Shown here: positions 1 through 64,000 of the stretch, piece after piece
Layout: every line of letters starts with the position of its first letter
Position numbering within the stretch: position 1 is the first letter of the stretch
DNA from: Bacillus nitratireducens
GTDB lineage: Bacteria; Bacillota; Bacilli; Bacillales; Bacillaceae_G
Length of the DNA: 64,000 nucleotides
Reading direction: 5' to 3'
Assembly: GCF_001884135.1 (NCBI RefSeq)
Contig: NZ_MAOC01000020.1
Coordinates: 1-64,000, forward strand
Translations under genes and position numbers: made by a program
The notes under the pieces: model-generated
Databases searched by the model: none
Seen by the model: only the letters and a program-made list of their open reading frames with translations
What the model was told of the DNA's origin: nothing

Positions 1-6
1 ATTTTT

Positions 7-285
7 ATGAAGAAATATGATCCTAGTCAACATTATCACATCGGATATTATGAAGATGGATATGATTTAGAAGTGACGGCGTACAAAAGAATAAATGAAC
101 CAGTTTGGGATGCTTATATTCCGCACTATGAGGCAGACGACTTTTATAAAAAAGTGGAGGAAATGAAACTAGGTGAATATATAGATGATTATGGCATTAT
201 GGTGTATTCATTTAGTAATGATATGGATGATGAAGAAGCACGAACTATGTTTGAAAAATGGTTAAAAAAGAACGGGATTGTTTAA
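7..285 (+). CDS. Small hypothetical protein, 92 aa
   Basis: A short acidic soluble protein that I do not recognise. It is rich in Tyr, Asp and Glu, has no signal peptide or membrane segment, and ends in an amphipathic helix (residues about 72-90). The ATG is only six bases from the window edge, so its ribosome binding site cannot be seen and a start further upstream is possible. A strong hairpin terminator follows at once, shared with the convergent antiporter gene. Confidence 0.7.
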   Translation: MKKYDPSQHYHIGYYEDGYDLEVTAYKRINEPVWDAYIPHYEADDFYKKVEEMKLGEYIDDYGIMVYSFSNDMDDEEARTMFEKWLKKNGIV

Positions 286-300
286 AGATAAAATGAAAAA

Positions 301-336
301 GGAGATTACTATCTTATTAGATAGTAATCTCCTTTT
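301..336. terminator. Bidirectional intrinsic terminator
   Basis: A perfect 13-bp stem (301-313 with 320-332) and a 6-nt loop are followed by TTTT on the plus strand and preceded by AAAAA, so it works in both directions between the 92-aa gene and the convergent antiporter. Confidence 0.9.
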
Positions 337-348
337 ATTATATGAAAC

Positions 349-1512
349 TTATTTACTTGCTTTCATTGCTTTATCTTTTGCACCAAAAGTGTATTTTAAC
401 ATTGGTGGTGTAATCATTGTAGTTAAAATAACGACAATAACGATTGCTGTAAAGTAATCTTGTGCTAATAGGCCAGAAGAAAGTCCTGTTCCTGCGATGA
501 TAAGAGCAACTTCACCACGAGAAACCATACCAGCGCCGATAATTGCCGAAGACTTTGCGTCAAATCCAGTCATTCGTGCACCAAATCCACAACCAATTAG
601 TTTTGTTAATACAGCGATTACTGTTAATGCTAGGATGAACCAAATTTGATCGCCAATACCGTCAAATGTAATATTCATACCGATACTAACGAAGAACACT
701 GGAACGAACATAGCGTAAGCAATTGGTTCTACTTTCTTTTCTACTTCATGTTTGTAGTTCGTTTGAGAAATAGCGATACCAGCTGCGAAAGCACCGATAA
801 TACCAGCAATTCCTAATAATTCGCCGAAATATGCGAATGAGAAACAGATAATAAGAGCCGCGCTCACGATAGACTCAGATACGCGTAGTGGTGATAACCA
901 ACGCATAATCGCTGGAACACCTTTCCACCCGATTAAAATAATAGAGGCGAAGAATACAACTTTCTTCAAGATAACCATTGTTAAGTTAACATCGTCTGTA
1001 CCTAAGAAGCTCATTGCGAATGCTAATAAAATAACAACAAGAATGTCATCAAATACAGCTGCTCCAAGCATTGTTGTACTTTCACGTGTTTTCATTTTAC
1101 CTAAATCACGAAGTGTTTGAACGGAAATACTAACACTTGTCGCACATAGAAGTAATCCTAAAAATACAGCGTTCCCTTGTTCCATTCCGATAACAAGACC
1201 GGAAACGTAACCACCTACGAATGGAAGAATGATACCTCCGAGTGCAACTGCTAAAGAAGAATTACGATTTGCGTTTAATTCTTCTAAGTCTGTTTCAAGT
1301 CCAGCCATGAACATTAAAAGAATAACCCCGACGTTACTTAATTGTGTTAGAAGCTCTGAATTTTCAATCCAACCGAATACAGCTGGACCGATAACGATAC
1401 CGACAATTAATTTACCTAGTACAGAAGGTTGACCTAATCTAACACTAAGATCACCAGCAAGCTTTGTACTTAATAAAATAAGTGCAATTTGAAAGAAAAA
1501 TTCGAATTCCAT
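349..1512 (-). CDS. gerN: CPA2-family cation/proton antiporter, GerN/NapA type
   Basis: Membrane antiporter exchanging Na+ or K+ for protons. The 387-aa protein is almost wholly hydrophobic with about 12 membrane segments. It carries the CPA2 Asp-Asp pair at residues 155-156 (FDDILVV) and the family's N-terminal VLGKLIVGIVIGP motif around 31-43. The length and N-terminus match B. cereus GerN as I remember it, an antiporter needed for inosine-triggered spore germination; the family is certain and the exact orthology is from memory. The ATG at 1512 has a GAGGAG site just upstream. It is monocistronic and ends at the shared terminator at 301-336. Confidence 0.88.
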   Translation of the reverse strand: MEFEFFFQIALILLSTKLAGDLSVRLGQPSVLGKLIVGIVIGPAVFGWIENSELLTQLSNVGVILLMFMAGLETDLEELNANRNSSLAVALGGIILPFVGGYVSGLVIGMEQGNAVFLGLLLCATSVSISVQTLRDLGKMKTRESTTMLGAAVFDDILVVILLAFAMSFLGTDDVNLTMVILKKVVFFASIILIGWKGVPAIMRWLSPLRVSESIVSAALIICFSFAYFGELLGIAGIIGAFAAGIAISQTNYKHEVEKKVEPIAYAMFVPVFFVSIGMNITFDGIGDQIWFILALTVIAVLTKLIGCGFGARMTGFDAKSSAIIGAGMVSRGEVALIIAGTGLSSGLLAQDYFTAIVIVVILTTMITPPMLKYTFGAKDKAMKASK

Positions 1513-1778
1513 CTGATCATCTCCTCATCATTTTTATTTTTATCATACGATTTCTCGGAATTTGCCTAATGAAAATATGTAAAACCCATTAAACAAAGGG
1601 TCTGATTACAAGTTCTTTTGAACTCGTAATTTGAACCTGTAATTAATATATAATAAAATTTATTAAAAATCAATGAAAAAATAGCAGATTTTCATGAGAG
1701 GATTCGTTTTAGAAATGGGAGATATAGATATATAATAGGAAGTAATAAAGTTTACATATAATGAATGGAGAAAGAAAA

Positions 1779-2609
1779 ATGTTATTAAATAAACGTTTTA
1801 CCATTGGAGAAATGGCAAAAATGCATAATATAGCGGAATCTACATTACGTTATTATGACGAAAAAGGAATTTTTCATCCGTCAATTGTTGATCCGCAAAC
1901 CAATTATCGCTATTACACAATCGATCAGTTTTCACTATTAGATACAATTAAATTTTTACGCCAATTAAATATCCCATTAAAGGAAATAAAAAAATATATT
2001 GATGAACGGAATCCGTCTTATGCGTTGAATTTACTAGAAAAACAACAAGAAATGATGCGAAAAAAGCAAAGAGAAATCGAGTATGCTTTGGCAAAAATGG
2101 AACATAAAATTCATTTAATGAAGAAAGCGACGAAAGCGGAAACAGATCGAATTGTAATTAAAAAGATATCGAAGAGAAAAATAACAGCAATTGCGGTTGC
2201 ACCCAATACAACAGATGATATGTTTGAATATTATATCCATTCGCTGCAAAAAAATATGAAGCAAATTGATAATAGTGTATTTTCAGGAGATATCGGTGTA
2301 ACAGTTTCAAAAAAAGCATTACTTCAAAATGAGTTTCAAGCGTATAGTAGTATTTTTATTCTTTTGGATTATATGCCTTTTCAAGTTCAGACTTCTGATG
2401 AAATTAAAGAAGGTTTATTTGCTTGTTCTTATCACCATGGACCATATGAAGAAACAGACGCAACGTATACGGAATTATTAAAGCACATTGATAACGAAGG
2501 ATACGAAGTAAGCGGAGATGCACTTGAGCTTGCGCTAATTGACTGGTCTGTAACAGAAAATCCGAAGGAGCAAGTAACGGAAATTCAAATACCTGTTGTT
2601 AAAAAATAA
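1779..2609 (+). CDS. MerR-family transcriptional activator with GyrI-like ligand domain
   Basis: DNA-binding regulator of BmrR/BltR type. The N-terminus is a MerR winged helix (FTIGEMAKMHNIAESTLRYYDEKG), then a coiled-coil dimer helix (about residues 75-115), then a GyrI-like effector domain to the end. An in-frame ATG at 1761 is possible, but GGAG at 1767-1770 lies inside that extension and places the start at ATG 1779 (MLLNKRF). The gene sits directly before a MATE pump whose promoter has the classic MerR architecture, so it probably senses a toxic compound and switches on that pump. Confidence 0.9.
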   Translation: MLLNKRFTIGEMAKMHNIAESTLRYYDEKGIFHPSIVDPQTNYRYYTIDQFSLLDTIKFLRQLNIPLKEIKKYIDERNPSYALNLLEKQQEMMRKKQREIEYALAKMEHKIHLMKKATKAETDRIVIKKISKRKITAIAVAPNTTDDMFEYYIHSLQKNMKQIDNSVFSGDIGVTVSKKALLQNEFQAYSSIFILLDYMPFQVQTSDEIKEGLFACSYHHGPYEETDATYTELLKHIDNEGYEVSGDALELALIDWSVTENPKEQVTEIQIPVVKK

Positions 2610-2644
2610 ATAAAAAATAGGCTTATATATTTTTTGATTCTCTA

Positions 2645-2675
2645 TTGACCTTCAAGTAACTTTAAGGTTTAAACT
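2645..2675 (+). promoter_or_regulatory. MerR-type promoter/operator of the MATE pump gene
   Basis: A -35 TTGACC (2645-2650) and -10 TAAACT (2670-2675) are separated by 19 bp, the overlong spacing that MerR activators correct by twisting DNA. The spacer holds a dyad with outer arms ACCTT and AAGGT (2648-2668). The divergence from the usual 17-bp spacing strongly suggests control by the adjacent MerR gene. Confidence 0.85.
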
Positions 2676-2706
2676 GTGAACAGAGCATTGAAAAAGGAGC
2701 ATTTAT

Positions 2707-4065
2707 ATGATGGAAACAACAGAAAAATTAAGAGAAAAACCAATTAAAAGTTTATTTATCACGTATTTAATACCAGCTGTTCTTGGGATGGTATTAATGT
2801 CGGTTAATATTGTGATTGATGCGGTCATGATTAGTAGAGGAGTTGGCGCAAACGGCTTGGCAGGAGTAAACGTAGCTATTCCAGCGTTTTCAATTTTCTT
2901 CTCTATTTCATTATGGATTGGAATGGGCGGAGCAACGTTATATTCCATTGCACTAGGGGAAAATAAATTGGAAAGAGCAAGGTCTATTTTTACTCAATCT
3001 ATGACAGTGGCAGTTATTATCGTAGCTGGTTTAGCAGCTATTTGCTTATGGAGAATAGAAGATATAGCATACTTATTCGGCGCAAATGAAGTGATTTTAC
3101 CATATGCGTTAGACTATTTACACGTGTTATTAACATTTGGAATGATATACGTGTTAGAAAATATTTTAAGTACATTTATACGAAATGACGGAAATCCTAA
3201 TTTAGCAATGGCAGGTCTTGTTGTAACGGCTGTATTAAATATAGTGTTTGACTATATCTTTATTTTTATCTTTGGATGGGGTGTAACAGGTGCTGCCTCA
3301 GCGACTATTCTTTCGGCAGCGATTGGTTTCCTTGTGTTATTAACTCACTTCTTTAGAAAAAGTAGTGTATTAAAATGGACGAAATTCCATTTTGAATGGG
3401 ATACGGTTAAACAAATTATGGTGATTGGTTTCCCAAGCTTTACAGCAGAAAGTACAGTTGCAATTGTAACAATTGGTTTTAATATTGCATTCGTTCAATA
3501 TGCAGGAGAACTAGGTGTAGCTTCTTATGCGATGGTGAATAGTATTCATGCAATGACATTACTATTATTCTTCGGTGTTGGTGCAGCATTACAACCAATT
3601 GCTAGTTTCCATTATGGTGCAAATTTATCAGAAAGATTACGTGAAGGATTGCAGTTTGCTGTAAAAATTGCAGTAGTACTCGGAGGTAGTGCAATTGTTA
3701 TCGGTTTATTCTTCGGGAAATATATTATTGGTTTATTTGATGTACAATCGCCAGAACTACTGGAGTTAACGTTAACAGGTATTAGTTTATTCTTTATTCA
3801 ATATGTATTTTTAGGCTATAACATTGTATATGGAGAGTACTTCCAATCGGTGCGACAAACGAAAAAATCAGTACTTATCATAATGAGCAGAGGTTTACTA
3901 TTTATTATTCCATTGTTATGGATTATGCCGAAATTATTTGGTATAAACGGAATTTGGCTCGTTATGCCAGTAGCTGAAGTATTGACAGCGATTATCGTAT
4001 TTACGATGAATCGTATGAAACATCCTGTTCCGTTAAACATGGCGAGTGAGAAAGCGGCAATATAA
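2707..4065 (+). CDS. MATE-family multidrug/cation efflux protein
   Basis: A 452-aa inner-membrane protein of about 12 helices in two homologous halves, typical for the MATE family (NorM/MepA/YdhE), which exports cationic drugs in exchange for Na+ or protons. Visible MATE signatures include the N-terminal LFITYLIPAVLGMVL and the GANGLAGVNVAIP stretch. Two adjacent ATGs (2707 and 2710) follow AAAAAGGAG. It lies downstream of the MerR regulator and its promoter, and is followed by a strong terminator at 4071-4100. Confidence 0.92.
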   Translation: MMETTEKLREKPIKSLFITYLIPAVLGMVLMSVNIVIDAVMISRGVGANGLAGVNVAIPAFSIFFSISLWIGMGGATLYSIALGENKLERARSIFTQSMTVAVIIVAGLAAICLWRIEDIAYLFGANEVILPYALDYLHVLLTFGMIYVLENILSTFIRNDGNPNLAMAGLVVTAVLNIVFDYIFIFIFGWGVTGAASATILSAAIGFLVLLTHFFRKSSVLKWTKFHFEWDTVKQIMVIGFPSFTAESTVAIVTIGFNIAFVQYAGELGVASYAMVNSIHAMTLLLFFGVGAALQPIASFHYGANLSERLREGLQFAVKIAVVLGGSAIVIGLFFGKYIIGLFDVQSPELLELTLTGISLFFIQYVFLGYNIVYGEYFQSVRQTKKSVLIIMSRGLLFIIPLLWIMPKLFGINGIWLVMPVAEVLTAIIVFTMNRMKHPVPLNMASEKAAI

Positions 4066-4070
4066 TGAAG

Positions 4071-4102
4071 AAAATCCCCTTGAACAAATAAGGGGATTTT
4101 TT
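4071..4102. terminator. Intrinsic terminator between MATE and DUF421 genes
   Basis: A 10-bp stem AAAATCCCCT/AGGGGATTTT (4071-4080 with 4091-4100) ends in a T run. It overlaps the stop codon of the convergent gene by a few bases and probably serves both. Confidence 0.88.
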
Positions 4103-4767
4103 CATTCTTTTAAACTAATCGCAAAAGATCCATCTGTCTCCTGCACAGAAGCGAAAGCAACGTTTTTAATATTTGTAACGCCTTTCTCCTTTAACTCTGC
4201 ATGTAACCACTTTTCGTTTTTATGGATTAACTTTAAGTTATCGTATTGAATTTGTGAATCAACAATAAGGGCAATTGGTAATCCGGCATATTTAACATCT
4301 ATGTTCAAATCTTTAGGAGTTAATGGTACAAGTTCACGCTTTGGTAAAATGCTAATGGCTCCATTCGCTTCTAAAATAGCATATTCAATTTCGTGAACAC
4401 TTGGATACCCTGCAACGCGAAGGTTAGACAGTAGTTCAGCAATTGGATATCTACTTTTTTGTAAGTTCTCAAAAATAATATCACCATGTTTAATTAAAAT
4501 AATAGGGTGTCCGAGAATGAAACGATTTAGTTTGTTTAGTAAGCTTAATTTTGTAAGAAGCAAATGCAAACATGTAATAACGACCATACCGAGAAAAGCT
4601 TGCAAAGCACCAGAGACTGGTATGGCCTGAAAAGCTAAATAAGATAAAAAGATAATAGCACCAAAATCATGAGGAGTTAGTTGTGCCAAAGCAGATTTAC
4701 CGAGCATCTTAAGTGATAGTAAAAATAAGATAAAAAAGAACGATACGTTACATAAAAAGAGAAGCAA
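4102..4767 (-). CDS. DUF421 (YetF/YrbG-like) membrane protein
   Basis: About 221 aa. Three N-terminal membrane helices (about residues 2-20, 45-60, 62-80) precede a cytoplasmic alpha/beta domain with the DUF421 features GHPIILIKHGDI and EIEYAILEANGAISILPK. The frame is open to a TTG at 4809, but the only good site (GAAGGGGTG) sits before a TTG at 4767, which also gives the usual family length. The molecular function of DUF421 is not established; some relatives are spore-membrane proteins. No partner gene is evident. Confidence 0.82.
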   Translation of the reverse strand: MLLFLCNVSFFFILFLLSLKMLGKSALAQLTPHDFGAIIFLSYLAFQAIPVSGALQAFLGMVVITCLHLLLTKLSLLNKLNRFILGHPIILIKHGDIIFENLQKSRYPIAELLSNLRVAGYPSVHEIEYAILEANGAISILPKRELVPLTPKDLNIDVKYAGLPIALIVDSQIQYDNLKLIHKNEKWLHAELKEKGVTNIKNVAFASVQETDGSFAISLKE

Positions 4768-4927
4768 TAGGGACACCCCTTCGTGCAAAGTTGTACTTAC
4801 TGTTCCCAAAAGGAATATAAATATTACTTTTTAGAGGATAAATTAGGGTGAATTGGAATTTGTCTGTATACAAACAAATAAATGGATATTATGATGAAAG
4901 AAGCAAAGGGCATAGGAGTATATGGAT

Positions 4928-5506
4928 ATGAGAAAGAAGAAAATAATTAAGTATATTATAGGAATTATAATGGTTTGCGCGGTTTATGCGGGATTTTTAC
5001 AATATAACATTTATAAGCATGGGCATATGAATGCCACCTACGATGCTGATTACATAATTGTATTAGGCTCGAAAGTAAACGGAACGAAACCATCGTACTC
5101 ATTGCAATATCGTATTGATAAAGCAGCTGAGTATTTAAAATCACACGATAAAACAATTGCTATTGTATCTGGAGGCCAAGGAAAAGGTGAAGATATTACA
5201 GAAGCATTAGCGATGAAACAAGGATTAATGAAACAAAATATTGCAGAAGACCGCATTATAATGGAAGACCGTTCGACGAGCACGGATGAGAATATTAAAT
5301 TCTCAAAGCCTTTAATTCCGGACAAAATGAAAAAAGGAATGATCGTTACAAACGATTTCCATATGTTTAGAGCGAAAAAAATAGCAGCAAAACAAGATTT
5401 ACAATTAGAAGGTCTTCCGGCCGAAACACCGAAGCGAATTGTCATTCCATCGAATATACGAGAGTATTTAGCCATTACGCAATATTGGTTTATGAATCGA
5501 ATATAG
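4928..5506 (+). CDS. DUF218/YdcF (SanA-like) membrane-anchored protein
   Basis: A 192-aa protein with one N-terminal membrane anchor (residues about 6-25) followed by an extracytoplasmic DUF218 domain: ADYIIVLGSKVNG near the start, the VSGGQGKGEDITEA glycine loop, and TNDFHMFRAKK near the end. DUF218 proteins are linked to cell-envelope integrity, and the exact reaction is unknown. An earlier ATG at 4922 is only 3 nt from the GGAG at 4915-4918, so ATG 4928 is preferred. A terminator follows. Confidence 0.85.
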   Translation: MRKKKIIKYIIGIIMVCAVYAGFLQYNIYKHGHMNATYDADYIIVLGSKVNGTKPSYSLQYRIDKAAEYLKSHDKTIAIVSGGQGKGEDITEALAMKQGLMKQNIAEDRIIMEDRSTSTDENIKFSKPLIPDKMKKGMIVTNDFHMFRAKKIAAKQDLQLEGLPAETPKRIVIPSNIREYLAITQYWFMNRI

Positions 5507-5511
5507 AGAAA

Positions 5512-5547
5512 AATAATCCCGCCTGAAATTTCAGGCGGGATTATTTT
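5512..5547 (+). terminator. Intrinsic terminator
   Basis: A long perfect inverted repeat around AATAATCCCGCCTGAAA and its complement ends in ATTTTT, ending the DUF218 gene. Confidence 0.92.
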
Positions 5548-5655
5548 TGAGGGAAATCTTACAAATATGTCATGTTCATGAAAGGTAAAGCGATAGTTTC
5601 TAGAATGCATTCCTGACATAATGAAGATAACAAAAACTATTTAGAGGTGAATCGG

Positions 5656-5973
5656 ATGAAAGGAAATAATATATTATCTTCACTATGTTACTTTAGTATC
5701 TTTTTTGCACCATTTTTACTGCCAATTATCGTGTACTTCGTTGCGGAGGATGAAGTGAAATATCATGCGAAAAAAGCATTTTGGTCACATATTTTCCCAT
5801 ACGCAATTTTATTTGGAGGATTAGCACTATCAGGAGTATACGGTTTAAGTTTCAATCAGTCTGAGAGCGTTGGAATTGGGATGGTTATAACGTATGCAGT
5901 GTTTATTCTTGTAGGGATTTACTACTTCATTTGGAATATCGTTAAAGGTATTAAGGTTTTGAAAACGGCGTAA
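5656..5973 (+). CDS. DUF4870-family small membrane protein
   Basis: A 105-aa protein with three or four membrane helices and the family hallmarks: FFAPFLLPIIVYFVAEDEVKYHAKKAFWSH near the start and YYFIWNIVKGIKVLK at the end. The function of the family is unknown. An in-frame GTG at 5647 lies inside the GAGGTG ribosome site, so the ATG at 5656 is the likely start. It stands alone between terminators. Confidence 0.82.
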   Translation: MKGNNILSSLCYFSIFFAPFLLPIIVYFVAEDEVKYHAKKAFWSHIFPYAILFGGLALSGVYGLSFNQSESVGIGMVITYAVFILVGIYYFIWNIVKGIKVLKTA

Positions 5974-6050
5974 AAATAATAGAGTACGGATTTCTCGGTA
6001 GTTTCCAGTAAGTTAATATAATTTCATTTACCGTAATAAAAGATACTTAA

Positions 6051-6082
6051 AAAAGAGCAATTCAAAAAGAATTGCTCTTTTT
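6051..6082 (+). terminator. Intrinsic terminator
   Basis: Stem AAAAGAGCAATTC/GAATTGCTCTTTT with loop AAAAA and a trailing T run ends the DUF4870 gene. Confidence 0.9.
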
Positions 6083-6156
6083 GTGCTTATAAGTTGTGAA
6101 TATTGAAAAAGGTATGTTAATTTTTCATTATGAAGAGAAAAAAAGGAGTGTTTTTC

Positions 6157-6891
6157 ATGAATGAGATTATACATAAAATGGAGCAACACGTTTCAGTTCG
6201 TAAATATAAAGAAGAACCAATTTCAAAAGAGGTAGTAGAAAGAATGGTGCAAGTTGCACAACATGCGGCTTCCTCACATTTTGTACAGGCGTATTCTGTT
6301 ATATATGTAACAGATCAGGAACTAAAGAGTAAACTAGCTGAATTATCCGGGAATCGTCACGTGAAAGACTGTGCAGCATTCTTTGTTTGTTGTGCAGACT
6401 TAAAACGACTTGAAATGGCGTGTGAAAAACATGGTACAGAGATAAAACATGAAGGAGTGGAAGACTTTATCGTTGCGACGGTAGATGCTTCACTTTTTGC
6501 ACAAAACTTAGCGCTTGCAGCTGAATCATTAGGATACGGTATTTGTTATATTGGCGGAATTCGTAATAACCCGAAAGAAGTGAGTGAATTGCTTCATTTA
6601 CCGGATAAAGTATATCCGGTATTCGGAATGACAGTCGGCGTACCAGATGAAGAGCATGGAGTAAAACCACGATTACCGGTAGCAGCAATTCTTCATGAAA
6701 ATGGATACGATGAAAAGAAATATGATGAATTATTAAACGAATATGATGAAACGATGAGTGCGTATTACAAAGAAAGATCGTCAAATCAAAAAAACGTAAC
6801 ATGGACAGAATCAATGAGTTCATTTATGTCCAAAGAGAAAAGAATGCATATGAAAGAGTTTTTAAATGAAAAAGGATTAAATAAGAAATAA
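6157..6891 (+). CDS. Oxygen-insensitive NADPH nitroreductase (NfsA/FRP family)
   Basis: FMN flavoprotein of 244 aa that reduces nitro compounds, quinones or flavins with NADPH. The nitroreductase fold shows in the N-terminal HVSVRKYKEEPISKE, the FMN-phosphate region AAQHAASSHFVQAYSVI, the central LAAESLGYGICYIGGIRN, and the FGMTVGVPD stretch of the NfsA group. The C-terminal tail (WTESMSSFM) is also typical. The frame is open to ATG 6130, but AAAAAGGAG sits in front of ATG 6157. It is monocistronic, between terminators. Confidence 0.9.
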   Translation: MNEIIHKMEQHVSVRKYKEEPISKEVVERMVQVAQHAASSHFVQAYSVIYVTDQELKSKLAELSGNRHVKDCAAFFVCCADLKRLEMACEKHGTEIKHEGVEDFIVATVDASLFAQNLALAAESLGYGICYIGGIRNNPKEVSELLHLPDKVYPVFGMTVGVPDEEHGVKPRLPVAAILHENGYDEKKYDELLNEYDETMSAYYKERSSNQKNVTWTESMSSFMSKEKRMHMKEFLNEKGLNKK

Positions 6892-6893
6892 GT

Positions 6894-6931
6894 AAAAAGG
6901 CAAACCTGTAATGCGGGTTTGTCTTTTTTTT
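6894..6931 (+). terminator. Intrinsic terminator
   Basis: Stem based on CAAACC/GGTTTG with flanking A and T runs, directly after the nitroreductase stop codon. Confidence 0.85.
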
Positions 6932-7066
6932 GAGGAGAAATGTCTTTTTTTGCTATCATATACATAGAAATAAAAATTAATAAATTTTTACAAAAGTGAT
7001 AGAAAATGAGAATGAAGTGCCAATAGTAAGTAAAAGCAGCTGCTAAAGGGGAACTGAGGAAGGAAG

Positions 7067-7612
7067 ATGTTTATGATTTTCGATTCTGAAGAGGATTTAA
7101 TTATAGCTATGAAAAAACGTGATCAAGATGCTTTGAAAGAAGTGATTGATCAATATGGAAAATTAGTTTTATACATTATTCATAAATCATTAAGTACCCC
7201 TATTGAAAAACAATATGTGGATGATTGTTATAATGATGTATTTACTATCATTTGGTTTAATATCGACCAATTTGATATAGAAAAGGGAAACTTAAAATCT
7301 TGGATGATTGGTATTACTAAATTAAAGGCATTGGAATATAAAAAGAAAGTATATAAAGAGAATAAAATCGATAAAGATGTAGAAGTAGATACAGGTATCC
7401 ATGATAGGTATGAAATAGAACAAGAAGAAGAGATTATGGAAATCGTGCAAGATTTAAATAAGAAGGATCGATATATCTTTTTAAAGAGGTATATTGATGG
7501 ATATTCCATTGACGATATTGCAAAAGAATTAAAAGTAACGGCTGACTATATATACAATCGAATTTCTCGTGGGAAGAAAAAACTTCAAAAACTGTGGAAA
7601 GGGAGTGTGTAA
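7067..7612 (+). CDS. ECF-type (sigma-70 family) RNA polymerase sigma factor
   Basis: A 181-aa sigma factor with region 2 (about residues 20-95, including YVDDCYNDVFTIIWFNIDQFD and LKSWMIGITKLKALEYKKK) and region 4 (about 120-175, with YSIDDIAKELKVTADYIYNRISRGKKKLQ). The spacing is that of the group IV factors, which redirect transcription in response to envelope or stress signals. The start follows GAGGAAGGAAG. The next gene starts one base after the stop codon and is membrane-anchored, which is where an anti-sigma factor usually sits. Confidence 0.9.
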   Translation: MFMIFDSEEDLIIAMKKRDQDALKEVIDQYGKLVLYIIHKSLSTPIEKQYVDDCYNDVFTIIWFNIDQFDIEKGNLKSWMIGITKLKALEYKKKVYKENKIDKDVEVDTGIHDRYEIEQEEEIMEIVQDLNKKDRYIFLKRYIDGYSIDDIAKELKVTADYIYNRISRGKKKLQKLWKGSV

Positions 7613-7613
7613 T

Positions 7614-8225
7614 ATGGATAAAAAATTATTATCGATGTTAAATGAGCTCCAATATTCAGAGGAAGAAATTACACGTTTAGAGAAAGAAGCAAATGAATCT
7701 ATCAATATAGATAAGTATTATGTAAGAAATGGAGAGTTACTAAAAAAATTAACTTTACAAATGTTAGAAGAGTCAATTCGAAGTGAATTACAAGCTGATG
7801 AAGAAATTAAGAAGGAACTGTTAGTAGACGAAGGGGGTATGGTAAATAATAAAGTCATACCCAATATATTATACGCTGGAGCTACCTTTTATTATTATAT
7901 CGTTTTAACAAATAAAAGGGTGATCATGAAAGGGTTAGATTACTATTTTAAAAAGACAAATGAACATAGCATGCCAATAAAGGATATACAATCCGTTTCG
8001 CAACATAAAAAAATGAAAAATGTCTTTGAGATTAAATATAATAACAATTATATACAATTTGGAAGTGTTGCGTATGCACATGAAATCGCAATGATTATTA
8101 TAGAGTTAAAAAAACGCGGAGTTAAGGTAGGAAAGTATACAGATTTAGAAAAAGGTTGGATGATTTTTTTCAGTGTATTTGTAATAGCAATGGTTAGTCT
8201 CCTTGCTTTACCATATTTAATATAA
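7614..8225 (+). CDS. Putative sigma-factor partner: PH-like protein with C-terminal membrane helices
   Basis: A 203-aa protein translationally coupled to the sigma factor gene. Residues about 1-75 are charged and helical, residues about 85-165 look like a bacterial PH fold (YYYIVLTNKRVIMKG, then a basic linker and FEIKYNNNYIQFGS), and the end is hydrophobic (residues about 180-202). It lacks the zinc-binding HxxxCxxC motif of common anti-sigma factors. Its position suggests that it regulates or reports to the sigma factor, but this is inference. GTG at 7569 is in frame but ATG 7614 has the GGGAG site. Confidence 0.75.
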   Translation: MDKKLLSMLNELQYSEEEITRLEKEANESINIDKYYVRNGELLKKLTLQMLEESIRSELQADEEIKKELLVDEGGMVNNKVIPNILYAGATFYYYIVLTNKRVIMKGLDYYFKKTNEHSMPIKDIQSVSQHKKMKNVFEIKYNNNYIQFGSVAYAHEIAMIIIELKKRGVKVGKYTDLEKGWMIFFSVFVIAMVSLLALPYLI

Positions 8226-8228
8226 AAA

Positions 8229-8256
8229 TAAAAAGCGGCATAATAGCCGCTTTTTA
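8229..8256. terminator. Intrinsic terminator
   Basis: Stem AAAAAGCGGC/GCCGCTTTTT with loop ATAATA. The same hairpin, slightly diverged, recurs at 9314-9342 after the MFS gene, as part of a duplicated segment. Confidence 0.88.
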
Positions 8257-8264
8257 TCGTTTAG

Positions 8265-8335
8265 TTAATATTCTATTGATGGTCTTCTAGCTTTAAAATA
8301 TTTGTCTTATGAAAGAACGATTATTGCTAATTGTA
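8265..8335 (-). pseudogene. Remnant of an MFS transporter C-terminus
   Basis: Reading the minus strand, the last codons before the stop at 8265-8267 give DKYFKARRPSIEY, and further upstream LAIIVLS then an in-frame stop. This mirrors the end of the intact MFS gene at 9347 (LAIRVMTPSREKYFKATGSSLEY), and the flanking hairpin is duplicated too. The remnant has lost the rest of the gene; about 110 bp of undefined sequence separates it from the TauE gene. Confidence 0.8.
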
Positions 8336-8447
8336 AACTGCCAATAAAGTTATTTAAGTTTTGATATAGAATGCCCCATCGCACTTGAAAATACAGCAAT
8401 AATTTCGTTTGAACCTATCTATTATTGTGCACTATCTAAAGCACCCT

Positions 8448-9173
8448 CTATAACGAGTTCAAACTTTCAATAAGAAGATAAGCCCCCGTACAACTTAAAA
8501 GGATGTACGTAAATATTTTAAAAATCCGTTGATTAAGCCATTTGAAAATAATTTGTCCTATAAATAAACCTAAAAATACAATTGGAATTGCATAAAAACT
8601 TGATTCCCAAATTGTTTTGTTAGTGCCAGTAAAGAGTATTTGAGTTAGTAGACTAATGAAATATATAAACAGATAAAAAGCCAATGTAGTTGCTCTCAAC
8701 TTCTCTTTTTTCGTATCAGTTCCTGTAAAGTAAAGTAACAGGGGTGGTCCTGGCATACCGATACTTGTCGTTAAAAGACCGGATAATCCACCCACTAAGA
8801 AATCTCTAGATTTTGTTGATTTAATCTTAAAGTTGCATATTAGCATCAACGTTAATAGTAAGAGCAGGATGCTAATTGCTAATTTAAATGTGTTGATGTT
8901 AATGGAAATGAAAATTAAAATACCAAAAGGAACACCAACTATACTTCCGGAAATTAATCTTTTCAGTAGAATAAAATCAATGTCCATTCTTATTTTCCAA
9001 ATGAGTGATATGGAAATAATTAATGATAAAATGATATTTATTTGTATAGCTTCTTGTGGTAGAAATAACATGAGTAAAAAAGGTGTTGCCATAATAGAAA
9101 AGCCAAAACCTGTACTTGTTTGTAAAATAGAAGCTACTAATATAATACATATGAAAATGAATATAATCTCCAA
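8448..9173 (-). CDS. TauE/SafE-family sulfite/anion exporter
   Basis: A 241-aa integral membrane protein with about eight helices. It has the two repeats typical of the family: TGFGFSIMATPFLL near residue 21 and the mirrored TSIGMPGPPLLLYFTGT near residue 136. Family members move sulfite, sulfoacetate or other organosulfur anions, and the substrate here cannot be told. The start is a TTG (9173) with a strong AGGGGGG site six bases upstream. It lies between the MFS remnant and a bcr1-like repeat, suggesting that the segment was rearranged. Confidence 0.85.
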   Translation of the reverse strand: MEIIFIFICIILVASILQTSTGFGFSIMATPFLLMLFLPQEAIQINIILSLIISISLIWKIRMDIDFILLKRLISGSIVGVPFGILIFISININTFKLAISILLLLLTLMLICNFKIKSTKSRDFLVGGLSGLLTTSIGMPGPPLLLYFTGTDTKKEKLRATTLAFYLFIYFISLLTQILFTGTNKTIWESSFYAIPIVFLGLFIGQIIFKWLNQRIFKIFTYILLSCTGAYLLIESLNSL

Positions 9174-9214
9174 AATAGCCCCCCTACATAATTAAATCCA
9201 ATAAATATTTTAAC

Positions 9215-9312
9215 ATAAAGTGAAATTTTAATCAGTGGGGGTTTTGTTCATCCCTACACTGATTATTAGCCACACCAATCCGGGATCTTACTGCCCGGCA
9301 AATAGCGGGATG
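9215..9312. repeat. bcr1-like interspersed repeat, internally deleted copy
   Basis: About 98 bp that matches the ends of the 157-bp element at 62672-62828: both start ATAAAGTGAAA, continue through TCAGTGGGGGTTTTGTTCAT, and end CAAATAGCGGGAT. The middle (about 58 bp) is missing here. The size and sequence of the full copy agree with bcr1 of the B. cereus group as I recall it. Recognition as a repeat is direct, the name is from memory. Confidence 0.85.
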
Positions 9313-9313
9313 A

Positions 9314-9342
9314 AAAGCGGAAAAATAGCCGTTTTTTATGTT
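9314..9342 (-). terminator. Intrinsic terminator of the MFS gene
   Basis: On the minus strand an AAAAACGGCT/CCGCTTTT hairpin with a bulged base precedes the repeat. It is homologous to the hairpin at 8229-8256. Confidence 0.7.
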
Positions 9343-9346
9343 GCGG

Positions 9347-10567
9347 TTAATATTCCAAAGATGACCCTGTAGCTTTAAAATATTTTTCTCGTGAAGGCGT
9401 CATTACCCGGATTGCTAATAAACAGGAAAGGAAAAGAATGAGTAACGAGCTAATGATTACAGTAATTTGAACGGAAAGAAATTGTGCGGATGCCCCAATT
9501 GCTAAAACGAAAAAGATTTGGATGAAATTTTTTATTGAGTCAAATACGCTATCAATACGTCCTATCATATGAACCGGGATGTTATTTTGATAAAATGTGA
9601 TAAAGCCAGTACCAGCAAATGATGAAGAAATGCCAAGTAAAATGAAACCGCTCGCTGCGATTATAAATGAATTTGAAAAGGCGAAAATCACATAGCCTAT
9701 TGCTGTGAAAATCATACCGAATCCGATACAATGTTGAATTGGTAATCGTTTGGCAAAGAGAGAGACAAGAAATGAACCGCAAACGTACGCAGCACCAGTT
9801 ATACTAACAAGCATGCTATATTCTATATCGGATAAAAACAGTACTTGTCTTGTGAAAACAACTTCTTGTGAATCGAGTGCCATAGAAACAAGCATAGTAG
9901 CTTGAAATAAAACGAATATGAGAATAATGTAAGTTTCCGTTCGAGCGAATGAAAAAACTTGTTTCCAATCGCTTCGTAATGTTTGTACGAAAGTATTTGC
10001 AATCTCTTCGTTTTGCTTTGTTTGTAATGTAATGTTTGGCAAGAAGTAAATGAGAATAGTAGAAAGTAGAAAGGAAAGTGAGTTGCAGTAAATAACAAAA
10101 GATGCTGAGTACGTGGTGAGAAGTATTCCAGAAAGGGCTGGACCGATAATAAAAGCCCCGTTTGTAAATAAGCTATTCCAAGCGTTAAATTGAGCGCGTT
10201 CTTCAGCTCGTATGAGCATTGTTTTATAAGTAAATGAAGCTGGATCGAAAAATGATGTAGCAATACGAGTCAAAAAGATAAAAATATAAATGGCCCAAAT
10301 AGAATCAAATAGTGGAATACAGCCAATGAGAGCTGCTCGAATGATATCTGTGATGAGCATAATGGACCGTTTGTTTAATCGATCGACTATACTACCAGAC
10401 CATATTTTTGTAACAACGGTAGCAATTGGACCAACAATCCATAATCCTGCTACAGCAGCAGGGGAGTTTGTGCTATTTAACACCATTACGTTTAGGGCGA
10501 TGAGATACATAAAATCACCTAAACGAGAAATTCCTGTTCCCGACAATAATAATAATTTATTTTTCAT
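9347..10567 (-). CDS. MFS transporter (macrolide-efflux-like)
   Basis: A 406-aa major facilitator protein with about 12 membrane helices in two halves. The A-motif loop appears as SGSIVDRLNKRSIMLITDIIRAA near residues 55-78, and the subgroup resembles MefA-type drug exporters. It lies 19 bp downstream of an ArsR-type regulator on the same strand and is likely co-transcribed with it, so expression is probably ligand-controlled. A decayed copy of its 3' end lies at 8265-8335. Confidence 0.88.
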   Translation of the reverse strand: MKNKLLLLSGTGISRLGDFMYLIALNVMVLNSTNSPAAVAGLWIVGPIATVVTKIWSGSIVDRLNKRSIMLITDIIRAALIGCIPLFDSIWAIYIFIFLTRIATSFFDPASFTYKTMLIRAEERAQFNAWNSLFTNGAFIIGPALSGILLTTYSASFVIYCNSLSFLLSTILIYFLPNITLQTKQNEEIANTFVQTLRSDWKQVFSFARTETYIILIFVLFQATMLVSMALDSQEVVFTRQVLFLSDIEYSMLVSITGAAYVCGSFLVSLFAKRLPIQHCIGFGMIFTAIGYVIFAFSNSFIIAASGFILLGISSSFAGTGFITFYQNNIPVHMIGRIDSVFDSIKNFIQIFFVLAIGASAQFLSVQITVIISSLLILFLSCLLAIRVMTPSREKYFKATGSSLEY

Positions 10568-10586
10568 AAGCAGTTGGACCTTTCTT

Positions 10587-11036
10587 TCATTGTTTTTTAA
10601 TCCTGCAGGAAATAGCGTATTCCTCTTCGGAGTTTGATTGGCGAGCGGTTTTGTTTTCCCAGCGTAATAAAACTTGTGTAACTTCCCAAGTAAGCTGTTG
10701 TAATTCCTCTGGAGTTAAAAATAAATGAGATACAATATGACTGCCTGTATTCGTTCCCTCTGTGCCGCTTTCTTCAATATAGAAATGAGCAGATTTTGCC
10801 TTGTAATATTTTTCAATAATTCCTCGTTTTTCTTTCGTTTCTACTAATTCAAGTAATCCTCCATCATATAAAATTTGAACGTGATAATGAACGCTACCAG
10901 CAGATTTATTTAGTTTAGTAGCTACTTGCTTTGCAGTGAGTGCCTCGTCTTTTAAAAGGTGAAGAATTTGAATACGAGTTGCATTGGAAATGAGCTTCTG
11001 CTGCTCAGCTGAAATAGTAAGTCTATCGTCAAACAT
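10587..11036 (-). CDS. ArsR-family winged-helix regulator
   Basis: A 149-aa transcription factor with an HTH_20-type winged helix: ISNATRIQILHLLKDEALTAKQVATKLNKSAGSVHYHVQIL at about residues 15-56, followed by the wing and a C-terminal helical region. It lacks the CxC metal site of classic ArsR. A strong AAAGGAG precedes the ATG at 11036. As first gene of a two-gene unit with an MFS pump it is probably the local repressor. Confidence 0.88.
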   Translation of the reverse strand: MFDDRLTISAEQQKLISNATRIQILHLLKDEALTAKQVATKLNKSAGSVHYHVQILYDGGLLELVETKEKRGIIEKYYKAKSAHFYIEESGTEGTNTGSHIVSHLFLTPEELQQLTWEVTQVLLRWENKTARQSNSEEEYAISCRIKKQ

Positions 11037-11140
11037 TATGGTATCTCCTTTCTTATAATCTAAATTTATTGTACATTCTAAAAAATTAGAACGTAAGGAA
11101 AATAAATCGCCTTTTTCCTTTGTATTTCGACATAAATAAA

Positions 11141-11166
11141 AATAGCATGTACATATACATGCTATT
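11141..11166 (-). terminator. Intrinsic terminator
   Basis: An 11-bp stem AATAGCATGTA/TACATGCTATT followed on the minus strand by TTTTTATTTATG ends the VOC-MFS unit. Confidence 0.85.
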
Positions 11167-12388
11167 AAGTGATAGTAGATTCTTCACTAAGTTCCCCGCG
11201 ATAAAACAAGAAAAGCCATATAAAACTAATAAAAATACAGCATATAGCAAACAAGCTACCAATTACTTGAGGAGAAAGGATTTCTAAAAGCCATCCTGTA
11301 ATAAACATAGATAACTGTATAAACGATCCGTAGATGGAATAATGAAATGAAAAAACTTTACCAATCATGCTTTCTTGCGTATACGTTTGTAGTAATGTCG
11401 TATCAAGTGGAACGATGATTCCCCCTGCTATACGCATACAGAGTAATGTAATGATACCGATAATAAGTTGATCGGATAGAATGAATCCGAGAAAGAAAAT
11501 TCCTTGTAGTAAATAGGTCCAACCAAATGCTCTTTTCATTTTGTTTTCATTTTTAGACATATAAAGATTAACGAGGAGACTGGCAATCATAAGCCCAGCC
11601 CCTTGAATCGTATATAAAATACCAATGTTAGTGTGGAAGATTTTTTCGGCATAGATTGTTAGAAGTAACTGATAGGCACCTCCAATAATGCCCCATGAAA
11701 TGCCGACAAGAATTAATGTTAAAATAATTTTGCTTTGTAATATGTATGTATAACCATCTTTTATATCAGTAAAAAATGCTTTTTTCGTGGTAAAAGTATC
11801 ACGAGCAGGAATACTCATTTTATAAATAATATAGGCTGAAATAAAGTATGATAGGCTATTAATAAAAAAGGCAATCTCGATACTTAAAGATTGTGCAATG
11901 ATCCCACCTAAAGACGCTCCCATAATAGACATAAAACCATTGATTGTACTAGAAAGAGAGTTAGCGGTTATTAAATGTTTTTGAAGTACGATATTTTTTA
12001 GAGTTGATTGCTTAGCAGGCTCGAATAAGCAAGAGAGTACTGATAAGCATATATTAGAAATGAAAATAATTTCAATTTTGTAGACTGCTAATAAATAAGT
12101 GAGGACGAAAATTCCTCGTAAAATATCGGTGAAAATCATAATTTTCTTTTTTGAAAAACGGTCTACAATTCCGCCAATGAATGGGCTCAGAAGAAGTTGA
12201 GGTAACCCCTTGCTCATAAAGGTGAGTGCTAACATAAATGAAGATTCTGTTATGCTATAGACGAGTGTTAATAAAGCGACAGTATGAAACCAATCCCCAA
12301 GTACACTTAATGTTTGACCATAAAATAGTTTTTTGAAGTTTGTATTTGTTCTAAGAAGTGTGGAATAAGAAACTGATTGCACTGACAT
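11165..12388 (-). CDS. MFS transporter
   Basis: A 407-aa 12-helix major facilitator with the A motif GGIVDRFSKKKIMIFTDILRG near residues 71-91. It is a distant relative of the MFS gene at 9347 and of the same drug-exporter type. It starts 5 bp after the stop codon of the VOC-family gene, so the two form one unit; a pump paired with a VOC protein often handles a toxic or antibiotic compound, but the substrate is unknown. Confidence 0.87.
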   Translation of the reverse strand: MSVQSVSYSTLLRTNTNFKKLFYGQTLSVLGDWFHTVALLTLVYSITESSFMLALTFMSKGLPQLLLSPFIGGIVDRFSKKKIMIFTDILRGIFVLTYLLAVYKIEIIFISNICLSVLSCLFEPAKQSTLKNIVLQKHLITANSLSSTINGFMSIMGASLGGIIAQSLSIEIAFFINSLSYFISAYIIYKMSIPARDTFTTKKAFFTDIKDGYTYILQSKIILTLILVGISWGIIGGAYQLLLTIYAEKIFHTNIGILYTIQGAGLMIASLLVNLYMSKNENKMKRAFGWTYLLQGIFFLGFILSDQLIIGIITLLCMRIAGGIIVPLDTTLLQTYTQESMIGKVFSFHYSIYGSFIQLSMFITGWLLEILSPQVIGSLFAICCIFISFIWLFLFYRGELSEESTIT

Positions 12389-12393
12389 AAAAA

Positions 12394-12861
12394 TTAATCC
12401 CTATCTATTGGCGATGTTTGTACATGCTTTTTCCATTCACTTAAATACATTTTCTTTGCTTTAGGTAGTCCAACAGGTAATTGTGCAATGAATTCTAAAC
12501 TATTCCCATCAGGATCGTTAAAATATACGGAGGCGTGTGCTAATTCTGGAAAAACGATTGGCTCAATTGGCTCCATTCCAAAGTCTTTTCGCGCTGGAAT
12601 TCTTTTCTGTTTGAGCCAGTGTATTGCGTTTTCTAAATCGTGTAAGCTTACTTGGAAAGCGATATGTCGTAAGGATGGATGATAATTGACTTTGTGTTCT
12701 TTTCCTTCCCAAAGACCAATCCAACTTTCATTTTCTACAATCCAAAAGAAGGCGATATCTTTGTCTCTTTTATATAATTTTAACCCCAGTGATTCATAAA
12801 AGGGTATCGAAATTTCTAAATTACAGACAGGTAAATGTGCTTCATAAAGACCTTTAATCAT
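12394..12861 (-). CDS. VOC-family (glyoxalase/bleomycin-resistance fold) protein
   Basis: A 155-aa single-module vicinal-oxygen-chelate protein. Typical pieces are HLPVCNLEISIPFYESLGLK at about residues 9-28, RHIAFQVSLHDLENAIHWLK at about 65-84, and VYFNDPDGNSLEFIA near 112-126. Candidate metal ligands are His9, His66 and Glu123. Members are dioxygenases, isomerases, lyases or drug-binding proteins, and the reaction here is not determined. AAGGAGG precedes the ATG. It heads the VOC-MFS unit. Confidence 0.87.
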   Translation of the reverse strand: MIKGLYEAHLPVCNLEISIPFYESLGLKLYKRDKDIAFFWIVENESWIGLWEGKEHKVNYHPSLRHIAFQVSLHDLENAIHWLKQKRIPARKDFGMEPIEPIVFPELAHASVYFNDPDGNSLEFIAQLPVGLPKAKKMYLSEWKKHVQTSPIDRD

Positions 12862-12963
12862 TATAATCCTCCTTAGTAAAAATGTTTCTTATTCCATAGT
12901 AAACGATTTCTTGTTAGTTGAAATCACAAAAAAGATGGACATAAATTCATACGAAAGTATGAA

Positions 12964-12989
12964 AAAACAGCTCAAATATGAGCTGTTTT
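12964..12989 (-). terminator. Intrinsic terminator of the yjcZ-type gene
   Basis: Stem AAAACAGCTC/GAGCTGTTTT with loop AATAT and a T run on the minus strand, 65 bp beyond the YjcZ stop. Confidence 0.85.
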
Positions 12990-13053
12990 CGTATAGTTTT
13001 TAGTTAACATATTTTATTCATTTAGAGTTTAGCGAAAAGGATACGTATTATAT

Positions 13054-13170
13054 TTAAAACCCTCCGCCGCCACCCCAACAGCTACATCCGATAATGATTA
13101 GAAGGATGAATAGCACGATGAGTAAAGCAAATCCACCGCCGAAACCAGCGCAACTACCACCAAAGCTCAT
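13054..13170 (-). CDS. YjcZ-family short sporulation membrane peptide
   Basis: A 38-aa peptide: MSFGGSCAGFGGGFALLIVL, a continuing hydrophobic stretch, then GCSCWGGGGGF. The Gly-rich head, single membrane helix and Cys/Gly-rich tail fit the YjcZ/YjcM group of spore-associated peptides. The AGGAGG site lies eight bases before the ATG. It is followed by a terminator, so it is a single-gene unit; sporulation control is inferred from the family, as I cannot identify a certain sigma-E/K promoter. Confidence 0.88.
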   Translation of the reverse strand: MSFGGSCAGFGGGFALLIVLFILLIIIGCSCWGGGGGF

Positions 13171-13505
13171 GTTTTTTCCTCCTTTTTAGGAAATTAATCT
13201 ATATAACTAATGGATTACTTTATAAGATATGTTTTTTATTTGGAAAAGGAGCAAGTCTTACTTTTAATTAGACAAGAGCCTGTGAGCTAATTTAGATATG
13301 ACATACACTTAGTTTCATAGCACTTTTTGAAAAGGGTAAAACAATATGGAAGCGTATAATAGGGGGATGTAGCTTACAATTACATTAAAATTTCTTTTCA
13401 TAAATATAAAATTTGTAAAAAAACCATTTTTTCATTTTTTTATTGGTAAAAATGTACTATAATTTTACAAGTAATATTATGGGAAAAAGGAGTTTTAGTA
13501 TAGAG

Positions 13506-13670
13506 ATGGAGATGGGAAAATTACATAATAAAATAGAATACAAAAAGAAAGAGTTAATTCAACTTGTTGCTAGGCATGGATTGGATCATGATAAAGTTTT
13601 GTTATTTAGTCGGGATTTAGATATACTAATTAATAAGTTTATGAATATAAAAGATAAAGTATATAAGTAA
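13506..13670 (+). CDS. Spo0E-like aspartyl-phosphate phosphatase
   Basis: A small Spo0E-family protein of about 54 aa, a class that removes phosphate from Spo0A~P and delays sporulation. The helix-loop-helix LHNKIEYKKKELIQLVARHG is followed by the hallmark SRDLD (LLFSRDLDILINKF). The frame is open to a TTG at 13443. GGAG at 13489-13492 is 13 nt before ATG 13506, which is long, and 7 nt before an in-frame ATA codon at 13500, so the exact start is uncertain. It lies just upstream of hfq. Confidence 0.8.
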   Translation: MEMGKLHNKIEYKKKELIQLVARHGLDHDKVLLFSRDLDILINKFMNIKDKVYK

Positions 13671-13725
13671 TTGATCTTTAATTTTTTATATTAGGATTAT
13701 TTACTGATAAAGGAGAGAACAGTTA

Positions 13726-13914
13726 TTGGAACATTTACAAGAAGAGTTGTATAAACAAATAAAAGAAGAAAAAGGTGCAGTTACTATATTCTTAAAGAGC
13801 GGAGTAAGAATAGTAGGGGAAGTAGTTGGAGTAGATAGATTTACAGTATTAATGTTAGTAGATGGAAAACAACAACTTATTTATAAGCAAGCAATATCAA
13901 CAATTATGAAATAA
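13726..13914 (+). CDS. hfq: RNA chaperone Hfq
   Basis: A 62-aa Sm-like hexameric RNA-binding protein. Sm1 is ...TIFLKSGVRIVGEVVGVDRFTVLM (about residues 20-43) and Sm2 is the IYKQAIST segment near the C-terminus, corresponding to the YKHAIST of other Hfq proteins with His replaced by Gln. The length is short, as usual in Bacillus. The start is a TTG at 13726 preceded by AAAGGAGAG. B. cereus-group genomes often carry more than one hfq; this appears to be one of the divergent paralogs. Confidence 0.88.
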   Translation: MEHLQEELYKQIKEEKGAVTIFLKSGVRIVGEVVGVDRFTVLMLVDGKQQLIYKQAISTIMK

Positions 13915-13940
13915 GACACTCGAAATGAGTGTCTTATTTC
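13909..13940. terminator. Bidirectional intrinsic terminator
   Basis: Stem AAATAAGACACTC/GAGTGTCTTATTT with loop GAAAT-like, overlapping the hfq stop and serving the convergent HD gene as well. Confidence 0.9.
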
Positions 13941-13952
13941 ATAATTAAATGG

Positions 13953-14555
13953 TTACTGCTTGCATGCCTCAACGTCAATGCCAGCAGCGAGTAATTTTTT
14001 TTCTCCGTCTTGTTCAATGATTTTTTGTAATTTAGATAAAAAAGAGTCAAAATCTGTATGTTTACCAACTTGGAAAGTCATTTTATGCTCAATTGGTAGC
14101 CAAGTATCAATATCAGCTTCGTTATGCTGAATTTTCACTTCAAGTTTATCAAGCGCGTTAGCAACTTTTGCTTCATACGTTTCTTTCGCTTCGAATTCCA
14201 TCCATAAATCGTATAATTCTTCGCCAAGAGAACCTTCTAGTGTACGTTTAATATTTAAAATAGCCTCTTGTTCGTTTTTTTGTTTTTGTAATTGTAATTC
14301 ACGGCTATTCATCGTATCAAAGGCGGGGATGTCACCAGCTTCTGCTTCAACAAGATCGTGAATTATGACCATTTTAAGTAATTTTTCTATGTTTACTTTT
14401 TGATCCAAATAAGGCTCAACTAAGATAGCCATTAAGGACATACGCCAAGTATGCTCTGCAACACTTTCTTGACGTCCGTTTGAAAGCCAACTGTGTCGCA
14501 TTTCGTATTTTAGTTTTTCTGCTAATGCAATGACCTGTAAAATATTATGTTCCAT
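13953..14555 (-). CDS. HD-domain phosphohydrolase (YfbR/HDDC2-like)
   Basis: A 200-aa metal-dependent phosphohydrolase. The HD motif residues are seen in SVAEHTWRMSLMAIL (first His) and MVIIHDLVEAEAGDIP (HD pair and acidic residues). The closest group is the 5'-deoxynucleotidase YfbR-like family, so nucleotide monophosphate hydrolysis is likely. The frame opens at a GTG (14570) lying within the AGGAGG site, so ATG 14555 is the start. It is monocistronic and convergent with hfq. Confidence 0.88.
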   Translation of the reverse strand: MEHNILQVIALAEKLKYEMRHSWLSNGRQESVAEHTWRMSLMAILVEPYLDQKVNIEKLLKMVIIHDLVEAEAGDIPAFDTMNSRELQLQKQKNEQEAILNIKRTLEGSLGEELYDLWMEFEAKETYEAKVANALDKLEVKIQHNEADIDTWLPIEHKMTFQVGKHTDFDSFLSKLQKIIEQDGEKKLLAAGIDVEACKQ

Positions 14556-14625
14556 AGGAATCCTCCTCACATTGCTATATTATAATTCTAGTATAGAAAT
14601 GAAATGTGTCAATTTCATTAGTATA

Positions 14626-14654
14626 TTGCGATAAATAGATTATAAGGGTATAAT
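14626..14654 (+). promoter_or_regulatory. Sigma-A promoter of the former motP-motS unit
   Basis: TTGCGA (14626-14631), a 17-bp spacer and TATAAT (14649-14654), about 75 bp before the first ATG. The promoter looks intact although the genes behind it are broken. Confidence 0.75.
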
Positions 14655-14727
14655 GAATATTATACGATAAAACGCATTATTAAAATAAAAAAATGTTTTA
14701 TAAAAATGAAAAGGAAGTCCAGGAATA

Positions 14728-15559
14728 TGGGAGACGAAAATCAAGTATTAGCTAGACCACAAAGAAAAAAAGGAAGTTTGATATTTCTAGCCCAATTGGC
14801 ATTATAGTAGGTTTTGTGAATGTAATAGCGGCAATCATGTTTGGCGGCGGTGGAATAAAAGGTTTTAAAAACTTCTTAGATGTTTCATCTATTTTAATTG
14901 TCGTAGGGGGGACAACAGCGACAATCGTTGTGGCATATAGATTTGGAGAAATAAAAAAATATATGGAAAGTATTTTTACTGTTTTTCATAGAAGAGAAGA
15001 AGAATCAGGACAGTTAACTGATTTGTTTGTTGATTTTTCAAAAAGGTCGAAAAAACATAGGTTACTTTCATTAGAAGTTGATGGAGAGTAAGTAGACAAT
15101 TTTTTTATTCAAAAGGGAATTCGTTTAATGTTAAGCGGCTATGATGAGGCGGAATTAAAAGAGGTGTTAATGAAAGATGTTGAAACTGAAGTGTATGAGT
15201 TAAGAAAAGGAGCAACATTATTAGATAAGATTGGTGATTTCGCTCCAGCATATGGCATGATAGGAACGTTAATCGGTCTTATCATTATGCTTCAAAACTT
15301 ACAAGATACTTCACAAATTGCTACAGGGATGGCCGTTGCAATGTTGACGACATTATATGGATCTATTATTGCAAATATGATTGTAATACCGCTATCTGAA
15401 AAAGTGTATCGTGGTATTGAGGATTTGTATACAGAGAAGAAGTTTGTAATAGAAGAAATTTCAGAGCTGTACCGATGACAAATTCCTTCCAAATTAAAGT
15501 TGAAACTCGATACATACGTGTATGAAACGAAGATGAAAAAAGAAAAACGAGCAGCCTAG
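14728..15559 (+). pseudogene. motP: Degenerate motP/motA-type flagellar stator gene
   Basis: A MotA/ExbB-family stator subunit broken in three places. From ATG 14728 the frame ends at a stop after 26 codons, while the real protein frame runs one base over from the A-tract near 14762-14770 (KFDISSPIGIIVGF). In that frame a stop at 15089-15091 sits where the protein continues VDNFFIQKGIRLMLSGYDEAE, most simply CAA to TAA. A second stop at 15476-15478 is followed in frame by QIPSKLKLKLDTYVYETK to a natural end at 15557-15559. The core AYGMIGTLIGLIIMLQNL is still readable. Multiple lesions argue against sequencing error. Confidence 0.9.
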
Positions 15560-15575
15560 CAGTTTGAGGAGTGAC

Positions 15576-15653
15576 ATGATGAGAAAACGACCGCAAAAAG
15601 GATCGCCTCGTTGGATGAAGACTCGCCGCGTTGTAATATATATTAAGGAATAA
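15576..15653 (+). pseudogene. motS: motS/motB-type stator gene reduced to its two ends
   Basis: A 25-codon frame directly after motP with its own GAGGAG site. The first 14 codons (MMRKRPQKGSPRWM) are the typical MotB/MotS start before the membrane helix. The last codons (RRVVIYIKE) resemble the very end of the OmpA-like domain, where the motif is NRRVxIxI. The roughly 200 codons between, including the membrane helix with the ion-binding Asp and the peptidoglycan-binding domain, are gone, and the joint is in frame. The stator cannot be functional. Confidence 0.82.
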
Positions 15654-15804
15654 TATATTTATATTTTAGTAATAAAATAATAAAAACAAAGAATTTCTTT
15701 TAAAAAATATTAAATTTTATCGTTTTATTTTGTATAATGAGTGAGAATGATAAGGTGAAAATATTAAGATATTTTTATACATAGTAAGGAGAGAACCAAA
15801 AAGA

Positions 15805-16173
15805 ATGGCACATAAAATTTTAGTTGTAGATGATGCGATGTTTATGCGAACAATGATTAAAAACTTGTTGAAAAGTAATTCTGAATTTGAGGTTATCGGT
15901 GAAGCAGAGAATGGGGTAGAAGCAATCCAAAAGTATAAAGAGATTCGACCTGATATTGTAACACTAGATATTACGATGCCTGAAATGGACGGACTTGAAG
16001 CATTAAAAGAAATTATGAAAATTGATTCGAGTGCAAAGGTTGTCATTTGTTCCGCGATGGGACAACAAGGTATGGTATTAGATGCAATTAAAGGCGGGGC
16101 AAAAGACTTTATTGTAAAGCCATTCCAAGCGGATCGTGTAATCGAAGCTTTAACAAAAGTAGCAAACAGCTAA
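15805..16173 (+). CDS. cheY: Chemotaxis response regulator CheY
   Basis: A 122-aa single receiver domain that carries the phosphoryl signal from CheA to the motor switch. It has the acidic pair Asp9-Asp10, the phospho-acceptor Asp55 (VTLDITMPEMDG), Thr/Ser in VVICSAMGQQGM and the conserved Lys in FIVKPFQ. No output domain. A -10 box TATAAT at 15733-15738 suggests its own promoter, which keeps cheY expressed despite the ruined genes ahead of it. A long-loop hairpin separates it from cheA. Confidence 0.96.
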   Translation: MAHKILVVDDAMFMRTMIKNLLKSNSEFEVIGEAENGVEAIQKYKEIRPDIVTLDITMPEMDGLEALKEIMKIDSSAKVVICSAMGQQGMVLDAIKGGAKDFIVKPFQADRVIEALTKVANS

Positions 16174-16179
16174 TATAGA

Positions 16180-16236
16180 AGGGGTGCCACAAGGAATCAA
16201 AACAATGATAGTAGATAGATATGTGGACCCCTTTTT
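16180..16236 (+). terminator. Putative long-loop terminator between cheY and cheA
   Basis: AAGGGGTgCCACA pairs with TGTGGACCCCTT across a loop of about 30 nt and is followed by TTTTTT. It would attenuate read-through from cheY into cheA. Confidence 0.65.
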
Positions 16237-16302
16237 TCTTGTTTTAAAACACTAAATCGTTATACATAAATGAAATGTTTGTTAGACAGATAGGGGATTA
16301 AA

Positions 16303-18285
16303 ATGCAAACAGATCTATTAAATATATTTTTTGAAGAAGCAGAAGAACATTTACAGTCGCTAAATGAAAATGTGCTAAATTTAGAACGGAATCCTGCCGA
16401 TATGGAAGTCGTAGGAGAAATATTCCGCTCAGCTCATACATTTAAAGGTATGTCTGCGAGTATGGAATTTACAGAAATGGCGGATTTAACGCATAAGATG
16501 GAAAGTGTTTTAGACGAAATTCGTCATGGTAATATGATGGTCAATGTTAATATTATTGATGTTATTTTTGAATGCATTGATAATTTGGAAAAGATGGTTG
16601 CAGATGTGCAGCAAGGTGGAATAGGTAATATAGATGTCATATCAACGAAACTTAAATTAGAAGCATTATTGAACGGAAATGCAGAGCAAGGTAGTAAAAA
16701 CAACAATGATACAGTTTCGCATGAAGTACACATAACAGTTGAAAAACAAGCTATTTTAAAAGCTGTACGTGCCATTATGTGTATGGAAGCGTTACAAAAT
16801 TTAGGTAAAATACAAAAAACGGTTCCGAGCATTGAAGAAATTGAAGCAGACGCTTTTGGATTTGAGTTTACAGTATATATGAATACGGATCGTAGTGTTG
16901 AAGAGTTGAAACAGGTAGTGCTTCACGTTTCAGAAATTGAGAAAGTAGAAGTGAAACAAGGGAAACACAAAGCACAAGAAATAGTAGTACAAGAAGTCGT
17001 ACCCGTGGAAGAAACGATTCAGCAGGTTGAAACTGCACAGTTGGAGTCACCTTTAGAGCTACCAACTCAACAAGTAAGCAATACGTCAACGAAAAGTACT
17101 ACAAAAACGAAAAATGCTAAAGTAGAGAATCGTTCTATTCGTGTTCAGTTAGAAAAAATCGAAAGATTAATGAATATGTTTGAAGAAAGTGTAATTGAGC
17201 GAGGACGAATCGATGAATTAGCAGAAACAATTCAAAATAAAGAGTTAATCGAGCATTTAAATCGATTAGGGGATATTTCAAAAGATATTCAAAATGTACT
17301 ATTAAATATGCGTATGGTACCAATCGAAACAGTTTTCAACCGTTTCCCGCGTATGGTGCGCATGTTAGCGAAAGATTTAGGGAAAAAAATAGATTTACAA
17401 ATTACAGGTGAAGATACTGAAGTTGATAAAATTGTTATCGATGAAATTGGTGATCCGCTTGTTCATTTAATCCGCAATGCAATTGATCATGGAGTTGAGA
17501 CAGTTGAAAAACGCCGTGATGCTGGAAAAAACGAAACAGGTACTATTAAATTAGAAGCGTTCCATAGTGGGAATCATGTCGTAATTCAAATTACTGATGA
17601 TGGAAACGGCATCTATAAAGAGAAAGTATTAGAAAAAGCGATTAAAAATGGTGTTATAACAGAAACAGAGGCAAATAAATTAACGGATCGTGAAGTGTAT
17701 GATCTTATTTTCCAACCGGGGTTTAGTACAGCGGAAGTTGTGTCGGATCTTTCTGGACGTGGTGTTGGATTAGATGTTGTTAAACATACAATTCATAGTC
17801 TAGGTGGGCATTTAATTATTGATTCTGAGGAAGGAAAAGGAAGTACATTCAGAATTGAACTTCCATTAACTTTGTCAATTATTCAATCAATGCTTGTTCA
17901 AACAAACGATACGCGTTATGCGTTACCCCTTGGTAATATAGTTGAAGCGATTCGAATTCAAAAGGAAGACATTCAATCGTTACAAGGAAAAGATGTTTTA
18001 AATTATCGCGATCAAATTATTGAAGTGAAACATTTAAGCACTGTATTTGGTGAGGAAACAGAAGGTGATGCGTTTGCATCATATGATAGTCAAATGGTTC
18101 CAGTATTAATTGTTCGTAATTCATATCGCAGCTATGGACTTATTGTCAACACGATTATCGGACAGAGAGAAATAGTCTTAAAGTCATTAGGTGACTTCTT
18201 TGCAGAGAGTTCTAACTATTTCTCTGGCGCGACAATTCTCGGTGATGGACGAGTGGTCCTCATTTTAAACCCAGAAGGTTTATAA
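16303..18285 (+). CDS. cheA: Chemotaxis histidine kinase CheA
   Basis: A 660-aa cytoplasmic kinase with the full domain series: HPt/P1 with phospho-His45 (FRSAHTFKGM), a P2 CheY-docking region with a Glu/Val/Thr-rich linker (about 235-270), dimer domain, HATPase with N box LVHLIRNAIDHGVE, G1 DDGNGI and G2 GRGVGLDVVKH, and a C-terminal CheW-like domain ending NPEGL. It is intact. The start ATG follows TAGGGG. CheW is not seen in this window; CheV at 39971 may couple receptors to CheA. Confidence 0.96.
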   Translation: MQTDLLNIFFEEAEEHLQSLNENVLNLERNPADMEVVGEIFRSAHTFKGMSASMEFTEMADLTHKMESVLDEIRHGNMMVNVNIIDVIFECIDNLEKMVADVQQGGIGNIDVISTKLKLEALLNGNAEQGSKNNNDTVSHEVHITVEKQAILKAVRAIMCMEALQNLGKIQKTVPSIEEIEADAFGFEFTVYMNTDRSVEELKQVVLHVSEIEKVEVKQGKHKAQEIVVQEVVPVEETIQQVETAQLESPLELPTQQVSNTSTKSTTKTKNAKVENRSIRVQLEKIERLMNMFEESVIERGRIDELAETIQNKELIEHLNRLGDISKDIQNVLLNMRMVPIETVFNRFPRMVRMLAKDLGKKIDLQITGEDTEVDKIVIDEIGDPLVHLIRNAIDHGVETVEKRRDAGKNETGTIKLEAFHSGNHVVIQITDDGNGIYKEKVLEKAIKNGVITETEANKLTDREVYDLIFQPGFSTAEVVSDLSGRGVGLDVVKHTIHSLGGHLIIDSEEGKGSTFRIELPLTLSIIQSMLVQTNDTRYALPLGNIVEAIRIQKEDIQSLQGKDVLNYRDQIIEVKHLSTVFGEETEGDAFASYDSQMVPVLIVRNSYRSYGLIVNTIIGQREIVLKSLGDFFAESSNYFSGATILGDGRVVLILNPEGL

Positions 18286-18297
18286 TAGGAATGAAGG

Positions 18298-18333
18298 AAG
18301 CTCCCCACTTGTATACGATTGGGGAGCTTTTTA
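18298..18333 (+). terminator. Intrinsic terminator after cheA
   Basis: Stem AAGCTCCCCA/TGGGGAGCTT with a 12-nt loop and TTTT. Confidence 0.9.
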
Positions 18334-18488
18334 GTTAGAACTGTTAATTAAGTGTGTGATAATCGCATTTTACAAATGTTGTGGAAATAAATACATGTTC
18401 ACAATGTGACTAATAAATTTGGTGAAAAAACGAGTGCAATCGAAAGTTTATATCATGAAAGAAAAACAGAAATGAGGAGGCAGGGGAA

Positions 18489-20135
18489 ATGCCTGAGCAA
18501 CACACAAAAGGGGATACGAGCACTATTGTACTAGAGAAAGAAAATGAGCGATTAACGCCTCAAGAGTGCGATATTCTTGGAGAGATTGCAAATATATCAT
18601 TTGGTTCAGCTTCGACGGTATTATCAACCATCTTAAATAGGCAAGTAAGTATTACTACTCCTCATATAGAAATGGTGGATTTATATGATACAAGTGATGT
18701 TGAAATTCCGCATGTTGTATTAAATATTCATTTCACAAAAGGATTAGATATGGAAAACCTTCTTGTTTTAAAGCAAGACGTCGCTTTATCTATCGCTGAT
18801 TTAATGATGATGGGTACAGGGGTAGTTGAAGAAGGGAAAGAGCTCGGTGAACTAGAGCTAAGTGCAGTACAAGAAGCAATGAATCAAATGATGGGATTCG
18901 CAGCAACATCTATGTCGGAGTTCTTCCAGGATACAGTAGATATGTCTCCACCTACAATTAAAGTTAGGAGACTTCAGGAAGAGATGGGGAAAATCTCTGG
19001 TATTGATGGAAGTAATGTAATTGTTAAAGTATCGTTTGAATTAAAAATAGATAATCTTGTAGATTCTAAACTTGTACAAATTGTTTCAGTTGAACATGCG
19101 AAACAAATGATAAAAAAATTATTACAATTATCTGGTGGTGTGGAAGAAGGAATAGAAGAGCAAGCGGAAATTATGGAAGCTGAGGTTGTAGAAGAACAGA
19201 TTGAGAAAGAGCAGTTAACACAAGAAGAGAAAGATGTACTTGGGGAAATTGCAAATATTTCGATTGGATCAGCTTCAACAGTACTATCAACGCTTTTAAA
19301 CCAACCAGTTTCTATTAGTACACCAAATGTAGAGGCAATTAATGTTCGTCATTACAACGGAGTGCCAGTTCCTTTTGTTATATTAAATGTCGATTTTGTT
19401 GAAGGATTAAAGAATGAGAACGTATTCGTATTTACGAAAGACGTTGCTTTAACGATGGTAGATTTAATGATGATGGGAACGGGTGAAATTGATCCGGAGA
19501 AGGAACTAAGTGAATTAGAGTTAAGTGGTATTAAAGAAATCATGAACCAAATGATGGGGCATGCTGCAACAGCAATGTCAGAAATGTTTAAAGAAAAGAT
19601 GGATATGACACCACCAGATGTTAAATTTGTTTCGTTAAAAGAAGAAATGGAGTATTTGGGAGAAGCGATGGAAGTGGACGAGCTTGTTCAAATCACCTTT
19701 AATATTGAAATTGGTGACCTTCTTCAGTCAAAGATGTATCAAATACTATCAATTGCAGAAGCAAAAGAAATGGTTAGACGACTTCTTTATCCGATGGTGG
19801 AAGAGCAAGAAGAAATAGTTGAAGAAGTTATTGAAGAGGAAAAAATTCCTGCACCAGCCATACAGCCGATTGAATATCAAGAAGTTAAACAGGTAGAGCC
19901 AGTGTATATGGATGCATCTATTCTAAAAAATGTAGAAATGAATGTTAAATTTGTGTTTGGAAGTACAGTGAGGACAATTCAAGATATTTTAAGTTTACAA
20001 GAAAACGAAGCAGTCGTACTGGATGAAGATATTGATGAACCAATTCAAATTTATGTGAACGACGTATTGGTTGCGTATGGAGAGCTTGTAAATGTAGATG
20101 GGTTTTTCGGAGTAAAAGTGACGAAATCGCTATAG
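18489..20135 (+). CDS. fliY: Flagellar motor switch phosphatase FliY, with two CheC-like modules
   Basis: A 548-aa protein; classical FliY is about 380 aa. Two tandem CheC/FliY phosphatase modules are visible: residues about 24-220 and 240-430. Each has both catalytic helices (GEIANISxGSASTVLS and the E..xNQMMGxAATxMSE..P element). A Glu/Val-rich linker (about 438-460) leads to a C-terminal SpoA/FliN domain ending VDGFFGVKVTKSL. FliY sits in the motor C-ring and dephosphorylates CheY~P. The CheY-binding LSQEEIDALL peptide of many FliY proteins is absent at the N-terminus. GAGGAGGCAGGGG precedes the ATG. Confidence 0.93.
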   Translation: MPEQHTKGDTSTIVLEKENERLTPQECDILGEIANISFGSASTVLSTILNRQVSITTPHIEMVDLYDTSDVEIPHVVLNIHFTKGLDMENLLVLKQDVALSIADLMMMGTGVVEEGKELGELELSAVQEAMNQMMGFAATSMSEFFQDTVDMSPPTIKVRRLQEEMGKISGIDGSNVIVKVSFELKIDNLVDSKLVQIVSVEHAKQMIKKLLQLSGGVEEGIEEQAEIMEAEVVEEQIEKEQLTQEEKDVLGEIANISIGSASTVLSTLLNQPVSISTPNVEAINVRHYNGVPVPFVILNVDFVEGLKNENVFVFTKDVALTMVDLMMMGTGEIDPEKELSELELSGIKEIMNQMMGHAATAMSEMFKEKMDMTPPDVKFVSLKEEMEYLGEAMEVDELVQITFNIEIGDLLQSKMYQILSIAEAKEMVRRLLYPMVEEQEEIVEEVIEEEKIPAPAIQPIEYQEVKQVEPVYMDASILKNVEMNVKFVFGSTVRTIQDILSLQENEAVVLDEDIDEPIQIYVNDVLVAYGELVNVDGFFGVKVTKSL

Positions 20136-20151
20136 GAGTTTGAACAAATAG

Positions 20152-21507
20152 ATGAAAAACGTAAAGTTTTTTCTAGTGAGTTTGCTATTTATATATATAT
20201 GTACTTTCTTCCCATTGCAAGGGCAAGCGGAAGAAGTAATTGTACAAGAGCAAAATATAAGTGAAGTGAATGAGAAAGAAGAGCAACATATAGAAAATCT
20301 GGAACAGCCAGAACGAACGGAAATGCCCCCGGTTGAAGATGAAAGAAAAGCAGTAGAGAATGAGAAAGAACAACGAGAAGAAAGAAAGATAGAAACAGAC
20401 CGAGGAATCATTACAGTTAATAAGCAGGAATTAAAGGTTGGCGAAGAATTGCGAATTGCTGTAGAGCCAAATGAAAAAAATATTCAAAGTGTAAAAGGTG
20501 TATTGCAATTACAACAAAATGGTGTGCAGTACAGGCAGGAAAGAGTAATATCTTTCGAGTATGAAGAAGAAACAAAACGATGGTTTGCCGATTACAAAGT
20601 CGGAATATATGATTTGCAAGGTGATTGGACTCTTCAGCTCGTTGAAAGCTATAAAGAAGATGAGAAGGAAGAAGTAGTAGAGAATGAATTAAATGTTCCG
20701 CTCATTCGAATAAATAATGAAACACCCACTATAGATAAAGAATTACCGAAGTTAGAGAAGGTTACTATTGATGAGGCGAACGAGGATTTTATTGAACGGA
20801 AAAAGGGAGAATCTGTTCATATACGAGTAAAGACGATAGATATAGAATCGGTTGTTACAGAAGTGCGGGTTATATTAAAGGGAAAAGAAAAAAGTAACGA
20901 TATTACTTTTTTATTAGACTATAATAAACACGACATGGATTGGCAGAAAATAATTGAAATAACAGAAGCATTTATTGGTCCGCATCAACTTATTGTGGAA
21001 ATAACAGATGCGGCAGGTAACAAGCTTGTGACAGAGAGTGAATATATCATTTCTATTATCGAACCAAAAGTGAAAGATGATGAAAATATAGAAGAACATA
21101 CGAATCACAATAAACTAGAAGATAAGAAGGAAACTGAGAAGCAGGAAGATTCGAAAATGGAGACTCCGCTTCTGGAAGAAAAACTTCCAGTTGTTCAAAT
21201 ACCAAAGCAAGACGAGAAAGTAAACTATTTTGTAAAAGAGCCGTTGAAAGAGAAAGAAGAAATCAACTACGTTATAAAAGAGCCGTTGACAGACAATAAG
21301 GAAGTAAATAATGGGAAGGCTCATAAAGATACAAAAAGCAAAAATAATAATCAAGTCGTTTCTAAAAAGGAAGAAAAAATAGAAGAACGACAAGGGAAAA
21401 AAGAAGAAAAAAGTGAACAGGGAGTACAAGCCTCTAATGTGTTTGCTATTATGTCAGGATTATTTGTACTATTTTTAGTTTTAAAGAGTAATAAAGAGTG
21501 GGGCTAA
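20152..21507 (+). CDS. Exported, highly charged flagellar-locus protein of unknown function
   Basis: A 451-aa protein I do not recognise. It starts with a signal peptide (about residues 1-26, ending QGQA), continues with a Glu-rich stretch, then two beta-rich segments that may be Ig-like (about 85-180 and 200-310), then a Lys/Glu-rich low-complexity region (about 315-425) holding two related units (NYFVKEPLKEK and NYVIKEPLTDN), and ends in one membrane helix (VFAIMSGLFVLFLVL). The layout is that of a cell-surface anchored stalk. It is co-directional with fliY (16 bp gap) and the next gene, so it is likely part of motility. Confidence 0.8.
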   Translation: MKNVKFFLVSLLFIYICTFFPLQGQAEEVIVQEQNISEVNEKEEQHIENLEQPERTEMPPVEDERKAVENEKEQREERKIETDRGIITVNKQELKVGEELRIAVEPNEKNIQSVKGVLQLQQNGVQYRQERVISFEYEEETKRWFADYKVGIYDLQGDWTLQLVESYKEDEKEEVVENELNVPLIRINNETPTIDKELPKLEKVTIDEANEDFIERKKGESVHIRVKTIDIESVVTEVRVILKGKEKSNDITFLLDYNKHDMDWQKIIEITEAFIGPHQLIVEITDAAGNKLVTESEYIISIIEPKVKDDENIEEHTNHNKLEDKKETEKQEDSKMETPLLEEKLPVVQIPKQDEKVNYFVKEPLKEKEEINYVIKEPLTDNKEVNNGKAHKDTKSKNNNQVVSKKEEKIEERQGKKEEKSEQGVQASNVFAIMSGLFVLFLVLKSNKEWG

Positions 21508-21534
21508 TAAATTGATAGTAGTGGAGGCGCTTAA

Positions 21535-22251
21535 ATGGAAATTAAACGTACTACAATTGAAAATAAGACGCTACATTCATTAAAACAACCTGCCGCTATT
21601 TCAGAACATGAAATTCAGAAAGAACAAAAACAAAGTAAACTTGTATTTACGGGGCAGTCCCAAATCATTTCGAAAAATAATGAAATAGGGATTCTACTTG
21701 CGAGTTTAGGTGATGGAAAGATTGTAAAAGAAATGCTTTCTAAGGAAATGGATACAGTGTTGCAGTTGTTTTCAAAGCTACATATGCTGTCTGAGGAAGG
21801 AAAGCAATCGGAAAAAACATATGAACAAATTGTTAGGAGTTTGCAGGGGCTTATTAAACAAGTACATATAAAGGGAGTTCCGTTATTAGACGGTACGTAT
21901 GATTTCGCTAAAGTGCAGCTTTCTTTTGGAAGAAAAGTGCATATTCCGTTACTTGATGTAAGTGCGCTCGTTTCTAGAGTGGAACAAGATTCATCGGAAG
22001 GACATATGAATTTAATGATCACGGTCATTACAGCTTATATGACAAAGTTATCTAACGAAACAATTTTAATTAGCAGTACGGATCGTATTTCTAAAGATCT
22101 TGATGCAAGTGTGTGGAGAGCACTTGCAGAAATGAATATGCCGCAATTATCTCATGCGTTGAAACATACGATTCAAGAGCATAAATGGTCTGTTACAGCT
22201 CTATTTCTCTTTGTATGGATTATTGGTATCATATTGATTCGTATTCTATAA
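21535..22251 (+). CDS. Tail-anchored protein with flagellin-D1-like region, unknown function
   Basis: A 238-aa protein, start ATG after GTGGAGGCG. No signal peptide; a C-terminal membrane helix (residues about 218-237) makes it a tail-anchored protein. Residues about 75-125 (a helix, then QIVRSLQGLIKQVHIKGVPLLDGT) resemble the flagellin D1 pattern, as in the flagellin of this window (ALRDQIDYISTNTQFNGKTLLNGD). The resemblance is by eye. It may be an export- or filament-related membrane factor, but no function is known. Ends at a bidirectional terminator. Confidence 0.78.
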   Translation: MEIKRTTIENKTLHSLKQPAAISEHEIQKEQKQSKLVFTGQSQIISKNNEIGILLASLGDGKIVKEMLSKEMDTVLQLFSKLHMLSEEGKQSEKTYEQIVRSLQGLIKQVHIKGVPLLDGTYDFAKVQLSFGRKVHIPLLDVSALVSRVEQDSSEGHMNLMITVITAYMTKLSNETILISSTDRISKDLDASVWRALAEMNMPQLSHALKHTIQEHKWSVTALFLFVWIIGIILIRIL

Positions 22252-22288
22252 TAAAAAAGGTCGTCATTTCAATTATGACGACCTTTTT
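22252..22288. terminator. Bidirectional intrinsic terminator
   Basis: Stem AAAAAGGTCGTCAT/ATGACGACCTTTTT between the convergent tail-anchored gene and cheR. Confidence 0.92.
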
Positions 22289-23086
22289 CTATATTTTTTC
22301 ATAGAAGAATGTATCAAAACGCTGAAGGTTGTAGCGTTCGGGTGTTAAAATTTGTTCTGTGCTACCAACGAATAGTACGCCGCCTTTTCGTAAAGAACGA
22401 CTAAATTTTTCATAGAGCTTTATTCTTGCTTCTTCTGTAAAGTAAATCATTACATTTCGACAAATGATTAAATCGTAGTTTGTATCAAATGCCTGCATTA
22501 ATAAATCGTGTTGCTTAAATGTGACTTGCTGTTTAATATTTTCATGCAATATATATGTATCATCTTCTTTTGTGAAATGACGTTGTTTTAAATCAATAGG
22601 TAATTCTTTCAAAGAGCGTTCTGTATATTGACCACGTTTCGCAGTTTCTAAAACATGATAATCAAGATCAGTGGCTTGAATTTTATAACGAAACGGAGCT
22701 AGATGCTTCGATAAGATTAAAGAAAGTGTATACGGTTCTTCACCGGCAGCGCAAGCAGCACTCCAAACTTTTAATTTACCGTTATTTTGTTCAAGCAGTT
22801 TTGGTAAAGCTTTCGTTTCTAACGTTTGCCAGCGTTCTTTGTTTCTGAAAAACTCTGAAACATTAATCGTAATGTAGTCAATAAAACTTAAAAATAATGT
22901 TTGATCAGTGCGTAAACTATTTAAAAAGTTTGTATAATTGTCAAAACCTTTTCTTGAAATGAAAGTATCGATTCTTCTGTGCATTCTATCTTGCTTATAG
23001 CAAGCGATATCCATATTAAATAGCTGTTTAAAACTCGTAATAAAATGATTATAATCTTGTTCAGTTTTCATATTTACAATAGGCAC
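22289..23086 (-). CDS. cheR: Chemotaxis receptor methyltransferase CheR
   Basis: A 265-aa SAM-dependent enzyme that methylates glutamates of chemoreceptors. An N-terminal helical domain (residues about 5-70) with FLSFIDYITINVSEFFRN is followed by the Rossmann methyltransferase with motif I VWSAACAAGEEPYTLSLIL, the DLIICRNVMIYF motif and GGVLFVGSTEQI. It is opposite in strand to all surrounding motility genes. No cheB or receptor gene is present in the window. Confidence 0.95.
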   Translation of the reverse strand: MPIVNMKTEQDYNHFITSFKQLFNMDIACYKQDRMHRRIDTFISRKGFDNYTNFLNSLRTDQTLFLSFIDYITINVSEFFRNKERWQTLETKALPKLLEQNNGKLKVWSAACAAGEEPYTLSLILSKHLAPFRYKIQATDLDYHVLETAKRGQYTERSLKELPIDLKQRHFTKEDDTYILHENIKQQVTFKQHDLLMQAFDTNYDLIICRNVMIYFTEEARIKLYEKFSRSLRKGGVLFVGSTEQILTPERYNLQRFDTFFYEKI

Positions 23087-23110
23087 AATAACGATATTGT
23101 GCCTCCCCCT

Positions 23111-23608
23111 TTACATCATACGAATTTTTTGTTCAAAGCTTTTTTTCATCTGCTTTTCATGTAAGCCTGGTAAATCATAAATAACGGCGTCAATTCCTGC
23201 TTCTTTTGCAATGTCAATAGGAATGACAGACGTATGTTTATCTCCATTATAAAAACAGAGAACTAAATCAGTATCTTCGACGATTTGCTTTACAAAAAAC
23301 ATATAATCTGATCGATAAATGGAGTCGGAAGGATGATCAAAAGCAATATATTCAGCTCCGTGTTTTTTTAAATAATCAACGACTTCTTGAAATTCGCCTG
23401 TTAATACATGTAACGGTTGTAGCGTATAAAGGCATAAATTTTGAGCGAGTCTTTCGTTTTCAATGAAAAAACGAAGAACTTCATTTTCGATAGATTTATA
23501 ACATAATATATAAATTTTATGTTTGTGAGCATAGTCAATTAAAAATTTTTTTATTTCTTCTTGATCTAATGCTGTTACTTGATTTGAACCACAAAGAAAA
23601 ATATTCAT
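23111..23608 (-). CDS. Conserved Rossmann-like protein upstream of cheR, unknown function
   Basis: A 165-aa soluble protein with alternating strands and helices beginning MNIFLCGSN, which resembles nucleotide-binding Rossmann/SLOG-like folds (the GSN turn after strand 1, VLCFYNGDK and YDLPG later). I do not recognise a named family. It precedes cheR on the same strand (24 bp), so the two are one unit. The frame is open to 23665, but GAGGTGG before ATG 23608 decides the start. Confidence 0.78.
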   Translation of the reverse strand: MNIFLCGSNQVTALDQEEIKKFLIDYAHKHKIYILCYKSIENEVLRFFIENERLAQNLCLYTLQPLHVLTGEFQEVVDYLKKHGAEYIAFDHPSDSIYRSDYMFFVKQIVEDTDLVLCFYNGDKHTSVIPIDIAKEAGIDAVIYDLPGLHEKQMKKSFEQKIRMM

Positions 23609-23751
23609 AGTTTTGTGCCACCTCATGCTAAATTGTAACATATCTTTTATAAAAAATAACTGCAAAATATGAGTGTTCAGAGTATAATTATAAATAACTG
23701 GATTTTACGATTAAGTTTTGAAAGAAATAAAAAAATAAATAGGTGATATAT

Positions 23752-24216
23752 ATGCTACGTTCTATCTCGTACAATCCGATTTTATCGCATATACCGCCTG
23801 CTACTCAAATGCCGAAAGAAGCAAATGTCAGGACAGGACTTGCATTTTCGGATAATTTGCATGCAGATCCGAAAAAAGATAAATTGTTAGAACAAATGGA
23901 AGCGTTAGTTGATAATATTGGGGAAATTAAAGCGAAAATTGAATTAGAGTTAACGCTCGATAATGTTATGGAATACAAAAATACTGTGAAATCATTTTTG
24001 AATTTTTATGTTGATAACTTACTGCAATATAAAGACGTTATGTCTCGTCATCCGCGTTATGGATATTCGCAGAAAATGACAATTGTAAAACAAGCTGAAG
24101 TGGGATTGAATGAATTGGAAGATGTTATGAATTTAATTAATACGAAAACAGGACATTTAGAAATGTTAAATCAAATTGGAGAAATTCATGGTTTAATTGT
24201 AAATTTAGTTTTGTAA
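23752..24216 (+). CDS. YaaR-family (DUF327) protein
   Basis: A 154-aa largely helical protein of the YaaR group, identified by EYKNTVKSFLNFYVDNLLQYKD and the C-terminal LEMLNQIGEIHGLIVNLVL. The function of YaaR is unknown, and its repeated placement in flagellar operons suggests an export or assembly role. The frame opens at a GTG (23743) that overlaps the AGGTGA site, so ATG 23752 is preferred. It begins the flgN-flgK run, divergent from cheR. Confidence 0.85.
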   Translation: MLRSISYNPILSHIPPATQMPKEANVRTGLAFSDNLHADPKKDKLLEQMEALVDNIGEIKAKIELELTLDNVMEYKNTVKSFLNFYVDNLLQYKDVMSRHPRYGYSQKMTIVKQAEVGLNELEDVMNLINTKTGHLEMLNQIGEIHGLIVNLVL

Positions 24217-24232
24217 AAGGGAAGGAAGCTAT

Positions 24233-24685
24233 ATGTACATACAATTATATGAAAAGCTTGTTATTATTCAAAAAACATATGAAAATATTCAAACGTTTGG
24301 AGAACAAATATATGAGAATTTAAAACATAAAAATATAAATGCAGTTCAAAAGCTGCAAGTGGAACAATTACAGTACATAGAAGGTGTAAAAGGATTATCT
24401 CGCTCTTTTGAGGAGATGGTTGTTCAGTTTTGTAAAGAAAAGAAAGTTGAACCATTGCGTATGCGTTCGCTATTTTTGTATTTTCCACCGGAAGAAATTG
24501 AAAAAATAGAAGAGTTGCAAAAAAGTTTAAATGAATTAGACGAAAATATAAAAATGGTTCTTTTGAAAAATCAATATCACTTAAACGTATTATTAAAAAC
24601 TACAGAAATTATTGTGGATTCCGTTTCTGAATACAATTTGGAAAAAAACAATAATTCGCAAATCTTTATGAATGAACTATTGTAA
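24233..24685 (+). CDS. flgN: FlgN-like export chaperone
   Basis: A 150-aa all-helical coiled-coil protein located directly before flgK, where FlgN, the chaperone of hook-filament junction proteins FlgK and FlgL, is normally encoded. Sequence identity across FlgN proteins is low, so the assignment rests on size, helicity (heptads at residues about 5-50, 55-75, 90-140) and position. Starts 16 bp after the previous stop, with AAGGGAAGGAAG before ATG. Confidence 0.72.
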   Translation: MYIQLYEKLVIIQKTYENIQTFGEQIYENLKHKNINAVQKLQVEQLQYIEGVKGLSRSFEEMVVQFCKEKKVEPLRMRSLFLYFPPEEIEKIEELQKSLNELDENIKMVLLKNQYHLNVLLKTTEIIVDSVSEYNLEKNNNSQIFMNELL

Positions 24686-24702
24686 AGGAGAAGTGAAGCA
24701 TT

Positions 24703-26001
24703 ATGAGGTTATCTGATTATAATACGCCGCTATCTGGTATGCTAGCGGCTCAAATGGGATTACAAACGACGAAACAAAACTTATCTAACATTCACACACC
24801 TGGTTATGTGCGTCAAGCCGTGAATTTAGGATCTGTAGGTGCTAGTAACGGTCATACGCCAGGACAGAGAATTGGTTATGGTGTACAAACATTAGGTGTT
24901 GACCGAATTACTGATGAAGTGAAAACGAAGCAATTTAATGATCAGTTGTCACAGTTCTCTTACTACGCATTTATGAATTTTACTTTATCACGAGTAGAGT
25001 CTATGGTAGGAACTACAGGAAAAAATTCATTATCAAGTTTAATGGATGGTTTTTTTAATGCGTTTCGTGAAGTTGCGAAAAATCCGGAACAATCAAACTA
25101 CTACAGTACATTAGCTGCTGAAACTGGAAAGTTCACAAGTCAAGTAAATCGTCTTGCGAAAAACTTAGATACAGCAGAAATACAGACGACAGAAGATATT
25201 GAAGCGCATGTCAATGAATTTAATCGTCTTGGTGCTAGTTTAGCAGAAGCGAATAAAAAAATTGGACAAGCAGGGACACAAGTACCTAATCAACTATTTG
25301 ATGAACGTGATCGCATTATTACAGAGATGTCTAAATATGCCAATATAGAAGTGTCTTATGAATCTATGAATCTGAATATCGCGAGTATTAGAATTGATGG
25401 CGTTTTAACAGTAAATGGACAAGACACATATCCACTTCAATTAAATAAGGGGAACGAACCGATGACTGTTGCGATTTATGGCTCGGATATTCCTTTAACA
25501 GGTGGAGCAATTCAATCGGCAATAGATACGAAAGCGAAGATTGCTAGTTATAAGAAAAATATTGAAGACTTAATGAGTTCTGTGAAAAATCAAGTGAATA
25601 CAGTGATGGGAAAAGACTTCTTCGTTGGAGATCATGCGAAAGATATACAGTTAAATCCTGAATTCGCAAAAGATGTTTCAAAAATGAAAATTTCTGCTGA
25701 AACAGCAAATAAACTGGCAGGAATTACAGATGGAGATTATAAAGAAGGTCTTTCTTATAAACAAGCGTTAGACCAATTTATAGTTGGTGTAGCTTCTGAT
25801 AAAAATGCGGTGAATGCTTATCAAAATATTCATAAAGATTTATTAGAAGGTATTCAGCAAGAAAAAATGAGTATAGAAGGCGTCAACATGGAAGAGGAAA
25901 TGGTTAATTTAATGGCCTTCCAGAAATACTTCGTGGCAAACTCTAAGGCTATTACAACAATGAATGAAGTATTTGACAGTCTGTTTTCGATTATTAGATA
26001 A
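24703..26001 (+). CDS. flgK: Flagellar hook-associated protein 1 FlgK
   Basis: A 432-aa hook-filament junction protein. The N-terminus has the axial rod/hook motif (QTTKQNLSNIHTPGYVRQ, about residues 22-39), and the C-terminus has the partner helix GVNMEEEMVNLMAFQKYFVANSKAITTMNEVFDSLFSIIR. It is shorter than enteric FlgK (about 550 aa) but normal for Bacillus. It follows the FlgN-like gene; a 188-bp spacer with a structured element separates it from flgL. Confidence 0.95.
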   Translation: MRLSDYNTPLSGMLAAQMGLQTTKQNLSNIHTPGYVRQAVNLGSVGASNGHTPGQRIGYGVQTLGVDRITDEVKTKQFNDQLSQFSYYAFMNFTLSRVESMVGTTGKNSLSSLMDGFFNAFREVAKNPEQSNYYSTLAAETGKFTSQVNRLAKNLDTAEIQTTEDIEAHVNEFNRLGASLAEANKKIGQAGTQVPNQLFDERDRIITEMSKYANIEVSYESMNLNIASIRIDGVLTVNGQDTYPLQLNKGNEPMTVAIYGSDIPLTGGAIQSAIDTKAKIASYKKNIEDLMSSVKNQVNTVMGKDFFVGDHAKDIQLNPEFAKDVSKMKISAETANKLAGITDGDYKEGLSYKQALDQFIVGVASDKNAVNAYQNIHKDLLEGIQQEKMSIEGVNMEEEMVNLMAFQKYFVANSKAITTMNEVFDSLFSIIR

Positions 26002-26017
26002 CATGTAGAAGAATTGA

Positions 26018-26180
26018 AAAGCTTTTTTATGGATCCAATATAGGATAGAAGCGGACAGAGCCTTTTAGTGGATCAAGCCGTATAAGATCAGAGAAATGAA
26101 ACGGTTGAATGGTAAGAAAGAAAATAACCGTACAAAGTGGCAGTTGCTTCCTCTTGCCAAGTCAAATATAGATAAAGGAG
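26018..26180 (+). ncRNA. Putative structured RNA element A, flgL leader
   Basis: No protein frame is convincing in this 188-bp gap, which is unusual because flgK and flgL normally abut. It shares with element B (39072-39240) a core (26067-26115) matching at about 33 of 48 aligned positions, centred on AAGATCAGAGAAATG. It also shares a hairpin with loop ending CCTCT just before the 3' arm: TGGCA 26138-26142 pairs with TGCCA 26155-26159, where element B has GTGA/TCAC. AAAAGCTTTTTT begins both. The hairpin ends about 16 nt before the flgL ribosome site. Function unknown; cis regulation is inferred. Confidence 0.6.
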
Positions 26181-26189
26181 AAGATAGGG

Positions 26190-27053
26190 ATGAGAGTATC
26201 GACGTTTCAAAATGCAAACTGGGCAAAGAATCAGATGATGGATTTGAATGTGCAACAGCAATATTACCGAAATCAAGTAACTTCCGGTAAAAAAAATCTT
26301 CTCATGAGTGAAGATCCACTTGCAGCAAGTAAATCATTTGCGATTCAACATTCATTAGCAAATATTGAACAGATGCAAAAGGATATAGCAGATTCTAGAA
26401 ATGTGTTAAGTCAAACGGAAAATACATTACAAGGTATTGTGAAATCTTTAACGAGAGTGGAGCAATTAACTTTGCAAGCGGTAAACGGGACGAATAGTCC
26501 TAATGAATTAAAAGCAAGCGCTGCAGAAATTGATCAGCTTTTAAAACAAGTGGTGTATTTAGCGAATAAACAAGAACAAGGGCGATATATTTTTGGTGGA
26601 GATAGTGCTTCAAAACCACCATTTGCAGAAGATGGTACATATCAAGGTGGGGAAAATGACGTTACCTGGAAATTAAATGATGGATATGAACTCAAAATGT
26701 TTCGCAATGGAAAAGATTTATTGGAACCCGTAATTAAAACGTTAACAAAAATAAGAGATGTTATGCAAAATGGAGACCAAGATGCACTGGAATCTGTAAT
26801 GGGAGAAAATAAAAAAAATCTAGATAATATATTGAATCGTACGACTGAAGTAGGTTCAATATTAAATACAGTGGACACATTTAAGACGATATTAAGTGAA
26901 CAAAATCTAGCTCTTCAAGAAAATAGAAAAGAGATAGAAGATGTAGATTTAGCGGTAGCAATTTCAGATTTAGCTTATATAAATGCGACGTATGAGGCAA
27001 CATTAAAAGCGGTTAGTACAATGAGTAAGACAAGTATTTTAGATTATATCTAG
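26190..27053 (+). CDS. flgL: Flagellar hook-associated protein 3 FlgL
   Basis: A 287-aa flagellin-family junction protein. The N-terminal D0/D1 helix (MRVSTFQNANWAKNQMMDLN, then VTSGKKNLLMSEDPLAASK), central VKSLTRVEQLTLQAVNGTNSPNE, and C-terminal VDLAVAISDLAYINATYEATLKAVSTMSK are all typical. AAAGGAGAAGATAGG precedes the ATG. It is intact, which distinguishes this strain from motility-deficient relatives in which flgL is broken. The 5' region contains structured element A. Confidence 0.94.
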   Translation: MRVSTFQNANWAKNQMMDLNVQQQYYRNQVTSGKKNLLMSEDPLAASKSFAIQHSLANIEQMQKDIADSRNVLSQTENTLQGIVKSLTRVEQLTLQAVNGTNSPNELKASAAEIDQLLKQVVYLANKQEQGRYIFGGDSASKPPFAEDGTYQGGENDVTWKLNDGYELKMFRNGKDLLEPVIKTLTKIRDVMQNGDQDALESVMGENKKNLDNILNRTTEVGSILNTVDTFKTILSEQNLALQENRKEIEDVDLAVAISDLAYINATYEATLKAVSTMSKTSILDYI

Positions 27054-27069
27054 AAAAGGAGTGAAAAAT

Positions 27070-28440
27070 TTGGGGACTTCAGTATCAAATTTAGGTGGAA
27101 GACAGCAAATATGGAATCTTGGTAACAATATTATTGATACCTCTAATCTAGTAAATTTAGAATTACAGGCTTTAGAAATGAAAAAAACGCCTTACAATAA
27201 TCAAAAACAAACCTTAGCTACGGAACGAAATGTATATGCGAGTATGAAAAAGGAATTCGGTAGTTTTATGCAAGTATTCAAGGAGATGTATGCGTTTAAA
27301 GGGAATGAGAAGAAAGCGGGGGTGTCTAAAGAGGGATTTATTAATGTTCAAGCTGATGCTTCCGCACTTGCAGGAACGTATACGATTAATGTTAAAAAAG
27401 TAGCGGAAAGACATCAGATTACAACTACACTCATAGATAAATCTGATTCTGAAAATCCTAAAAATATAATCGAATTGGATTCGGAAATTGGAAAAGATGC
27501 TACATTTCGTATTAACGATAAAGAAGTTAAGCTTACTAAAGAGATGACATATAAGGATTTTGTTAATAAAATGAATAATGGAAATTATGGAGTGTCTGTA
27601 TATTCATTAGGTGGACAGTTGTTTTTTACATCAACTACTGCTGGGGAAAATGGAGAAATTAAATTAGTTGATGGTGAAGGTGGAATATTAAAAGACATTG
27701 GATTGGTAACTTCAGAAATGATAGATGGAAAAAATGTAATTGCCAAACAAGTAACAGCGCCTCAAAATGCCGAATTTATAATTAATGGTATGACTGATAG
27801 CAGTCCCTCTAATAAAATTGATACAATTCCAGGATTAACTATTAATTTGGAAAAGGAAACGACTGAACCAATTAAGGTTACGATTGAAGATTCAAACATT
27901 AAAGAATCAATCAATATGATAAAAAAAATGAGAGATCAATATAATAAGGCTGTTTCAACGCTCGATTTATTTGCCGGCGAAAATGGAGCTATGCAAGGTA
28001 ATAATATTGCATTTTCTATTAGTAATATTATGGCTAATGTATTTAGACACAAACAAGATGATAAATTTATGTTTTCATTTGGAATTGAAGTCGATAAGAC
28101 TGGAAAAATGGTTCTCGATGAAGAAAAGCTAAGTAAGGCTTTTAAGGAGAATCCAGAAACTGCAAAACAGTTCTTCTTTGGCTTTAATGGACTAGGGCAT
28201 GAGATAGAAAAAAAACTAGATGGTATTTTAGGAGATGAAGGTGTAATAGGGCAGAGGTCAAAAAGTATAGAGGGGCAAATAAAAGAGCTAGATAAAAAAA
28301 TTGATGCAATCGATAAGCTGAATAAACAAAAACAAGAGACCATTATTGATAAATATTCAAAGTTAGAACAACAGTTATCGATGTTAGATCAGCAACTAAA
28401 AACAATTAAAGCAATGACAAAACAAAAAAGTGATGATTAA
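27070..28440 (+). CDS. fliD: Flagellar filament cap FliD
   Basis: A 456-aa hook-associated protein 2 that caps the filament and adds flagellin. The N-terminal domain has the FliD pattern (NNIIDTSNLVNLELQALEMKKTPYNNQKQTL), then GTYTINVKKVAERHQI, and the C-terminal coiled coil (QLSMLDQQLKTIKAMTKQK). The nominal GTG at 27061 overlaps the AAAAGGAG site, so the TTG at 27070 is the likely start. Tight spacing with flgL and fliS shows one operon. Confidence 0.93.
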   Translation: MGTSVSNLGGRQQIWNLGNNIIDTSNLVNLELQALEMKKTPYNNQKQTLATERNVYASMKKEFGSFMQVFKEMYAFKGNEKKAGVSKEGFINVQADASALAGTYTINVKKVAERHQITTTLIDKSDSENPKNIIELDSEIGKDATFRINDKEVKLTKEMTYKDFVNKMNNGNYGVSVYSLGGQLFFTSTTAGENGEIKLVDGEGGILKDIGLVTSEMIDGKNVIAKQVTAPQNAEFIINGMTDSSPSNKIDTIPGLTINLEKETTEPIKVTIEDSNIKESINMIKKMRDQYNKAVSTLDLFAGENGAMQGNNIAFSISNIMANVFRHKQDDKFMFSFGIEVDKTGKMVLDEEKLSKAFKENPETAKQFFFGFNGLGHEIEKKLDGILGDEGVIGQRSKSIEGQIKELDKKIDAIDKLNKQKQETIIDKYSKLEQQLSMLDQQLKTIKAMTKQKSDD

Positions 28441-28462
28441 TGAAAGTTAAGGAAGTGATCGT

Positions 28463-28831
28463 ATGCAAGCATGGCAACGCTATATGCAAAATGACATTAT
28501 GACGAGTAATCCAATTAAAAATACAATTTTTATTTATGAAAGATGTATCGTTGAGTTTCGTAATTTAGAAGAGCTTTTAAATACTTTTAAACTCCAAGAA
28601 GGAGATACGCTCCTTGAAAAATTAGAACGTATTTTTGAAGAGCTAAAGCTTCAATTAAATCCTGAGATTACTAAAGATTTGTATGATAGCCTATTCGGTT
28701 TATACGATTGGATTAGCATTCAAATTCAGACGATGAAAGTAACGCGTGAAGCAAACGATATTGATGCGATTGTGAAAGTGTTACAAGATTTAATAGATGG
28801 TTACCGCGGAGCAATTGAAAATGAACAATGA
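28463..28831 (+). CDS. fliS: Flagellin chaperone FliS
   Basis: A 122-aa four-helix protein that binds flagellin before export. Signature: QNDIMTSNPIKNTIFIYERCIVEF at about residues 8-31, and LYDWISIQIQ with VLQDLIDGYRGAIE near the end. It follows fliD by 22 bp and overlaps the next small gene by 11 bp. Confidence 0.93.
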   Translation: MQAWQRYMQNDIMTSNPIKNTIFIYERCIVEFRNLEELLNTFKLQEGDTLLEKLERIFEELKLQLNPEITKDLYDSLFGLYDWISIQIQTMKVTREANDIDAIVKVLQDLIDGYRGAIENEQ

Positions 28832-29093
28832 CATTTATCAAGCGTTTGTCGGCTGTTTTAATGAAATCGGTGAATTACAAGTATCAGCTGAAGAATTTAC
28901 TGAGAAAAGTGCTATGTTAAATCGCTGGATGATGACTTTGGGTGAAAAGACGCGAGCAGATGTTGCAGCGGAAGTGAGTCCATTAATAATAAAGGCAGCT
29001 CAACATATTCGAGATAAGCAAAAGATTTTGGAAGAAATGATTATGACAAATGATGGGCGAATGAAGGCTAATTCGTATTACGGTAAATATTAA
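28821..29093 (+). CDS. FliT-like small helical protein
   Basis: A 90-aa protein overlapping the end of fliS, the usual place of the FliT-type chaperone of FliD. It is mostly helical (about residues 5-35 and 50-80). The ATG at 28821 has GGAG nine bases ahead, while longer in-frame versions start inside fliS. Similarity to FliT is by position and size only. Confidence 0.7.
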   Translation: MNNDIYQAFVGCFNEIGELQVSAEEFTEKSAMLNRWMMTLGEKTRADVAAEVSPLIIKAAQHIRDKQKILEEMIMTNDGRMKANSYYGKY

Positions 29094-29106
29094 TTGTAAA
29101 GTATGG

Positions 29107-29138
29107 AAACGGGTTCCTCTTATTACAAGGGGGATCCA
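29107..29138 (+). terminator. Hairpin after fliS-fliT, possible terminator
   Basis: GGGTTCCTCTT pairs with AAGGGGGATCC, partly through G-T pairs, with loop ATTAC. The T-rich tail is weak, so termination is uncertain. The next 340 bp to flgB hold AT-rich promoter-like sequence without other features. Confidence 0.5.
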
Positions 29139-29479
29139 TTCTGTTGTTTGAATAAAGACGTTCCACTGATTGAGGTTTCACTTTATGACTGTAATGGAAA
29201 AATAGCAATAATTTAAACAATAAAAAAATGAACGTTATTTTATTGTTCTTATATCGAAATGTTATATAGATTACTAGGTAAATACAGTTTTTTATATTAT
29301 TTTATATATTTTTTAATTTTTCTAAAGACAACAATGGGAAAATGGAATAAAATATGAAAGGGTACATGATAGATAATATTTTAATAAATAAATATAAGGA
29401 AATGAATAATGAAGTGAAACTTCCATCAGTGGATGATCATGCCGTAAGCGGTATGATGGAAAAAAGAAGGGTGTGGAAT

Positions 29480-29887
29480 ATGCCGGACTTAGTTAGTGAT
29501 GTTAGTCATTATATGAATTATTTAGTAACGAAGCGAAATACTGTTTCTAGTAATATTGCAAATGCGAATACACCGGGCTATAAAGCGCAAGGTGTAACAT
29601 TTGCTGAACAAATGAATATGAATAATCCACTATTCAAAAAAAACGCTGCGGATTTAAAGAGTAATTCAGACTTATATCAAACGAATGAAATGCACTTACC
29701 GACAGCAAATATGAAAAATACATATGCAAAGATTCAAACGAAATTAATGCAAACGAATAAAGATGGAAATAGCGTGGATGTAACGACAGAAATGCTAGAT
29801 TTAATGAAAACAAACCAATTATATGGTATCTCAATTAATGCGATTAATACGCAATACGCAATTAACCAAGCAGCACGTGGACGTTAA
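29480..29887 (+). CDS. flgB: Flagellar basal-body rod protein FlgB
   Basis: A 135-aa proximal rod subunit with the rod motif TVSSNIANANTPGYKAQGV at about residues 23-40 and the C-terminal helix DVTTEMLDLMKTNQLYGISINAINTQ. The frame is open to ATG 29354, adding 42 residues of a kind not seen in FlgB, but an AAGGGTG site precedes ATG 29480 and gives the standard length. It begins the basal-body block after a 340-bp gap. Confidence 0.9.
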   Translation: MPDLVSDVSHYMNYLVTKRNTVSSNIANANTPGYKAQGVTFAEQMNMNNPLFKKNAADLKSNSDLYQTNEMHLPTANMKNTYAKIQTKLMQTNKDGNSVDVTTEMLDLMKTNQLYGISINAINTQYAINQAARGR

Positions 29888-29907
29888 GTGTAGAAGGGGA
29901 GACAACG

Positions 29908-30321
29908 ATGTTCCAAGCAATTAATGCAAGTGGCTCAGCGCTAACTACAGCGAGAAAATGGATGGAAGTTACTTCTAACAATATCGTAAATGCGAATACG
30001 ACGGGAGCACCAGACGCAGAGCCGTATCACCGCCGAAGTGTGGTGCTAGAATCAAATAATAATTTTGCAAATATGCTAGAAGGAGCTCCTGCTAACGGAG
30101 TGAAAATAAAAAGTATTGAAACAGATCGAAATGAAAATCTAGTATATGATCCAACGCATCCACATGCAAATGAAGAAGGATATGTACGTTATCCGAACAT
30201 TAATGTGACAGCTGAGATGACGAATGTAATGGTTGCTCAAAAAATGTATGAAGCGAATACAAGTGTATTAAATGCGAACAAAAAAATGCTCGATAAAGAT
30301 TTAGAAATCGGCCGAGGATAA
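29908..30321 (+). CDS. flgC: Flagellar basal-body rod protein FlgC
   Basis: A 137-aa rod protein with the N-terminal axial motif KWMEVTSNNIVNANTTGAPDAEPYHRR and C-terminal TAEMTNVMVAQKMYEANTSVLNANKKMLDKDLEIG. Begins 20 bp after flgB with GGGGAG before the ATG. Length is normal. Confidence 0.95.
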   Translation: MFQAINASGSALTTARKWMEVTSNNIVNANTTGAPDAEPYHRRSVVLESNNNFANMLEGAPANGVKIKSIETDRNENLVYDPTHPHANEEGYVRYPNINVTAEMTNVMVAQKMYEANTSVLNANKKMLDKDLEIGRG

Positions 30322-30338
30322 GAGGGAAGAGGGCAAAT

Positions 30339-30638
30339 ATGAAAATCCAACCATTGTTAAATACACAGCCATTTGGAGCGATTCAGCCAATTGGAGCACC
30401 GAAAACTTCTCAAACATCTGTAGTTGAGGGTAGAAAGTTTATCGATTTATTGGAAGATATGAATAAACAGCAAAATAATGCACAAACTGCGGTATATGAT
30501 TTATTGACAAAAGGGGTAGGAGAAACACATGACGTTTTAATTCAGCAGAAGAAAGCTGAATCTCAAATGAAAACGGCTGCTCTTGTACGAGATAATCTTA
30601 TTGAGAATTATAAGTCACTAATTAATATGCAAATTTAG
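30339..30638 (+). CDS. fliE: Flagellar hook-basal body complex protein FliE
   Basis: A 99-aa protein that joins the MS ring to the rod. Signature: FIDLLEDMNKQQNNAQTAVYDLLTKGVGETHDVLIQQKKAESQMKTAALVRDN. The C-terminal NYKSLINMQI is also typical (YQEIMRMQI in other FliE). Tightly spaced between flgC and fliF. Confidence 0.95.
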   Translation: MKIQPLLNTQPFGAIQPIGAPKTSQTSVVEGRKFIDLLEDMNKQQNNAQTAVYDLLTKGVGETHDVLIQQKKAESQMKTAALVRDNLIENYKSLINMQI

Positions 30639-30660
30639 GAAAATGGACGGGTGTGTTTAA

Positions 30661-32238
30661 ATGGAAAAGTTAAAAAATGTTTTCCAATCGTTAAAAACGT
30701 GGCATAAGTTAGTCATTGGTGCTGCGCTTTTAGCAATTGTAACAGGAGCACTTTTATACTTCACCTTGCCAGATAAGTATGTTGTTGTATATCAAAATTT
30801 AAATGATGCAGACAAGCAAGAGATTACAGCAGAATTATCGAAGCTAGGTGTCGATTACCAATTAGCGGCCGATGGTTCGATTCGTGTGCAAAAGAATGAT
30901 GCTCCATGGGTTCGAAAAGAAATGAATGGAATGGGCTTACCGTTTAATTCAAAAAGCGGTGAGGAAATTTTATTAGAAAGCTCGCTCGGTTCAAGTGAGC
31001 AAGATAAAAAAATGAAACAAATTGTTGGTACGAAAAAGCAATTAGAGCAAGATATTGTAAGAAACTTTGCGGTGATAGAAACGGCAAATGTTCAAATTAC
31101 ATTACCTGAAAAAGAGACAATTTTTGATGAGGAAAAAGCAAAGGGGACAGCAGCGATTACTGTTGGTGTGAAGCGTGGTCAACTATTAACGGCTGATCAA
31201 GTTGCAGGTATACAGCAGATGATTAGTGCAGCAGTTCCTGGTGTAAAAGCAGAAGAAGTGAGTGTTATAGATAGCAAAAAAGGTGTTATTTCAAAAGGGG
31301 CAGGTGAAGCGCATTCCAGTAGTTCCTCTTCTTATGAGAAAGAAGTTGAGATGCAACACCAAATTGAAGGTAAATTAAAGCGAGATATCGATGCAACGTT
31401 AATGACGATGTTTAAGCCAAATGAATATAAAGTGAATACGAAAGTATCTGTAAACTACGATGAAGTTACACGTCAGTCTGAAAAGTATGGTGATAAAGGT
31501 GTACTTCGTAGTAAACAAGAGCAAGAGGAAAGCTCTACTGCGCAAGAAGGAGCAGATACGAAGCAAGGTGCTGGTATTACAGCGAACGGCGAAGTGCCAA
31601 ACTACGGTACGAACAATAATCAAAATGGCAAAATTGTCTACGATAATAAAAATGGTAACAAAATCGAAAATTATGAAATAGATAAAACAGTTGAAACGAT
31701 TAAGAAACATCCAGAATTAACGAAAACAAATGTTGTTTTATGGGTAGATAATGATACGTTAGTAAAACGAAGAATTGATATGGAAACTTTCAAAGAAGCA
31801 ATTGGTACAGCAGCTGGACTTCAAGCTGATCCGAACGGAAACTTTACAAATGGTCAAGTTAATGTTGTAACTGTTCAGTTTGATCAACCGAAAGAAGACA
31901 AGCCAAAAAAACCAGAAGAAAGTGGTATGAATTGGTGGTTAATCGGTGGAATTACAGGAGGTTTGTTAGCGCTCGCCTTGCTAATATGGTTCTTATTAGC
32001 AAGGAGTAAGAAAAAGAAAGAAGAAGAGGAATATGAAGAATACTTAGCAGAAGAGGAAGTTGCTGTTAGTAGTGAAAGCATTATGGAAATTCCTGAAGAG
32101 AAAATAGTGCCAGAGCCAAAACGAGAACCAGAACCAGTAGAACCGACAGAACCTACATTAGATGACCAAGTGCAGGAAGCTACGAGAGAGCATGTAGAAG
32201 GTACTGCAAAAGTTATTAAAAAATGGCTAAACGGATAG
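30661..32238 (+). CDS. fliF: Flagellar MS-ring protein FliF
   Basis: A 525-aa membrane ring protein with two membrane helices (about residues 18-36 and 425-447), the SRP-like ring-building modules between them (DKYVVVYQNLNDADKQEI, VSVIDSKKGVIS), a Gln/Glu/Ser-rich stretch at about 275-300, and a cytoplasmic tail with Glu/Pro-rich linker ending THEHVEGT-like KVIKKWLNG that binds FliG. No frameshift is seen. Confidence 0.95.
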   Translation: MEKLKNVFQSLKTWHKLVIGAALLAIVTGALLYFTLPDKYVVVYQNLNDADKQEITAELSKLGVDYQLAADGSIRVQKNDAPWVRKEMNGMGLPFNSKSGEEILLESSLGSSEQDKKMKQIVGTKKQLEQDIVRNFAVIETANVQITLPEKETIFDEEKAKGTAAITVGVKRGQLLTADQVAGIQQMISAAVPGVKAEEVSVIDSKKGVISKGAGEAHSSSSSSYEKEVEMQHQIEGKLKRDIDATLMTMFKPNEYKVNTKVSVNYDEVTRQSEKYGDKGVLRSKQEQEESSTAQEGADTKQGAGITANGEVPNYGTNNNQNGKIVYDNKNGNKIENYEIDKTVETIKKHPELTKTNVVLWVDNDTLVKRRIDMETFKEAIGTAAGLQADPNGNFTNGQVNVVTVQFDQPKEDKPKKPEESGMNWWLIGGITGGLLALALLIWFLLARSKKKKEEEEYEEYLAEEEVAVSSESIMEIPEEKIVPEPKREPEPVEPTEPTLDDQVQEATREHVEGTAKVIKKWLNG

Positions 32239-32254
32239 TAAGGGAGGAAAAACA

Positions 32255-33259
32255 ATGTTAGATGAAATCTCCTCCAAAGAAAAAGCTGCCATCCTTATTC
32301 GTACATTAGACGAAGGGGTGGCAGCAAAAGTCATTGAATATATGACGGCTGAGGAAAAAGAAGTGTTACTTCGTGAAATTGCGAAGTTTCGTGTATATAC
32401 AGCAGAAACGTTAGAAAATGTACTAGGGGAGTTTCTGTATGAACTAAATGTAAAAGAATTGAACTTAGTAGCCCCAGATAAAGAATACATTCGTCGTATA
32501 TTTAAAAATATGCCAGAAGACGATTTGGAAAAATTATTAGAAGACCTTTGGTACAACAAAGATAATCCATTTGAATTTTTAAATTCACTAACAGATTTAG
32601 AGCCACTTCTTACAGTGCTTAATGATGAATCGCCACAAACGATAGCAATTATTGCTTCTTATATTAAGCCTCAATTAGCATCTCAATTAATTGAGAGATT
32701 ACCAGATCATAAGCGTGTAGAAACGGTAATGGGCATTGCGAAGCTAGAGCAAGTGGATGGTGAATTAATTAATCAAATTGGTGAGTTATTAAAAGCAAAA
32801 TTAAATAATATGGCATTTAGTGCTATTAATAAAACAGATGGCTTGAAAACGATTGTAAACATTTTAAATAATGTTTCACGAGGCGTTGAAAAAACAGTTT
32901 TTCAAAAGCTTGATGAAGTCGATTATGAATTATCTGAGAAAATTAAAGAAAATATGTTTGTTTTTGAAGACTTACTCGGTCTTGAAGCTCTTGCACTTCG
33001 CCGCGTGTTAGAAGAAATTACAGATAATGGTGTTATTGCGAAAGCAATTAAAATTGCAAAAGAAGAAATTAAAGAGAAATTATTTACATGTATGTCTTCA
33101 AACCGTAAAGAGATGATTCTAGAAGAGTTAGATGGCTTAGGACCGCTTAAGATGACGGATGCTGAAAAAGCGCAGCAAATGATCACAGGTACAGTGAAAA
33201 AGCTAGAGAAAGAAGGAAGAATTATCATTCAAAGAGGTGAAGGTGATGTCCTTATTTAA
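32255..33259 (+). CDS. fliG: Flagellar motor switch protein FliG
   Basis: A 334-aa C-ring subunit with N (about 1-100), middle (about 110-190) and C-terminal torque domain. The middle domain has the family's ALL..DExPQTIAIIASYIKPQLASQLIERLP stretch and the C domain FEDLLGLEALALRRVLEEI with charged residues that contact the stator. GGAGG precedes the ATG. It overlaps fliH by 14 bp. Confidence 0.95.
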   Translation: MLDEISSKEKAAILIRTLDEGVAAKVIEYMTAEEKEVLLREIAKFRVYTAETLENVLGEFLYELNVKELNLVAPDKEYIRRIFKNMPEDDLEKLLEDLWYNKDNPFEFLNSLTDLEPLLTVLNDESPQTIAIIASYIKPQLASQLIERLPDHKRVETVMGIAKLEQVDGELINQIGELLKAKLNNMAFSAINKTDGLKTIVNILNNVSRGVEKTVFQKLDEVDYELSEKIKENMFVFEDLLGLEALALRRVLEEITDNGVIAKAIKIAKEEIKEKLFTCMSSNRKEMILEELDGLGPLKMTDAEKAQQMITGTVKKLEKEGRIIIQRGEGDVLI

Positions 33260-33932
33260 AAACAGAATTCCGAAGAATTCTGTTTCTTTTTCTGAAGAAA
33301 CGTATGAATTACAGTTTCCAAAACCAATACGAGTTCATGATGAAGGGGAAATACAAGTAGATCATGCAGAGCTTCTTGCGCAGCAAGATGCATTACATAT
33401 TGAAATGAATCAGCTAAGGCAGCAGCAACAAACGTTAGAACGAGAGCATCAGGAGTTGTTACAGGCTAAAGAAGAGTTTCAAATGCATATTCATGAACAA
33501 ATGGAACAGATGGAAGCAGTACGTATGCAATTTCAAAAGGAGCAACAAGAAACGGCATACGAATGGACAGAATTATTATGGGAACAATCTTTTCAATTAG
33601 CAGAAAAAATTGTGAATCAAGCGATAGATTCACGATTATTAGACGTTCTGCCAATATTAACAGGGATCGTTCAAACATTACCGACTTCATTTGAAAAGTT
33701 AATTATAACGGTTCATCCAGAAACATTTGAGCGTATACAAGAAGAGAAAGAAGATACGAAAGAGTATTGGTTACTACAATTAGTAGAATGGAAGTATGAT
33801 TTTTCTTTACAGTTTGGTGAGTTTGTTTTGGAGGAAGAGAAAGAGTTCTTTGAATTTAAATTTGCACCTATATTTGCGAAACTTCGTCGTAAATGGGAAG
33901 AGAAAAAGTTGTTTGAGGAGCAAAATGTATGA
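33246..33932 (+). CDS. fliH: Flagellar export apparatus regulator FliH
   Basis: A 228-aa FliH-type protein: an N-terminal coiled coil rich in Gln/Glu (about residues 40-105) and a C-terminal V-ATPase-E-like domain (NQAIDSRLLDVLPILTGIVQTLP). It controls the export ATPase FliI. An in-frame GTG at 33237 is part of the GAGGTGAAGGTG site, so ATG 33246 is chosen. It overlaps fliI by 4 bp. Confidence 0.88.
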   Translation: MSLFKNRIPKNSVSFSEETYELQFPKPIRVHDEGEIQVDHAELLAQQDALHIEMNQLRQQQQTLEREHQELLQAKEEFQMHIHEQMEQMEAVRMQFQKEQQETAYEWTELLWEQSFQLAEKIVNQAIDSRLLDVLPILTGIVQTLPTSFEKLIITVHPETFERIQEEKEDTKEYWLLQLVEWKYDFSLQFGEFVLEEEKEFFEFKFAPIFAKLRRKWEEKKLFEEQNV

Positions 33933-35218
33933 ACGAACATAATAAATGGACTACGTTTATTGAAACACCGTTTTATACGAAAGTTGGCAAAGTTCATAGT
34001 GTACAAGAGCAGTTTTTTGTAGCGAAGGGACCGAAAGCGAAGATTGGAGATGTTTGTCTCGTTGGAGAGCATAGCGTCTTATGTGAAGTGATTGCAATTG
34101 AAAAAGAAAACAATATGTTACTCCCATTTGAACAGACAGAAAAAGTGTGTTACGGAGATTCAGTGACATTAATTGCAGAAGATGTCGTTGTGCCCCGTGG
34201 TAATCATTTGCTTGGCAAGGTGTTAAGTGCAAATGGAGAAGTGTTAAACGAAGATGCTGAAAATATTCCAGTGGAAAAAATAAAATTAGATGCACCGCCG
34301 ATTCATGCGTTCGAGCGTGAAGAAATTACAGACGTATTTGAAACGGGAATTAAAGCGATTGATTCTATGTTAACGATTGGTATCGGACAAAAGATTGGTA
34401 TTTTTGCTGGATCAGGTGTTGGTAAATCTACTTTACTTGGAATGATTGCGAAAAATGCAAAAGCAGATATTAACGTTATTAGTTTAGTAGGTGAACGTGG
34501 CCGGGAAGTAAAAGACTTTATACGAAAAGAATTAGGCGAAGAAGGTATGAAAAGAAGCGTCGTTGTTGTAGCGACGTCAGATGAAAGTCACCTTATGCAA
34601 CTTCGGGCGGCAAAGCTTGCAACGTCGATTGCCGAATATTTCCGAGACCAAGGAAATAATGTATTACTTATGATGGATTCAGTTACTCGTTTTGCCGACG
34701 CTCGCCGAAGTGTAGACATTGCAGTCAAGGAATTACCAATCGGTGGTAAAACACTGTTAATGGAAAGTTATATGAAAAAGTTATTAGAGCGATCCGGAAA
34801 AACAAAAAAAGGGTCAATAACAGGTATTTATACAGTGTTAGTTGACGGTGATGATTTAAATGGTCCTGTACCAGATTTAGCTCGTGGTATTTTAGATGGA
34901 CATATTGTATTAAAACGTGAACTCGCAACTCTTAGTCATTATCCTGCCATTTCTGTATTAGATTCGGTAAGTAGGATTATGGAAGAAATCGTATCGCCGA
35001 ATCATTGGCAACTTGCAAATGAAATGAGAAAAATTTTATCTATTTATAAAGAAAATGAATTGTATTTTAAATTAGGAACAATTCAAGAAAATGAAGAAAA
35101 TGCTTATATTTTTGAATGTAAAAATAGAGTAGAAGATATAAATATGTTTTTAAAACAAGGTCGAACTGATAGTTTTCATTTTGAAGATGTTGTGCAAGCG
35201 ATGCACCATATTGTGTAA
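33929..35218 (+). CDS. fliI: Flagellum-specific export ATPase FliI
   Basis: A 429-aa F1-type ATPase for export of flagellar proteins. Walker A AGSGVGKST at about residues 160-168, GERGREVKDF and the Walker B strand LLMMDSVTRFADARR, then the RDP-like LDSVSRIMEEI. All motifs are present. Coupled to fliH by a 4-bp overlap. A strong terminator follows directly, so fliI ends this transcription unit. Confidence 0.96.
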   Translation: MNEHNKWTTFIETPFYTKVGKVHSVQEQFFVAKGPKAKIGDVCLVGEHSVLCEVIAIEKENNMLLPFEQTEKVCYGDSVTLIAEDVVVPRGNHLLGKVLSANGEVLNEDAENIPVEKIKLDAPPIHAFEREEITDVFETGIKAIDSMLTIGIGQKIGIFAGSGVGKSTLLGMIAKNAKADINVISLVGERGREVKDFIRKELGEEGMKRSVVVVATSDESHLMQLRAAKLATSIAEYFRDQGNNVLLMMDSVTRFADARRSVDIAVKELPIGGKTLLMESYMKKLLERSGKTKKGSITGIYTVLVDGDDLNGPVPDLARGILDGHIVLKRELATLSHYPAISVLDSVSRIMEEIVSPNHWQLANEMRKILSIYKENELYFKLGTIQENEENAYIFECKNRVEDINMFLKQGRTDSFHFEDVVQAMHHIV

Positions 35219-35248
35219 GACCTCGCCCTTCGAGGTCTTATTTTTTTG
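35217..35248 (+). terminator. Intrinsic terminator within the flagellar locus (after fliI)
   Basis: Stem AAGACCTCG/CGAGGTCTT with loop CCCTT and a seven-T run. It splits the basal-body operon from the fliJ-onward unit. Confidence 0.93.
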
Positions 35249-35257
35249 TTTTTAATA

Positions 35258-35291
35258 TTTCACAGTTTTTTTTGTGAAAAAACTATATAAT
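35258..35291 (+). promoter_or_regulatory. Promoter of the fliJ-fliK-flgD-flgE unit with a TTTCACA/TGTGAAA dyad
   Basis: A -10 box TATAAT at 35286-35291 follows a perfect 7-bp inverted repeat (35258-35264 and 35273-35279, 8 nt apart) that lies over the -35 position. Its position just behind the fliI terminator marks a new transcription start. The dyad could be an operator; no regulator is known for it. Confidence 0.65.
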
Positions 35292-35333
35292 AGAAAAAAG
35301 GAACGTTATAATAGGAAGGGGCTATGAAAAAGG

Positions 35334-35744
35334 GTGGATAAACAGCAGTACGACACGATAAAATTGCAGATTAATCAAGAGAAAGAACAAATCTTGAAAG
35401 AAGTGTACGAACTAACAGCTGAAAAAAGAAAAATAGAACAAAAAAAGGAATATGATTTGTATGTTGTAAAATCACGCAGTAAAGTCGTACAAACTGGGCA
35501 ACGTATTATGGTTGGTATGCTGTCTTCACATACATTTTCACCTGAAAGAATAGAAGAATGGAATCGGAAAATTAAAAAAACAGAAGGTTTTATTCAAAAA
35601 AATGAAAGCCTTTTAGAGCAAATAAAAGAAAAAGAACGTGTCATTGATGAAATGTATCAAGAAGATTGTAAGAATCTTGCGAAAGTAAAAGAAAAGTTAG
35701 AAGAAAAAATGCTTCTTGATTTAAAAATGTGTATGAACGGATGA
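35334..35744 (+). CDS. fliJ: FliJ-like flagellar export chaperone
   Basis: A 136-aa protein that is nearly all coiled coil (about residues 8-40 and 60-130), placed between fliI and fliK as FliJ usually is. The start is a GTG (35334) with a poor immediate site; the nearby ATG at 35324 gives only a five-codon peptide. Sequence conservation of FliJ is low, so the call depends on position and coiled-coil form. Confidence 0.78.
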   Translation: MDKQQYDTIKLQINQEKEQILKEVYELTAEKRKIEQKKEYDLYVVKSRSKVVQTGQRIMVGMLSSHTFSPERIEEWNRKIKKTEGFIQKNESLLEQIKEKERVIDEMYQEDCKNLAKVKEKLEEKMLLDLKMCMNG

Positions 35745-35754
35745 GGTGGGTGTA

Positions 35755-36855
35755 GTGATACAATTTGTATTACCGGTGCAGCAAAGTTTATCTCCACAAA
35801 AAGACAAAGGGCTAGAAGTACAATCGAAAAATGAAAATTCTTCATTCGATAATACAATGAAAATTGAAAATAAAAAACAGCCGAAAACGGAGAAATCGAA
35901 ACAAGAAGAAGCACCAAAAAAAGAGAAGAAAGAATATCTTCTCGCAAAAAAAACGGTAACGAAAGAAAAGTCGATTGAAAAGAAAGAAGAAAAAAAAGAG
36001 ACAGAACAACTATTACTAGCTGTATCTGGGCAAATGATTGCAATTGAACAATTGCGTGTGCAGCCAGAATCGTTATATCTATACATACAAAAAATACAAA
36101 AACTATATAAAGAATACGGGAATATTAAACTGAACGAATTGCCTACAGCTGAATTACAACAATTACAAGAAATTCTTTCGAATATAAATATTGAAAATAT
36201 CATATATTTAGAAGATACAATACTAATGACGTTAGACAAGGTGACGATGCCAGAGCAAACATTGCAAGTATTAAAATTCGTAGAATCAGAAACTTGTAAT
36301 ATTGCAAAGAAACAAGAGGGGCCTAAGGAAGTAGAACCCCCGAAAGCAGAGAGTGATGATGTGAAAGTAGAGTTACCAAAAGTCGATCAGTTAAATGACT
36401 CAAATTCGACCGGGGCTGAGTTATTAAATAAAGCAACGGGTACTGACCAAATAGGAAAACAAAATAGTGGAGCTGAGAAGGTTACAATACCTGATTTAGG
36501 CAAGAAGATGGAAGCACAAGTAGAAGCTCTGCAAAAGTTTGTAGTGAAAAAAGAACGTGTTTTATTCCAGCTAAATCCAGAGAAACTGGGTACATTAACT
36601 GTATTTATGAAAAAGCATGGAGATCAAATTGATGTCCATGTAGAAATGGAAAAACAAGATGCGAAAAAACGTGTTGAAATGATTTTTGACGAATTGAAGC
36701 TAAAGTTAAAAGAAAAAGAAATTAATATTCAAATTAGTTATTCAGAAAAAGATGAGCATCGTAAAGAACAACGAGAACAAGAGCAAAGACAAAAGCAAAA
36801 ACTAGCAAGTACGAAACAAGAATCGAAAGAATTTGCTGGATTATTGGAGGAATAA
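35755..36855 (+). CDS. fliK: Flagellar hook-length control protein FliK
   Basis: A 366-aa secreted ruler. A Lys/Glu-rich, probably disordered N-terminal part (about residues 15-95) and a variable centre are followed by the conserved C-terminal Flg_hook domain (FQLNPEKLGTLTVFMKKHGDQIDVHVEM...). The long frame opens at 35746, but GAGGTG places the start at GTG 35755. It is one codon before flgD. Confidence 0.88.
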   Translation: MIQFVLPVQQSLSPQKDKGLEVQSKNENSSFDNTMKIENKKQPKTEKSKQEEAPKKEKKEYLLAKKTVTKEKSIEKKEEKKETEQLLLAVSGQMIAIEQLRVQPESLYLYIQKIQKLYKEYGNIKLNELPTAELQQLQEILSNINIENIIYLEDTILMTLDKVTMPEQTLQVLKFVESETCNIAKKQEGPKEVEPPKAESDDVKVELPKVDQLNDSNSTGAELLNKATGTDQIGKQNSGAEKVTIPDLGKKMEAQVEALQKFVVKKERVLFQLNPEKLGTLTVFMKKHGDQIDVHVEMEKQDAKKRVEMIFDELKLKLKEKEINIQISYSEKDEHRKEQREQEQRQKQKLASTKQESKEFAGLLEE

Positions 36856-36858
36856 AGC

Positions 36859-37437
36859 GTGCCAACAGTTGGATTAAATGCAACGAGTATAAATCATATT
36901 CCGTTACAGGCGGGAGCGCAAAAAAGCAACGCACCTGTTAATGGCGTACATTCGCCAGTTCAACAAACAAACGGAGTATCAGCAAGTACTCAAAAAACTC
37001 CCGGTGTAATGGAGAAAGATGATTTTCTAAAATTGTTTTTAGCGAGTTTTCAGCATCAAGATCCATTCAATGCGATGGATATGAATCAAATGATGAACCA
37101 AACAGCACAGTTATCTCTTATGGAACAAGTGCAAAATATGACAAAGGCAGTTGACTCTTTAAGAACGACGATGTATTCGACAGCACTTGATGGAGGAATG
37201 AAGTTTTTAGGAAAGTATGTAAGAGGTATTGACGGTGAAGGGAACAAAGTGACTGGTCAAGTAGAGACAGTTCGTCTTGCAGAAAATAACGATGTACAGC
37301 TTGTTATTGATAATAAAGTTGTATCTCTTCGTTTCGTTGAAAGAATATCAGATAAACCGATTGGAGAAACGAATCCAGAAGATGTAAAGAAAGATGATCA
37401 AAAAGTAACTGAAGAAGTAAAAACAACAAATTCATAA
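36859..37437 (+). CDS. flgD: Flagellar hook cap protein FlgD
   Basis: A 192-aa hook scaffolding protein. The conserved part is MEKDDFLKLFLASFQHQDPFNAMDMNQMMNQTAQLSLMEQ (about residues 50-90), where FlgD has DFLKLLVTQLQNQDP. The middle GMKFLGKYVRGIDGEGN fits the following beta domain. Start GTG after GGAGGAAT. Directly precedes flgE. Confidence 0.93.
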   Translation: MPTVGLNATSINHIPLQAGAQKSNAPVNGVHSPVQQTNGVSASTQKTPGVMEKDDFLKLFLASFQHQDPFNAMDMNQMMNQTAQLSLMEQVQNMTKAVDSLRTTMYSTALDGGMKFLGKYVRGIDGEGNKVTGQVETVRLAENNDVQLVIDNKVVSLRFVERISDKPIGETNPEDVKKDDQKVTEEVKTTNS

Positions 37438-37454
37438 GGGAGTGTTCATGCATT

Positions 37455-38678
37455 ATGATTAAAGCGTTATATACAAGTATTACAGGATTGAATGCAACAC
37501 AAAATGCATTAAGTGTAACTTCAAATAATATTGCCAATGCACAAACAGTTGGTTATAAAAAACAAAAAGCAATGTTTGATGATTTACTGTACAACAATTC
37601 AATTGGTGCAAAAGGTGACGATAGATACGCAGGAACGAACCCAAAAAGTATCGGTAACGGTGTGAAAATGAGCGGAACGGTTACGGATTATAGCGATGGT
37701 ACAATTACGTTAACTGGTGGTAAAGTACAAGCAGCGATGGAAGGTAATGGTTTCTTCGTTGTAGGTGATTCAAAAGCTGGAAATATGGAATTTACACGTA
37801 AAGGGACCTTTGCAATATCTTCGGATTACTATATTACGAATACAGGAGGTCAATATGTATTCGCTTATCCAGCCGATCCATCAACTGGTAATGTTGACTT
37901 ATCTGGTATCCCAGGACCACTACAAATTCCAATGGGATCAGCAATCGGTGGTATTCGAACGTCAAAAGGTATAGTTGGAGGGAACATTCCAGCTGATGCA
38001 AAACACATTACGCAAGAATTGCCTGCATATGATGATGCCGGTAATACATGGACAATGCGCGTAGAGTTTACACAAGATGGTGAACATAATTACAAATATA
38101 CAGTAAAGATGCGTAATGACTCGAAAAAAGAAACTGAGTTTACAGAGGTTCAAGGCGCAGGTGGTAATGTGACATTCGATGCAGTAGGGAATCCAGATCC
38201 AGTAAACCCTGAAGCGAATATTCCATTTAATGGTGGAACAGTAAAAATAGATTTTAGTAAATTAACAAACCACCCGACAGAGAAAACAATAGCAGTAACA
38301 AACGTAGATGGTAGACCAGCGGCAACTGTTAAAGATTGTTTTATTACTGACGGTGGATATGTGATGGTAAAATATTCTGATGGAAGTATGAAAGCGGCAG
38401 GTCAATTAGCTGTTGGGATGCTCCCGAATGAAGGCGGCCTAATGAAAACCGGTAATGGTAACTTTACAGCGACAAATACAACAGGTATTTTAGCACTAGG
38501 TGTATCTGGTCAAAACGGTGCAGGAAAAGTACGTGGTGGTGCACAAGAAGGTGCAAACGTAGATTTATCTGTAGAATTTGTTGATTTAATGCTATACCAA
38601 CGTGGCTTTCAAGGAAATGCGAAAGTAATTAAAATTTCAGATGAAGTATTAACTGAAGTTGTAAACTTAATTCGATAA
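37455..38678 (+). CDS. flgE: Flagellar hook protein FlgE
   Basis: A 407-aa hook subunit. N-terminal rod motif NALSVTSNNIANAQTVGYKKQKAMFDDLLY (about residues 15-45), then GMEGNGFFVVGD, and the C-terminal VDLSVEFVDLMLYQRGFQGNAKVIKISDEVLTEVVNLIR. Complete and in good context after flgD. Confidence 0.96.
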   Translation: MIKALYTSITGLNATQNALSVTSNNIANAQTVGYKKQKAMFDDLLYNNSIGAKGDDRYAGTNPKSIGNGVKMSGTVTDYSDGTITLTGGKVQAAMEGNGFFVVGDSKAGNMEFTRKGTFAISSDYYITNTGGQYVFAYPADPSTGNVDLSGIPGPLQIPMGSAIGGIRTSKGIVGGNIPADAKHITQELPAYDDAGNTWTMRVEFTQDGEHNYKYTVKMRNDSKKETEFTEVQGAGGNVTFDAVGNPDPVNPEANIPFNGGTVKIDFSKLTNHPTEKTIAVTNVDGRPAATVKDCFITDGGYVMVKYSDGSMKAAGQLAVGMLPNEGGLMKTGNGNFTATNTTGILALGVSGQNGAGKVRGGAQEGANVDLSVEFVDLMLYQRGFQGNAKVIKISDEVLTEVVNLIR

Positions 38679-38727
38679 TAAATAGTAAAGAAAAATTGTA
38701 ACGTAGTAGAAAGGGTTTTATATTCGT

Positions 38728-39063
38728 ATGACAAGACAAGAGCGAATTTCACAATTGCCTTTTTTCGAAAATAAAAGTGAGCTTGCTGAGCAAGTGTTAA
38801 AAATAGAACGAGAAGAGCATGTATATTTACCAGATCAATTTGAAATCAAACAAGTGCCCCCATATTCGTTTGGTGAAAAACAAGCAATCATTGGTCGTAT
38901 ACACGAATTTTATTTCGTAAGTATTGGTAGTAATGGTGTTTGGAAGTATCAATTGTTTAAAGATGAGATGAAGTGCCGTGAGTTTTTCGTTATGTTGCCG
39001 GATATTACGGATCAGCAGCTTGCTTTTTGGTTTAATAACATTGAGTTGTTGAAAGGGGCTTAA
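38728..39063 (+). CDS. Hypothetical protein in the flagellar locus, 111 aa
   Basis: A soluble 111-aa protein that I do not recognise, with a possible small alpha/beta fold and no signal peptide or membrane helix. It lies 50 bp after flgE in the fliJ-started unit, followed by the long spacer carrying element B. Function unknown, motility link by position only. Confidence 0.75.
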   Translation: MTRQERISQLPFFENKSELAEQVLKIEREEHVYLPDQFEIKQVPPYSFGEKQAIIGRIHEFYFVSIGSNGVWKYQLFKDEMKCREFFVMLPDITDQQLAFWFNNIELLKGA

Positions 39064-39071
39064 AATCTCTT

Positions 39072-39240
39072 AAAAGCTTTCTTTTAGGTTTTGAGAGAGG
39101 GCCTAGCGATGATTAGTAGGTTTGCATAAGTGGCTCACATGTTGTAAGACCAGAGATATGGAGTGGTTCTAAGGTAGTTGGATGGGCTGGAATCCAAGTG
39201 TTTAGGTGATGCCTCTTCACTTTTTGAAGATTGGAACTAT
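39072..39240 (+). ncRNA. Putative structured RNA element B, before the FliG-like gene
   Basis: A 281-bp gene-free spacer. It shares with element A the opening AAAAGCTTT (39072-39080), the core 39129-39177 (centred on AAGACCAGAGATATG) and a hairpin GTGA/TCAC (39206-39209 and 39217-39220) whose loop ends CCTCT. Two more hairpins are TTGGAT/ATCCAA (39179-39198) and TCTTCA/TGAAGA (39214-39231). The loop segment CCTCTTCAC (39212-39220) could pair with GTGAGGAGG (39336-39344) at the ribosome site of the next gene. The paired stems differ from element A but are still complementary. Confidence 0.6.
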
Positions 39241-39344
39241 CTGAGTCTAGAAGCTGCGATTTGAAATAGATTTAGATTAATTTAAGATAGTTGTGTTATA
39301 TTGTACAATTAGACTAAGTTTATATAAGAGGAGAGGTGAGGAGG

Positions 39345-39830
39345 ATGGCGCAGAATAAGTATCGCGTTACATTCATTTCGCCGAGTGAGGTCGAGCAGCG
39401 GACTGTAATGACGGCGAGTAATTTACCAGAGTTAATTCGTAAAGTAGAGGGTATTATTGCAGATCCGAACGGTTATTTTGTAAATGATAAAAAGAATAAT
39501 TGCTATTTTAAAGTGATTAAAGAAAATGTTACGTTTATTCAATATGAGTTACTATTTTCGGATAAAGAAATTCATATTGAAAAATTAAAACATATAGCAC
39601 CAACGGTATTGAAACAATTATTTAAAAAAATAAACGATCCGGAATTATATGCACTTGCACTCCTTGATGTTGATATAGCGACAAAGGATTATGTGCTAGG
39701 AGAAATGAATCCAGAGCTTAGAGTGAGAGTGGAAAAAGATCTTTCGAAAAAATGGGAAGCGATGCCGACAGAAATTGTAGGAGCGCAAGAAGTGTTATTA
39801 GAGGCACTTGCTTCGTTTATACAAGATTAA
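39345..39830 (+). CDS. FliG-like small protein
   Basis: A 161-aa protein. Its C-terminal half (about residues 85-160: KKINDPELYALALLDVDIATKDYVLGEMNPELRVRVEKDL... PTEIVGAQEVLLEALASF) resembles the middle/C domain of FliG, with the ALALL and EMNPELRxxV pattern. The N-terminal half (about 1-80) is a different alpha/beta region. It may bind or mimic motor components; the function is inferred. GTG 39336 is part of the AGGAGG site, so ATG 39345 is chosen. Element B lies in its leader. Confidence 0.72.
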   Translation: MAQNKYRVTFISPSEVEQRTVMTASNLPELIRKVEGIIADPNGYFVNDKKNNCYFKVIKENVTFIQYELLFSDKEIHIEKLKHIAPTVLKQLFKKINDPELYALALLDVDIATKDYVLGEMNPELRVRVEKDLSKKWEAMPTEIVGAQEVLLEALASFIQD

Positions 39831-39970
39831 GCTTTACCACTGTTTTTATTATTTTAAAACTGTAAGGCTCACGCAATTATCTATATTTTTATATAGGTAG
39901 TTGACTTTTTAAGTTTAATAAAGCTTAATAAATAGATATATAGAATTAATAGAAGAGGAGCGACACTTTT

Positions 39971-40879
39971 ATGTCACAAGCACAAAGTATTTTATTAGAA
40001 AGTGGAACAAACGAATTAGAAATCGTAACTTATACTGTTGGTGAAAATTTATTTAGCATCAATGTAATGAAAGTGCGTGAAATTATTAATCCATTCCCTG
40101 TTACAACAGTGCCGGAATCTCATCATGCAGTTGAAGGTGTTGTTCAAGTACGCGGTGAAATTTTACCTGTTATTAATTTAGCGACAGCCCTTAATTTAAA
40201 ATCAACTAAGCCACTTGATCAAACGAAATTTATCATCTCGGAATTAAACCAAATGAAAGTTATTTTCCGTGTTGATGAAGTGCATCGAATTCAACGTATT
40301 TCTTGGGAACAAATTGATGAACCAGCTTCATTATCTATGGGACTAGAAGAAACGACGTCAGGAATTGTAAAACTAGAGGGGAAAATCATCTTATTGTTAG
40401 ATTATGAGAAAATTGTTTGCGAAATTAGTAACAGTGGTTATGACAATAAAACTCTTTCAGGATTAGAACAAAAAACAGACCGAGCTGAAAAAGTTATTTA
40501 TATTGCGGAAGATTCAGCGATGCTTCGCCAAATATTAGAAGAAACATTATCAACAGCTGGATATACGAAAATGAATTTCTTCAGTAATGGTGCAGAAGCA
40601 TTAGCACAAATTGAAAAACTAGCAAAAGAGCAAGGTGAAAAAATGTTTGAACATATCCATCTACTTATTACAGATATTGAAATGCCAAAAATGGATGGAC
40701 ATCATTTAACGAAAATAATTAAAGATAGTGAAGTAATGAAGCAATTACCAGTTATTATTTTCTCTTCATTAATTACAAACGAATTATTCTATAAAGGTGA
40801 GACAGTTGGGGCGAATGCTCAAGTGAGTAAGCCAGACATTCAAGAGTTAATTGGTTTAGTTGATAAGCTAGTGTTGTAA
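39971..40879 (+). CDS. cheV: Chemotaxis coupling/response regulator CheV
   Basis: A 302-aa CheW-REC fusion. CheW-like part (about residues 15-155) with VRGEILPVINLATALNL, and a receiver domain (about 165-300) with VIYIAEDSAMLRQ and phospho-Asp in LLITDIEMPKMDG and the Lys in AQVSKPDIQ. It couples receptors to CheA and adapts by phosphorylation. Its presence in a window without cheW suggests that it is a main coupler here. GAGGAG before ATG, then a terminator. Confidence 0.95.
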   Translation: MSQAQSILLESGTNELEIVTYTVGENLFSINVMKVREIINPFPVTTVPESHHAVEGVVQVRGEILPVINLATALNLKSTKPLDQTKFIISELNQMKVIFRVDEVHRIQRISWEQIDEPASLSMGLEETTSGIVKLEGKIILLLDYEKIVCEISNSGYDNKTLSGLEQKTDRAEKVIYIAEDSAMLRQILEETLSTAGYTKMNFFSNGAEALAQIEKLAKEQGEKMFEHIHLLITDIEMPKMDGHHLTKIIKDSEVMKQLPVIIFSSLITNELFYKGETVGANAQVSKPDIQELIGLVDKLVL

Positions 40880-40943
40880 AAGGTTTTGAAAAGCGTTTTT
40901 TAGTTGGAAGAGTCGGCGTAAAATACATTTTTAGCTGAAAAGA

Positions 40944-40979
40944 GGAACTAGCCGTATAGTACAGGTTAGTTTCTTTTTA
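40944..40979 (+). terminator. Intrinsic terminator after cheV
   Basis: GGAACTAGCC pairs with GGTTAGTTTC (one bulged A and G-T pairs) and is followed by TTTTT. Confidence 0.75.
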
Positions 40980-41100
40980 GTATGTACAGGTATAAAAGAC
41001 CAAACATCTCTAGAGTGTTTATGACAATACTCGCTTTCAAATATTTAGCTGTTCTTATTTAGGGAGTATCGATTGGTTTAATTAATAGGTGGTAGGATTT

Positions 41101-41113
41101 TTTTATTTGAAAA
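41101..41113. promoter_or_regulatory. Candidate MogR box
   Basis: TTTT-N5-AAAA, the recognition pattern of Listeria MogR, upstream of mogR itself and so consistent with autoregulation. Such a short AT-rich motif is expected several times by chance in 64 kb of this composition. Confidence 0.35.
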
Positions 41114-41301
41114 TATAAGAGAGTGTGTTAGTAATATTTCACGATAGCTCAAAAATTTTCGGTGAAATTATATTGGAAATACCATATAATAGAATTGAAT
41201 GCATTTTATTGATAAAAAAATCGTGTTAGATTTTGTATGATTTACTTAAAAAATCTCTTCTATTTTTATATACTCTATATACTTTTTAGTATGTTAATTA
41301 T

Positions 41302-41329
41302 TTGACAGATAATTTCGAAATGCTATAAT
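41302..41329 (+). promoter_or_regulatory. Sigma-A promoter of mogR
   Basis: A consensus TTGACA (41302-41307) and TATAAT (41324-41329) with a 16-bp spacer, 46 bp before the first ATG of mogR. Confidence 0.8.
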
Positions 41330-41375
41330 ATGGATATGTAAAAATTGCTATTTTCTTAAAAGACATGGGAGTCAG

Positions 41376-42359
41376 ATGAGAATTGTGAAAGGAAGAGGGG
41401 GAGTGACACAGAGTATGTATCACCACACAGCAATCAATGTATTAAATCTTTTACAAAACATGTCAAATAATAAAACGAACGATATGAAATTAGAGGCGGA
41501 ATTTAAAAAAATAGAGAAACAATTCCGAGTAAAGTATGAAGAGCTAATCGATTTATATAATAAAATGGTATTATTTCAAATAGATATAGAAAAAAATGGC
41601 GGTATGCGAGTTTATGAAAAATCAGGAATTACATGGTTAAAGTCTGAACTAGAATTACTGTATGAAGTATATCAATTTTGTCAGCGTCAAGGCTTGAATA
41701 TCGCAAATATTTCAAAATATGTTAGTAAAAATGAACTGAATTTATTTCCAAAAACAGAAAGTCAATTACAGAATACGTATTATAAATTAAAAAAACAAGA
41801 AATCCCGTTTGAAAATATTGAAAAACAGAAGCCGGGTCGAAAACGCAAATATACACCTGTAAAGGCTACCGTTGTTGAGGCGAAACAAGAAAGAAAACAG
41901 GAAGTAAAAGAAGATTTCCAAAGTGAAGAGGACGAAAAGAATCTCGTAACTGTTATATCTGGTATCGTTGATAATTTTGAGACAATTAGTCAATCCCGCG
42001 AAAAGAAAGAGTATGAATTACATCAGTTTATGGAGGGAATCTATAAGCTTTCTAGTATGGCTGCAGAGCGTTCGAAAGAGGAAAAGAATGCTCGAGGTCT
42101 TGAAGGTGAGGTAGATTCATTACGAACTGAAAATGAAAGGTTAAAAAGAGAGAAGGAAGACCTTGTACATGATATTAAAGAAATGACGCACCATTTAATT
42201 CATTTCATTACGAGCTCTGATATCGATCAAATTCGTACGTTGCCTTTCTTCGTAAAAGAGTGCAAAAAAGATTTACATAAGCTGGGATTATATAACGCTC
42301 AAGACGGAAAAATGAAAATTGTGGTTGATAGTGGCGATCAGGTTATGACCATATCATAA
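41376..42359 (+). CDS. mogR: Motility gene repressor MogR
   Basis: A 327-aa repressor of flagellar genes. It matches Listeria MogR closely in the DNA-binding domain: GGMRVYEKSGITWLKSELELLYEVYQ (about residues 67-92), PKTESQLQNTYYKLKK and KPGRKRK (about 126-155). The C-terminus has a coiled coil (about 225-265). In Listeria it binds TTTTN5AAAA. The start may be ATG 41376 (GGGAG 4 bases ahead) or, because of the stronger AGGGGGAG, ATG 41415, giving 314 aa. It closes the fliJ-cheV part of the locus and has its own promoter and a large terminator. Confidence 0.93.
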   Translation: MRIVKGRGGVTQSMYHHTAINVLNLLQNMSNNKTNDMKLEAEFKKIEKQFRVKYEELIDLYNKMVLFQIDIEKNGGMRVYEKSGITWLKSELELLYEVYQFCQRQGLNIANISKYVSKNELNLFPKTESQLQNTYYKLKKQEIPFENIEKQKPGRKRKYTPVKATVVEAKQERKQEVKEDFQSEEDEKNLVTVISGIVDNFETISQSREKKEYELHQFMEGIYKLSSMAAERSKEEKNARGLEGEVDSLRTENERLKREKEDLVHDIKEMTHHLIHFITSSDIDQIRTLPFFVKECKKDLHKLGLYNAQDGKMKIVVDSGDQVMTIS

Positions 42360-42368
42360 TAAAAATGG

Positions 42369-42423
42369 ATACAAAACAAAAGGGAAATACATATATACTA
42401 TGTATTTCCCTTTTGTTTTGTAT
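42369..42423. terminator. Large perfect hairpin after mogR
   Basis: A 25-bp perfect inverted repeat (42369-42393 and 42399-42423) with a 5-nt loop; the arms hold A and T runs, so it can terminate in either direction. Confidence 0.88.
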
Positions 42424-43129
42424 GGAATCATTTCGGGCAGAGGAAAAGTTATAATTAATTTTAGTAAATCAAAAATTTGTACAAAAGGAAGGAACTAGGT
42501 CTTACTTTGTAGTATCGTGATCCGAAAAATACTGGGAATATACGTATTGTCACTGTGAAAGGGCTTAATACATAATGATTTTAAAGATAAACCGACTCTT
42601 CCTCAATATTTAACTGATTTAATTGAGGTGAATAAGCTGTATAATCGTACAGTTGTTATTACATTTCATCAACAAACTTTTAATAAGGAGAATTGAAGAG
42701 TAAAGTAGGATTCAAAAGCATAGCCAAAAAGGTGGCTGTTATAAGTTATTTGCCTACCAAAATAATCAATATTTGTTTAAAATATAAGATTACTATTTTA
42801 TTATACCGAGTAATTATTCACATTATATAATAATTACTTACTATATAATTAACATGGTTATCTTACAAAAGTGTAAGGTTTTTTTAATTGACACTCGTAC
42901 ATATAAGTAACTATACTGGTTACACGACATTGGTGAATATATTTAATAGTCTCTATCTATAAGTGTATGTCTCAGGATTCTTTTCAGAATAAAAGTTATA
43001 ATTAAATTTAATATCTGTAATATATCGATAACGCATGTTTAATCCATTCTTTATTCTAGGTCGTATTATTTAAAGATTAACTATAAATGATATATTTACC
43101 AAGTTGTAATAATTTTTTAGAGGTGTTAC
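42424..43129 (+). other. Gene-poor region with a gene remnant
   Basis: Some 700 bp without an intact gene. Apart from the remnant at 42513-42696 and the hairpin AGCCaaaaaggtGGCT near 42722, I see only AT-rich sequence that probably contains the promoter of the SLH amidase. Confidence 0.5.
42513..42696 (+). pseudogene. Frameshifted gene remnant of unknown identity
   Basis: Two short coding-like stretches in different frames adjoin: YRDPKNTGNIRIVTVKGLN (42513-42572, then a stop) and HNDFKDKPTLPQYLTDLIEV... (42571-42693, TGA at 42694). Together they look like about 60 residues of one protein broken by a frameshift near 42570. I do not recognise the family. Confidence 0.5.
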
Positions 43130-44365
43130 ATGTTGAAATACAAATTAATTGCTACAGGAATTCTTGCTGGAAGTCTACTATCCTATTCATCTAGTGCATT
43201 TGCAAATACTCATAAATTCCCAGATGTTCCCGCATGGGCTGACAAATCCGTTAATTATTTAGTTGATAAAAAAGTATTGAGTGGTTATCCAGATGGAACT
43301 TTTGGTTCAAGTGATACATTAGATAGGGCTTCTGCGGCAACAATTATGACAAAGGCCCTTGGTATACATATTGACTTAAATGCAAAACCATCTTTTACAG
43401 ATTCACAAAACCACTGGGGAACACCGTATATTGCCGCAGCTGAAAAAGCAGGAATAATTAAAGGTGAAGGAAATGGAATATTTAATCCTTCTGGAAAAGT
43501 TACTCGTGCTGCTATGGCTACAATGCTAGTGAATGCATATAAACTACAAAATATAAACCCTAGCAATGGACAAAGTAAATTTGAAGATTTAAAAGGACAT
43601 TGGGGTGAAAAGTTCGCCAATATTTTAATTGATTTAAAAATTTCAGTTGGTACAGATAACGGTTGGCAACCAAATAAATTCATAACACGTGCAGAAGCCG
43701 CACAACTTACTGCCAAAACAGATACCCTTCAATCCAGTCCGAAAAATCCTTTAGAAAATAAAACAATCATTATTGATCCTGGACATGGTGGCGAAGATCC
43801 TGGAAAAGCCACAAAGGGATTGCCTGAAAGTAAAATTGTATTAGACACTTCCTTACGCCTACAACAATTGCTTGAAAAACATACACCATTTACAGTTTTA
43901 TTAACTCGTGAATCTGATACTAGACCTGGACATGATCAAAAAAGTTCTTTACAGGAACGTGTTAAATTTGCTAAGCAAAATCAGGGGGATATCTTTATAA
44001 GTATTCATGCAAATGCTTATAATGGTAATGCAAAAGGGACAGAAACATACTATTATAAATCTTCTGAATCCGAAAAAACAAACCCTCATGTGGAAGAAAG
44101 TCATGTGTTAGCGGAAAAAATCCAAGCACGTTTAGTAGAGGCCCTTCAAACACGTGATAGAGGCGTTAAACATGGAGATCTTCATGTTATAAGAGAAAAC
44201 GGCATGCCAGCTGTGTTAACGGAACTGGCTTTTATAGATAATGGTATCGATTACAGTAAACTATCTACGGCAAACGGTAGACAGATTGCAGCACAAGCCA
44301 TTTATGAAGGGATTTTAGATTATTATGAATGGAAAGGAAATAATGTATCCGAATATAGGTTGTAA
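43130..44365 (+). CDS. S-layer-anchored N-acetylmuramoyl-L-alanine amidase
   Basis: A 411-aa exported cell-wall hydrolase. Signal peptide (residues about 1-26, ending SAFA), three SLH domains (about 28-70, 88-130, 150-192; e.g. KFPDVPAWADKSVNYLVDKKVLSGYPDGTFG) that bind pyruvylated secondary wall polymer, and a C-terminal Amidase_3 domain with zinc/catalytic motifs IIDPGHGGEDPG, FISIHANA and LTELAFIDN. The enzyme cuts the amide bond between MurNAc and L-Ala. Similar proteins exist in B. anthracis-like species. GAGGTG before ATG; flanked by long gene-free sequences, so a single-gene unit. Confidence 0.94.
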   Translation: MLKYKLIATGILAGSLLSYSSSAFANTHKFPDVPAWADKSVNYLVDKKVLSGYPDGTFGSSDTLDRASAATIMTKALGIHIDLNAKPSFTDSQNHWGTPYIAAAEKAGIIKGEGNGIFNPSGKVTRAAMATMLVNAYKLQNINPSNGQSKFEDLKGHWGEKFANILIDLKISVGTDNGWQPNKFITRAEAAQLTAKTDTLQSSPKNPLENKTIIIDPGHGGEDPGKATKGLPESKIVLDTSLRLQQLLEKHTPFTVLLTRESDTRPGHDQKSSLQERVKFAKQNQGDIFISIHANAYNGNAKGTETYYYKSSESEKTNPHVEESHVLAEKIQARLVEALQTRDRGVKHGDLHVIRENGMPAVLTELAFIDNGIDYSKLSTANGRQIAAQAIYEGILDYYEWKGNNVSEYRL

Positions 44366-44903
44366 TAAGTGCAAGGAAATTTAGTAATTCTAGGAATAAG
44401 TAATTTATAAATTGCTAAAGTATAATTTTGTTATTTGTAATGTGTTTTAGTTTTATAGTGTATACTGGCGCCGACTTATTAAGGATTATAAATAAGTCGG
44501 TGTTTAAGTTAGCGTACTTAATGAATACTATAGAAGTTATGAAGAAAAAAAGATAAATAGATAGGGGCATACACCTACATTCATTATTTTTACGTGAAAT
44601 TTTAATTTAAAAATAGTTAAGTTATACGATTCAGATGGGCAGTATACAATGAGTTCAAAGAAAACATTCTTTGAACTCATTAGCTATTAAATAAACTTGT
44701 TACATAAATAGTTCGTATAACAATAATTGATAGTGTTAAGGCCATAGCTGTTCATATTTTTTTGTAATTCCTGTTATAGAATTGTTAAATATTTGCAGGT
44801 GTAATGTAAGGCTGCTTTATTTTGAAAGAAATCTTTTGAAATGGTCATAATATGAATAATAATTAGAAACAAATTTTTTAAAAATGATGAAAGACTTAAG
44901 AAG
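44366..44903 (+). other. Gene-free region with two hairpins
   Basis: No convincing frame in 538 bp. A 10-bp hairpin CCGACTTATT/AATAAGTCGG at 44471-44500 (probably the amidase terminator, with a weak T tail) and a 12-bp hairpin GAGTTCAAAGAA/TTCTTTGAACTC at 44651-44678 with loop AACA but no T run. A TTTT-AATTT-AAAA box (44600-44612) fits the MogR pattern. Confidence 0.6.
44471..44505 (+). terminator. Probable terminator of the SLH amidase gene
   Basis: Stem CCGACTTATT/AATAAGTCGG with a 10-nt loop, followed by TGTTTAAG. Confidence 0.6.
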
Positions 44904-44912
44904 GTGAATATA

Positions 44913-47648
44913 TTGCTTAAACATTCACATTTGCAATTTATTTTATTAACAATAGCTCTAATATTCTATATAAGCTTTTGTTTTATATTTTTATTTGTTT
45001 TTCCGAATCATTATTTCGTATCAGATTTTAATACCCGACTATCATCCTTAGTTGTTGAAACTACTGTATTTATCTCATTACTTTATTCTATATTATCCGG
45101 AAAAATTAAGTTAGGAGTATTCTGGGTTTGCATTACTATTGCAATAGGGTGTTTCTTGATAGGGAATTTTATATCCGCTTTTCAAGTACTTAATGTAGAA
45201 TTGCCGATACAAAATTTTAATATCTCTGATGTGTTTTTGTTGTTTTTCTTATTCTTCTTTCTCTTTGCATTCTTTTATAAAATCATTATGGAATGTAACA
45301 AGTGGGAAAAAGCGTATTTAATTTGTGATTTATGTATTGTTGTTACTGCCATTTTTACATTAGAGTGGTACCTGTTTAATAAACCTTCTGCAAATATCTT
45401 ATTCTTATCAATTGGAGATGTTTTTCTCTCATTTATTTTTCCGATTATAGATTTATTACTTCTTTTATTAGGAGTTAGTCTAATCTTTCGACCAGCTATT
45501 TTTAATGCGAAAAGTAAATTATTTATTTTTATCCTCGTATTAACTGGATTGGCTATTACGGACTACTTGTATTTTTACTTACAAGATGATTTGTCAGATC
45601 GTTCACTTGTATTATTAAGGTGTTTGTATAGAGTTTTCCTTTTATTTATCGCTATTGCTGCTTCGATCTCAAAGAATGCATCTTCTAGAAGGAATTATTT
45701 CATTATCGATCCGACATTTGGGAAGAAACTTCTTGTTATATTTCCTTATCTTGCAGTTGCGGTATTAATTGGCTTTACTTTAAAAGAGCAAACTTCCTCG
45801 GCTACACTTATTACTGGGAATTGTATTGCATTTGTATTTGTGCTGATTCGTCATACTATCGTACGAATGCAAAACAGAGATTTAACTGAAATGTTAAAAG
45901 TGTTTAATAATCAATTAGAACAAAAAGTATCTCAAAGAACAGAAGATTTAATAAACAAATCCGATGACTTGGTCAAAAATCAAGAGAGATTTAAGTCATT
46001 ATATGAGTATCATCCAGATCCTATTTTAACGATTAATTCAAATGGTACTGTGTTAAATATAAACCAGGCTGGAAGTATGTTATTAGGAAAAAACAGTGAT
46101 GAATTAATAGGTAAAGAGTGCTTCTCGATTTTTTTAGACGAAGATAGATCTGAATTGGAAGCAGCTCTACAGGAAGGGAAACGATGCAGTTCGGCTTCGT
46201 TACAATTACGTGTGAAAAATAATAATGAGAAGGACATTCATTTTTGGTACGTCACCATTGTTCCTATTATGATAGAAGGACAAACTTTTGGGAGTTATGT
46301 AATGGTAAAAGACATTACGAGAATGAAGAAACAACAAGATGAGATAAACTATCTAGCATTCCATGATACAGTGACGGAGATTGGAAATCGAATATTCTTC
46401 CAACAAGAATTAGAAAAATCCATTGAGCATGCACGAAAAACGCAGGGTGAATTTGGACTCTTGTATATAGATTTAAATCGTTTTAAGACCATTAACGATA
46501 CACTGGGACATTCAATTGGTGATAGTGTTTTAAAAGAAGTTGCTAAACGTTTTAGGACATGTCTGTCACCGGCTATTCCTCTAGCGAGAATAGGGGGAGA
46601 TGAGTTTGCGATCATAGTCCATAACCACACAGAGCAACAGCTATTGGATTTGTGTGAAACTCTATTTCGTATAACTGAAGAACCATTTGTAGTTAATCAA
46701 CATAGTTTTTATTTATCTCTTAGTATAGGAATAGCGGTGTATCCGTTTGGAGGAATAAATACTACTACACTTTTACAACATGCTGATATTGCTATGTATA
46801 GTGCAAAGGAAAAAGGTAATAATGCTGTTTGCATGTATGACGAGACATTATCAAAAAAAATAACAAGACAATTACGATTAGAACAGGATTTACCGAAGGC
46901 ATTAGAAAATAATGAGTTGTTTTTATTATATCAACCACAAGTTGACAGTAAGACTGGTATGGTTATTGGTGCAGAGGCTTTAATTCGTTGGCAACATCCA
47001 GAACTGGGAATTATTTCTCCTTTTGAATTTATACCTATTGCGGAAGAAACGTCGCAAATTATTCCAATTGGGAAATGGACGTTACAGGAAGCGTGTCGAC
47101 AACTGAAAAAGTGGCATTCTGCAGGCTATGCAAATCTAAAAATGGGGATAAATTTATCAGCTATAGAGTTTGAACAGAAAGATTTTGTTCAAGCAATCAT
47201 ATCTACCATAGAAGAAGTAGGGGTACCCGCTAGTTCGATTGATTTAGAATTAACAGAGAGAATAGCAATGGTAGATGAAAAAGAAACCTTATCGAAGTTA
47301 AAAGCATTAAAATCATATGGTGTACATTTATCAATTGACGATTTTGGTACAGGGTATTCTTCATTAGCATATCTCCCTTTGTATCCAATTGATACCTTAA
47401 AAATTCCAAGAGAATTTGTTAATAGGATCGAAAATTCTACTGATGGAAATGAAATTATTCATACCATTATTTCACTAGCGCATACTTTAAACATGAAAGT
47501 GATCGCAGAAGGGGTGGAAACGAAGGAACAATTAACAGTGTTACAACGTAATGCATGTTATCTAATTCAGGGCTATTACTACAGTAAACCTGTAAGTGAA
47601 GATGAATTCATCAAGTTTTTAAGCACAATGTCGCGTCACCTTTTCTAA
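44913..47648 (+). CDS. Membrane c-di-GMP protein with PAS, GGDEF and EAL domains
   Basis: A 911-aa signalling protein: about nine or ten N-terminal membrane helices (residues 5-325), a coiled coil, a PAS sensor (about 350-465), a GGDEF domain with RIGGDEFA near residue 559, and an EAL domain (EALIRW near 687, ELTERIA, IDDFGTGYSS, VIAEGVET). The GGDEF catalytic motif is intact and the EAL motif retains the residues of active phosphodiesterases, so it may make or break c-di-GMP. The start is TTG 44913 after AAGGTGA; the nearby GTG 44904 lies within that site. In B. cereus-group bacteria c-di-GMP controls the switch between motility and biofilm, which fits the location. Confidence 0.93.
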   Translation: MLKHSHLQFILLTIALIFYISFCFIFLFVFPNHYFVSDFNTRLSSLVVETTVFISLLYSILSGKIKLGVFWVCITIAIGCFLIGNFISAFQVLNVELPIQNFNISDVFLLFFLFFFLFAFFYKIIMECNKWEKAYLICDLCIVVTAIFTLEWYLFNKPSANILFLSIGDVFLSFIFPIIDLLLLLLGVSLIFRPAIFNAKSKLFIFILVLTGLAITDYLYFYLQDDLSDRSLVLLRCLYRVFLLFIAIAASISKNASSRRNYFIIDPTFGKKLLVIFPYLAVAVLIGFTLKEQTSSATLITGNCIAFVFVLIRHTIVRMQNRDLTEMLKVFNNQLEQKVSQRTEDLINKSDDLVKNQERFKSLYEYHPDPILTINSNGTVLNINQAGSMLLGKNSDELIGKECFSIFLDEDRSELEAALQEGKRCSSASLQLRVKNNNEKDIHFWYVTIVPIMIEGQTFGSYVMVKDITRMKKQQDEINYLAFHDTVTEIGNRIFFQQELEKSIEHARKTQGEFGLLYIDLNRFKTINDTLGHSIGDSVLKEVAKRFRTCLSPAIPLARIGGDEFAIIVHNHTEQQLLDLCETLFRITEEPFVVNQHSFYLSLSIGIAVYPFGGINTTTLLQHADIAMYSAKEKGNNAVCMYDETLSKKITRQLRLEQDLPKALENNELFLLYQPQVDSKTGMVIGAEALIRWQHPELGIISPFEFIPIAEETSQIIPIGKWTLQEACRQLKKWHSAGYANLKMGINLSAIEFEQKDFVQAIISTIEEVGVPASSIDLELTERIAMVDEKETLSKLKALKSYGVHLSIDDFGTGYSSLAYLPLYPIDTLKIPREFVNRIENSTDGNEIIHTIISLAHTLNMKVIAEGVETKEQLTVLQRNACYLIQGYYYSKPVSEDEFIKFLSTMSRHLF

Positions 47649-47804
47649 GAAAACCACAATCTAGATTTGTTTTTTTTCGAAATTATAACAAATAGAGGAC
47701 AGCAAAGTAACTGTCAAAATGTTTTAGCATTTAATTTGGCTTAATAGGAAATTCTAATGAGCAAAGACCTTATCTGATTTTAGTTTTAGAAAGGAGAGAA
47801 GCGG

Positions 47805-48584
47805 ATGGATTCAATATGGCTAGAGTATGCTTGGGCATTGTTAATTTTAATCGGATTAGAAGGATTGTTATCGGCTGACAATGCCCTTGTACTAGCAGTT
47901 ATAGCCAAGCATTTACCCGAAGAAGAGAAAAAAAGAGCTATAAATTACGGAATTATTATGGCCTTTGTTTTTCGATTCGCAGCCCTTTTTGCTATATCAT
48001 TTATTGCAAATGTTTGGCAAATACAGGCGATAGGAGCAGCTTATCTTCTTTACTTAGGATTAAAGCATGTCATTCAGGCGCAATTCGGAAAAAATAATCA
48101 AAATATTCACAAGGAAGATGAAAAGGAAGCAGCAGGAAAAAGCTACTGGTTCACAGTAGGAAAGATTGCATTAGCTGATCTTGCTTTTGCGATTGATTCA
48201 ATATTAGCTGCAGTCGCTCTTGCCCTCGGTCTTCCGGATTCACCGCTAGAAGATTTCGGTGGTATGGATGGAGGACAATTCATAGTTGTACTTCTCGGAG
48301 GAATTGCCGGACTTATTTTAATTAAATTTGCGGCAACTTGGTTTGTACAATTACTGGAGAAACGTCCGGCACTGGAAACAACAGCATATGCAATTGTTGC
48401 CTGGGTCGGCGTCAAACTTGCTGTAATTACACTTGCCCATGAGGATATCGGTATTTTAAGTCATGATTTTCCGCACAGTACAACTTGGACTTTAATCTTC
48501 TACGGAGTATTAGTTGCTATCGCACTAATTGGCTGGTTTGCACCGGGAAGTAAGTCATCTCAGAATAATCCTGAAAGGGAGTAA
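47805..48584 (+). CDS. TerC-family membrane protein (YkoY/YjbE type)
   Basis: A 259-aa membrane protein with seven or eight helices, a GLEGLLSADNALVLAVI first helix with the conserved Glu and Asp of the TerC family, and the second motif LADLAFAIDSILAAVALALG. B. subtilis relatives (YkoY/YceF) supply Mn2+ to exported enzymes. The fold is certain and the metal role is from the family. The 156-bp 5' gap lacks the yybP-ykoY riboswitch core. A strong terminator overlaps the stop codon. Confidence 0.87.
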   Translation: MDSIWLEYAWALLILIGLEGLLSADNALVLAVIAKHLPEEEKKRAINYGIIMAFVFRFAALFAISFIANVWQIQAIGAAYLLYLGLKHVIQAQFGKNNQNIHKEDEKEAAGKSYWFTVGKIALADLAFAIDSILAAVALALGLPDSPLEDFGGMDGGQFIVVLLGGIAGLILIKFAATWFVQLLEKRPALETTAYAIVAWVGVKLAVITLAHEDIGILSHDFPHSTTWTLIFYGVLVAIALIGWFAPGSKSSQNNPERE

Positions 48585-48618
48585 AAAGGTCAGAGCATTA
48601 TGTGCTGTGACCTTTTTA
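48583..48618 (+). terminator. Intrinsic terminator after the TerC gene
   Basis: Stem AAAAAGGTCA/TGACCTTTTT, overlapping the TAA stop. Confidence 0.9.
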
Positions 48619-48629
48619 TCATTTTGATA

Positions 48630-48658
48630 TTGTGTATTTTTGAATTTAACGCTATAAT
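48630..48658 (+). promoter_or_regulatory. Probable sigma-A promoter of the fdhA unit
   Basis: TATAAT at 48653-48658 with TTGTGT at 48630-48635, spacing 17 bp. It predicts a start near 48665 and a leader of about 180 nt. Confidence 0.6.
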
Positions 48659-48664
48659 TACAGT

Positions 48665-48845
48665 GTTAAAGATGGAATCGTGATATGACCTGTTATGAAT
48701 CTATCATTTTATTTATGAATAAATGGACTGGTATTTTAGCAAGATGTGCTAATAAACTACTCCACCATGATGATAACGTGCCAAAAATGTGGTGCGTATA
48801 TTTTCGTGGTGGAGTTTTTTTTATTCTCAAAAAGGGGGAGTCACC
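48665..48845 (+). promoter_or_regulatory. Attenuator-like leader of the formate dehydrogenase operon
   Basis: Leader between the predicted promoter and fdhA. It contains an intrinsic terminator: a 12-bp arm 48759-48770 (ACTCCACCATGA) pairs with 48804-48815 (TCGTGGTGGAGT, one T-G pair), with a nested hairpin in the loop and an eight-T run, only about 20 bp before the ribosome site. No gene lies upstream to be terminated, since the TerC gene has its own terminator. A regulated read-through mechanism (metal, cofactor, formate or redox) is plausible. I cannot match it to a known riboswitch. Confidence 0.7.
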
Positions 48846-51785
48846 ATGAACGACAGCATGGTTCATATTACAATTGACGGCAAAGAATATAGTGCTGAGC
48901 CTGGTTCAACGGTACTAGGCATCATTAATGAGAACGGAATTGAACATCCACAAATTTGTTACGTGCCGGAAGTGGATCCTATTCAAACGTGTGATACTTG
49001 TATTGTAGAAGTGAATGGAAAGCTAGTGCGATCATGTTCTACAGTAGTGACGGACGGTATGGATATCGAGTTGTCCTCTATTAGTGCGAAGGCAGCACAA
49101 CATGAGGCGATGGACCGTTTACTAGAAAATCATTTACTTTACTGTACGGTATGTGACAACAATAACGGGAATTGTAAATTGCATAATACGGCAGAATTAA
49201 TGGAAATTGAGCATCAAAAATATCCTTATGAGCCAAAAGTTGATGCAAGCGAAGTTGATATGTCTCATCCATTTTATCGCTATGATCCGAATCAATGTAT
49301 CGCGTGTGGTCAATGTGTAGAGGTGTGTCAAAATTTACAAGTTAATGAAACATTATCTATTGATTGGGAGGCAGAGCGCCCACGTGTTATTTGGGATGAA
49401 GGAGTAGATATTAACGATTCTTCATGTGTAAGTTGCGGTCAATGTGTAACGATTTGTCCTTGTAATGCTTTAATGGAGAAATCGATGCTTGGTGAAGCTG
49501 GATTTATGACTGGGCTGAAGCCGGATATTCTTGAACCTATGGTCGATCTTATTAAAGAGGTTGAACCTGGATATAGCGGTATTTTCGCTGTGTCAGAAGT
49601 AGAAGCTGCGATGCGTGACACTCGTACGAAGAAGACGAAAACAGTATGTACGTTTTGTGGTGTAGGTTGTTCATTTGAAGTATGGACGAAAGGGCGCAAA
49701 ATTTTAAAAGTGCAACCAACTTCTGAGGCACCAGTTAATGCAATTTCCACTTGTGTAAAAGGAAAATTCGGTTGGGATTTCGTTAATTCTGAAAAACGAC
49801 TTACGAAACCTTTAATTCGTAAAAATGGAGTGTTCGTTGAATCGACTTGGGAAGAAGCGCTTCATGTAGTGGCGAATAAATTGGGCTCTATTAAAGATGA
49901 GTACGGTAAAGGCTCTATCGGCTTTATTTCTTCTTCTAAAATTACGAATGAAGATAATTATGTTATTCAAAAATTAGCGCGTCAAGTGTTCGAAACGAAT
50001 AACATTGATAACTGCTCACGTTATTGTCAATCACCAGCGACAGATGGATTGTTCCGTACAATTGGTATGGGCGGAGATGCAGGGACGATTAAAGATATCG
50101 CACAATCAGGTCTCGTTATTATCGTCGGTTGTAATCCAACAGAAGGTCATCCAGTATTAGCGACTCGTGTGAAACGTGCGCATAAACTGCACGGTCAAAA
50201 ACTAATTGTTGCAGATCTTCGTAAAACTGAAATGGCAGAGCGTTCAGATATCTTTATTAGTCCAAAGCAAGGAACAGACCAAGTATGGTTAATGGCTATT
50301 ACGAAATATATGATTGATCAAGGTTGGCATGATCAGCAGTTCATCGATGAAAATGTAAACTTCTTTGATGATTTCAAAGGTAGTCTCGCGGAATATACGC
50401 TTGAATACGCAGAAGAGATTACAGGCATTTCAAAAGAAACGCTCGTTAAAATGGCAGAAATGATTCGTGATGCAGATGGTACGTGTATTCTTTGGGGAAT
50501 GGGGGTAACGCAAAATACCGGTGGTTCAGATACTTCCGCTGCAATTTCAAACTTACTACTTGCAACAGGAAACTATCGTCGCCCAGGTGCTGGTGCATAT
50601 CCGCTTAGAGGTCATAATAACGTACAAGGTGCTTGTGATATGGGGACACTTCCAGGGTGGCTTCCAGGATATCAGCACGTTACTGACGATGTAGAACGTG
50701 CGAAATTTGAAATAGCTTACGGAGTAAAAATTGATAACAAACCAGGTCTTAATAATATTGAAATGCTTCACGCAATTGATGAAGGGAAAATGAAAGCTAT
50801 GTACCTTGTTGGAGAGGATATGGCTCTTGTAGACTCTAACGCAAATCACGTACATGAAGTGTTATCAAGCCTTGAGTTCTTTGTCGTTCAAGATGTGTTC
50901 CTTTCTAAAACAGCTCAATACGCTGATGTAGTATTACCAGCAGCGCCATCTCTTGAGAAAGAAGGTACTTTTACAAATACAGAGCGTCGTGTACAAAGGT
51001 TATATCAAGTACTTCCGACGCTAGGAGATGCGAAACCAGACTGGTGGATCGTGCAGGCAATTGCTAATAAGTTAGGCGCAAATTGGAACTATGGTCATCC
51101 AAGTGAAATCTTTGCGGAAATGGCGAGTTTATCACCACTATTCGCACACGCAAACTATGAAGTACTTGAAGGGTGGAACAGTTTCCACTGGGGAAGTTTT
51201 GATGGTACGAATACGCCGCTTCTATTCAAAGAAGGATTTAACTTCCCGGACAAAAAGGCTCGTTTTGCGATAGCTGATTGGGTACGTCCTGCTGCATTCC
51301 CAGCAGAATACGATCTTCACATTAATAACGGTCGTATGCTTGAACATTTCCATGAAGGGAACATGACAAATAAATCAACTGGTATTCAATCGAAAGTACC
51401 AGGTGTTTTCGTCGAAGTTTCTCCAGAACTTGCACTAAAACGTGGAGTGAAAACGGGATCGTTAGTACGCCTTGTTTCTCCATTCGGAGCACTTAAATTA
51501 CGTGTAATTGTAACGGATCGTGTAAAAGCGAATGAACTGTATTTACCAATGAATTCGACTGATAAAGAATCGGCAATTAATTTCTTAACAGGTCCTGCCG
51601 TTGACTTGCGTACAAACACGCCTGCATATAAACAAACGAAAGTACGTATGGAAGTGTTAGAAGTTGATGGCGAAAATCCGATGCCAAAAACGAACCCACG
51701 TAATAAAAAGCGTCATCCTCAAAACGGTATTGAGGTAAATCGTAAGTGGGATCGTCCTGGATACGTACATTTAACGGATAACTAA
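48846..51785 (+). CDS. fdhA: Formate dehydrogenase, large molybdopterin subunit (Cys-type)
   Basis: A 979-aa oxidoreductase oxidising formate to CO2. In order: a 2Fe-2S domain (Cys38, 49, 52, 64), a His/Cys3 iron-sulfur element (YCTVCDNNNGNCKLH), two 4Fe-4S clusters (CIACGQCVEVC, CVSCGQCVTICPC), and the molybdopterin oxidoreductase beginning CTFCGVGCSF near residue 262. The active-site residue is Cys394 (SRYCQSPATDG), replacing the selenocysteine of some FDHs. It ends in a Molydop_binding domain. The protein is of the YrhE/YjgC type. A long GTG start (48789) lies in the terminator; GGGGGAG before ATG 48846 is decisive. Confidence 0.94.
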   Translation: MNDSMVHITIDGKEYSAEPGSTVLGIINENGIEHPQICYVPEVDPIQTCDTCIVEVNGKLVRSCSTVVTDGMDIELSSISAKAAQHEAMDRLLENHLLYCTVCDNNNGNCKLHNTAELMEIEHQKYPYEPKVDASEVDMSHPFYRYDPNQCIACGQCVEVCQNLQVNETLSIDWEAERPRVIWDEGVDINDSSCVSCGQCVTICPCNALMEKSMLGEAGFMTGLKPDILEPMVDLIKEVEPGYSGIFAVSEVEAAMRDTRTKKTKTVCTFCGVGCSFEVWTKGRKILKVQPTSEAPVNAISTCVKGKFGWDFVNSEKRLTKPLIRKNGVFVESTWEEALHVVANKLGSIKDEYGKGSIGFISSSKITNEDNYVIQKLARQVFETNNIDNCSRYCQSPATDGLFRTIGMGGDAGTIKDIAQSGLVIIVGCNPTEGHPVLATRVKRAHKLHGQKLIVADLRKTEMAERSDIFISPKQGTDQVWLMAITKYMIDQGWHDQQFIDENVNFFDDFKGSLAEYTLEYAEEITGISKETLVKMAEMIRDADGTCILWGMGVTQNTGGSDTSAAISNLLLATGNYRRPGAGAYPLRGHNNVQGACDMGTLPGWLPGYQHVTDDVERAKFEIAYGVKIDNKPGLNNIEMLHAIDEGKMKAMYLVGEDMALVDSNANHVHEVLSSLEFFVVQDVFLSKTAQYADVVLPAAPSLEKEGTFTNTERRVQRLYQVLPTLGDAKPDWWIVQAIANKLGANWNYGHPSEIFAEMASLSPLFAHANYEVLEGWNSFHWGSFDGTNTPLLFKEGFNFPDKKARFAIADWVRPAAFPAEYDLHINNGRMLEHFHEGNMTNKSTGIQSKVPGVFVEVSPELALKRGVKTGSLVRLVSPFGALKLRVIVTDRVKANELYLPMNSTDKESAINFLTGPAVDLRTNTPAYKQTKVRMEVLEVDGENPMPKTNPRNKKRHPQNGIEVNRKWDRPGYVHLTDN

Positions 51786-51800
51786 GGGGGAGAAAAGAAT

Positions 51801-52283
51801 ATGGCAGCACCTATTCAAGCGATCCAGAAGCAGGAGCTAACCGAGGAAGAAATGAAACAACAAAAACTCGAAGACTTAAAAGAACTGCTAGCTAATAATG
51901 AAGATGCTTTAAATCAAATGTTTAATATAGTAGGTGAACTAAATGACATAGGGATGCTGGAAGCTGCAAATTCTATGCTGAAAGCGAAAGAACCAATCGC
52001 AAAAATCGTTCTAGGCCAAGTCACTCGTGAACCAGTTACAAATTTAATTAATAATATGATGGGCGCTGCAGGAGCTTTAACAGAACTTGATCCGGAACTT
52101 ACGAAAAAGCTTGTAGGTAGTGTATTAACAGGTATGGATGAAGGAAACCAGCATTTGCAAAGTAATAAAAAAGTAGGAATATTAGACCTTATGAAAGTAC
52201 TGAAGGATCCAGATATTAATCGTGCTATCGGATTTGGTCTTCATTTCTTAAAAGGTATGGGTAAAGGGTTAAAAGAAGAATAG
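51801..52283 (+). CDS. DUF1641 (YrhD/YjgD) protein
   Basis: A 160-aa helical protein recognised by NRAIGFGLHFLKGMGKGLKEE-type C-terminal sequence and its position behind a formate dehydrogenase gene, the usual arrangement in Bacillus (yrhD-yrhE). The function is unknown; it may be a stabilising subunit of the dehydrogenase. Only 15 bp after fdhA, with GGGGGAG in front. Confidence 0.87.
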   Translation: MAAPIQAIQKQELTEEEMKQQKLEDLKELLANNEDALNQMFNIVGELNDIGMLEAANSMLKAKEPIAKIVLGQVTREPVTNLINNMMGAAGALTELDPELTKKLVGSVLTGMDEGNQHLQSNKKVGILDLMKVLKDPDINRAIGFGLHFLKGMGKGLKEE

Positions 52284-52346
52284 ATAAGCAACAATAATAG
52301 TATTTCATATGTTGCTTGCGTACTTGAGATAAGTGTACAATATGAT

Positions 52347-52393
52347 CCATTTCGTCTCAGTATTAAATAGTTTAGACGAAATGGTCATTTTGT
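52347..52393 (+). terminator. Hairpin after fdhA-DUF1641
   Basis: CCATTTCGTCT/AGACGAAATGG with a 16-nt loop, followed by TCATTTTGTT; a partial terminator between the fdhA pair and the following genes. Confidence 0.65.
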
Positions 52394-52433
52394 TAAAATA
52401 GTTGTGATGGAATATTTGGGGAGGAATGAGAGT

Positions 52434-52778
52434 ATGTCAAAAATGGTACATGAATTTAATGATATGATCCGAAAGCTTCGAAAAGAGTTGTTCGGGAAAG
52501 GACCGGAACGAATTCATACTGTATTTACTGAAAACATGGCGATTGCTACATTATATGGGAACTTGACACCTACAGAGAAATTCATTTCGGGAACTATGGA
52601 TGGTGCGGAAATGGTTCATATGGCTCGAACAAAAATGATCCAAGAAGTGTATGCGGCTAATCCTCATGAACATTTAGAAGAACTTGTTGGTGCGAAGTTA
52701 GTTCATCTGTTTTCTGATATGAAAGTAGATGAAGATATTGCAGTTTCCGTGTTTGTCTTTGATAAAAATATAACGTGA
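52434..52778 (+). CDS. DUF2294-family protein
   Basis: A 114-aa protein of the DUF2294 family (VRKLRKELFGKGPERIHTVFTENMAIATLYGNLTPTEKFI). Its biochemical role is unclear; relatives are often found near formate dehydrogenase genes. ATG 52434 with TTGGGGAGG upstream is preferred over the longer frame start at 52404. It is 16 bp before fdhD. Confidence 0.83.
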   Translation: MSKMVHEFNDMIRKLRKELFGKGPERIHTVFTENMAIATLYGNLTPTEKFISGTMDGAEMVHMARTKMIQEVYAANPHEHLEELVGAKLVHLFSDMKVDEDIAVSVFVFDKNIT

Positions 52779-52794
52779 GAGAAGGATGCTCATC

Positions 52795-53592
52795 GTGAAA
52801 TCGATTCAGGTGGAACGGAAAATTTTTAAATATGAGCAAGGGGAATTTAAACATATAGAGGACAGCATTGTAACAGAGTTTCCTGTTACGGTTAAAATTA
52901 ACGGCCAGGAATTTGTTACAATGGTTAGTACTCCGGAGTATATTGAAGATATGGTAATTGGCTTTTTAGCCTCTGAAGGCATTATCCGAAAGTATGAAGA
53001 TATTGATGAAATATGGATGCAAGAAAAAGAAGGATATGTACATGTAAAAACGACGAAAATCAATCCTTATTATCGTGATATACAAAACAAACGTTATATT
53101 ACTTCGTGCTGTGGAATGAGTAGGCAAGGGTTTGTTTTCGCAAACGATGCGCTGACTGCGAAAGAAATGAATGATATTCGCGTGCAGATTTCTGCCGAGG
53201 ATTGTTTTCGGTTAATGAATGATATGCAGCAATCTGCGTCTACGTTTCAACATACAGGCGGCGTTCATAATGCAGCTTTATGTGATGCGAGTGGAATTGT
53301 TTTAAGTCGCATGGATATAGGAAGACATAACGCTTTAGATAAAATTTACGGATATTGTTTAAAAAATAACATTTCGATTGGTGATAAAGTTATTGTTTTT
53401 AGCGGACGTATCTCTTCTGAAATTCTATTGAAAGTTGCGAAAATTGGCTGTGAAGTAATATTGTCAAAGTCAGCTCCAACTGAGTTAGCACTAGAGCTAG
53501 CAGAGCAGTTAGGGATTACTACAATAGGCTTCATTCGTAATAAATCTTTTAATGTATATACGCATCCAGAACGGGTTGTAAATATAAAATAA
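52795..53592 (+). CDS. fdhD: Formate dehydrogenase sulfur carrier FdhD
   Basis: A 265-aa enzyme that passes sulfur to the molybdenum cofactor of formate dehydrogenase. It shows SCCGMSR (the catalytic Cys pair region), [19 protein letters not shown] and [34 protein letters not shown], all typical. The frame opens at ATG 52786, directly on the AGAAGGA site; the GTG at 52795 has normal spacing and is preferred. Its position in the fdhA operon supports the role. Confidence 0.93.
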
Positions 53593-53612
53593 GTAGAAAC
53601 GAGGCAATAATC

Positions 53613-54629
53613 ATGAAATCTGTCACATTAGACAAATTAGATCGTCCTTTAAAGGATTTACGTATTTCTGTTACTGACCGCTGTAATTTTCGCTGTCGAT
53701 ATTGTATGCCAGAAGAAATATTTGGTCGTGATTATTCTTTTTTGTCTAATGATAAAATTTTATCTTTTGATGAAATTGAAAGGATTACACGTATTTTCGT
53801 TTCGTTAGGTGTAAGAAAGTTACGCATTACTGGGGGAGAGCCTTTACTTCGAAAAGATTTACCTGAACTCATACAGCGATTAAACGAAATTGAAGGAGTA
53901 GAGGATATCGGTTTAACGACAAACGGATCATTACTTAAAAAATTTGCTCCTGATTTATATAAGGCGGGTTTATCTCGCGTAACAGTTAGTTTAGATTCTT
54001 TAAATGAAGAACGTTTCTCTTATTTAAATGGGAATAGAAGTAAAGTAAAAACAGTTCTTGCAGGAATACAAGCTGCAGCAGAAGCCGGAATGAAAATTAA
54101 AATGAACATGGTTGTTCAAAAAGGGAAAAATGAACAAGACATCGTTCAGATGGCAGAGTACTTTAAAGAGAATAAGCATATCCTTCGGTTCATTGAATAT
54201 ATGGATGTCGGAAATTTTAACGGCTGGGAATTAGGCGAAGTAGTTTCTAAGCAGGAAATAGTAAAGATGATTCATAAAGTTATGCCGCTGGAACATATTG
54301 AAGCGAACTATCCTGGTGAAGTTGCAACACGTTATCGTTATGTTGGTAGCCAAGAAGAAATAGGAATAATTTCATCTGTAACGGATTCGTTCTGTTCATC
54401 ATGTACAAGAGCACGTATTTCAGCAGAAGGAAAATTGTATACATGTTTATTTGCTTCTAAAGGAAATGATCTTAAAGAATTACTTCGCTTTGGATATACG
54501 GATGAGGAGATTACTAATGTTATTCGTGACATTTGGAATAATCGTTCAGACCGTTATTCAGATGAACGGTTGAGCAATACGAATAAAAAAGCAATGCCGA
54601 AAATTGAAATGTCGCATATCGGTGGCTGA
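53613..54629 (+). CDS. moaA: GTP 3',8-cyclase MoaA
   Basis: A 338-aa radical SAM enzyme starting molybdopterin synthesis. It has the cluster motif [15 protein letters not shown], and the C-terminal second-cluster cysteines with [20 protein letters not shown], and ends HIGG as in other MoaA. It is 20 bp after fdhD and shows that the island makes its own cofactor. Confidence 0.96.
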
Positions 54630-54756
54630 GAAGCTACTAAAAATGTAGATTCTCTTTGTGAACGTAAATAGTGGGAAATGTGCAAGTTTTGTACACTTTC
54701 TATGAGTATAGTAAAAATGATGATTGATATTTCTGTAAGAGATATGCAGAGAGATT

Positions 54757-54810
54757 AAGCAGCATTCAAAAATCCTTACGATGTTAAGGGTTTTTGGTGC
54801 TGCTTTTTTT
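54757..54810 (+). terminator. Intrinsic terminator after moaA
   Basis: AAGCAGCA...AAAAATCCTTA pairs with TAAGGGTTTTT...TGCTGCTT and ends in seven Ts. It separates moaA from the transporter gene. Confidence 0.88.
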
Positions 54811-54836
54811 AGATGAGAAAAATGGAGGAATTGGTT

Positions 54837-55631
54837 ATGGCATTTCATAAACCGGAACAAATTGCTGCGCTTGTGATTGAATCCGGTGTTCAAAAGGTAA
54901 GGCAACCGCTATCCGCAATGCTTATTCTTGGTTTTTTAGGAGGAGCATTCATTTCGTTAGGATTTTTACTTAATATTCGTGTTCTAGGTAATGTACCGGA
55001 GCAATGGGGAAGTTTAGTCAATTTTATAGGAGGAGCGGTTTTTCCTATAGGACTTATGCTCGTTGTTTTAGCAGGAGGAGAATTAATTACGGGAAACATG
55101 ATGTCGATGGCCATGGCACTGTATGCACGGAAAATTTCATTGAAACATGTGTTAAACAATTGGGCGTGGATCACTTTAACTAACTTCGCAGGTGCACTTT
55201 TCGTAGCGTATTGTTTCGGCCATCTTGGCGGGTTAACAGAAGGTGCGTATTTAAATAAGACGATAGCGATAGCTCAAGATAAGTTACATGAATCTTTCGG
55301 GAGAACGTTAATTTTAGCAATTGGTTGTAACTGGCTCGTTTGCCTTGCAATTTGGTTAGCATATGGAACGAACGATTTAATCGGAAAAATTGTTGGGATT
55401 TGGATTCCGATTATGGCGTTTGTCGTAATTGGGTTTCAGCAAGTAGTAGCAAATATGTTTGTCATTTCAGCCGTAATTTTTGCGGGGCACCTTACGTGGA
55501 TGGATCTTGCTAAAAACTTTGTGCCTGTCTTTATCGGAAATGTAATTGGCGGAGCTGGATTTGTTGGATTCGCTTATTTTTCTTGTTATCAGAAACAAAG
55601 CACTACCGAAGAAGATGTCTTGAAAAAATAA
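54837..55631 (+). CDS. Formate/nitrite transporter (FocA/FdhC family)
   Basis: A 264-aa pentameric channel-type transporter with six membrane helices. Motifs are GGAFISLGFLLNIRV, LVVLAGGELITGNMM and FGRTLILAIGCNWLVCLAIWLAYG. In this context formate uptake or export is most likely. The start is ATG 54837 with GGAGG; the ATG at 54813 lies in the terminator tail. It follows the moaA terminator and starts the second cofactor gene run. Confidence 0.9.
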   Translation: MAFHKPEQIAALVIESGVQKVRQPLSAMLILGFLGGAFISLGFLLNIRVLGNVPEQWGSLVNFIGGAVFPIGLMLVVLAGGELITGNMMSMAMALYARKISLKHVLNNWAWITLTNFAGALFVAYCFGHLGGLTEGAYLNKTIAIAQDKLHESFGRTLILAIGCNWLVCLAIWLAYGTNDLIGKIVGIWIPIMAFVVIGFQQVVANMFVISAVIFAGHLTWMDLAKNFVPVFIGNVIGGAGFVGFAYFSCYQKQSTTEEDVLKK

Positions 55632-55656
55632 CAGTATGTGAAAGGAAGGCTACCTC

Positions 55657-56673
55657 ATGATAGAGCGGTATTCACGACAACAGTTGTTCACTCCTATTGG
55701 AAAAGAAGGGCAAGAGAAAATTAGAAGTAAGCATGTATTAATAATAGGGGCAGGTGCATTAGGAAGTGCAAGTGCAGAAAGCTTTGTACGTGCAGGTATC
55801 GGGAAATTAACGATTATTGATCGCGATTACGTAGAATGGAGTAATTTACAGCGGCAACAACTTTACGCTGAACAAGATGCGATAGAAAAGTTGCCAAAAG
55901 CAATCGCAGCACAGAACCGTCTCAAACAAATTAATTCAGACGTGCAAATTCAAGCGCTAGTAATGGATGCAAGAGTAGATAATATGGAAGCTTTATTAGG
56001 TGGTGTCGATGTCATTATTGATGCCACAGATAATTTCGATATTCGGTTTGTAATCAATGATATATCACAAAAATACAATATCCCTTGGATTTACGGTTCT
56101 TGTGTCGGAAGTTATGGCATGAGCTATACAATTATTCCGAAGAAAACACCGTGCTTACATTGTGTGTTGAAAAGTGTTCCTGTTACAGGGGCGACGTGTG
56201 ACACAGTTGGAATTATTAGTCCAGCTGTTCAAATCGTTGCAGCGTACCAAGTGGCGGAAGCATTCAAAATTTTAGTAGAAGATTACAAAGCAGTTAGGAA
56301 AACATTTTTAATGTTTGATATATGGAGTAATCAATATCATTCTATCAAACTAGGGAAAATCAAAATGGAAGACTGTCCTTCGTGCGGAACAAATAGAACT
56401 TATCCTTATTTATCATACGAAAATCAAACGAAGACAGCTGTGTTATGTGGAAGAAATACAGTTCAAATTAGACCGGCGCATAATAGGCATTACAACTTTG
56501 ATGAGTTAGAAAAAGTATTAAAGAACCACGGGAAAGTTAATCGGAATCCGTATTTGCTCTCTTGCCAATTAGAAGAGTATCGCATCGTCGTTTTTCATGA
56601 TGGTCGTGTATTTATTCATGGCACGAATGAAATGCAAAAAGCGAAACAACTATACTATCGGTTATTAGGATAA
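55657..56673 (+). CDS. moeB: MoeB/ThiF-type adenylyltransferase
   Basis: A 338-aa E1-like enzyme that adenylates the C-terminal Gly-Gly of MoaD. Nucleotide-binding loop IGAGALGSASAESFVRAG, DRDYVEWSNLQRQ with the arginine finger, VIDATDNFDIRFVIND and a zinc CxxC near residue 245 (CPSCG). After about 270 residues the protein has an extra C-terminal tail that is not a rhodanese domain. The association with moaD/moaE favours MoeB over ThiF. Confidence 0.9.
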   Translation: MIERYSRQQLFTPIGKEGQEKIRSKHVLIIGAGALGSASAESFVRAGIGKLTIIDRDYVEWSNLQRQQLYAEQDAIEKLPKAIAAQNRLKQINSDVQIQALVMDARVDNMEALLGGVDVIIDATDNFDIRFVINDISQKYNIPWIYGSCVGSYGMSYTIIPKKTPCLHCVLKSVPVTGATCDTVGIISPAVQIVAAYQVAEAFKILVEDYKAVRKTFLMFDIWSNQYHSIKLGKIKMEDCPSCGTNRTYPYLSYENQTKTAVLCGRNTVQIRPAHNRHYNFDELEKVLKNHGKVNRNPYLLSCQLEEYRIVVFHDGRVFIHGTNEMQKAKQLYYRLLG

Positions 56674-56689
56674 TAGAGAGGGATGGGTA

Positions 56690-58006
56690 ATGATGGAAAG
56701 AAGAGTGCCAATTACAGTTGAAGAGGCTGTTCGTAAAGTGATGGCATTTGCTAATTATGGTGTAAAAGAACTAGTACCACTTGAATTAGCATACGGACGT
56801 ACACTAGCAGACAATATAGTAGCGGATCACGATGTGCCTTCTTTCAATCGCTCGCCATATGATGGGTTTGCTGTTAGGGCAGAAGATACTTCGCGAGCAA
56901 GTCGTGAGAATCCAATCGTATTTGAAGTCATCGGTGAAATTGGAGCAGGTTCCGTATTTCCTAAAGAAGTAGGAGCGTTTCAAGCAGTTCGAATTATGAC
57001 AGGGGCACAAATTCCGAAAGGATGTAACGCGGTCGTCATGCTAGAACTGACTCGTCATCGTCAATATGAGAATATCGGAAAAAGCTATATGGAAGTGCGT
57101 CGCTCATTTAAAGAAGGGGATAATATATCCTTTCAAGGTGAAGATGTTCAGAAAGGAACCGTTCTCGCAAAAAGAGGTAGTTACATTAATCCGGGTATTT
57201 CAGCTCTTCTTGCTACATTCGGTTATAGCGAAGTGCCAGTAGCGAAAAAGCCTATAATTGGACTATTAGCGACTGGGAGTGAACTTCTCGATGTAAATGA
57301 AAAACTACAACCCGGGAAAATCCGGAATAGTAATACGTATATGATATCGTCTCAAATTCGAAGAGCAGGTGGAAGAGTAAAGTACTTTGGGAAGTTTAGC
57401 GACGATTTGAATACGTGCTACGAAGCAGTGAAAAAAGCGTTAAGCGAAGTGGATATGTTAATTACAACTGGTGGTGTTTCGGTAGGAGATTACGATTATT
57501 TGCCAGCGATATACGAAAAGTTAGGCGCGTCAGTTCTTTTTAATAAAGTAGCCATGCGTCCGGGTAGCGTCACAACAGTAGCACAATTAAACGGGAAATT
57601 ATTATTTGGATTATCAGGTAATCCATCTGCTTGCTATGTAGGTTTTGAATTATTCGTAAAACCTAGCATTCGTGCGTATATGTTTAGCGAAAAACCACAT
57701 GTAAAACGAGAAAAAGCAATGCTCGGAGAAGATTTTCTAAAACCGAATCCATTTACAAGATTTGTACGAGCGAAGCTTCGGTATAACGAAGGACAACTAA
57801 TCGCTTATCCATCAGGATTTGATAAATCTAGTTCCGTTTCTTCATTAGCAGAATCAAACATTTTTATTGTACTACAGGGCGGTACGAGAGGATATAAGAA
57901 AGGGATGTTTGTAGACATTCTTTTATTAGAAGATAACGAAGGTAGTGAATGGCCTTGGACATTCCGTAAAGTAGGGAGAGGTTTTGATGGGACAAGCACG
58001 ATTTGA
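56690..58006 (+). CDS. moeA: Molybdopterin molybdenumtransferase MoeA
   Basis: A 438-aa enzyme inserting Mo into molybdopterin. Features: DHDVPSFNRSPYDGFAVRAEDT, IMTGAQIPKGCNAVVMLELT, and the GxGSELLDV-like ATGSELLDV and LITTGGVSVGDYDYL substrate loops, GLSGNPSACYVGFELFV near the end. Two ATGs (56690, 56693) are possible. Its end overlaps moaE by 20 bp. Confidence 0.95.
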   Translation: MMERRVPITVEEAVRKVMAFANYGVKELVPLELAYGRTLADNIVADHDVPSFNRSPYDGFAVRAEDTSRASRENPIVFEVIGEIGAGSVFPKEVGAFQAVRIMTGAQIPKGCNAVVMLELTRHRQYENIGKSYMEVRRSFKEGDNISFQGEDVQKGTVLAKRGSYINPGISALLATFGYSEVPVAKKPIIGLLATGSELLDVNEKLQPGKIRNSNTYMISSQIRRAGGRVKYFGKFSDDLNTCYEAVKKALSEVDMLITTGGVSVGDYDYLPAIYEKLGASVLFNKVAMRPGSVTTVAQLNGKLLFGLSGNPSACYVGFELFVKPSIRAYMFSEKPHVKREKAMLGEDFLKPNPFTRFVRAKLRYNEGQLIAYPSGFDKSSSVSSLAESNIFIVLQGGTRGYKKGMFVDILLLEDNEGSEWPWTFRKVGRGFDGTSTI

Positions 58007-58451
58007 AATTGTCGATAATCCGATTGTAGTTGAAGAAGTAACGAATAAAGTAGCAAGACGAGAAGCTGGAGCAATTACAACTTTTATAGGAACGGTTAGA
58101 GAATTAACGAAAGGAAAACGAACGTTACATCTTGAGTATGAAGCATATAAACCGATGGCGGTAAAAAAGCTTACTGCAATTGGAGAAGAAATTAAAAAAA
58201 AGTGGCCGGATGCGAAAGTAGCAATCACACACCGAGTAGGACGATTAGAAATAATGGATATCGCAGTTGTCATTGCAGTATCGTCACCACATCGTAAAGT
58301 AGCGTACGAAGCGAATGAATACGCAATTGAACGTATAAAGAGAATTGTCCCAATCTGGAAAAAAGAATTTTGGGAAGATGGAACGGAGTGGATAGGAGAT
58401 CAACTTGAAAATACTCCGTATCCAGAAGGAAAACCAAAGAAAGAAGAATGA
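57987..58451 (+). CDS. moaE: Molybdopterin synthase catalytic subunit MoaE
   Basis: A 154-aa enzyme inserting sulfur into precursor Z with MoaD. It has GAITTFIGTVRELTKGKRTLHLEYEAY, AITHRVGRLEIMDIAVVIAV and the catalytic Lys/Glu region VPIWKKEFWEDGTEWIG. AGGGAGAGG precedes ATG 57987, 20 bp inside the end of moeA. It runs directly into moaD. Confidence 0.95.
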   Translation: MGQARFEIVDNPIVVEEVTNKVARREAGAITTFIGTVRELTKGKRTLHLEYEAYKPMAVKKLTAIGEEIKKKWPDAKVAITHRVGRLEIMDIAVVIAVSSPHRKVAYEANEYAIERIKRIVPIWKKEFWEDGTEWIGDQLENTPYPEGKPKKEE

Positions 58452-58455
58452 GAGA

Positions 58456-58692
58456 ATGATTACAATTTTACTGTTCGCAAATTTACGAGAAGAAGTCGGT
58501 TCAGAGAGATTAGCAATAATAGAAAAACGAGAGATGAATGTTCATCAATTGAAAAAATGGCTGAAAGATAACCATCACTTACAGACGCTAGATAATGTTA
58601 TGGTGGCAATTAATGAAGAATTTGTAACGGACGAAGATATTGTAAAAGCCGGAGATACTGTTGCGTTTATCCCGCCTGTAAGTGGAGGTTAA
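58456..58692 (+). CDS. moaD: Molybdopterin synthase sulfur carrier MoaD
   Basis: A 78-aa ubiquitin-like protein ending in Gly-Gly (AFIPPVSGG), which becomes a thiocarboxylate. Typical stretch: MITILLFANLREEVGSERL. The frame opens earlier within moaE, but ATG 58456 gives the correct size and lies four bases after the moaE stop. Confidence 0.95.
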   Translation: MITILLFANLREEVGSERLAIIEKREMNVHQLKKWLKDNHHLQTLDNVMVAINEEFVTDEDIVKAGDTVAFIPPVSGG

Positions 58693-58740
58693 TTCTTTTT
58701 ATTTGAATACCGCATCTTTTATACATTAAGGAGAATCATT

Positions 58741-59229
58741 ATGAGTGAATTTCCACACTGGAATGAAGAAGGAAGAGCTAAAATGGTTGATATTTCTCAA
58801 AAAGACATTTCAACACGTACAGCTGTTGCGCAAAGTACAATTTCTTTATCAAATGAACTATTTGAAGCAATTCAAAGTGGTGGATTGAAAAAAGGTGACC
58901 CACTCCAAGTAGCACAAGTTGCTGGCATAATCGGTGCTAAAAAAACAGCGGATATAATCCCTATGTGTCACCCGATATTAATCCAAGGAACTGATTTTTC
59001 GTTTCATTATGAAAAGACAAGTGATGGGTATGAGTTAACGATACGAGCGACAGTAAAATGTAGTGGGAAAACAGGTGTAGAAATGGAAGCATTAACTGCC
59101 GTATCAATCGCTGCCCTTACTTTTTACGATATGTGTAAAGCAGTTGATAAAACGATGGTCATGAAAGAAACATATTTAGTGCAAAAAACGGGTGGGAAAA
59201 GTGGGGACTTTTTTCACAAGGTAAAATAA
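58741..59229 (+). CDS. moaC: Cyclic pyranopterin monophosphate synthase MoaC
   Basis: A 162-aa enzyme of the second step of molybdopterin synthesis. Signature: MVDISQKDISTRTAVAQSTI, PMCHPILIQGTDFSF and VEMEALTAVSIAALTFYDMCKAVDKTM. AAGGAG seven bases before the ATG. Follows moaD after a 48-bp gap. Confidence 0.97.
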   Translation: MSEFPHWNEEGRAKMVDISQKDISTRTAVAQSTISLSNELFEAIQSGGLKKGDPLQVAQVAGIIGAKKTADIIPMCHPILIQGTDFSFHYEKTSDGYELTIRATVKCSGKTGVEMEALTAVSIAALTFYDMCKAVDKTMVMKETYLVQKTGGKSGDFFHKVK

Positions 59230-59252
59230 TTACAATGGAAGGAATGTGTATG

Positions 59253-60305
59253 ATGATTACTCACGAACAGATTATGAACGCTTTAAGCCATGTAGAAGAT
59301 CCAGAGTTACACAAAAGTATTGTAGAATTAAACATGGTAAGAAATATACAAATTGATGGTACAGAGGTTGGACTAGAAGTAGTTTTAACAATTCAAGGTT
59401 GTCCGTTGAAAGCAAAAATACAACAAGATATTGAAGACTCACTTCAAAAGGTTGGGGCATCAAAAGTTTCTTTGACATTCGCTTCTATGACACCGGAAGA
59501 ACGAGCTGCATTAACGGCGTCTTTAAAGAAAGAAGCTAGAACGGAAACTGGAATGCCTAGTATGCTTCGGCCTGATTCAGGAGTACGTTTTATTACTGTA
59601 ACAAGTGGGAAAGGGGGAGTCGGAAAATCAACTGTGACGATTAACCTTGCTACTGCTTTAGCACGTATGGGGAAAAAGGTTGGAATTTTAGATGCAGATA
59701 TATATGGATTTAGTATCCCAGCTATGATGGAAACGAATGAAAAACCGACGATGATCGACCAAACCGCAATTCCGGTCGTTAGCCACGGTGTTAAAATTAT
59801 GTCGATGGGATTCTTCACAGAAGGCAATAACCCAGTTATGTGGCGCGGACCGATGTTAAACAAATGGATACAAAACTTCCTTGCGAACACGCACTGGGGA
59901 GAATTAGACTATCTTCTTCTAGATTTACCACCTGGAACAGGAGACGTTGCCATTGATGTCGCTGCAATGATTCCGCAAGCGAAGGAAATTATCATTACGA
60001 CGCCTCATAGCGTAGCATCATTTGTCGCTTCTAGAGTAGGAGTCATGGCAAAACATACGAAACACGATATTTTAGGTATCGTTGAAAACATGGCATATTA
60101 CGAAGAACAAGACGGGTCAAGAAATTATCTCTTTGGAAAAGGCGGCGGCGAAATGTTAGCAGACCAACTGCAAACAGAAGTAATCGCACAAATACCGTTT
60201 GCGAAGCGTGAAGAAAATAAAGGCTCATGTGTATATGATGAAGACTCACTTGTTGGGGAGATCTTTACTTCTTTAGCTGAGGATATTATTTATAATGAAG
60301 ACTAG
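59253..60305 (+). CDS. Mrp/ApbC-family Fe-S carrier P-loop ATPase
   Basis: A 350-aa protein with an N-terminal MIP18 domain (about residues 1-80, VEDPELHKSIVELNMVRNI) and a ParA-like ATPase with the deviant Walker A GKGGVGKST, plus LLDLPPGTGDVAIDV. Mrp proteins load Fe-S clusters, useful for the several clusters of FdhA and MoaA. Position supports a role in maturing the dehydrogenase, though a chromosomal SalA-type paralog elsewhere cannot be excluded. GGAATG before ATG 59250/59253. Confidence 0.9.
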   Translation: MITHEQIMNALSHVEDPELHKSIVELNMVRNIQIDGTEVGLEVVLTIQGCPLKAKIQQDIEDSLQKVGASKVSLTFASMTPEERAALTASLKKEARTETGMPSMLRPDSGVRFITVTSGKGGVGKSTVTINLATALARMGKKVGILDADIYGFSIPAMMETNEKPTMIDQTAIPVVSHGVKIMSMGFFTEGNNPVMWRGPMLNKWIQNFLANTHWGELDYLLLDLPPGTGDVAIDVAAMIPQAKEIIITTPHSVASFVASRVGVMAKHTKHDILGIVENMAYYEEQDGSRNYLFGKGGGEMLADQLQTEVIAQIPFAKREENKGSCVYDEDSLVGEIFTSLAEDIIYNED

Positions 60306-60308
60306 TAT

Positions 60309-60362
60309 ATAAAATAAGAGGAGAGATACATAGCGTATGTGTATCTCTCCTCTTATTTTATA
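60309..60362. terminator. Large intrinsic terminator after mrp
   Basis: ATAAAATAAGAGGAGAGATACA pairs with TGTATCTCTCCTCTTATTTTAT, loop about 9 nt; ends the cofactor operon. Confidence 0.93.
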
Positions 60363-60560
60363 TTTTGTGAATAATTACAAGAGTTATGAAGTGCTTACGG
60401 CTGTAGTAAATTAGAAATGTTTTGTGAGACTACATTAAGAACAATTAAATGCGTATTCTTTCATTCTTATATAAGGACTGCCTGCTTCTATGCATGGATG
60501 GAGTTTCTACCTAAGCGATAAAAGGAGGTTTGCTACCTTTTATCTATATATATTGAAAAA

Positions 60561-60592
60561 AAGAACCTCTCTATAAATAGAGAGGTTCTTTC
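60561..60592. terminator. Intrinsic terminator of flagellin gene
   Basis: AAGAACCTCTCTA/TAGAGAGGTTCTT with loop TAAA, followed on the minus strand by TTTTTTTC. Confidence 0.92.
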
Positions 60593-60612
60593 ATGAAACT
60601 AACTCGAATGGT

Positions 60613-61623
60613 TTATTGTAATAATTTAGAAACCATTTGAGGAGTTTGGTTTGCTTGAGAAAGCATGCTAATACCAGCTTCGTTCAAGATTTTGAACTTA
60701 GTCATTTCAGACATTTCTTTCGCCATGTCAGCATCTTCGATTTGAGAAGCAGAAGATGCCATGTTAGAAGCCTGGTTATTTAAGCTTTCTACATTGAAGT
60801 CTAGACGGTTTAATGTAGCACCTAAATCAGCACGGCTACCTGCGATAGATGCGATCATACCATCGATAGCTTTAATTGCATCGTTAGCGTTCTTGATAGC
60901 AGTACTATCATCTTCAGTAGCTGCTGGAGCGGCAGTTGTTCCACCAGTACCAGTTGTTGGAGCGGCAGCTGTTCCAGTAGTGCCTGCGTTTGTTGCTGAG
61001 ATAGAAATTTGGCTAAGTTTCTTTTCATTACCTTCTAAATTAGCACTTGTAACATTTGCTAGTGTGATATTGATAGTGCCGTTAATAGCAGGATTAGTAG
61101 TACCAGGATTAGTAGTACCAGGATTAGTAGTACCAGAATTAGCTGATGTATTTGCATCAGTTTTGGCTTGTCCATCATCATAACTATGGATTTTAATAGA
61201 TTTATTATCACCATTTAATAATGTTTTTCCGTTAAATTGAGTGTTTGTTGAAATGTAATCAATTTGATCTCTTAATGCAGAAAATTCTTTTTCTAGTGCA
61301 CCACGGTTTTCATTTGTGTTTGTACCGTTGGCAGATTGAACTGCTAGGTCACGCATACGAAGTAAGATGTTAGATACTGAGTTCATTGCTGAATCAGCTG
61401 TACGAATCATAGAGATACCATCTTGTGTATTACGAGATGCAACACCTAATCCGTTTTCTTTTGCGCGCATACGAGTAGCGATTGCAAGTCCAGCTGCATC
61501 GTCAGCTGCACTGTTGATACGTTTACCGCTTGATAAACGGTTCATAGAAACGTTCATTTTGTCTTGGTTTTGGCGCATGTATTCTTGCGTACGCATGCTA
61601 TTAATGTTTGTATTAATTCTCAT
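60613..61623 (-). CDS. Flagellin
   Basis: A 336-aa filament subunit with N-terminal D0/D1 (MRINTNINSMRTQEYMRQNQ, SGKRINSAADDAAGLAIATRM) and C-terminal D1/D0 (ADMAKEMSEMTKFKILNEAGISMLSQANQTPQMVSKLL). The variable centre (about residues 160-250) is low in complexity: three tandem 5-residue TNPGT units (15-bp DNA repeat near 61091-61141) and Gly/Thr/Ala runs (TGTAAAPTTGTGGTTAAPAA). The frame extends to 61662, but GGGGGT before ATG 61623 sets the start. It is the only flagellin in the window, whereas relatives often have several in tandem. Confidence 0.95.
   Translation of the reverse strand: MRINTNINSMRTQEYMRQNQDKMNVSMNRLSSGKRINSAADDAAGLAIATRMRAKENGLGVASRNTQDGISMIRTADSAMNSVSNILLRMRDLAVQSANGTNTNENRGALEKEFSALRDQIDYISTNTQFNGKTLLNGDNKSIKIHSYDDGQAKTDANTSANSGTTNPGTTNPGTTNPAINGTINITLANVTSANLEGNEKKLSQISISATNAGTTGTAAAPTTGTGGTTAAPAATEDDSTAIKNANDAIKAIDGMIASIAGSRADLGATLNRLDFNVESLNNQASNMASSASQIEDADMAKEMSEMTKFKILNEAGISMLSQANQTPQMVSKLLQ
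61091..61141. repeat. 15-bp tandem repeat in the flagellin variable region
   Basis: Three near-identical copies of a 15-bp unit encoding Thr-Asn-Pro-Gly-Thr; a change in copy number would be in frame and vary filament surface. Confidence 0.9.
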
Positions 61624-61703
61624 GTTAAGAACCCCCATTTTTTTATATTGATTTTTCTGCAAATTGAAAAATTCTAATATGCGAAAAAATCGATTTCGAA
61701 TTT

Positions 61704-61732
61704 ATTGTAAGTCTTGCTATATCAAGTGTCAA
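61704..61732 (-). promoter_or_regulatory. Sigma-A promoter of flagellin gene
   Basis: Minus strand TTGACA (61732-61727), 17-bp spacer, TACAAT (61709-61704). The leader is about 75 nt. The promoter is housekeeping type, not the sigma-D type of B. subtilis flagellin. Confidence 0.85.
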
Positions 61733-61868
61733 CTATAAATTTGGATTAATGGATATAAAAAAATAACATTTTAACAATTTAGTTGTTTTTTTATTACAAA
61801 GGATTATTGCAAACTTATTTAAAAAACCCTAATATTAGATTATCCTTACTTATAGAAAAGGTGATATT

Positions 61869-62657
61869 ATGGTAGTTGGAAATATTGTAAAAGAAGTTCT
61901 TGCTTATAAAAAAGGACTAATTCAGCAAAAGTTAAGTAGTCCGCAGGCGTTCGTTAGTAGTCGTTTTCAAGATCAATTGCAGAGTGAACCTGCGAAGGAG
62001 ACGAAGGTTACTCCGCAAGCGGCAAAAGTAGAGGATATGAGTCAGGCGGTACTATCTACGAAAATAGAAACGGCTGTTAATAAACCGGTTGAGCCTATTA
62101 AGGTGGAGGAAACGAGTAAGCTTGAGGAGACGGAGAAAGCTGAAACGAAGAAAGTGGATGAAGTGCAAGTCGCACAAAAAGAGCTTGAGCGACGTTTCCC
62201 AGAAACGAAAAATGAGTCTGCTGATACGTGGGGATTAACGAAAAAGTATAATATTCAAAAGATACGTTATTTAAATGAGGGTAAGTATGAGGATATTATT
62301 AATCGCGCTAGTCGTACATATGGAATTCCGAAAACGTTAATTCAAAAAATGATTGAAGTAGAGTCTAATTTTAATCCGAAAACGGTGTCACATGCAGGAG
62401 CGATGGGGCTGATGCAGCTTATGCCAGCAAATGTGAAAGAGATGGGTATAAAAAATCCATTTTCACCAGCTGAAAGTATTGAAGGCGGTGTGAAAGAGTT
62501 AAGTGGTTATTTAAAGAAAAATAACGGTGATCTCGTACTAGCACTTGCTTCTTATAATGCCGGTCCTGGTAATGTGAGGAAGCACGGAGGTGTACCACCA
62601 TTTAAAGAAACGCAAGGATATATAAAAAAAATATTGAATATAGACGTTTCGAAATAA
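61869..62657 (+). CDS. Lytic transglycosylase (SLT domain)
   Basis: A 262-aa protein. A variable charged N-terminal half (about residues 1-130) precedes the SLT domain: YGIPKTLIQKMIEVESNFNPKTVSHAGAMGLMQLMP with catalytic Glu in EVESNF, and LALASYNAGPGNV. It cleaves glycan strands of peptidoglycan. No signal peptide is visible, so it may be exported with the flagellar machinery, as is known for rod-penetrating enzymes. It is divergent from flagellin and upstream of fliN/fliM. Confidence 0.9.
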   Translation: MVVGNIVKEVLAYKKGLIQQKLSSPQAFVSSRFQDQLQSEPAKETKVTPQAAKVEDMSQAVLSTKIETAVNKPVEPIKVEETSKLEETEKAETKKVDEVQVAQKELERRFPETKNESADTWGLTKKYNIQKIRYLNEGKYEDIINRASRTYGIPKTLIQKMIEVESNFNPKTVSHAGAMGLMQLMPANVKEMGIKNPFSPAESIEGGVKELSGYLKKNNGDLVLALASYNAGPGNVRKHGGVPPFKETQGYIKKILNIDVSK

Positions 62658-62671
62658 GAAATTTTATTTAT

Positions 62672-62828
62672 ATAAAGTGAAACTTTAATCAGTGGGGGTT
62701 TTGTTCATCTCCCACTGATTATTAGCCTTCACCAATCGGGCTTTTACGGGCAGTGGATTCCCCCACCTAACTTCTTTGCTTTCGCTGAATTTTGGGGTAG
62801 GGGTCTTACTGCCCGCAAATAGCGGGAT
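62672..62828. repeat. bcr1-like interspersed repeat, full-length copy
   Basis: A 157-bp element starting ATAAAGTGAAA and ending CAAATAGCGGGA. Its ends can pair: segments like TCAGTGGGGG with CCCACTGA, TTACGGGCAG with CTGCCCG and CCCCCACC with GGGGTAGGGG give a strong fold. The shorter copy at 9215-9312 lacks the middle. Size and location fit bcr1 of the B. cereus group. Confidence 0.85.
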
Positions 62829-62878
62829 AAATAGAGAATATGAAATGTTCGTGAACATGATATGGGAGTTGGCTAGAT

Positions 62879-63103
62879 TTGAAATTACAAGATGATATTC
62901 CGTTAACGATTTATTTTGAAATCGGAAATACGAAAAAGAAAATTGAAGATCTGCTTCATATTACGAAAGGTACATTGTATCGTCTTGAAAATTCAACGAA
63001 AAATACGGTACGTCTTATGCTTGAGAATGAAGAGATTGGAACCGGAAAGATTTTGACGAAGAATGGAAAAATGTACGTTGAAATTGTTGAATTGAAAAGG
63101 TAG
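62879..63103 (+). CDS. Short SpoA-domain protein, FliN-like
   Basis: A 74-aa protein that is almost only a SpoA (FliN/FliM C-terminal) domain: PLTIYFEIGNTKKKIEDLLHITKGTLYRLENS, the strand pattern and the VRLMLENEEIGTGKILTKNGKMYVEIVEL end. FliN forms the base of the C-ring. The start is TTG at 62879 after GGGAGTTGG. It is close to a bcr1-like repeat. With FliY at 18489 there are two FliN-type domains in the locus. Confidence 0.82.
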   Translation: MKLQDDIPLTIYFEIGNTKKKIEDLLHITKGTLYRLENSTKNTVRLMLENEEIGTGKILTKNGKMYVEIVELKR

Positions 63104-63117
63104 GAAAGGGGATTTTC

Positions 63118-64000
63118 ATGAGTGGCGATAAATTAAGCCAAGAGCAAATTGATGCCCTGCTGAAGGCGGTAAATGAAGGCGAGGAAATGCCAGCTTTCGC
63201 ACAAGAAGCAGGGAAGCAAGATAAATTTCAAGAGTACGATTTTAATAGACCGGAGAAGTTCGGTGTTGAGCATTTACGTAGTTTGCAAGCGATTGCGTCG
63301 ACTTTTGGAAAACAGACGTCACAGACGTTTTCAGCTCGTATGCGTATTCCGATTGAACTAGAGCCTTCGGCCGTTGAGCAAGTTCCGTTTACGAGTGAGT
63401 ATGTGGAGAAAATGCCGAAAGATTACTATTTATATTGTGTTATTGATCTCGGCCTTCCAGAGCTTGGAGAAATCGTAATTGAAATTGATTTAGCGTTCGT
63501 TATTTATATTCATGAATGCTGGCTTGGCGGAGACAGTAAGCGTAATTTTACGATGCGTAGACCATTAACTGCGTTTGAGTTTTTAACGCTTGATAATATA
63601 TTTGCTCTTCTTTGTAAAAATTTACAACAATCATTTGAAAGCGTTGTTGCGATAAAGCCGAAATTTGTAACGACGGAGACAGATCCAAACGCGCTGAAGA
63701 TTACGACAGCGAGCGATATTATTTCATTACTGAACGTAAATATGAAAACAGATTTTTGGAATACGACAGTTCGTATCGGGATTCCATTCTTATCTGTTGA
63801 AGAAATTATGGATAAGTTAACGTCTGAAAATATTGTCGAACATTCTTCGGATAAGCGTAAAAAGTATACATCTGAAGTAGAAGTGAAAGTAAATCAAGTG
63901 TATAAGCCTGTACACGTTGCGATTGGTGAGCAGAAGATGACAATGGGCGAGATTGAGCAAATTGAAGAAGGTGACATAATTCCGCTTCATACGAAAGTAA
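63118..64000 (+). CDS. fliM: Flagellar motor switch protein FliM (3' end outside window)
   Basis: An open frame from ATG 63118 to the window edge (294 codons) without a stop. N-terminal CheY-binding peptide MSGDKLSQEQIDALLKA, the FliM central domain (YDFNRPEKFGVEHLRSLQAIASTFGKQTSQTFSARM, ... WLGGDSKRN), and the beginning of the C-terminal SpoA domain (EQKMTMGEIEQIEEGDIIPLHTKV). It starts 14 bp after the FliN-like gene. The C-terminal part is cut off by the window end. Confidence 0.94.
   Translation, partial: MSGDKLSQEQIDALLKAVNEGEEMPAFAQEAGKQDKFQEYDFNRPEKFGVEHLRSLQAIASTFGKQTSQTFSARMRIPIELEPSAVEQVPFTSEYVEKMPKDYYLYCVIDLGLPELGEIVIEIDLAFVIYIHECWLGGDSKRNFTMRRPLTAFEFLTLDNIFALLCKNLQQSFESVVAIKPKFVTTETDPNALKITTASDIISLLNVNMKTDFWNTTVRIGIPFLSVEEIMDKLTSENIVEHSSDKRKKYTSEVEVKVNQVYKPVHVAIGEQKMTMGEIEQIEEGDIIPLHTKV

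Follow-up and report, generated by a model that had tools for sequence, protein, structure and literature searches.

The flagellar cluster examined here raises the question of why two stretches without genes should lie between genes that are otherwise mostly separated by a few bases, and whether the two stretches are related to each other. The window, meaning the whole 64,000-base stretch of DNA analysed, carries a MogR-type flagellar cluster comprising flgK, flgL, fliD, fliS, flgB through flgE, a DUF3964 gene, a FliG-like gene, cheV and mogR, with an Hfq-like gene upstream of the flagellar locus. DUF3964 and MogR gave strong family matches, the FliG-like gene showed a weak likeness to FliG_C (E 0.0063) that falls below Pfam's cut-off, and cluster genes for which no family search was made were named from their translations. 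MogR has been described in the Bacillus cereus group and in Listeria, according to the available part of the source (PMC7793685); together with the strong DUF3964 and MogR matches, this makes the B. cereus group the probable origin of the window. An initial annotation of this DNA singled out the gaps before flgL (element A) and before the FliG-like gene (element B) as free of genes, and proposed that they hold two related, structured RNA elements, possibly copies of a mobile repeat. The absence of genes was borne out, as no open reading frame of at least 80 amino acids occurs in 26002-26189 or 39064-39344. The accompanying statement that all other neighbouring genes are closely spaced proved wrong: most gaps elsewhere in the cluster do amount to a few bases, but flgB is preceded by 260 nt, cheV by 140 nt and mogR by 496 nt, and fliI is followed by 115 nt. 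No tRNA or tmRNA was found. With G+C contents of 0.378 and 0.374, A and B rank second and third among 30 intergenic stretches; such values are unusual for plain AT-rich spacer and would be in line with sequence that was imported or once had a function.

Comparison with relatives indicated that the wide spacing is a derived condition. Two genomes, G006 and G008, have a cluster colinear with that of the window, with identities of 67-68% for FliG, 61% for DUF3964, 51% for the FliG-like gene and 44-45% for MogR, and no other of the 397 genomes of their order matched the FliG-like gene strongly (the third match having an E value of 3e-4). Scans of genome contigs with FliG found no relative, and among the top 80 loci obtained with MoaC the highest identity was 82%, in other Bacillales. 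The gap between flgK and flgL is 188 nt in the window versus 15 nt in both G006 and G008, and seven further genomes have 6, 6, 7, 10, 14, 21 and 29 nt at this junction; because the gap is thus short in all of the other genomes compared (nine of nine), the 188-nt gap is taken to be derived. From the DUF3964 stop codon to the ATG of the FliG-like gene there are 281 nt in the window versus 11 nt in G006 and G008, the latter figure being counted from stop to ATG in the sequence, with alternative start codons giving 8 and 5 nt. This gap, too, appears to be derived, a conclusion that draws on two genomes. The gap upstream of flgB is likewise expanded, at 260 nt versus 20 and 21 nt in G006 and G008, so that the locus has gained three spacers or more, A and B among them. 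The flgB gap was considered as a third copy and set aside, as 698 of 1000 shuffles scored as well against A and 62 of 1000 against B. A resemblance of B to the relatives' gap between the FliG-like gene and cheV was suggestive by eye and was likewise dismissed, being equalled by 316 (G006) and 984 (G008) of 1000 shuffles.

Element A looks like an insertion flanked by a 7-bp direct repeat. The presumed insert spans positions 26002-26175 of the forward strand, on which all features described for A and B lie, and extends, counting a single copy of the direct repeat, from the flgK stop codon to the flgL ribosome-binding site. The left copy of the repeat, TAGATAA at 25995-26001, ends in the flgK stop codon, and the right copy at 26169-26175 stands immediately 5' of the AGGAG of flgL. 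Removal of 26002-26175 leaves the junction TAGATAA-AGGAG, which is near the CATAA-AGG of the relatives. The repeat is suggestive only, since a common word of seven or more bases arose in 97 of 5000 shuffles of the flanks (about 2%). There is no terminal inverted repeat at A, its termini being matched in score by 1689 of 2000 shuffles, and neither promoter-like nor terminator-like sites were found within it.

The region of element B (39064-39344) is the expanded gap between the DUF3964 and FliG-like genes. AAAGGGG at 39052-39058, still within the last part of the DUF3964 gene, aligns by eye with a GGGG located at the DUF3964 stop codon of the relatives, from which their FliG-like gene is probably read; the FliG-like gene is thus likely to have used the window's AAAGGGG as its ribosome-binding site ancestrally. 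Its present site is likely to be GAGGAGAGG at 39328-39336, ahead of the ATG at 39345. Two promoter-like sites, each identified by consensus match only, occur in B versus 0.5 expected in shuffles: TTAAGA-16-TACAAT at 39282-39309, with 9 of 12 consensus positions, and a second at 39261-39288. No direct repeat comparable with that of A flanks B, there being just a 6-mer at unrelated positions. The suggestion of a mobile repeat in the initial annotation receives some support. In its favour, both expansions are absent from two syntenic relatives and the TAGATAA repeat would rebuild an ancestral-like junction; against it are the missing terminal inverted repeat at A, the frequency with which shuffled flanks produce such a direct repeat, and the lack of a comparable one at B. 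A mobile-repeat origin of A and B is, on this evidence, possible.

Whether the two elements resemble each other more than chance would allow depends on how they are aligned. The features reported as shared are indeed present, at most a few bases from the positions given: the opening AAAAGCTTT occurs at 26017-26025 and 39072-39080, and the cores at 26067-26115 in A and 39129-39177 in B are identical at 33 of 49 ungapped positions. When this pair alone was considered, dinucleotide shuffles reached 33 of 48 in 0 of 2000 trials, and in 3 of 78,417 in a larger run. A set of 29 intergenic stretches was also compared on both strands (812 comparisons, each evaluated by a Gumbel fit to 150 shuffles; at least one stretch, 12862-13952, includes small genes). 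By ungapped 48-base score the A-B pair ranked first with p near 7e-5, the next being 0.0027, a 40-fold lead; after correction its p value is approximately 0.03-0.06, which is borderline, and the length of 48 was chosen post hoc. Gapped scores were less favourable. With a +1/-1 scheme, 11 of 8000 shuffles were as good and the pair ranked sixth of 812 (p 0.0011), about what chance would be expected to give; with a third gap setting 6 of 1000 shuffles matched its score, and with a looser score 343 of 8000 did as well and the pair fell outside the top ten of the 812. Taken together, these values suggest that a common origin of A and B would be somewhat more probable than separate ones. Descent from a decayed gene was considered and rejected, as the 16 mismatches of the core have no codon period. 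A stop-free frame of 40 codons in A had zero Pfam matches at E values up to 1, and tblastx and blastx searches of A and B returned no non-self match with an E value lower than 0.09, whether the target was the window, the window's flagellar proteins or the loci of the relatives.

The claim that the two elements share a conserved RNA fold fared less well. Both hairpins with a loop ending in CCTCT do exist: that of A (26138-26159) has the arms TGGCA (26138-26142) and TGCCA (26155-26159) around a 12-nt loop, and that of B (39206-39220) has the arms GTGA (39206-39209) and TCAC (39217-39220) around a 7-nt loop. The arms had been said to differ while remaining complementary, as in a conserved structure. 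This does not hold in a MAFFT alignment, in which the 5' arms of A and B occupy different columns, the hairpin columns of A pair at 3 of 5 positions in B and those of B at 0 of 4 positions in A. A loop gap placed by hand does superpose the stems with two compensatory differences, although two sequences cannot test covariation. Counting both strands, the window has 77 CCTCT sites, of which 3 stand at the end of a loop in a perfect hairpin (a stem of at least 4 bp with a loop of 5-14 nt), and the sites in A and B fit this definition. Local folds as stable as the hairpin of A occur in 16% of the 36-base stretches of the window, and as stable as that of B in 6.6%, with the predicted local fold in B pairing differently. 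Neither element as a whole folds better than its shuffles: z was -0.77 for A and -0.42 for B, with 44 and 68 of 200 shuffles, respectively, equally stable, and the consensus fold of the two-sequence alignment (alifold, z -0.75) was equalled by 221 of 1000 shuffled alignments. The common fold is accordingly not supported, nor does any regulatory role of A and B have solid support so far.

Nor did any Rfam family reach its gathering cut-off in the 64,000-base window, a search that the initial annotation had called for. At a relaxed threshold (E up to 10) there were five weak matches in the gap holding A and four in that holding B, all far below cut-off; the best in B scored 14 bits versus a cut-off of 71.8. 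The best in A, preQ1-II, was discarded at 18.1 bits versus a cut-off of 47 (E 1). The sequence AGCCGTAT...ACGGTT in A resembles the consensus of group II intron domain 5; this candidate was also rejected, as no group II family was among the five relaxed matches and B lacks the first half.

Further copies were sought with, among other means, a model (R1) built from A and B. No convincing third copy was found in the window or in the loci of the relatives. Apart from A and B themselves, the model gave two weak matches in the window, at 14961-15046 (E 0.026) and 40883-40951 (E 0.58), and the relatives' loci contributed two more (E 3 and 5.9). The stretch 14961-15046 falls within a broken motA-like gene. 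Among genomes of the family, 4 of 19 had matches at E values up to 1, the best being 0.11, and the three R1 match alignments that were examined skip 74-98 of the 174 model positions, those of the core included. With blastn, in which at most two candidates were scored per genome, A matched 33 of the 397 genomes of the order at E values of 0.01 or less, versus a nominal expectation of 4; among the matches listed none spans more than 40 of its 188 bases, and they are scattered along the query. B matched 12 of the 397, with a longest span of 54 of 281 bases at 80%. These short matches were taken as chance. Plasmids yielded zero matches for A or B. Phage matches were at chance level, covered 24-29 bases each and came from 15 records in the case of A (E 0.6) and 6 in that of B (E 0.3-0.9). 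Four patterns of the core had no match in viral contigs, and scans of viral contigs with FlgL and DUF3964 found no relative.

The reading that we favour, at slightly less than even probability, is that A and B are non-coding DNA inserted in this lineage into a cluster that is otherwise tightly packed and most likely belongs to a member of the B. cereus group, and that both probably descend from a single short interspersed repeat, of which they would be decayed copies. Somewhat less probable, and well short of even, is that two unrelated intergenic expansions resemble each other by chance, several spacers having been gained as an ancestral operon split into smaller transcription units. Such a history would accommodate the expansion of the flgB gap, which has no significant likeness to A or B, as well as the rank of sixth among 812 gapped comparisons and the promoter-like sites in B. 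It accounts poorly for the first place of the A-B pair by ungapped score, with its 40-fold lead, and for an element A that has neither a promoter-like nor a terminator-like site.

Improbable is the reading of the initial annotation that A and B are paralogous cis-acting regulatory RNA elements that act within mRNA through a hairpin with a CCUCU loop. The resemblance of the cores by ungapped score would be in keeping with this, as would the rarity of CCTCT sites that close such loops, the two compensatory changes between the hand-superposed stems and the presence of an Hfq-like gene upstream of the locus; the z values and the consensus fold argue against it, as do the arms in non-homologous columns, the lack of any Rfam family at cut-off, and the absence of the elements from both syntenic relatives. 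A bolder form of the proposal would have an undescribed mRNA element arise in this lineage, enter the flagellar operon twice and jointly determine the output of both flgL and the FliG-like gene by means of the CCUCU-loop hairpin and a purine-rich core, and we consider it to have a similarly small chance of being correct. Membership of A and B in the described B. cereus-group repeat families bcr1-bcr18 is also unlikely. As described in the available parts of the sources, bcr elements are intergenic, 100-400 bp long and in many cases transcribed within mRNAs, and bcr10 and bcr18 are predicted RNAs (PMC3446304; PMC6542083), all of which would suit A and B; however, their mobility is tied to TTTAT motifs (PMC6542083, available part), and the direct repeat at A is TAGATAA.

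Under the favoured reading of two decayed copies of a repeat, A would have entered at the flgK stop codon, leaving the 7-bp direct repeat, and B, or a larger piece containing it, would have entered after the DUF3964 gene. The latter event would have cut the FliG-like gene off from the ribosome-binding site it used ancestrally, and the B region would have supplied a new site, or space for one to arise, together perhaps with a promoter. In the simplest case the effect would be one of spacing: a short gap between flgK and flgL allows coupled translation, which 188 nt would end, and flgL and the FliG-like gene may each have lost their translational coupling to the preceding gene. The evidence from the gaps does not require the inserted sequences to do more than this. 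If A and B are one element, they would represent a short repeat that has re-set both spacing and ribosome-binding sites within a conserved flagellar operon; as the evidence stands, they represent a lineage-specific gain of spacer DNA. The locus serves mainly as a caution that a weak likeness between two intergenic stretches is no evidence of an RNA fold.

Among published work, no description of an RNA at the flgK-flgL or DUF3964/FliG-like gaps was found in titles and the openings of abstracts, a survey that left subscription papers mostly outside its coverage. Several known systems nevertheless invite comparison. Element A differs from MITE-like non-autonomous elements in lacking a terminal inverted repeat, and B in lacking a direct repeat; A is like them in being a short insertion with a possible target-site duplication. 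The c-di-GMP riboswitches of B. thuringiensis, as presented in the available part of PMC4759541, offer an example of structured RNA that occurs repeatedly within this species group, from which A and B depart in that the window has no Rfam riboswitch at cut-off and the two fold no better than shuffles. From bcr1-bcr18, A and B differ by description, in that copies flanked by TTTAT are not shown for them and they amount to two weakly alike copies in 64 kb; most of the 18 bcr families are themselves of low copy number, and, like A and B, they comprise intergenic elements of 100-400 bp in the B. cereus group that are often found in transcripts (PMC3446304; PMC6542083, as far as their available parts describe).

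Directly 3' of fliI, a terminator-like hairpin is located at positions 35215-35241 of the window. In the genomes of two relatives that carry the flagellar cluster in the same gene order (G006 and G008), a counterpart hairpin was found at the same place, with a different stem sequence. The presence of this counterpart in both relatives suggests that a transcription break 3' of fliI is conserved.

The gap between the weakly FliG_C-like gene and cheV was also compared. In the window (39831-39970), its folding stability relative to shuffled sequence gave a z of -2.37, and the sequence of the gap bears no likeness to that of the same gap in G006 or G008. The gap of G008 folds more stably than its shuffles (z -2.96), and that of G006 folds no better than them (z -0.49). 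An inverted repeat of the form GAGAGG...CCTCTC, spanning approximately 55 nt, lies in this gap in both G006 and G008.

Just upstream of the motility cluster are a Spo0E-like gene (13443-13667; E 4.6e-13) and a small gene encoding Hfq (13726-13911; E 3.4e-19). A motA/motP-like stator gene (14706-15478) is broken, its pieces lying in separate open stretches; the family search matched them to MotA_ExbB (E 5.7e-24) and to MotA_N (E 0.0008, under the cut-off). The partner gene 3' of it looks truncated.

Two long terminator-like inverted repeats that resemble each other, one 3' of mogR (approximately 42372-42419) and one 3' of the flagellin gene (approximately 60306-60612), constitute the top match by gapped score among the window's 812 intergenic comparisons. 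Flanked by mogR and the flagellin gene is a block (approximately 44904-60305) of putative GGDEF-EAL-like, formate dehydrogenase-like and molybdenum-cofactor-like genes, named from their translations; the region between these two genes has been described as an evolutionary hotspot (PMC7793685). A MogR-like protein is encoded in both G006 (loci L093/L094) and G008 (locus L095), with 44-45% identity, although the reported distribution of MogR is confined to the B. cereus group and Listeria (PMC7793685).
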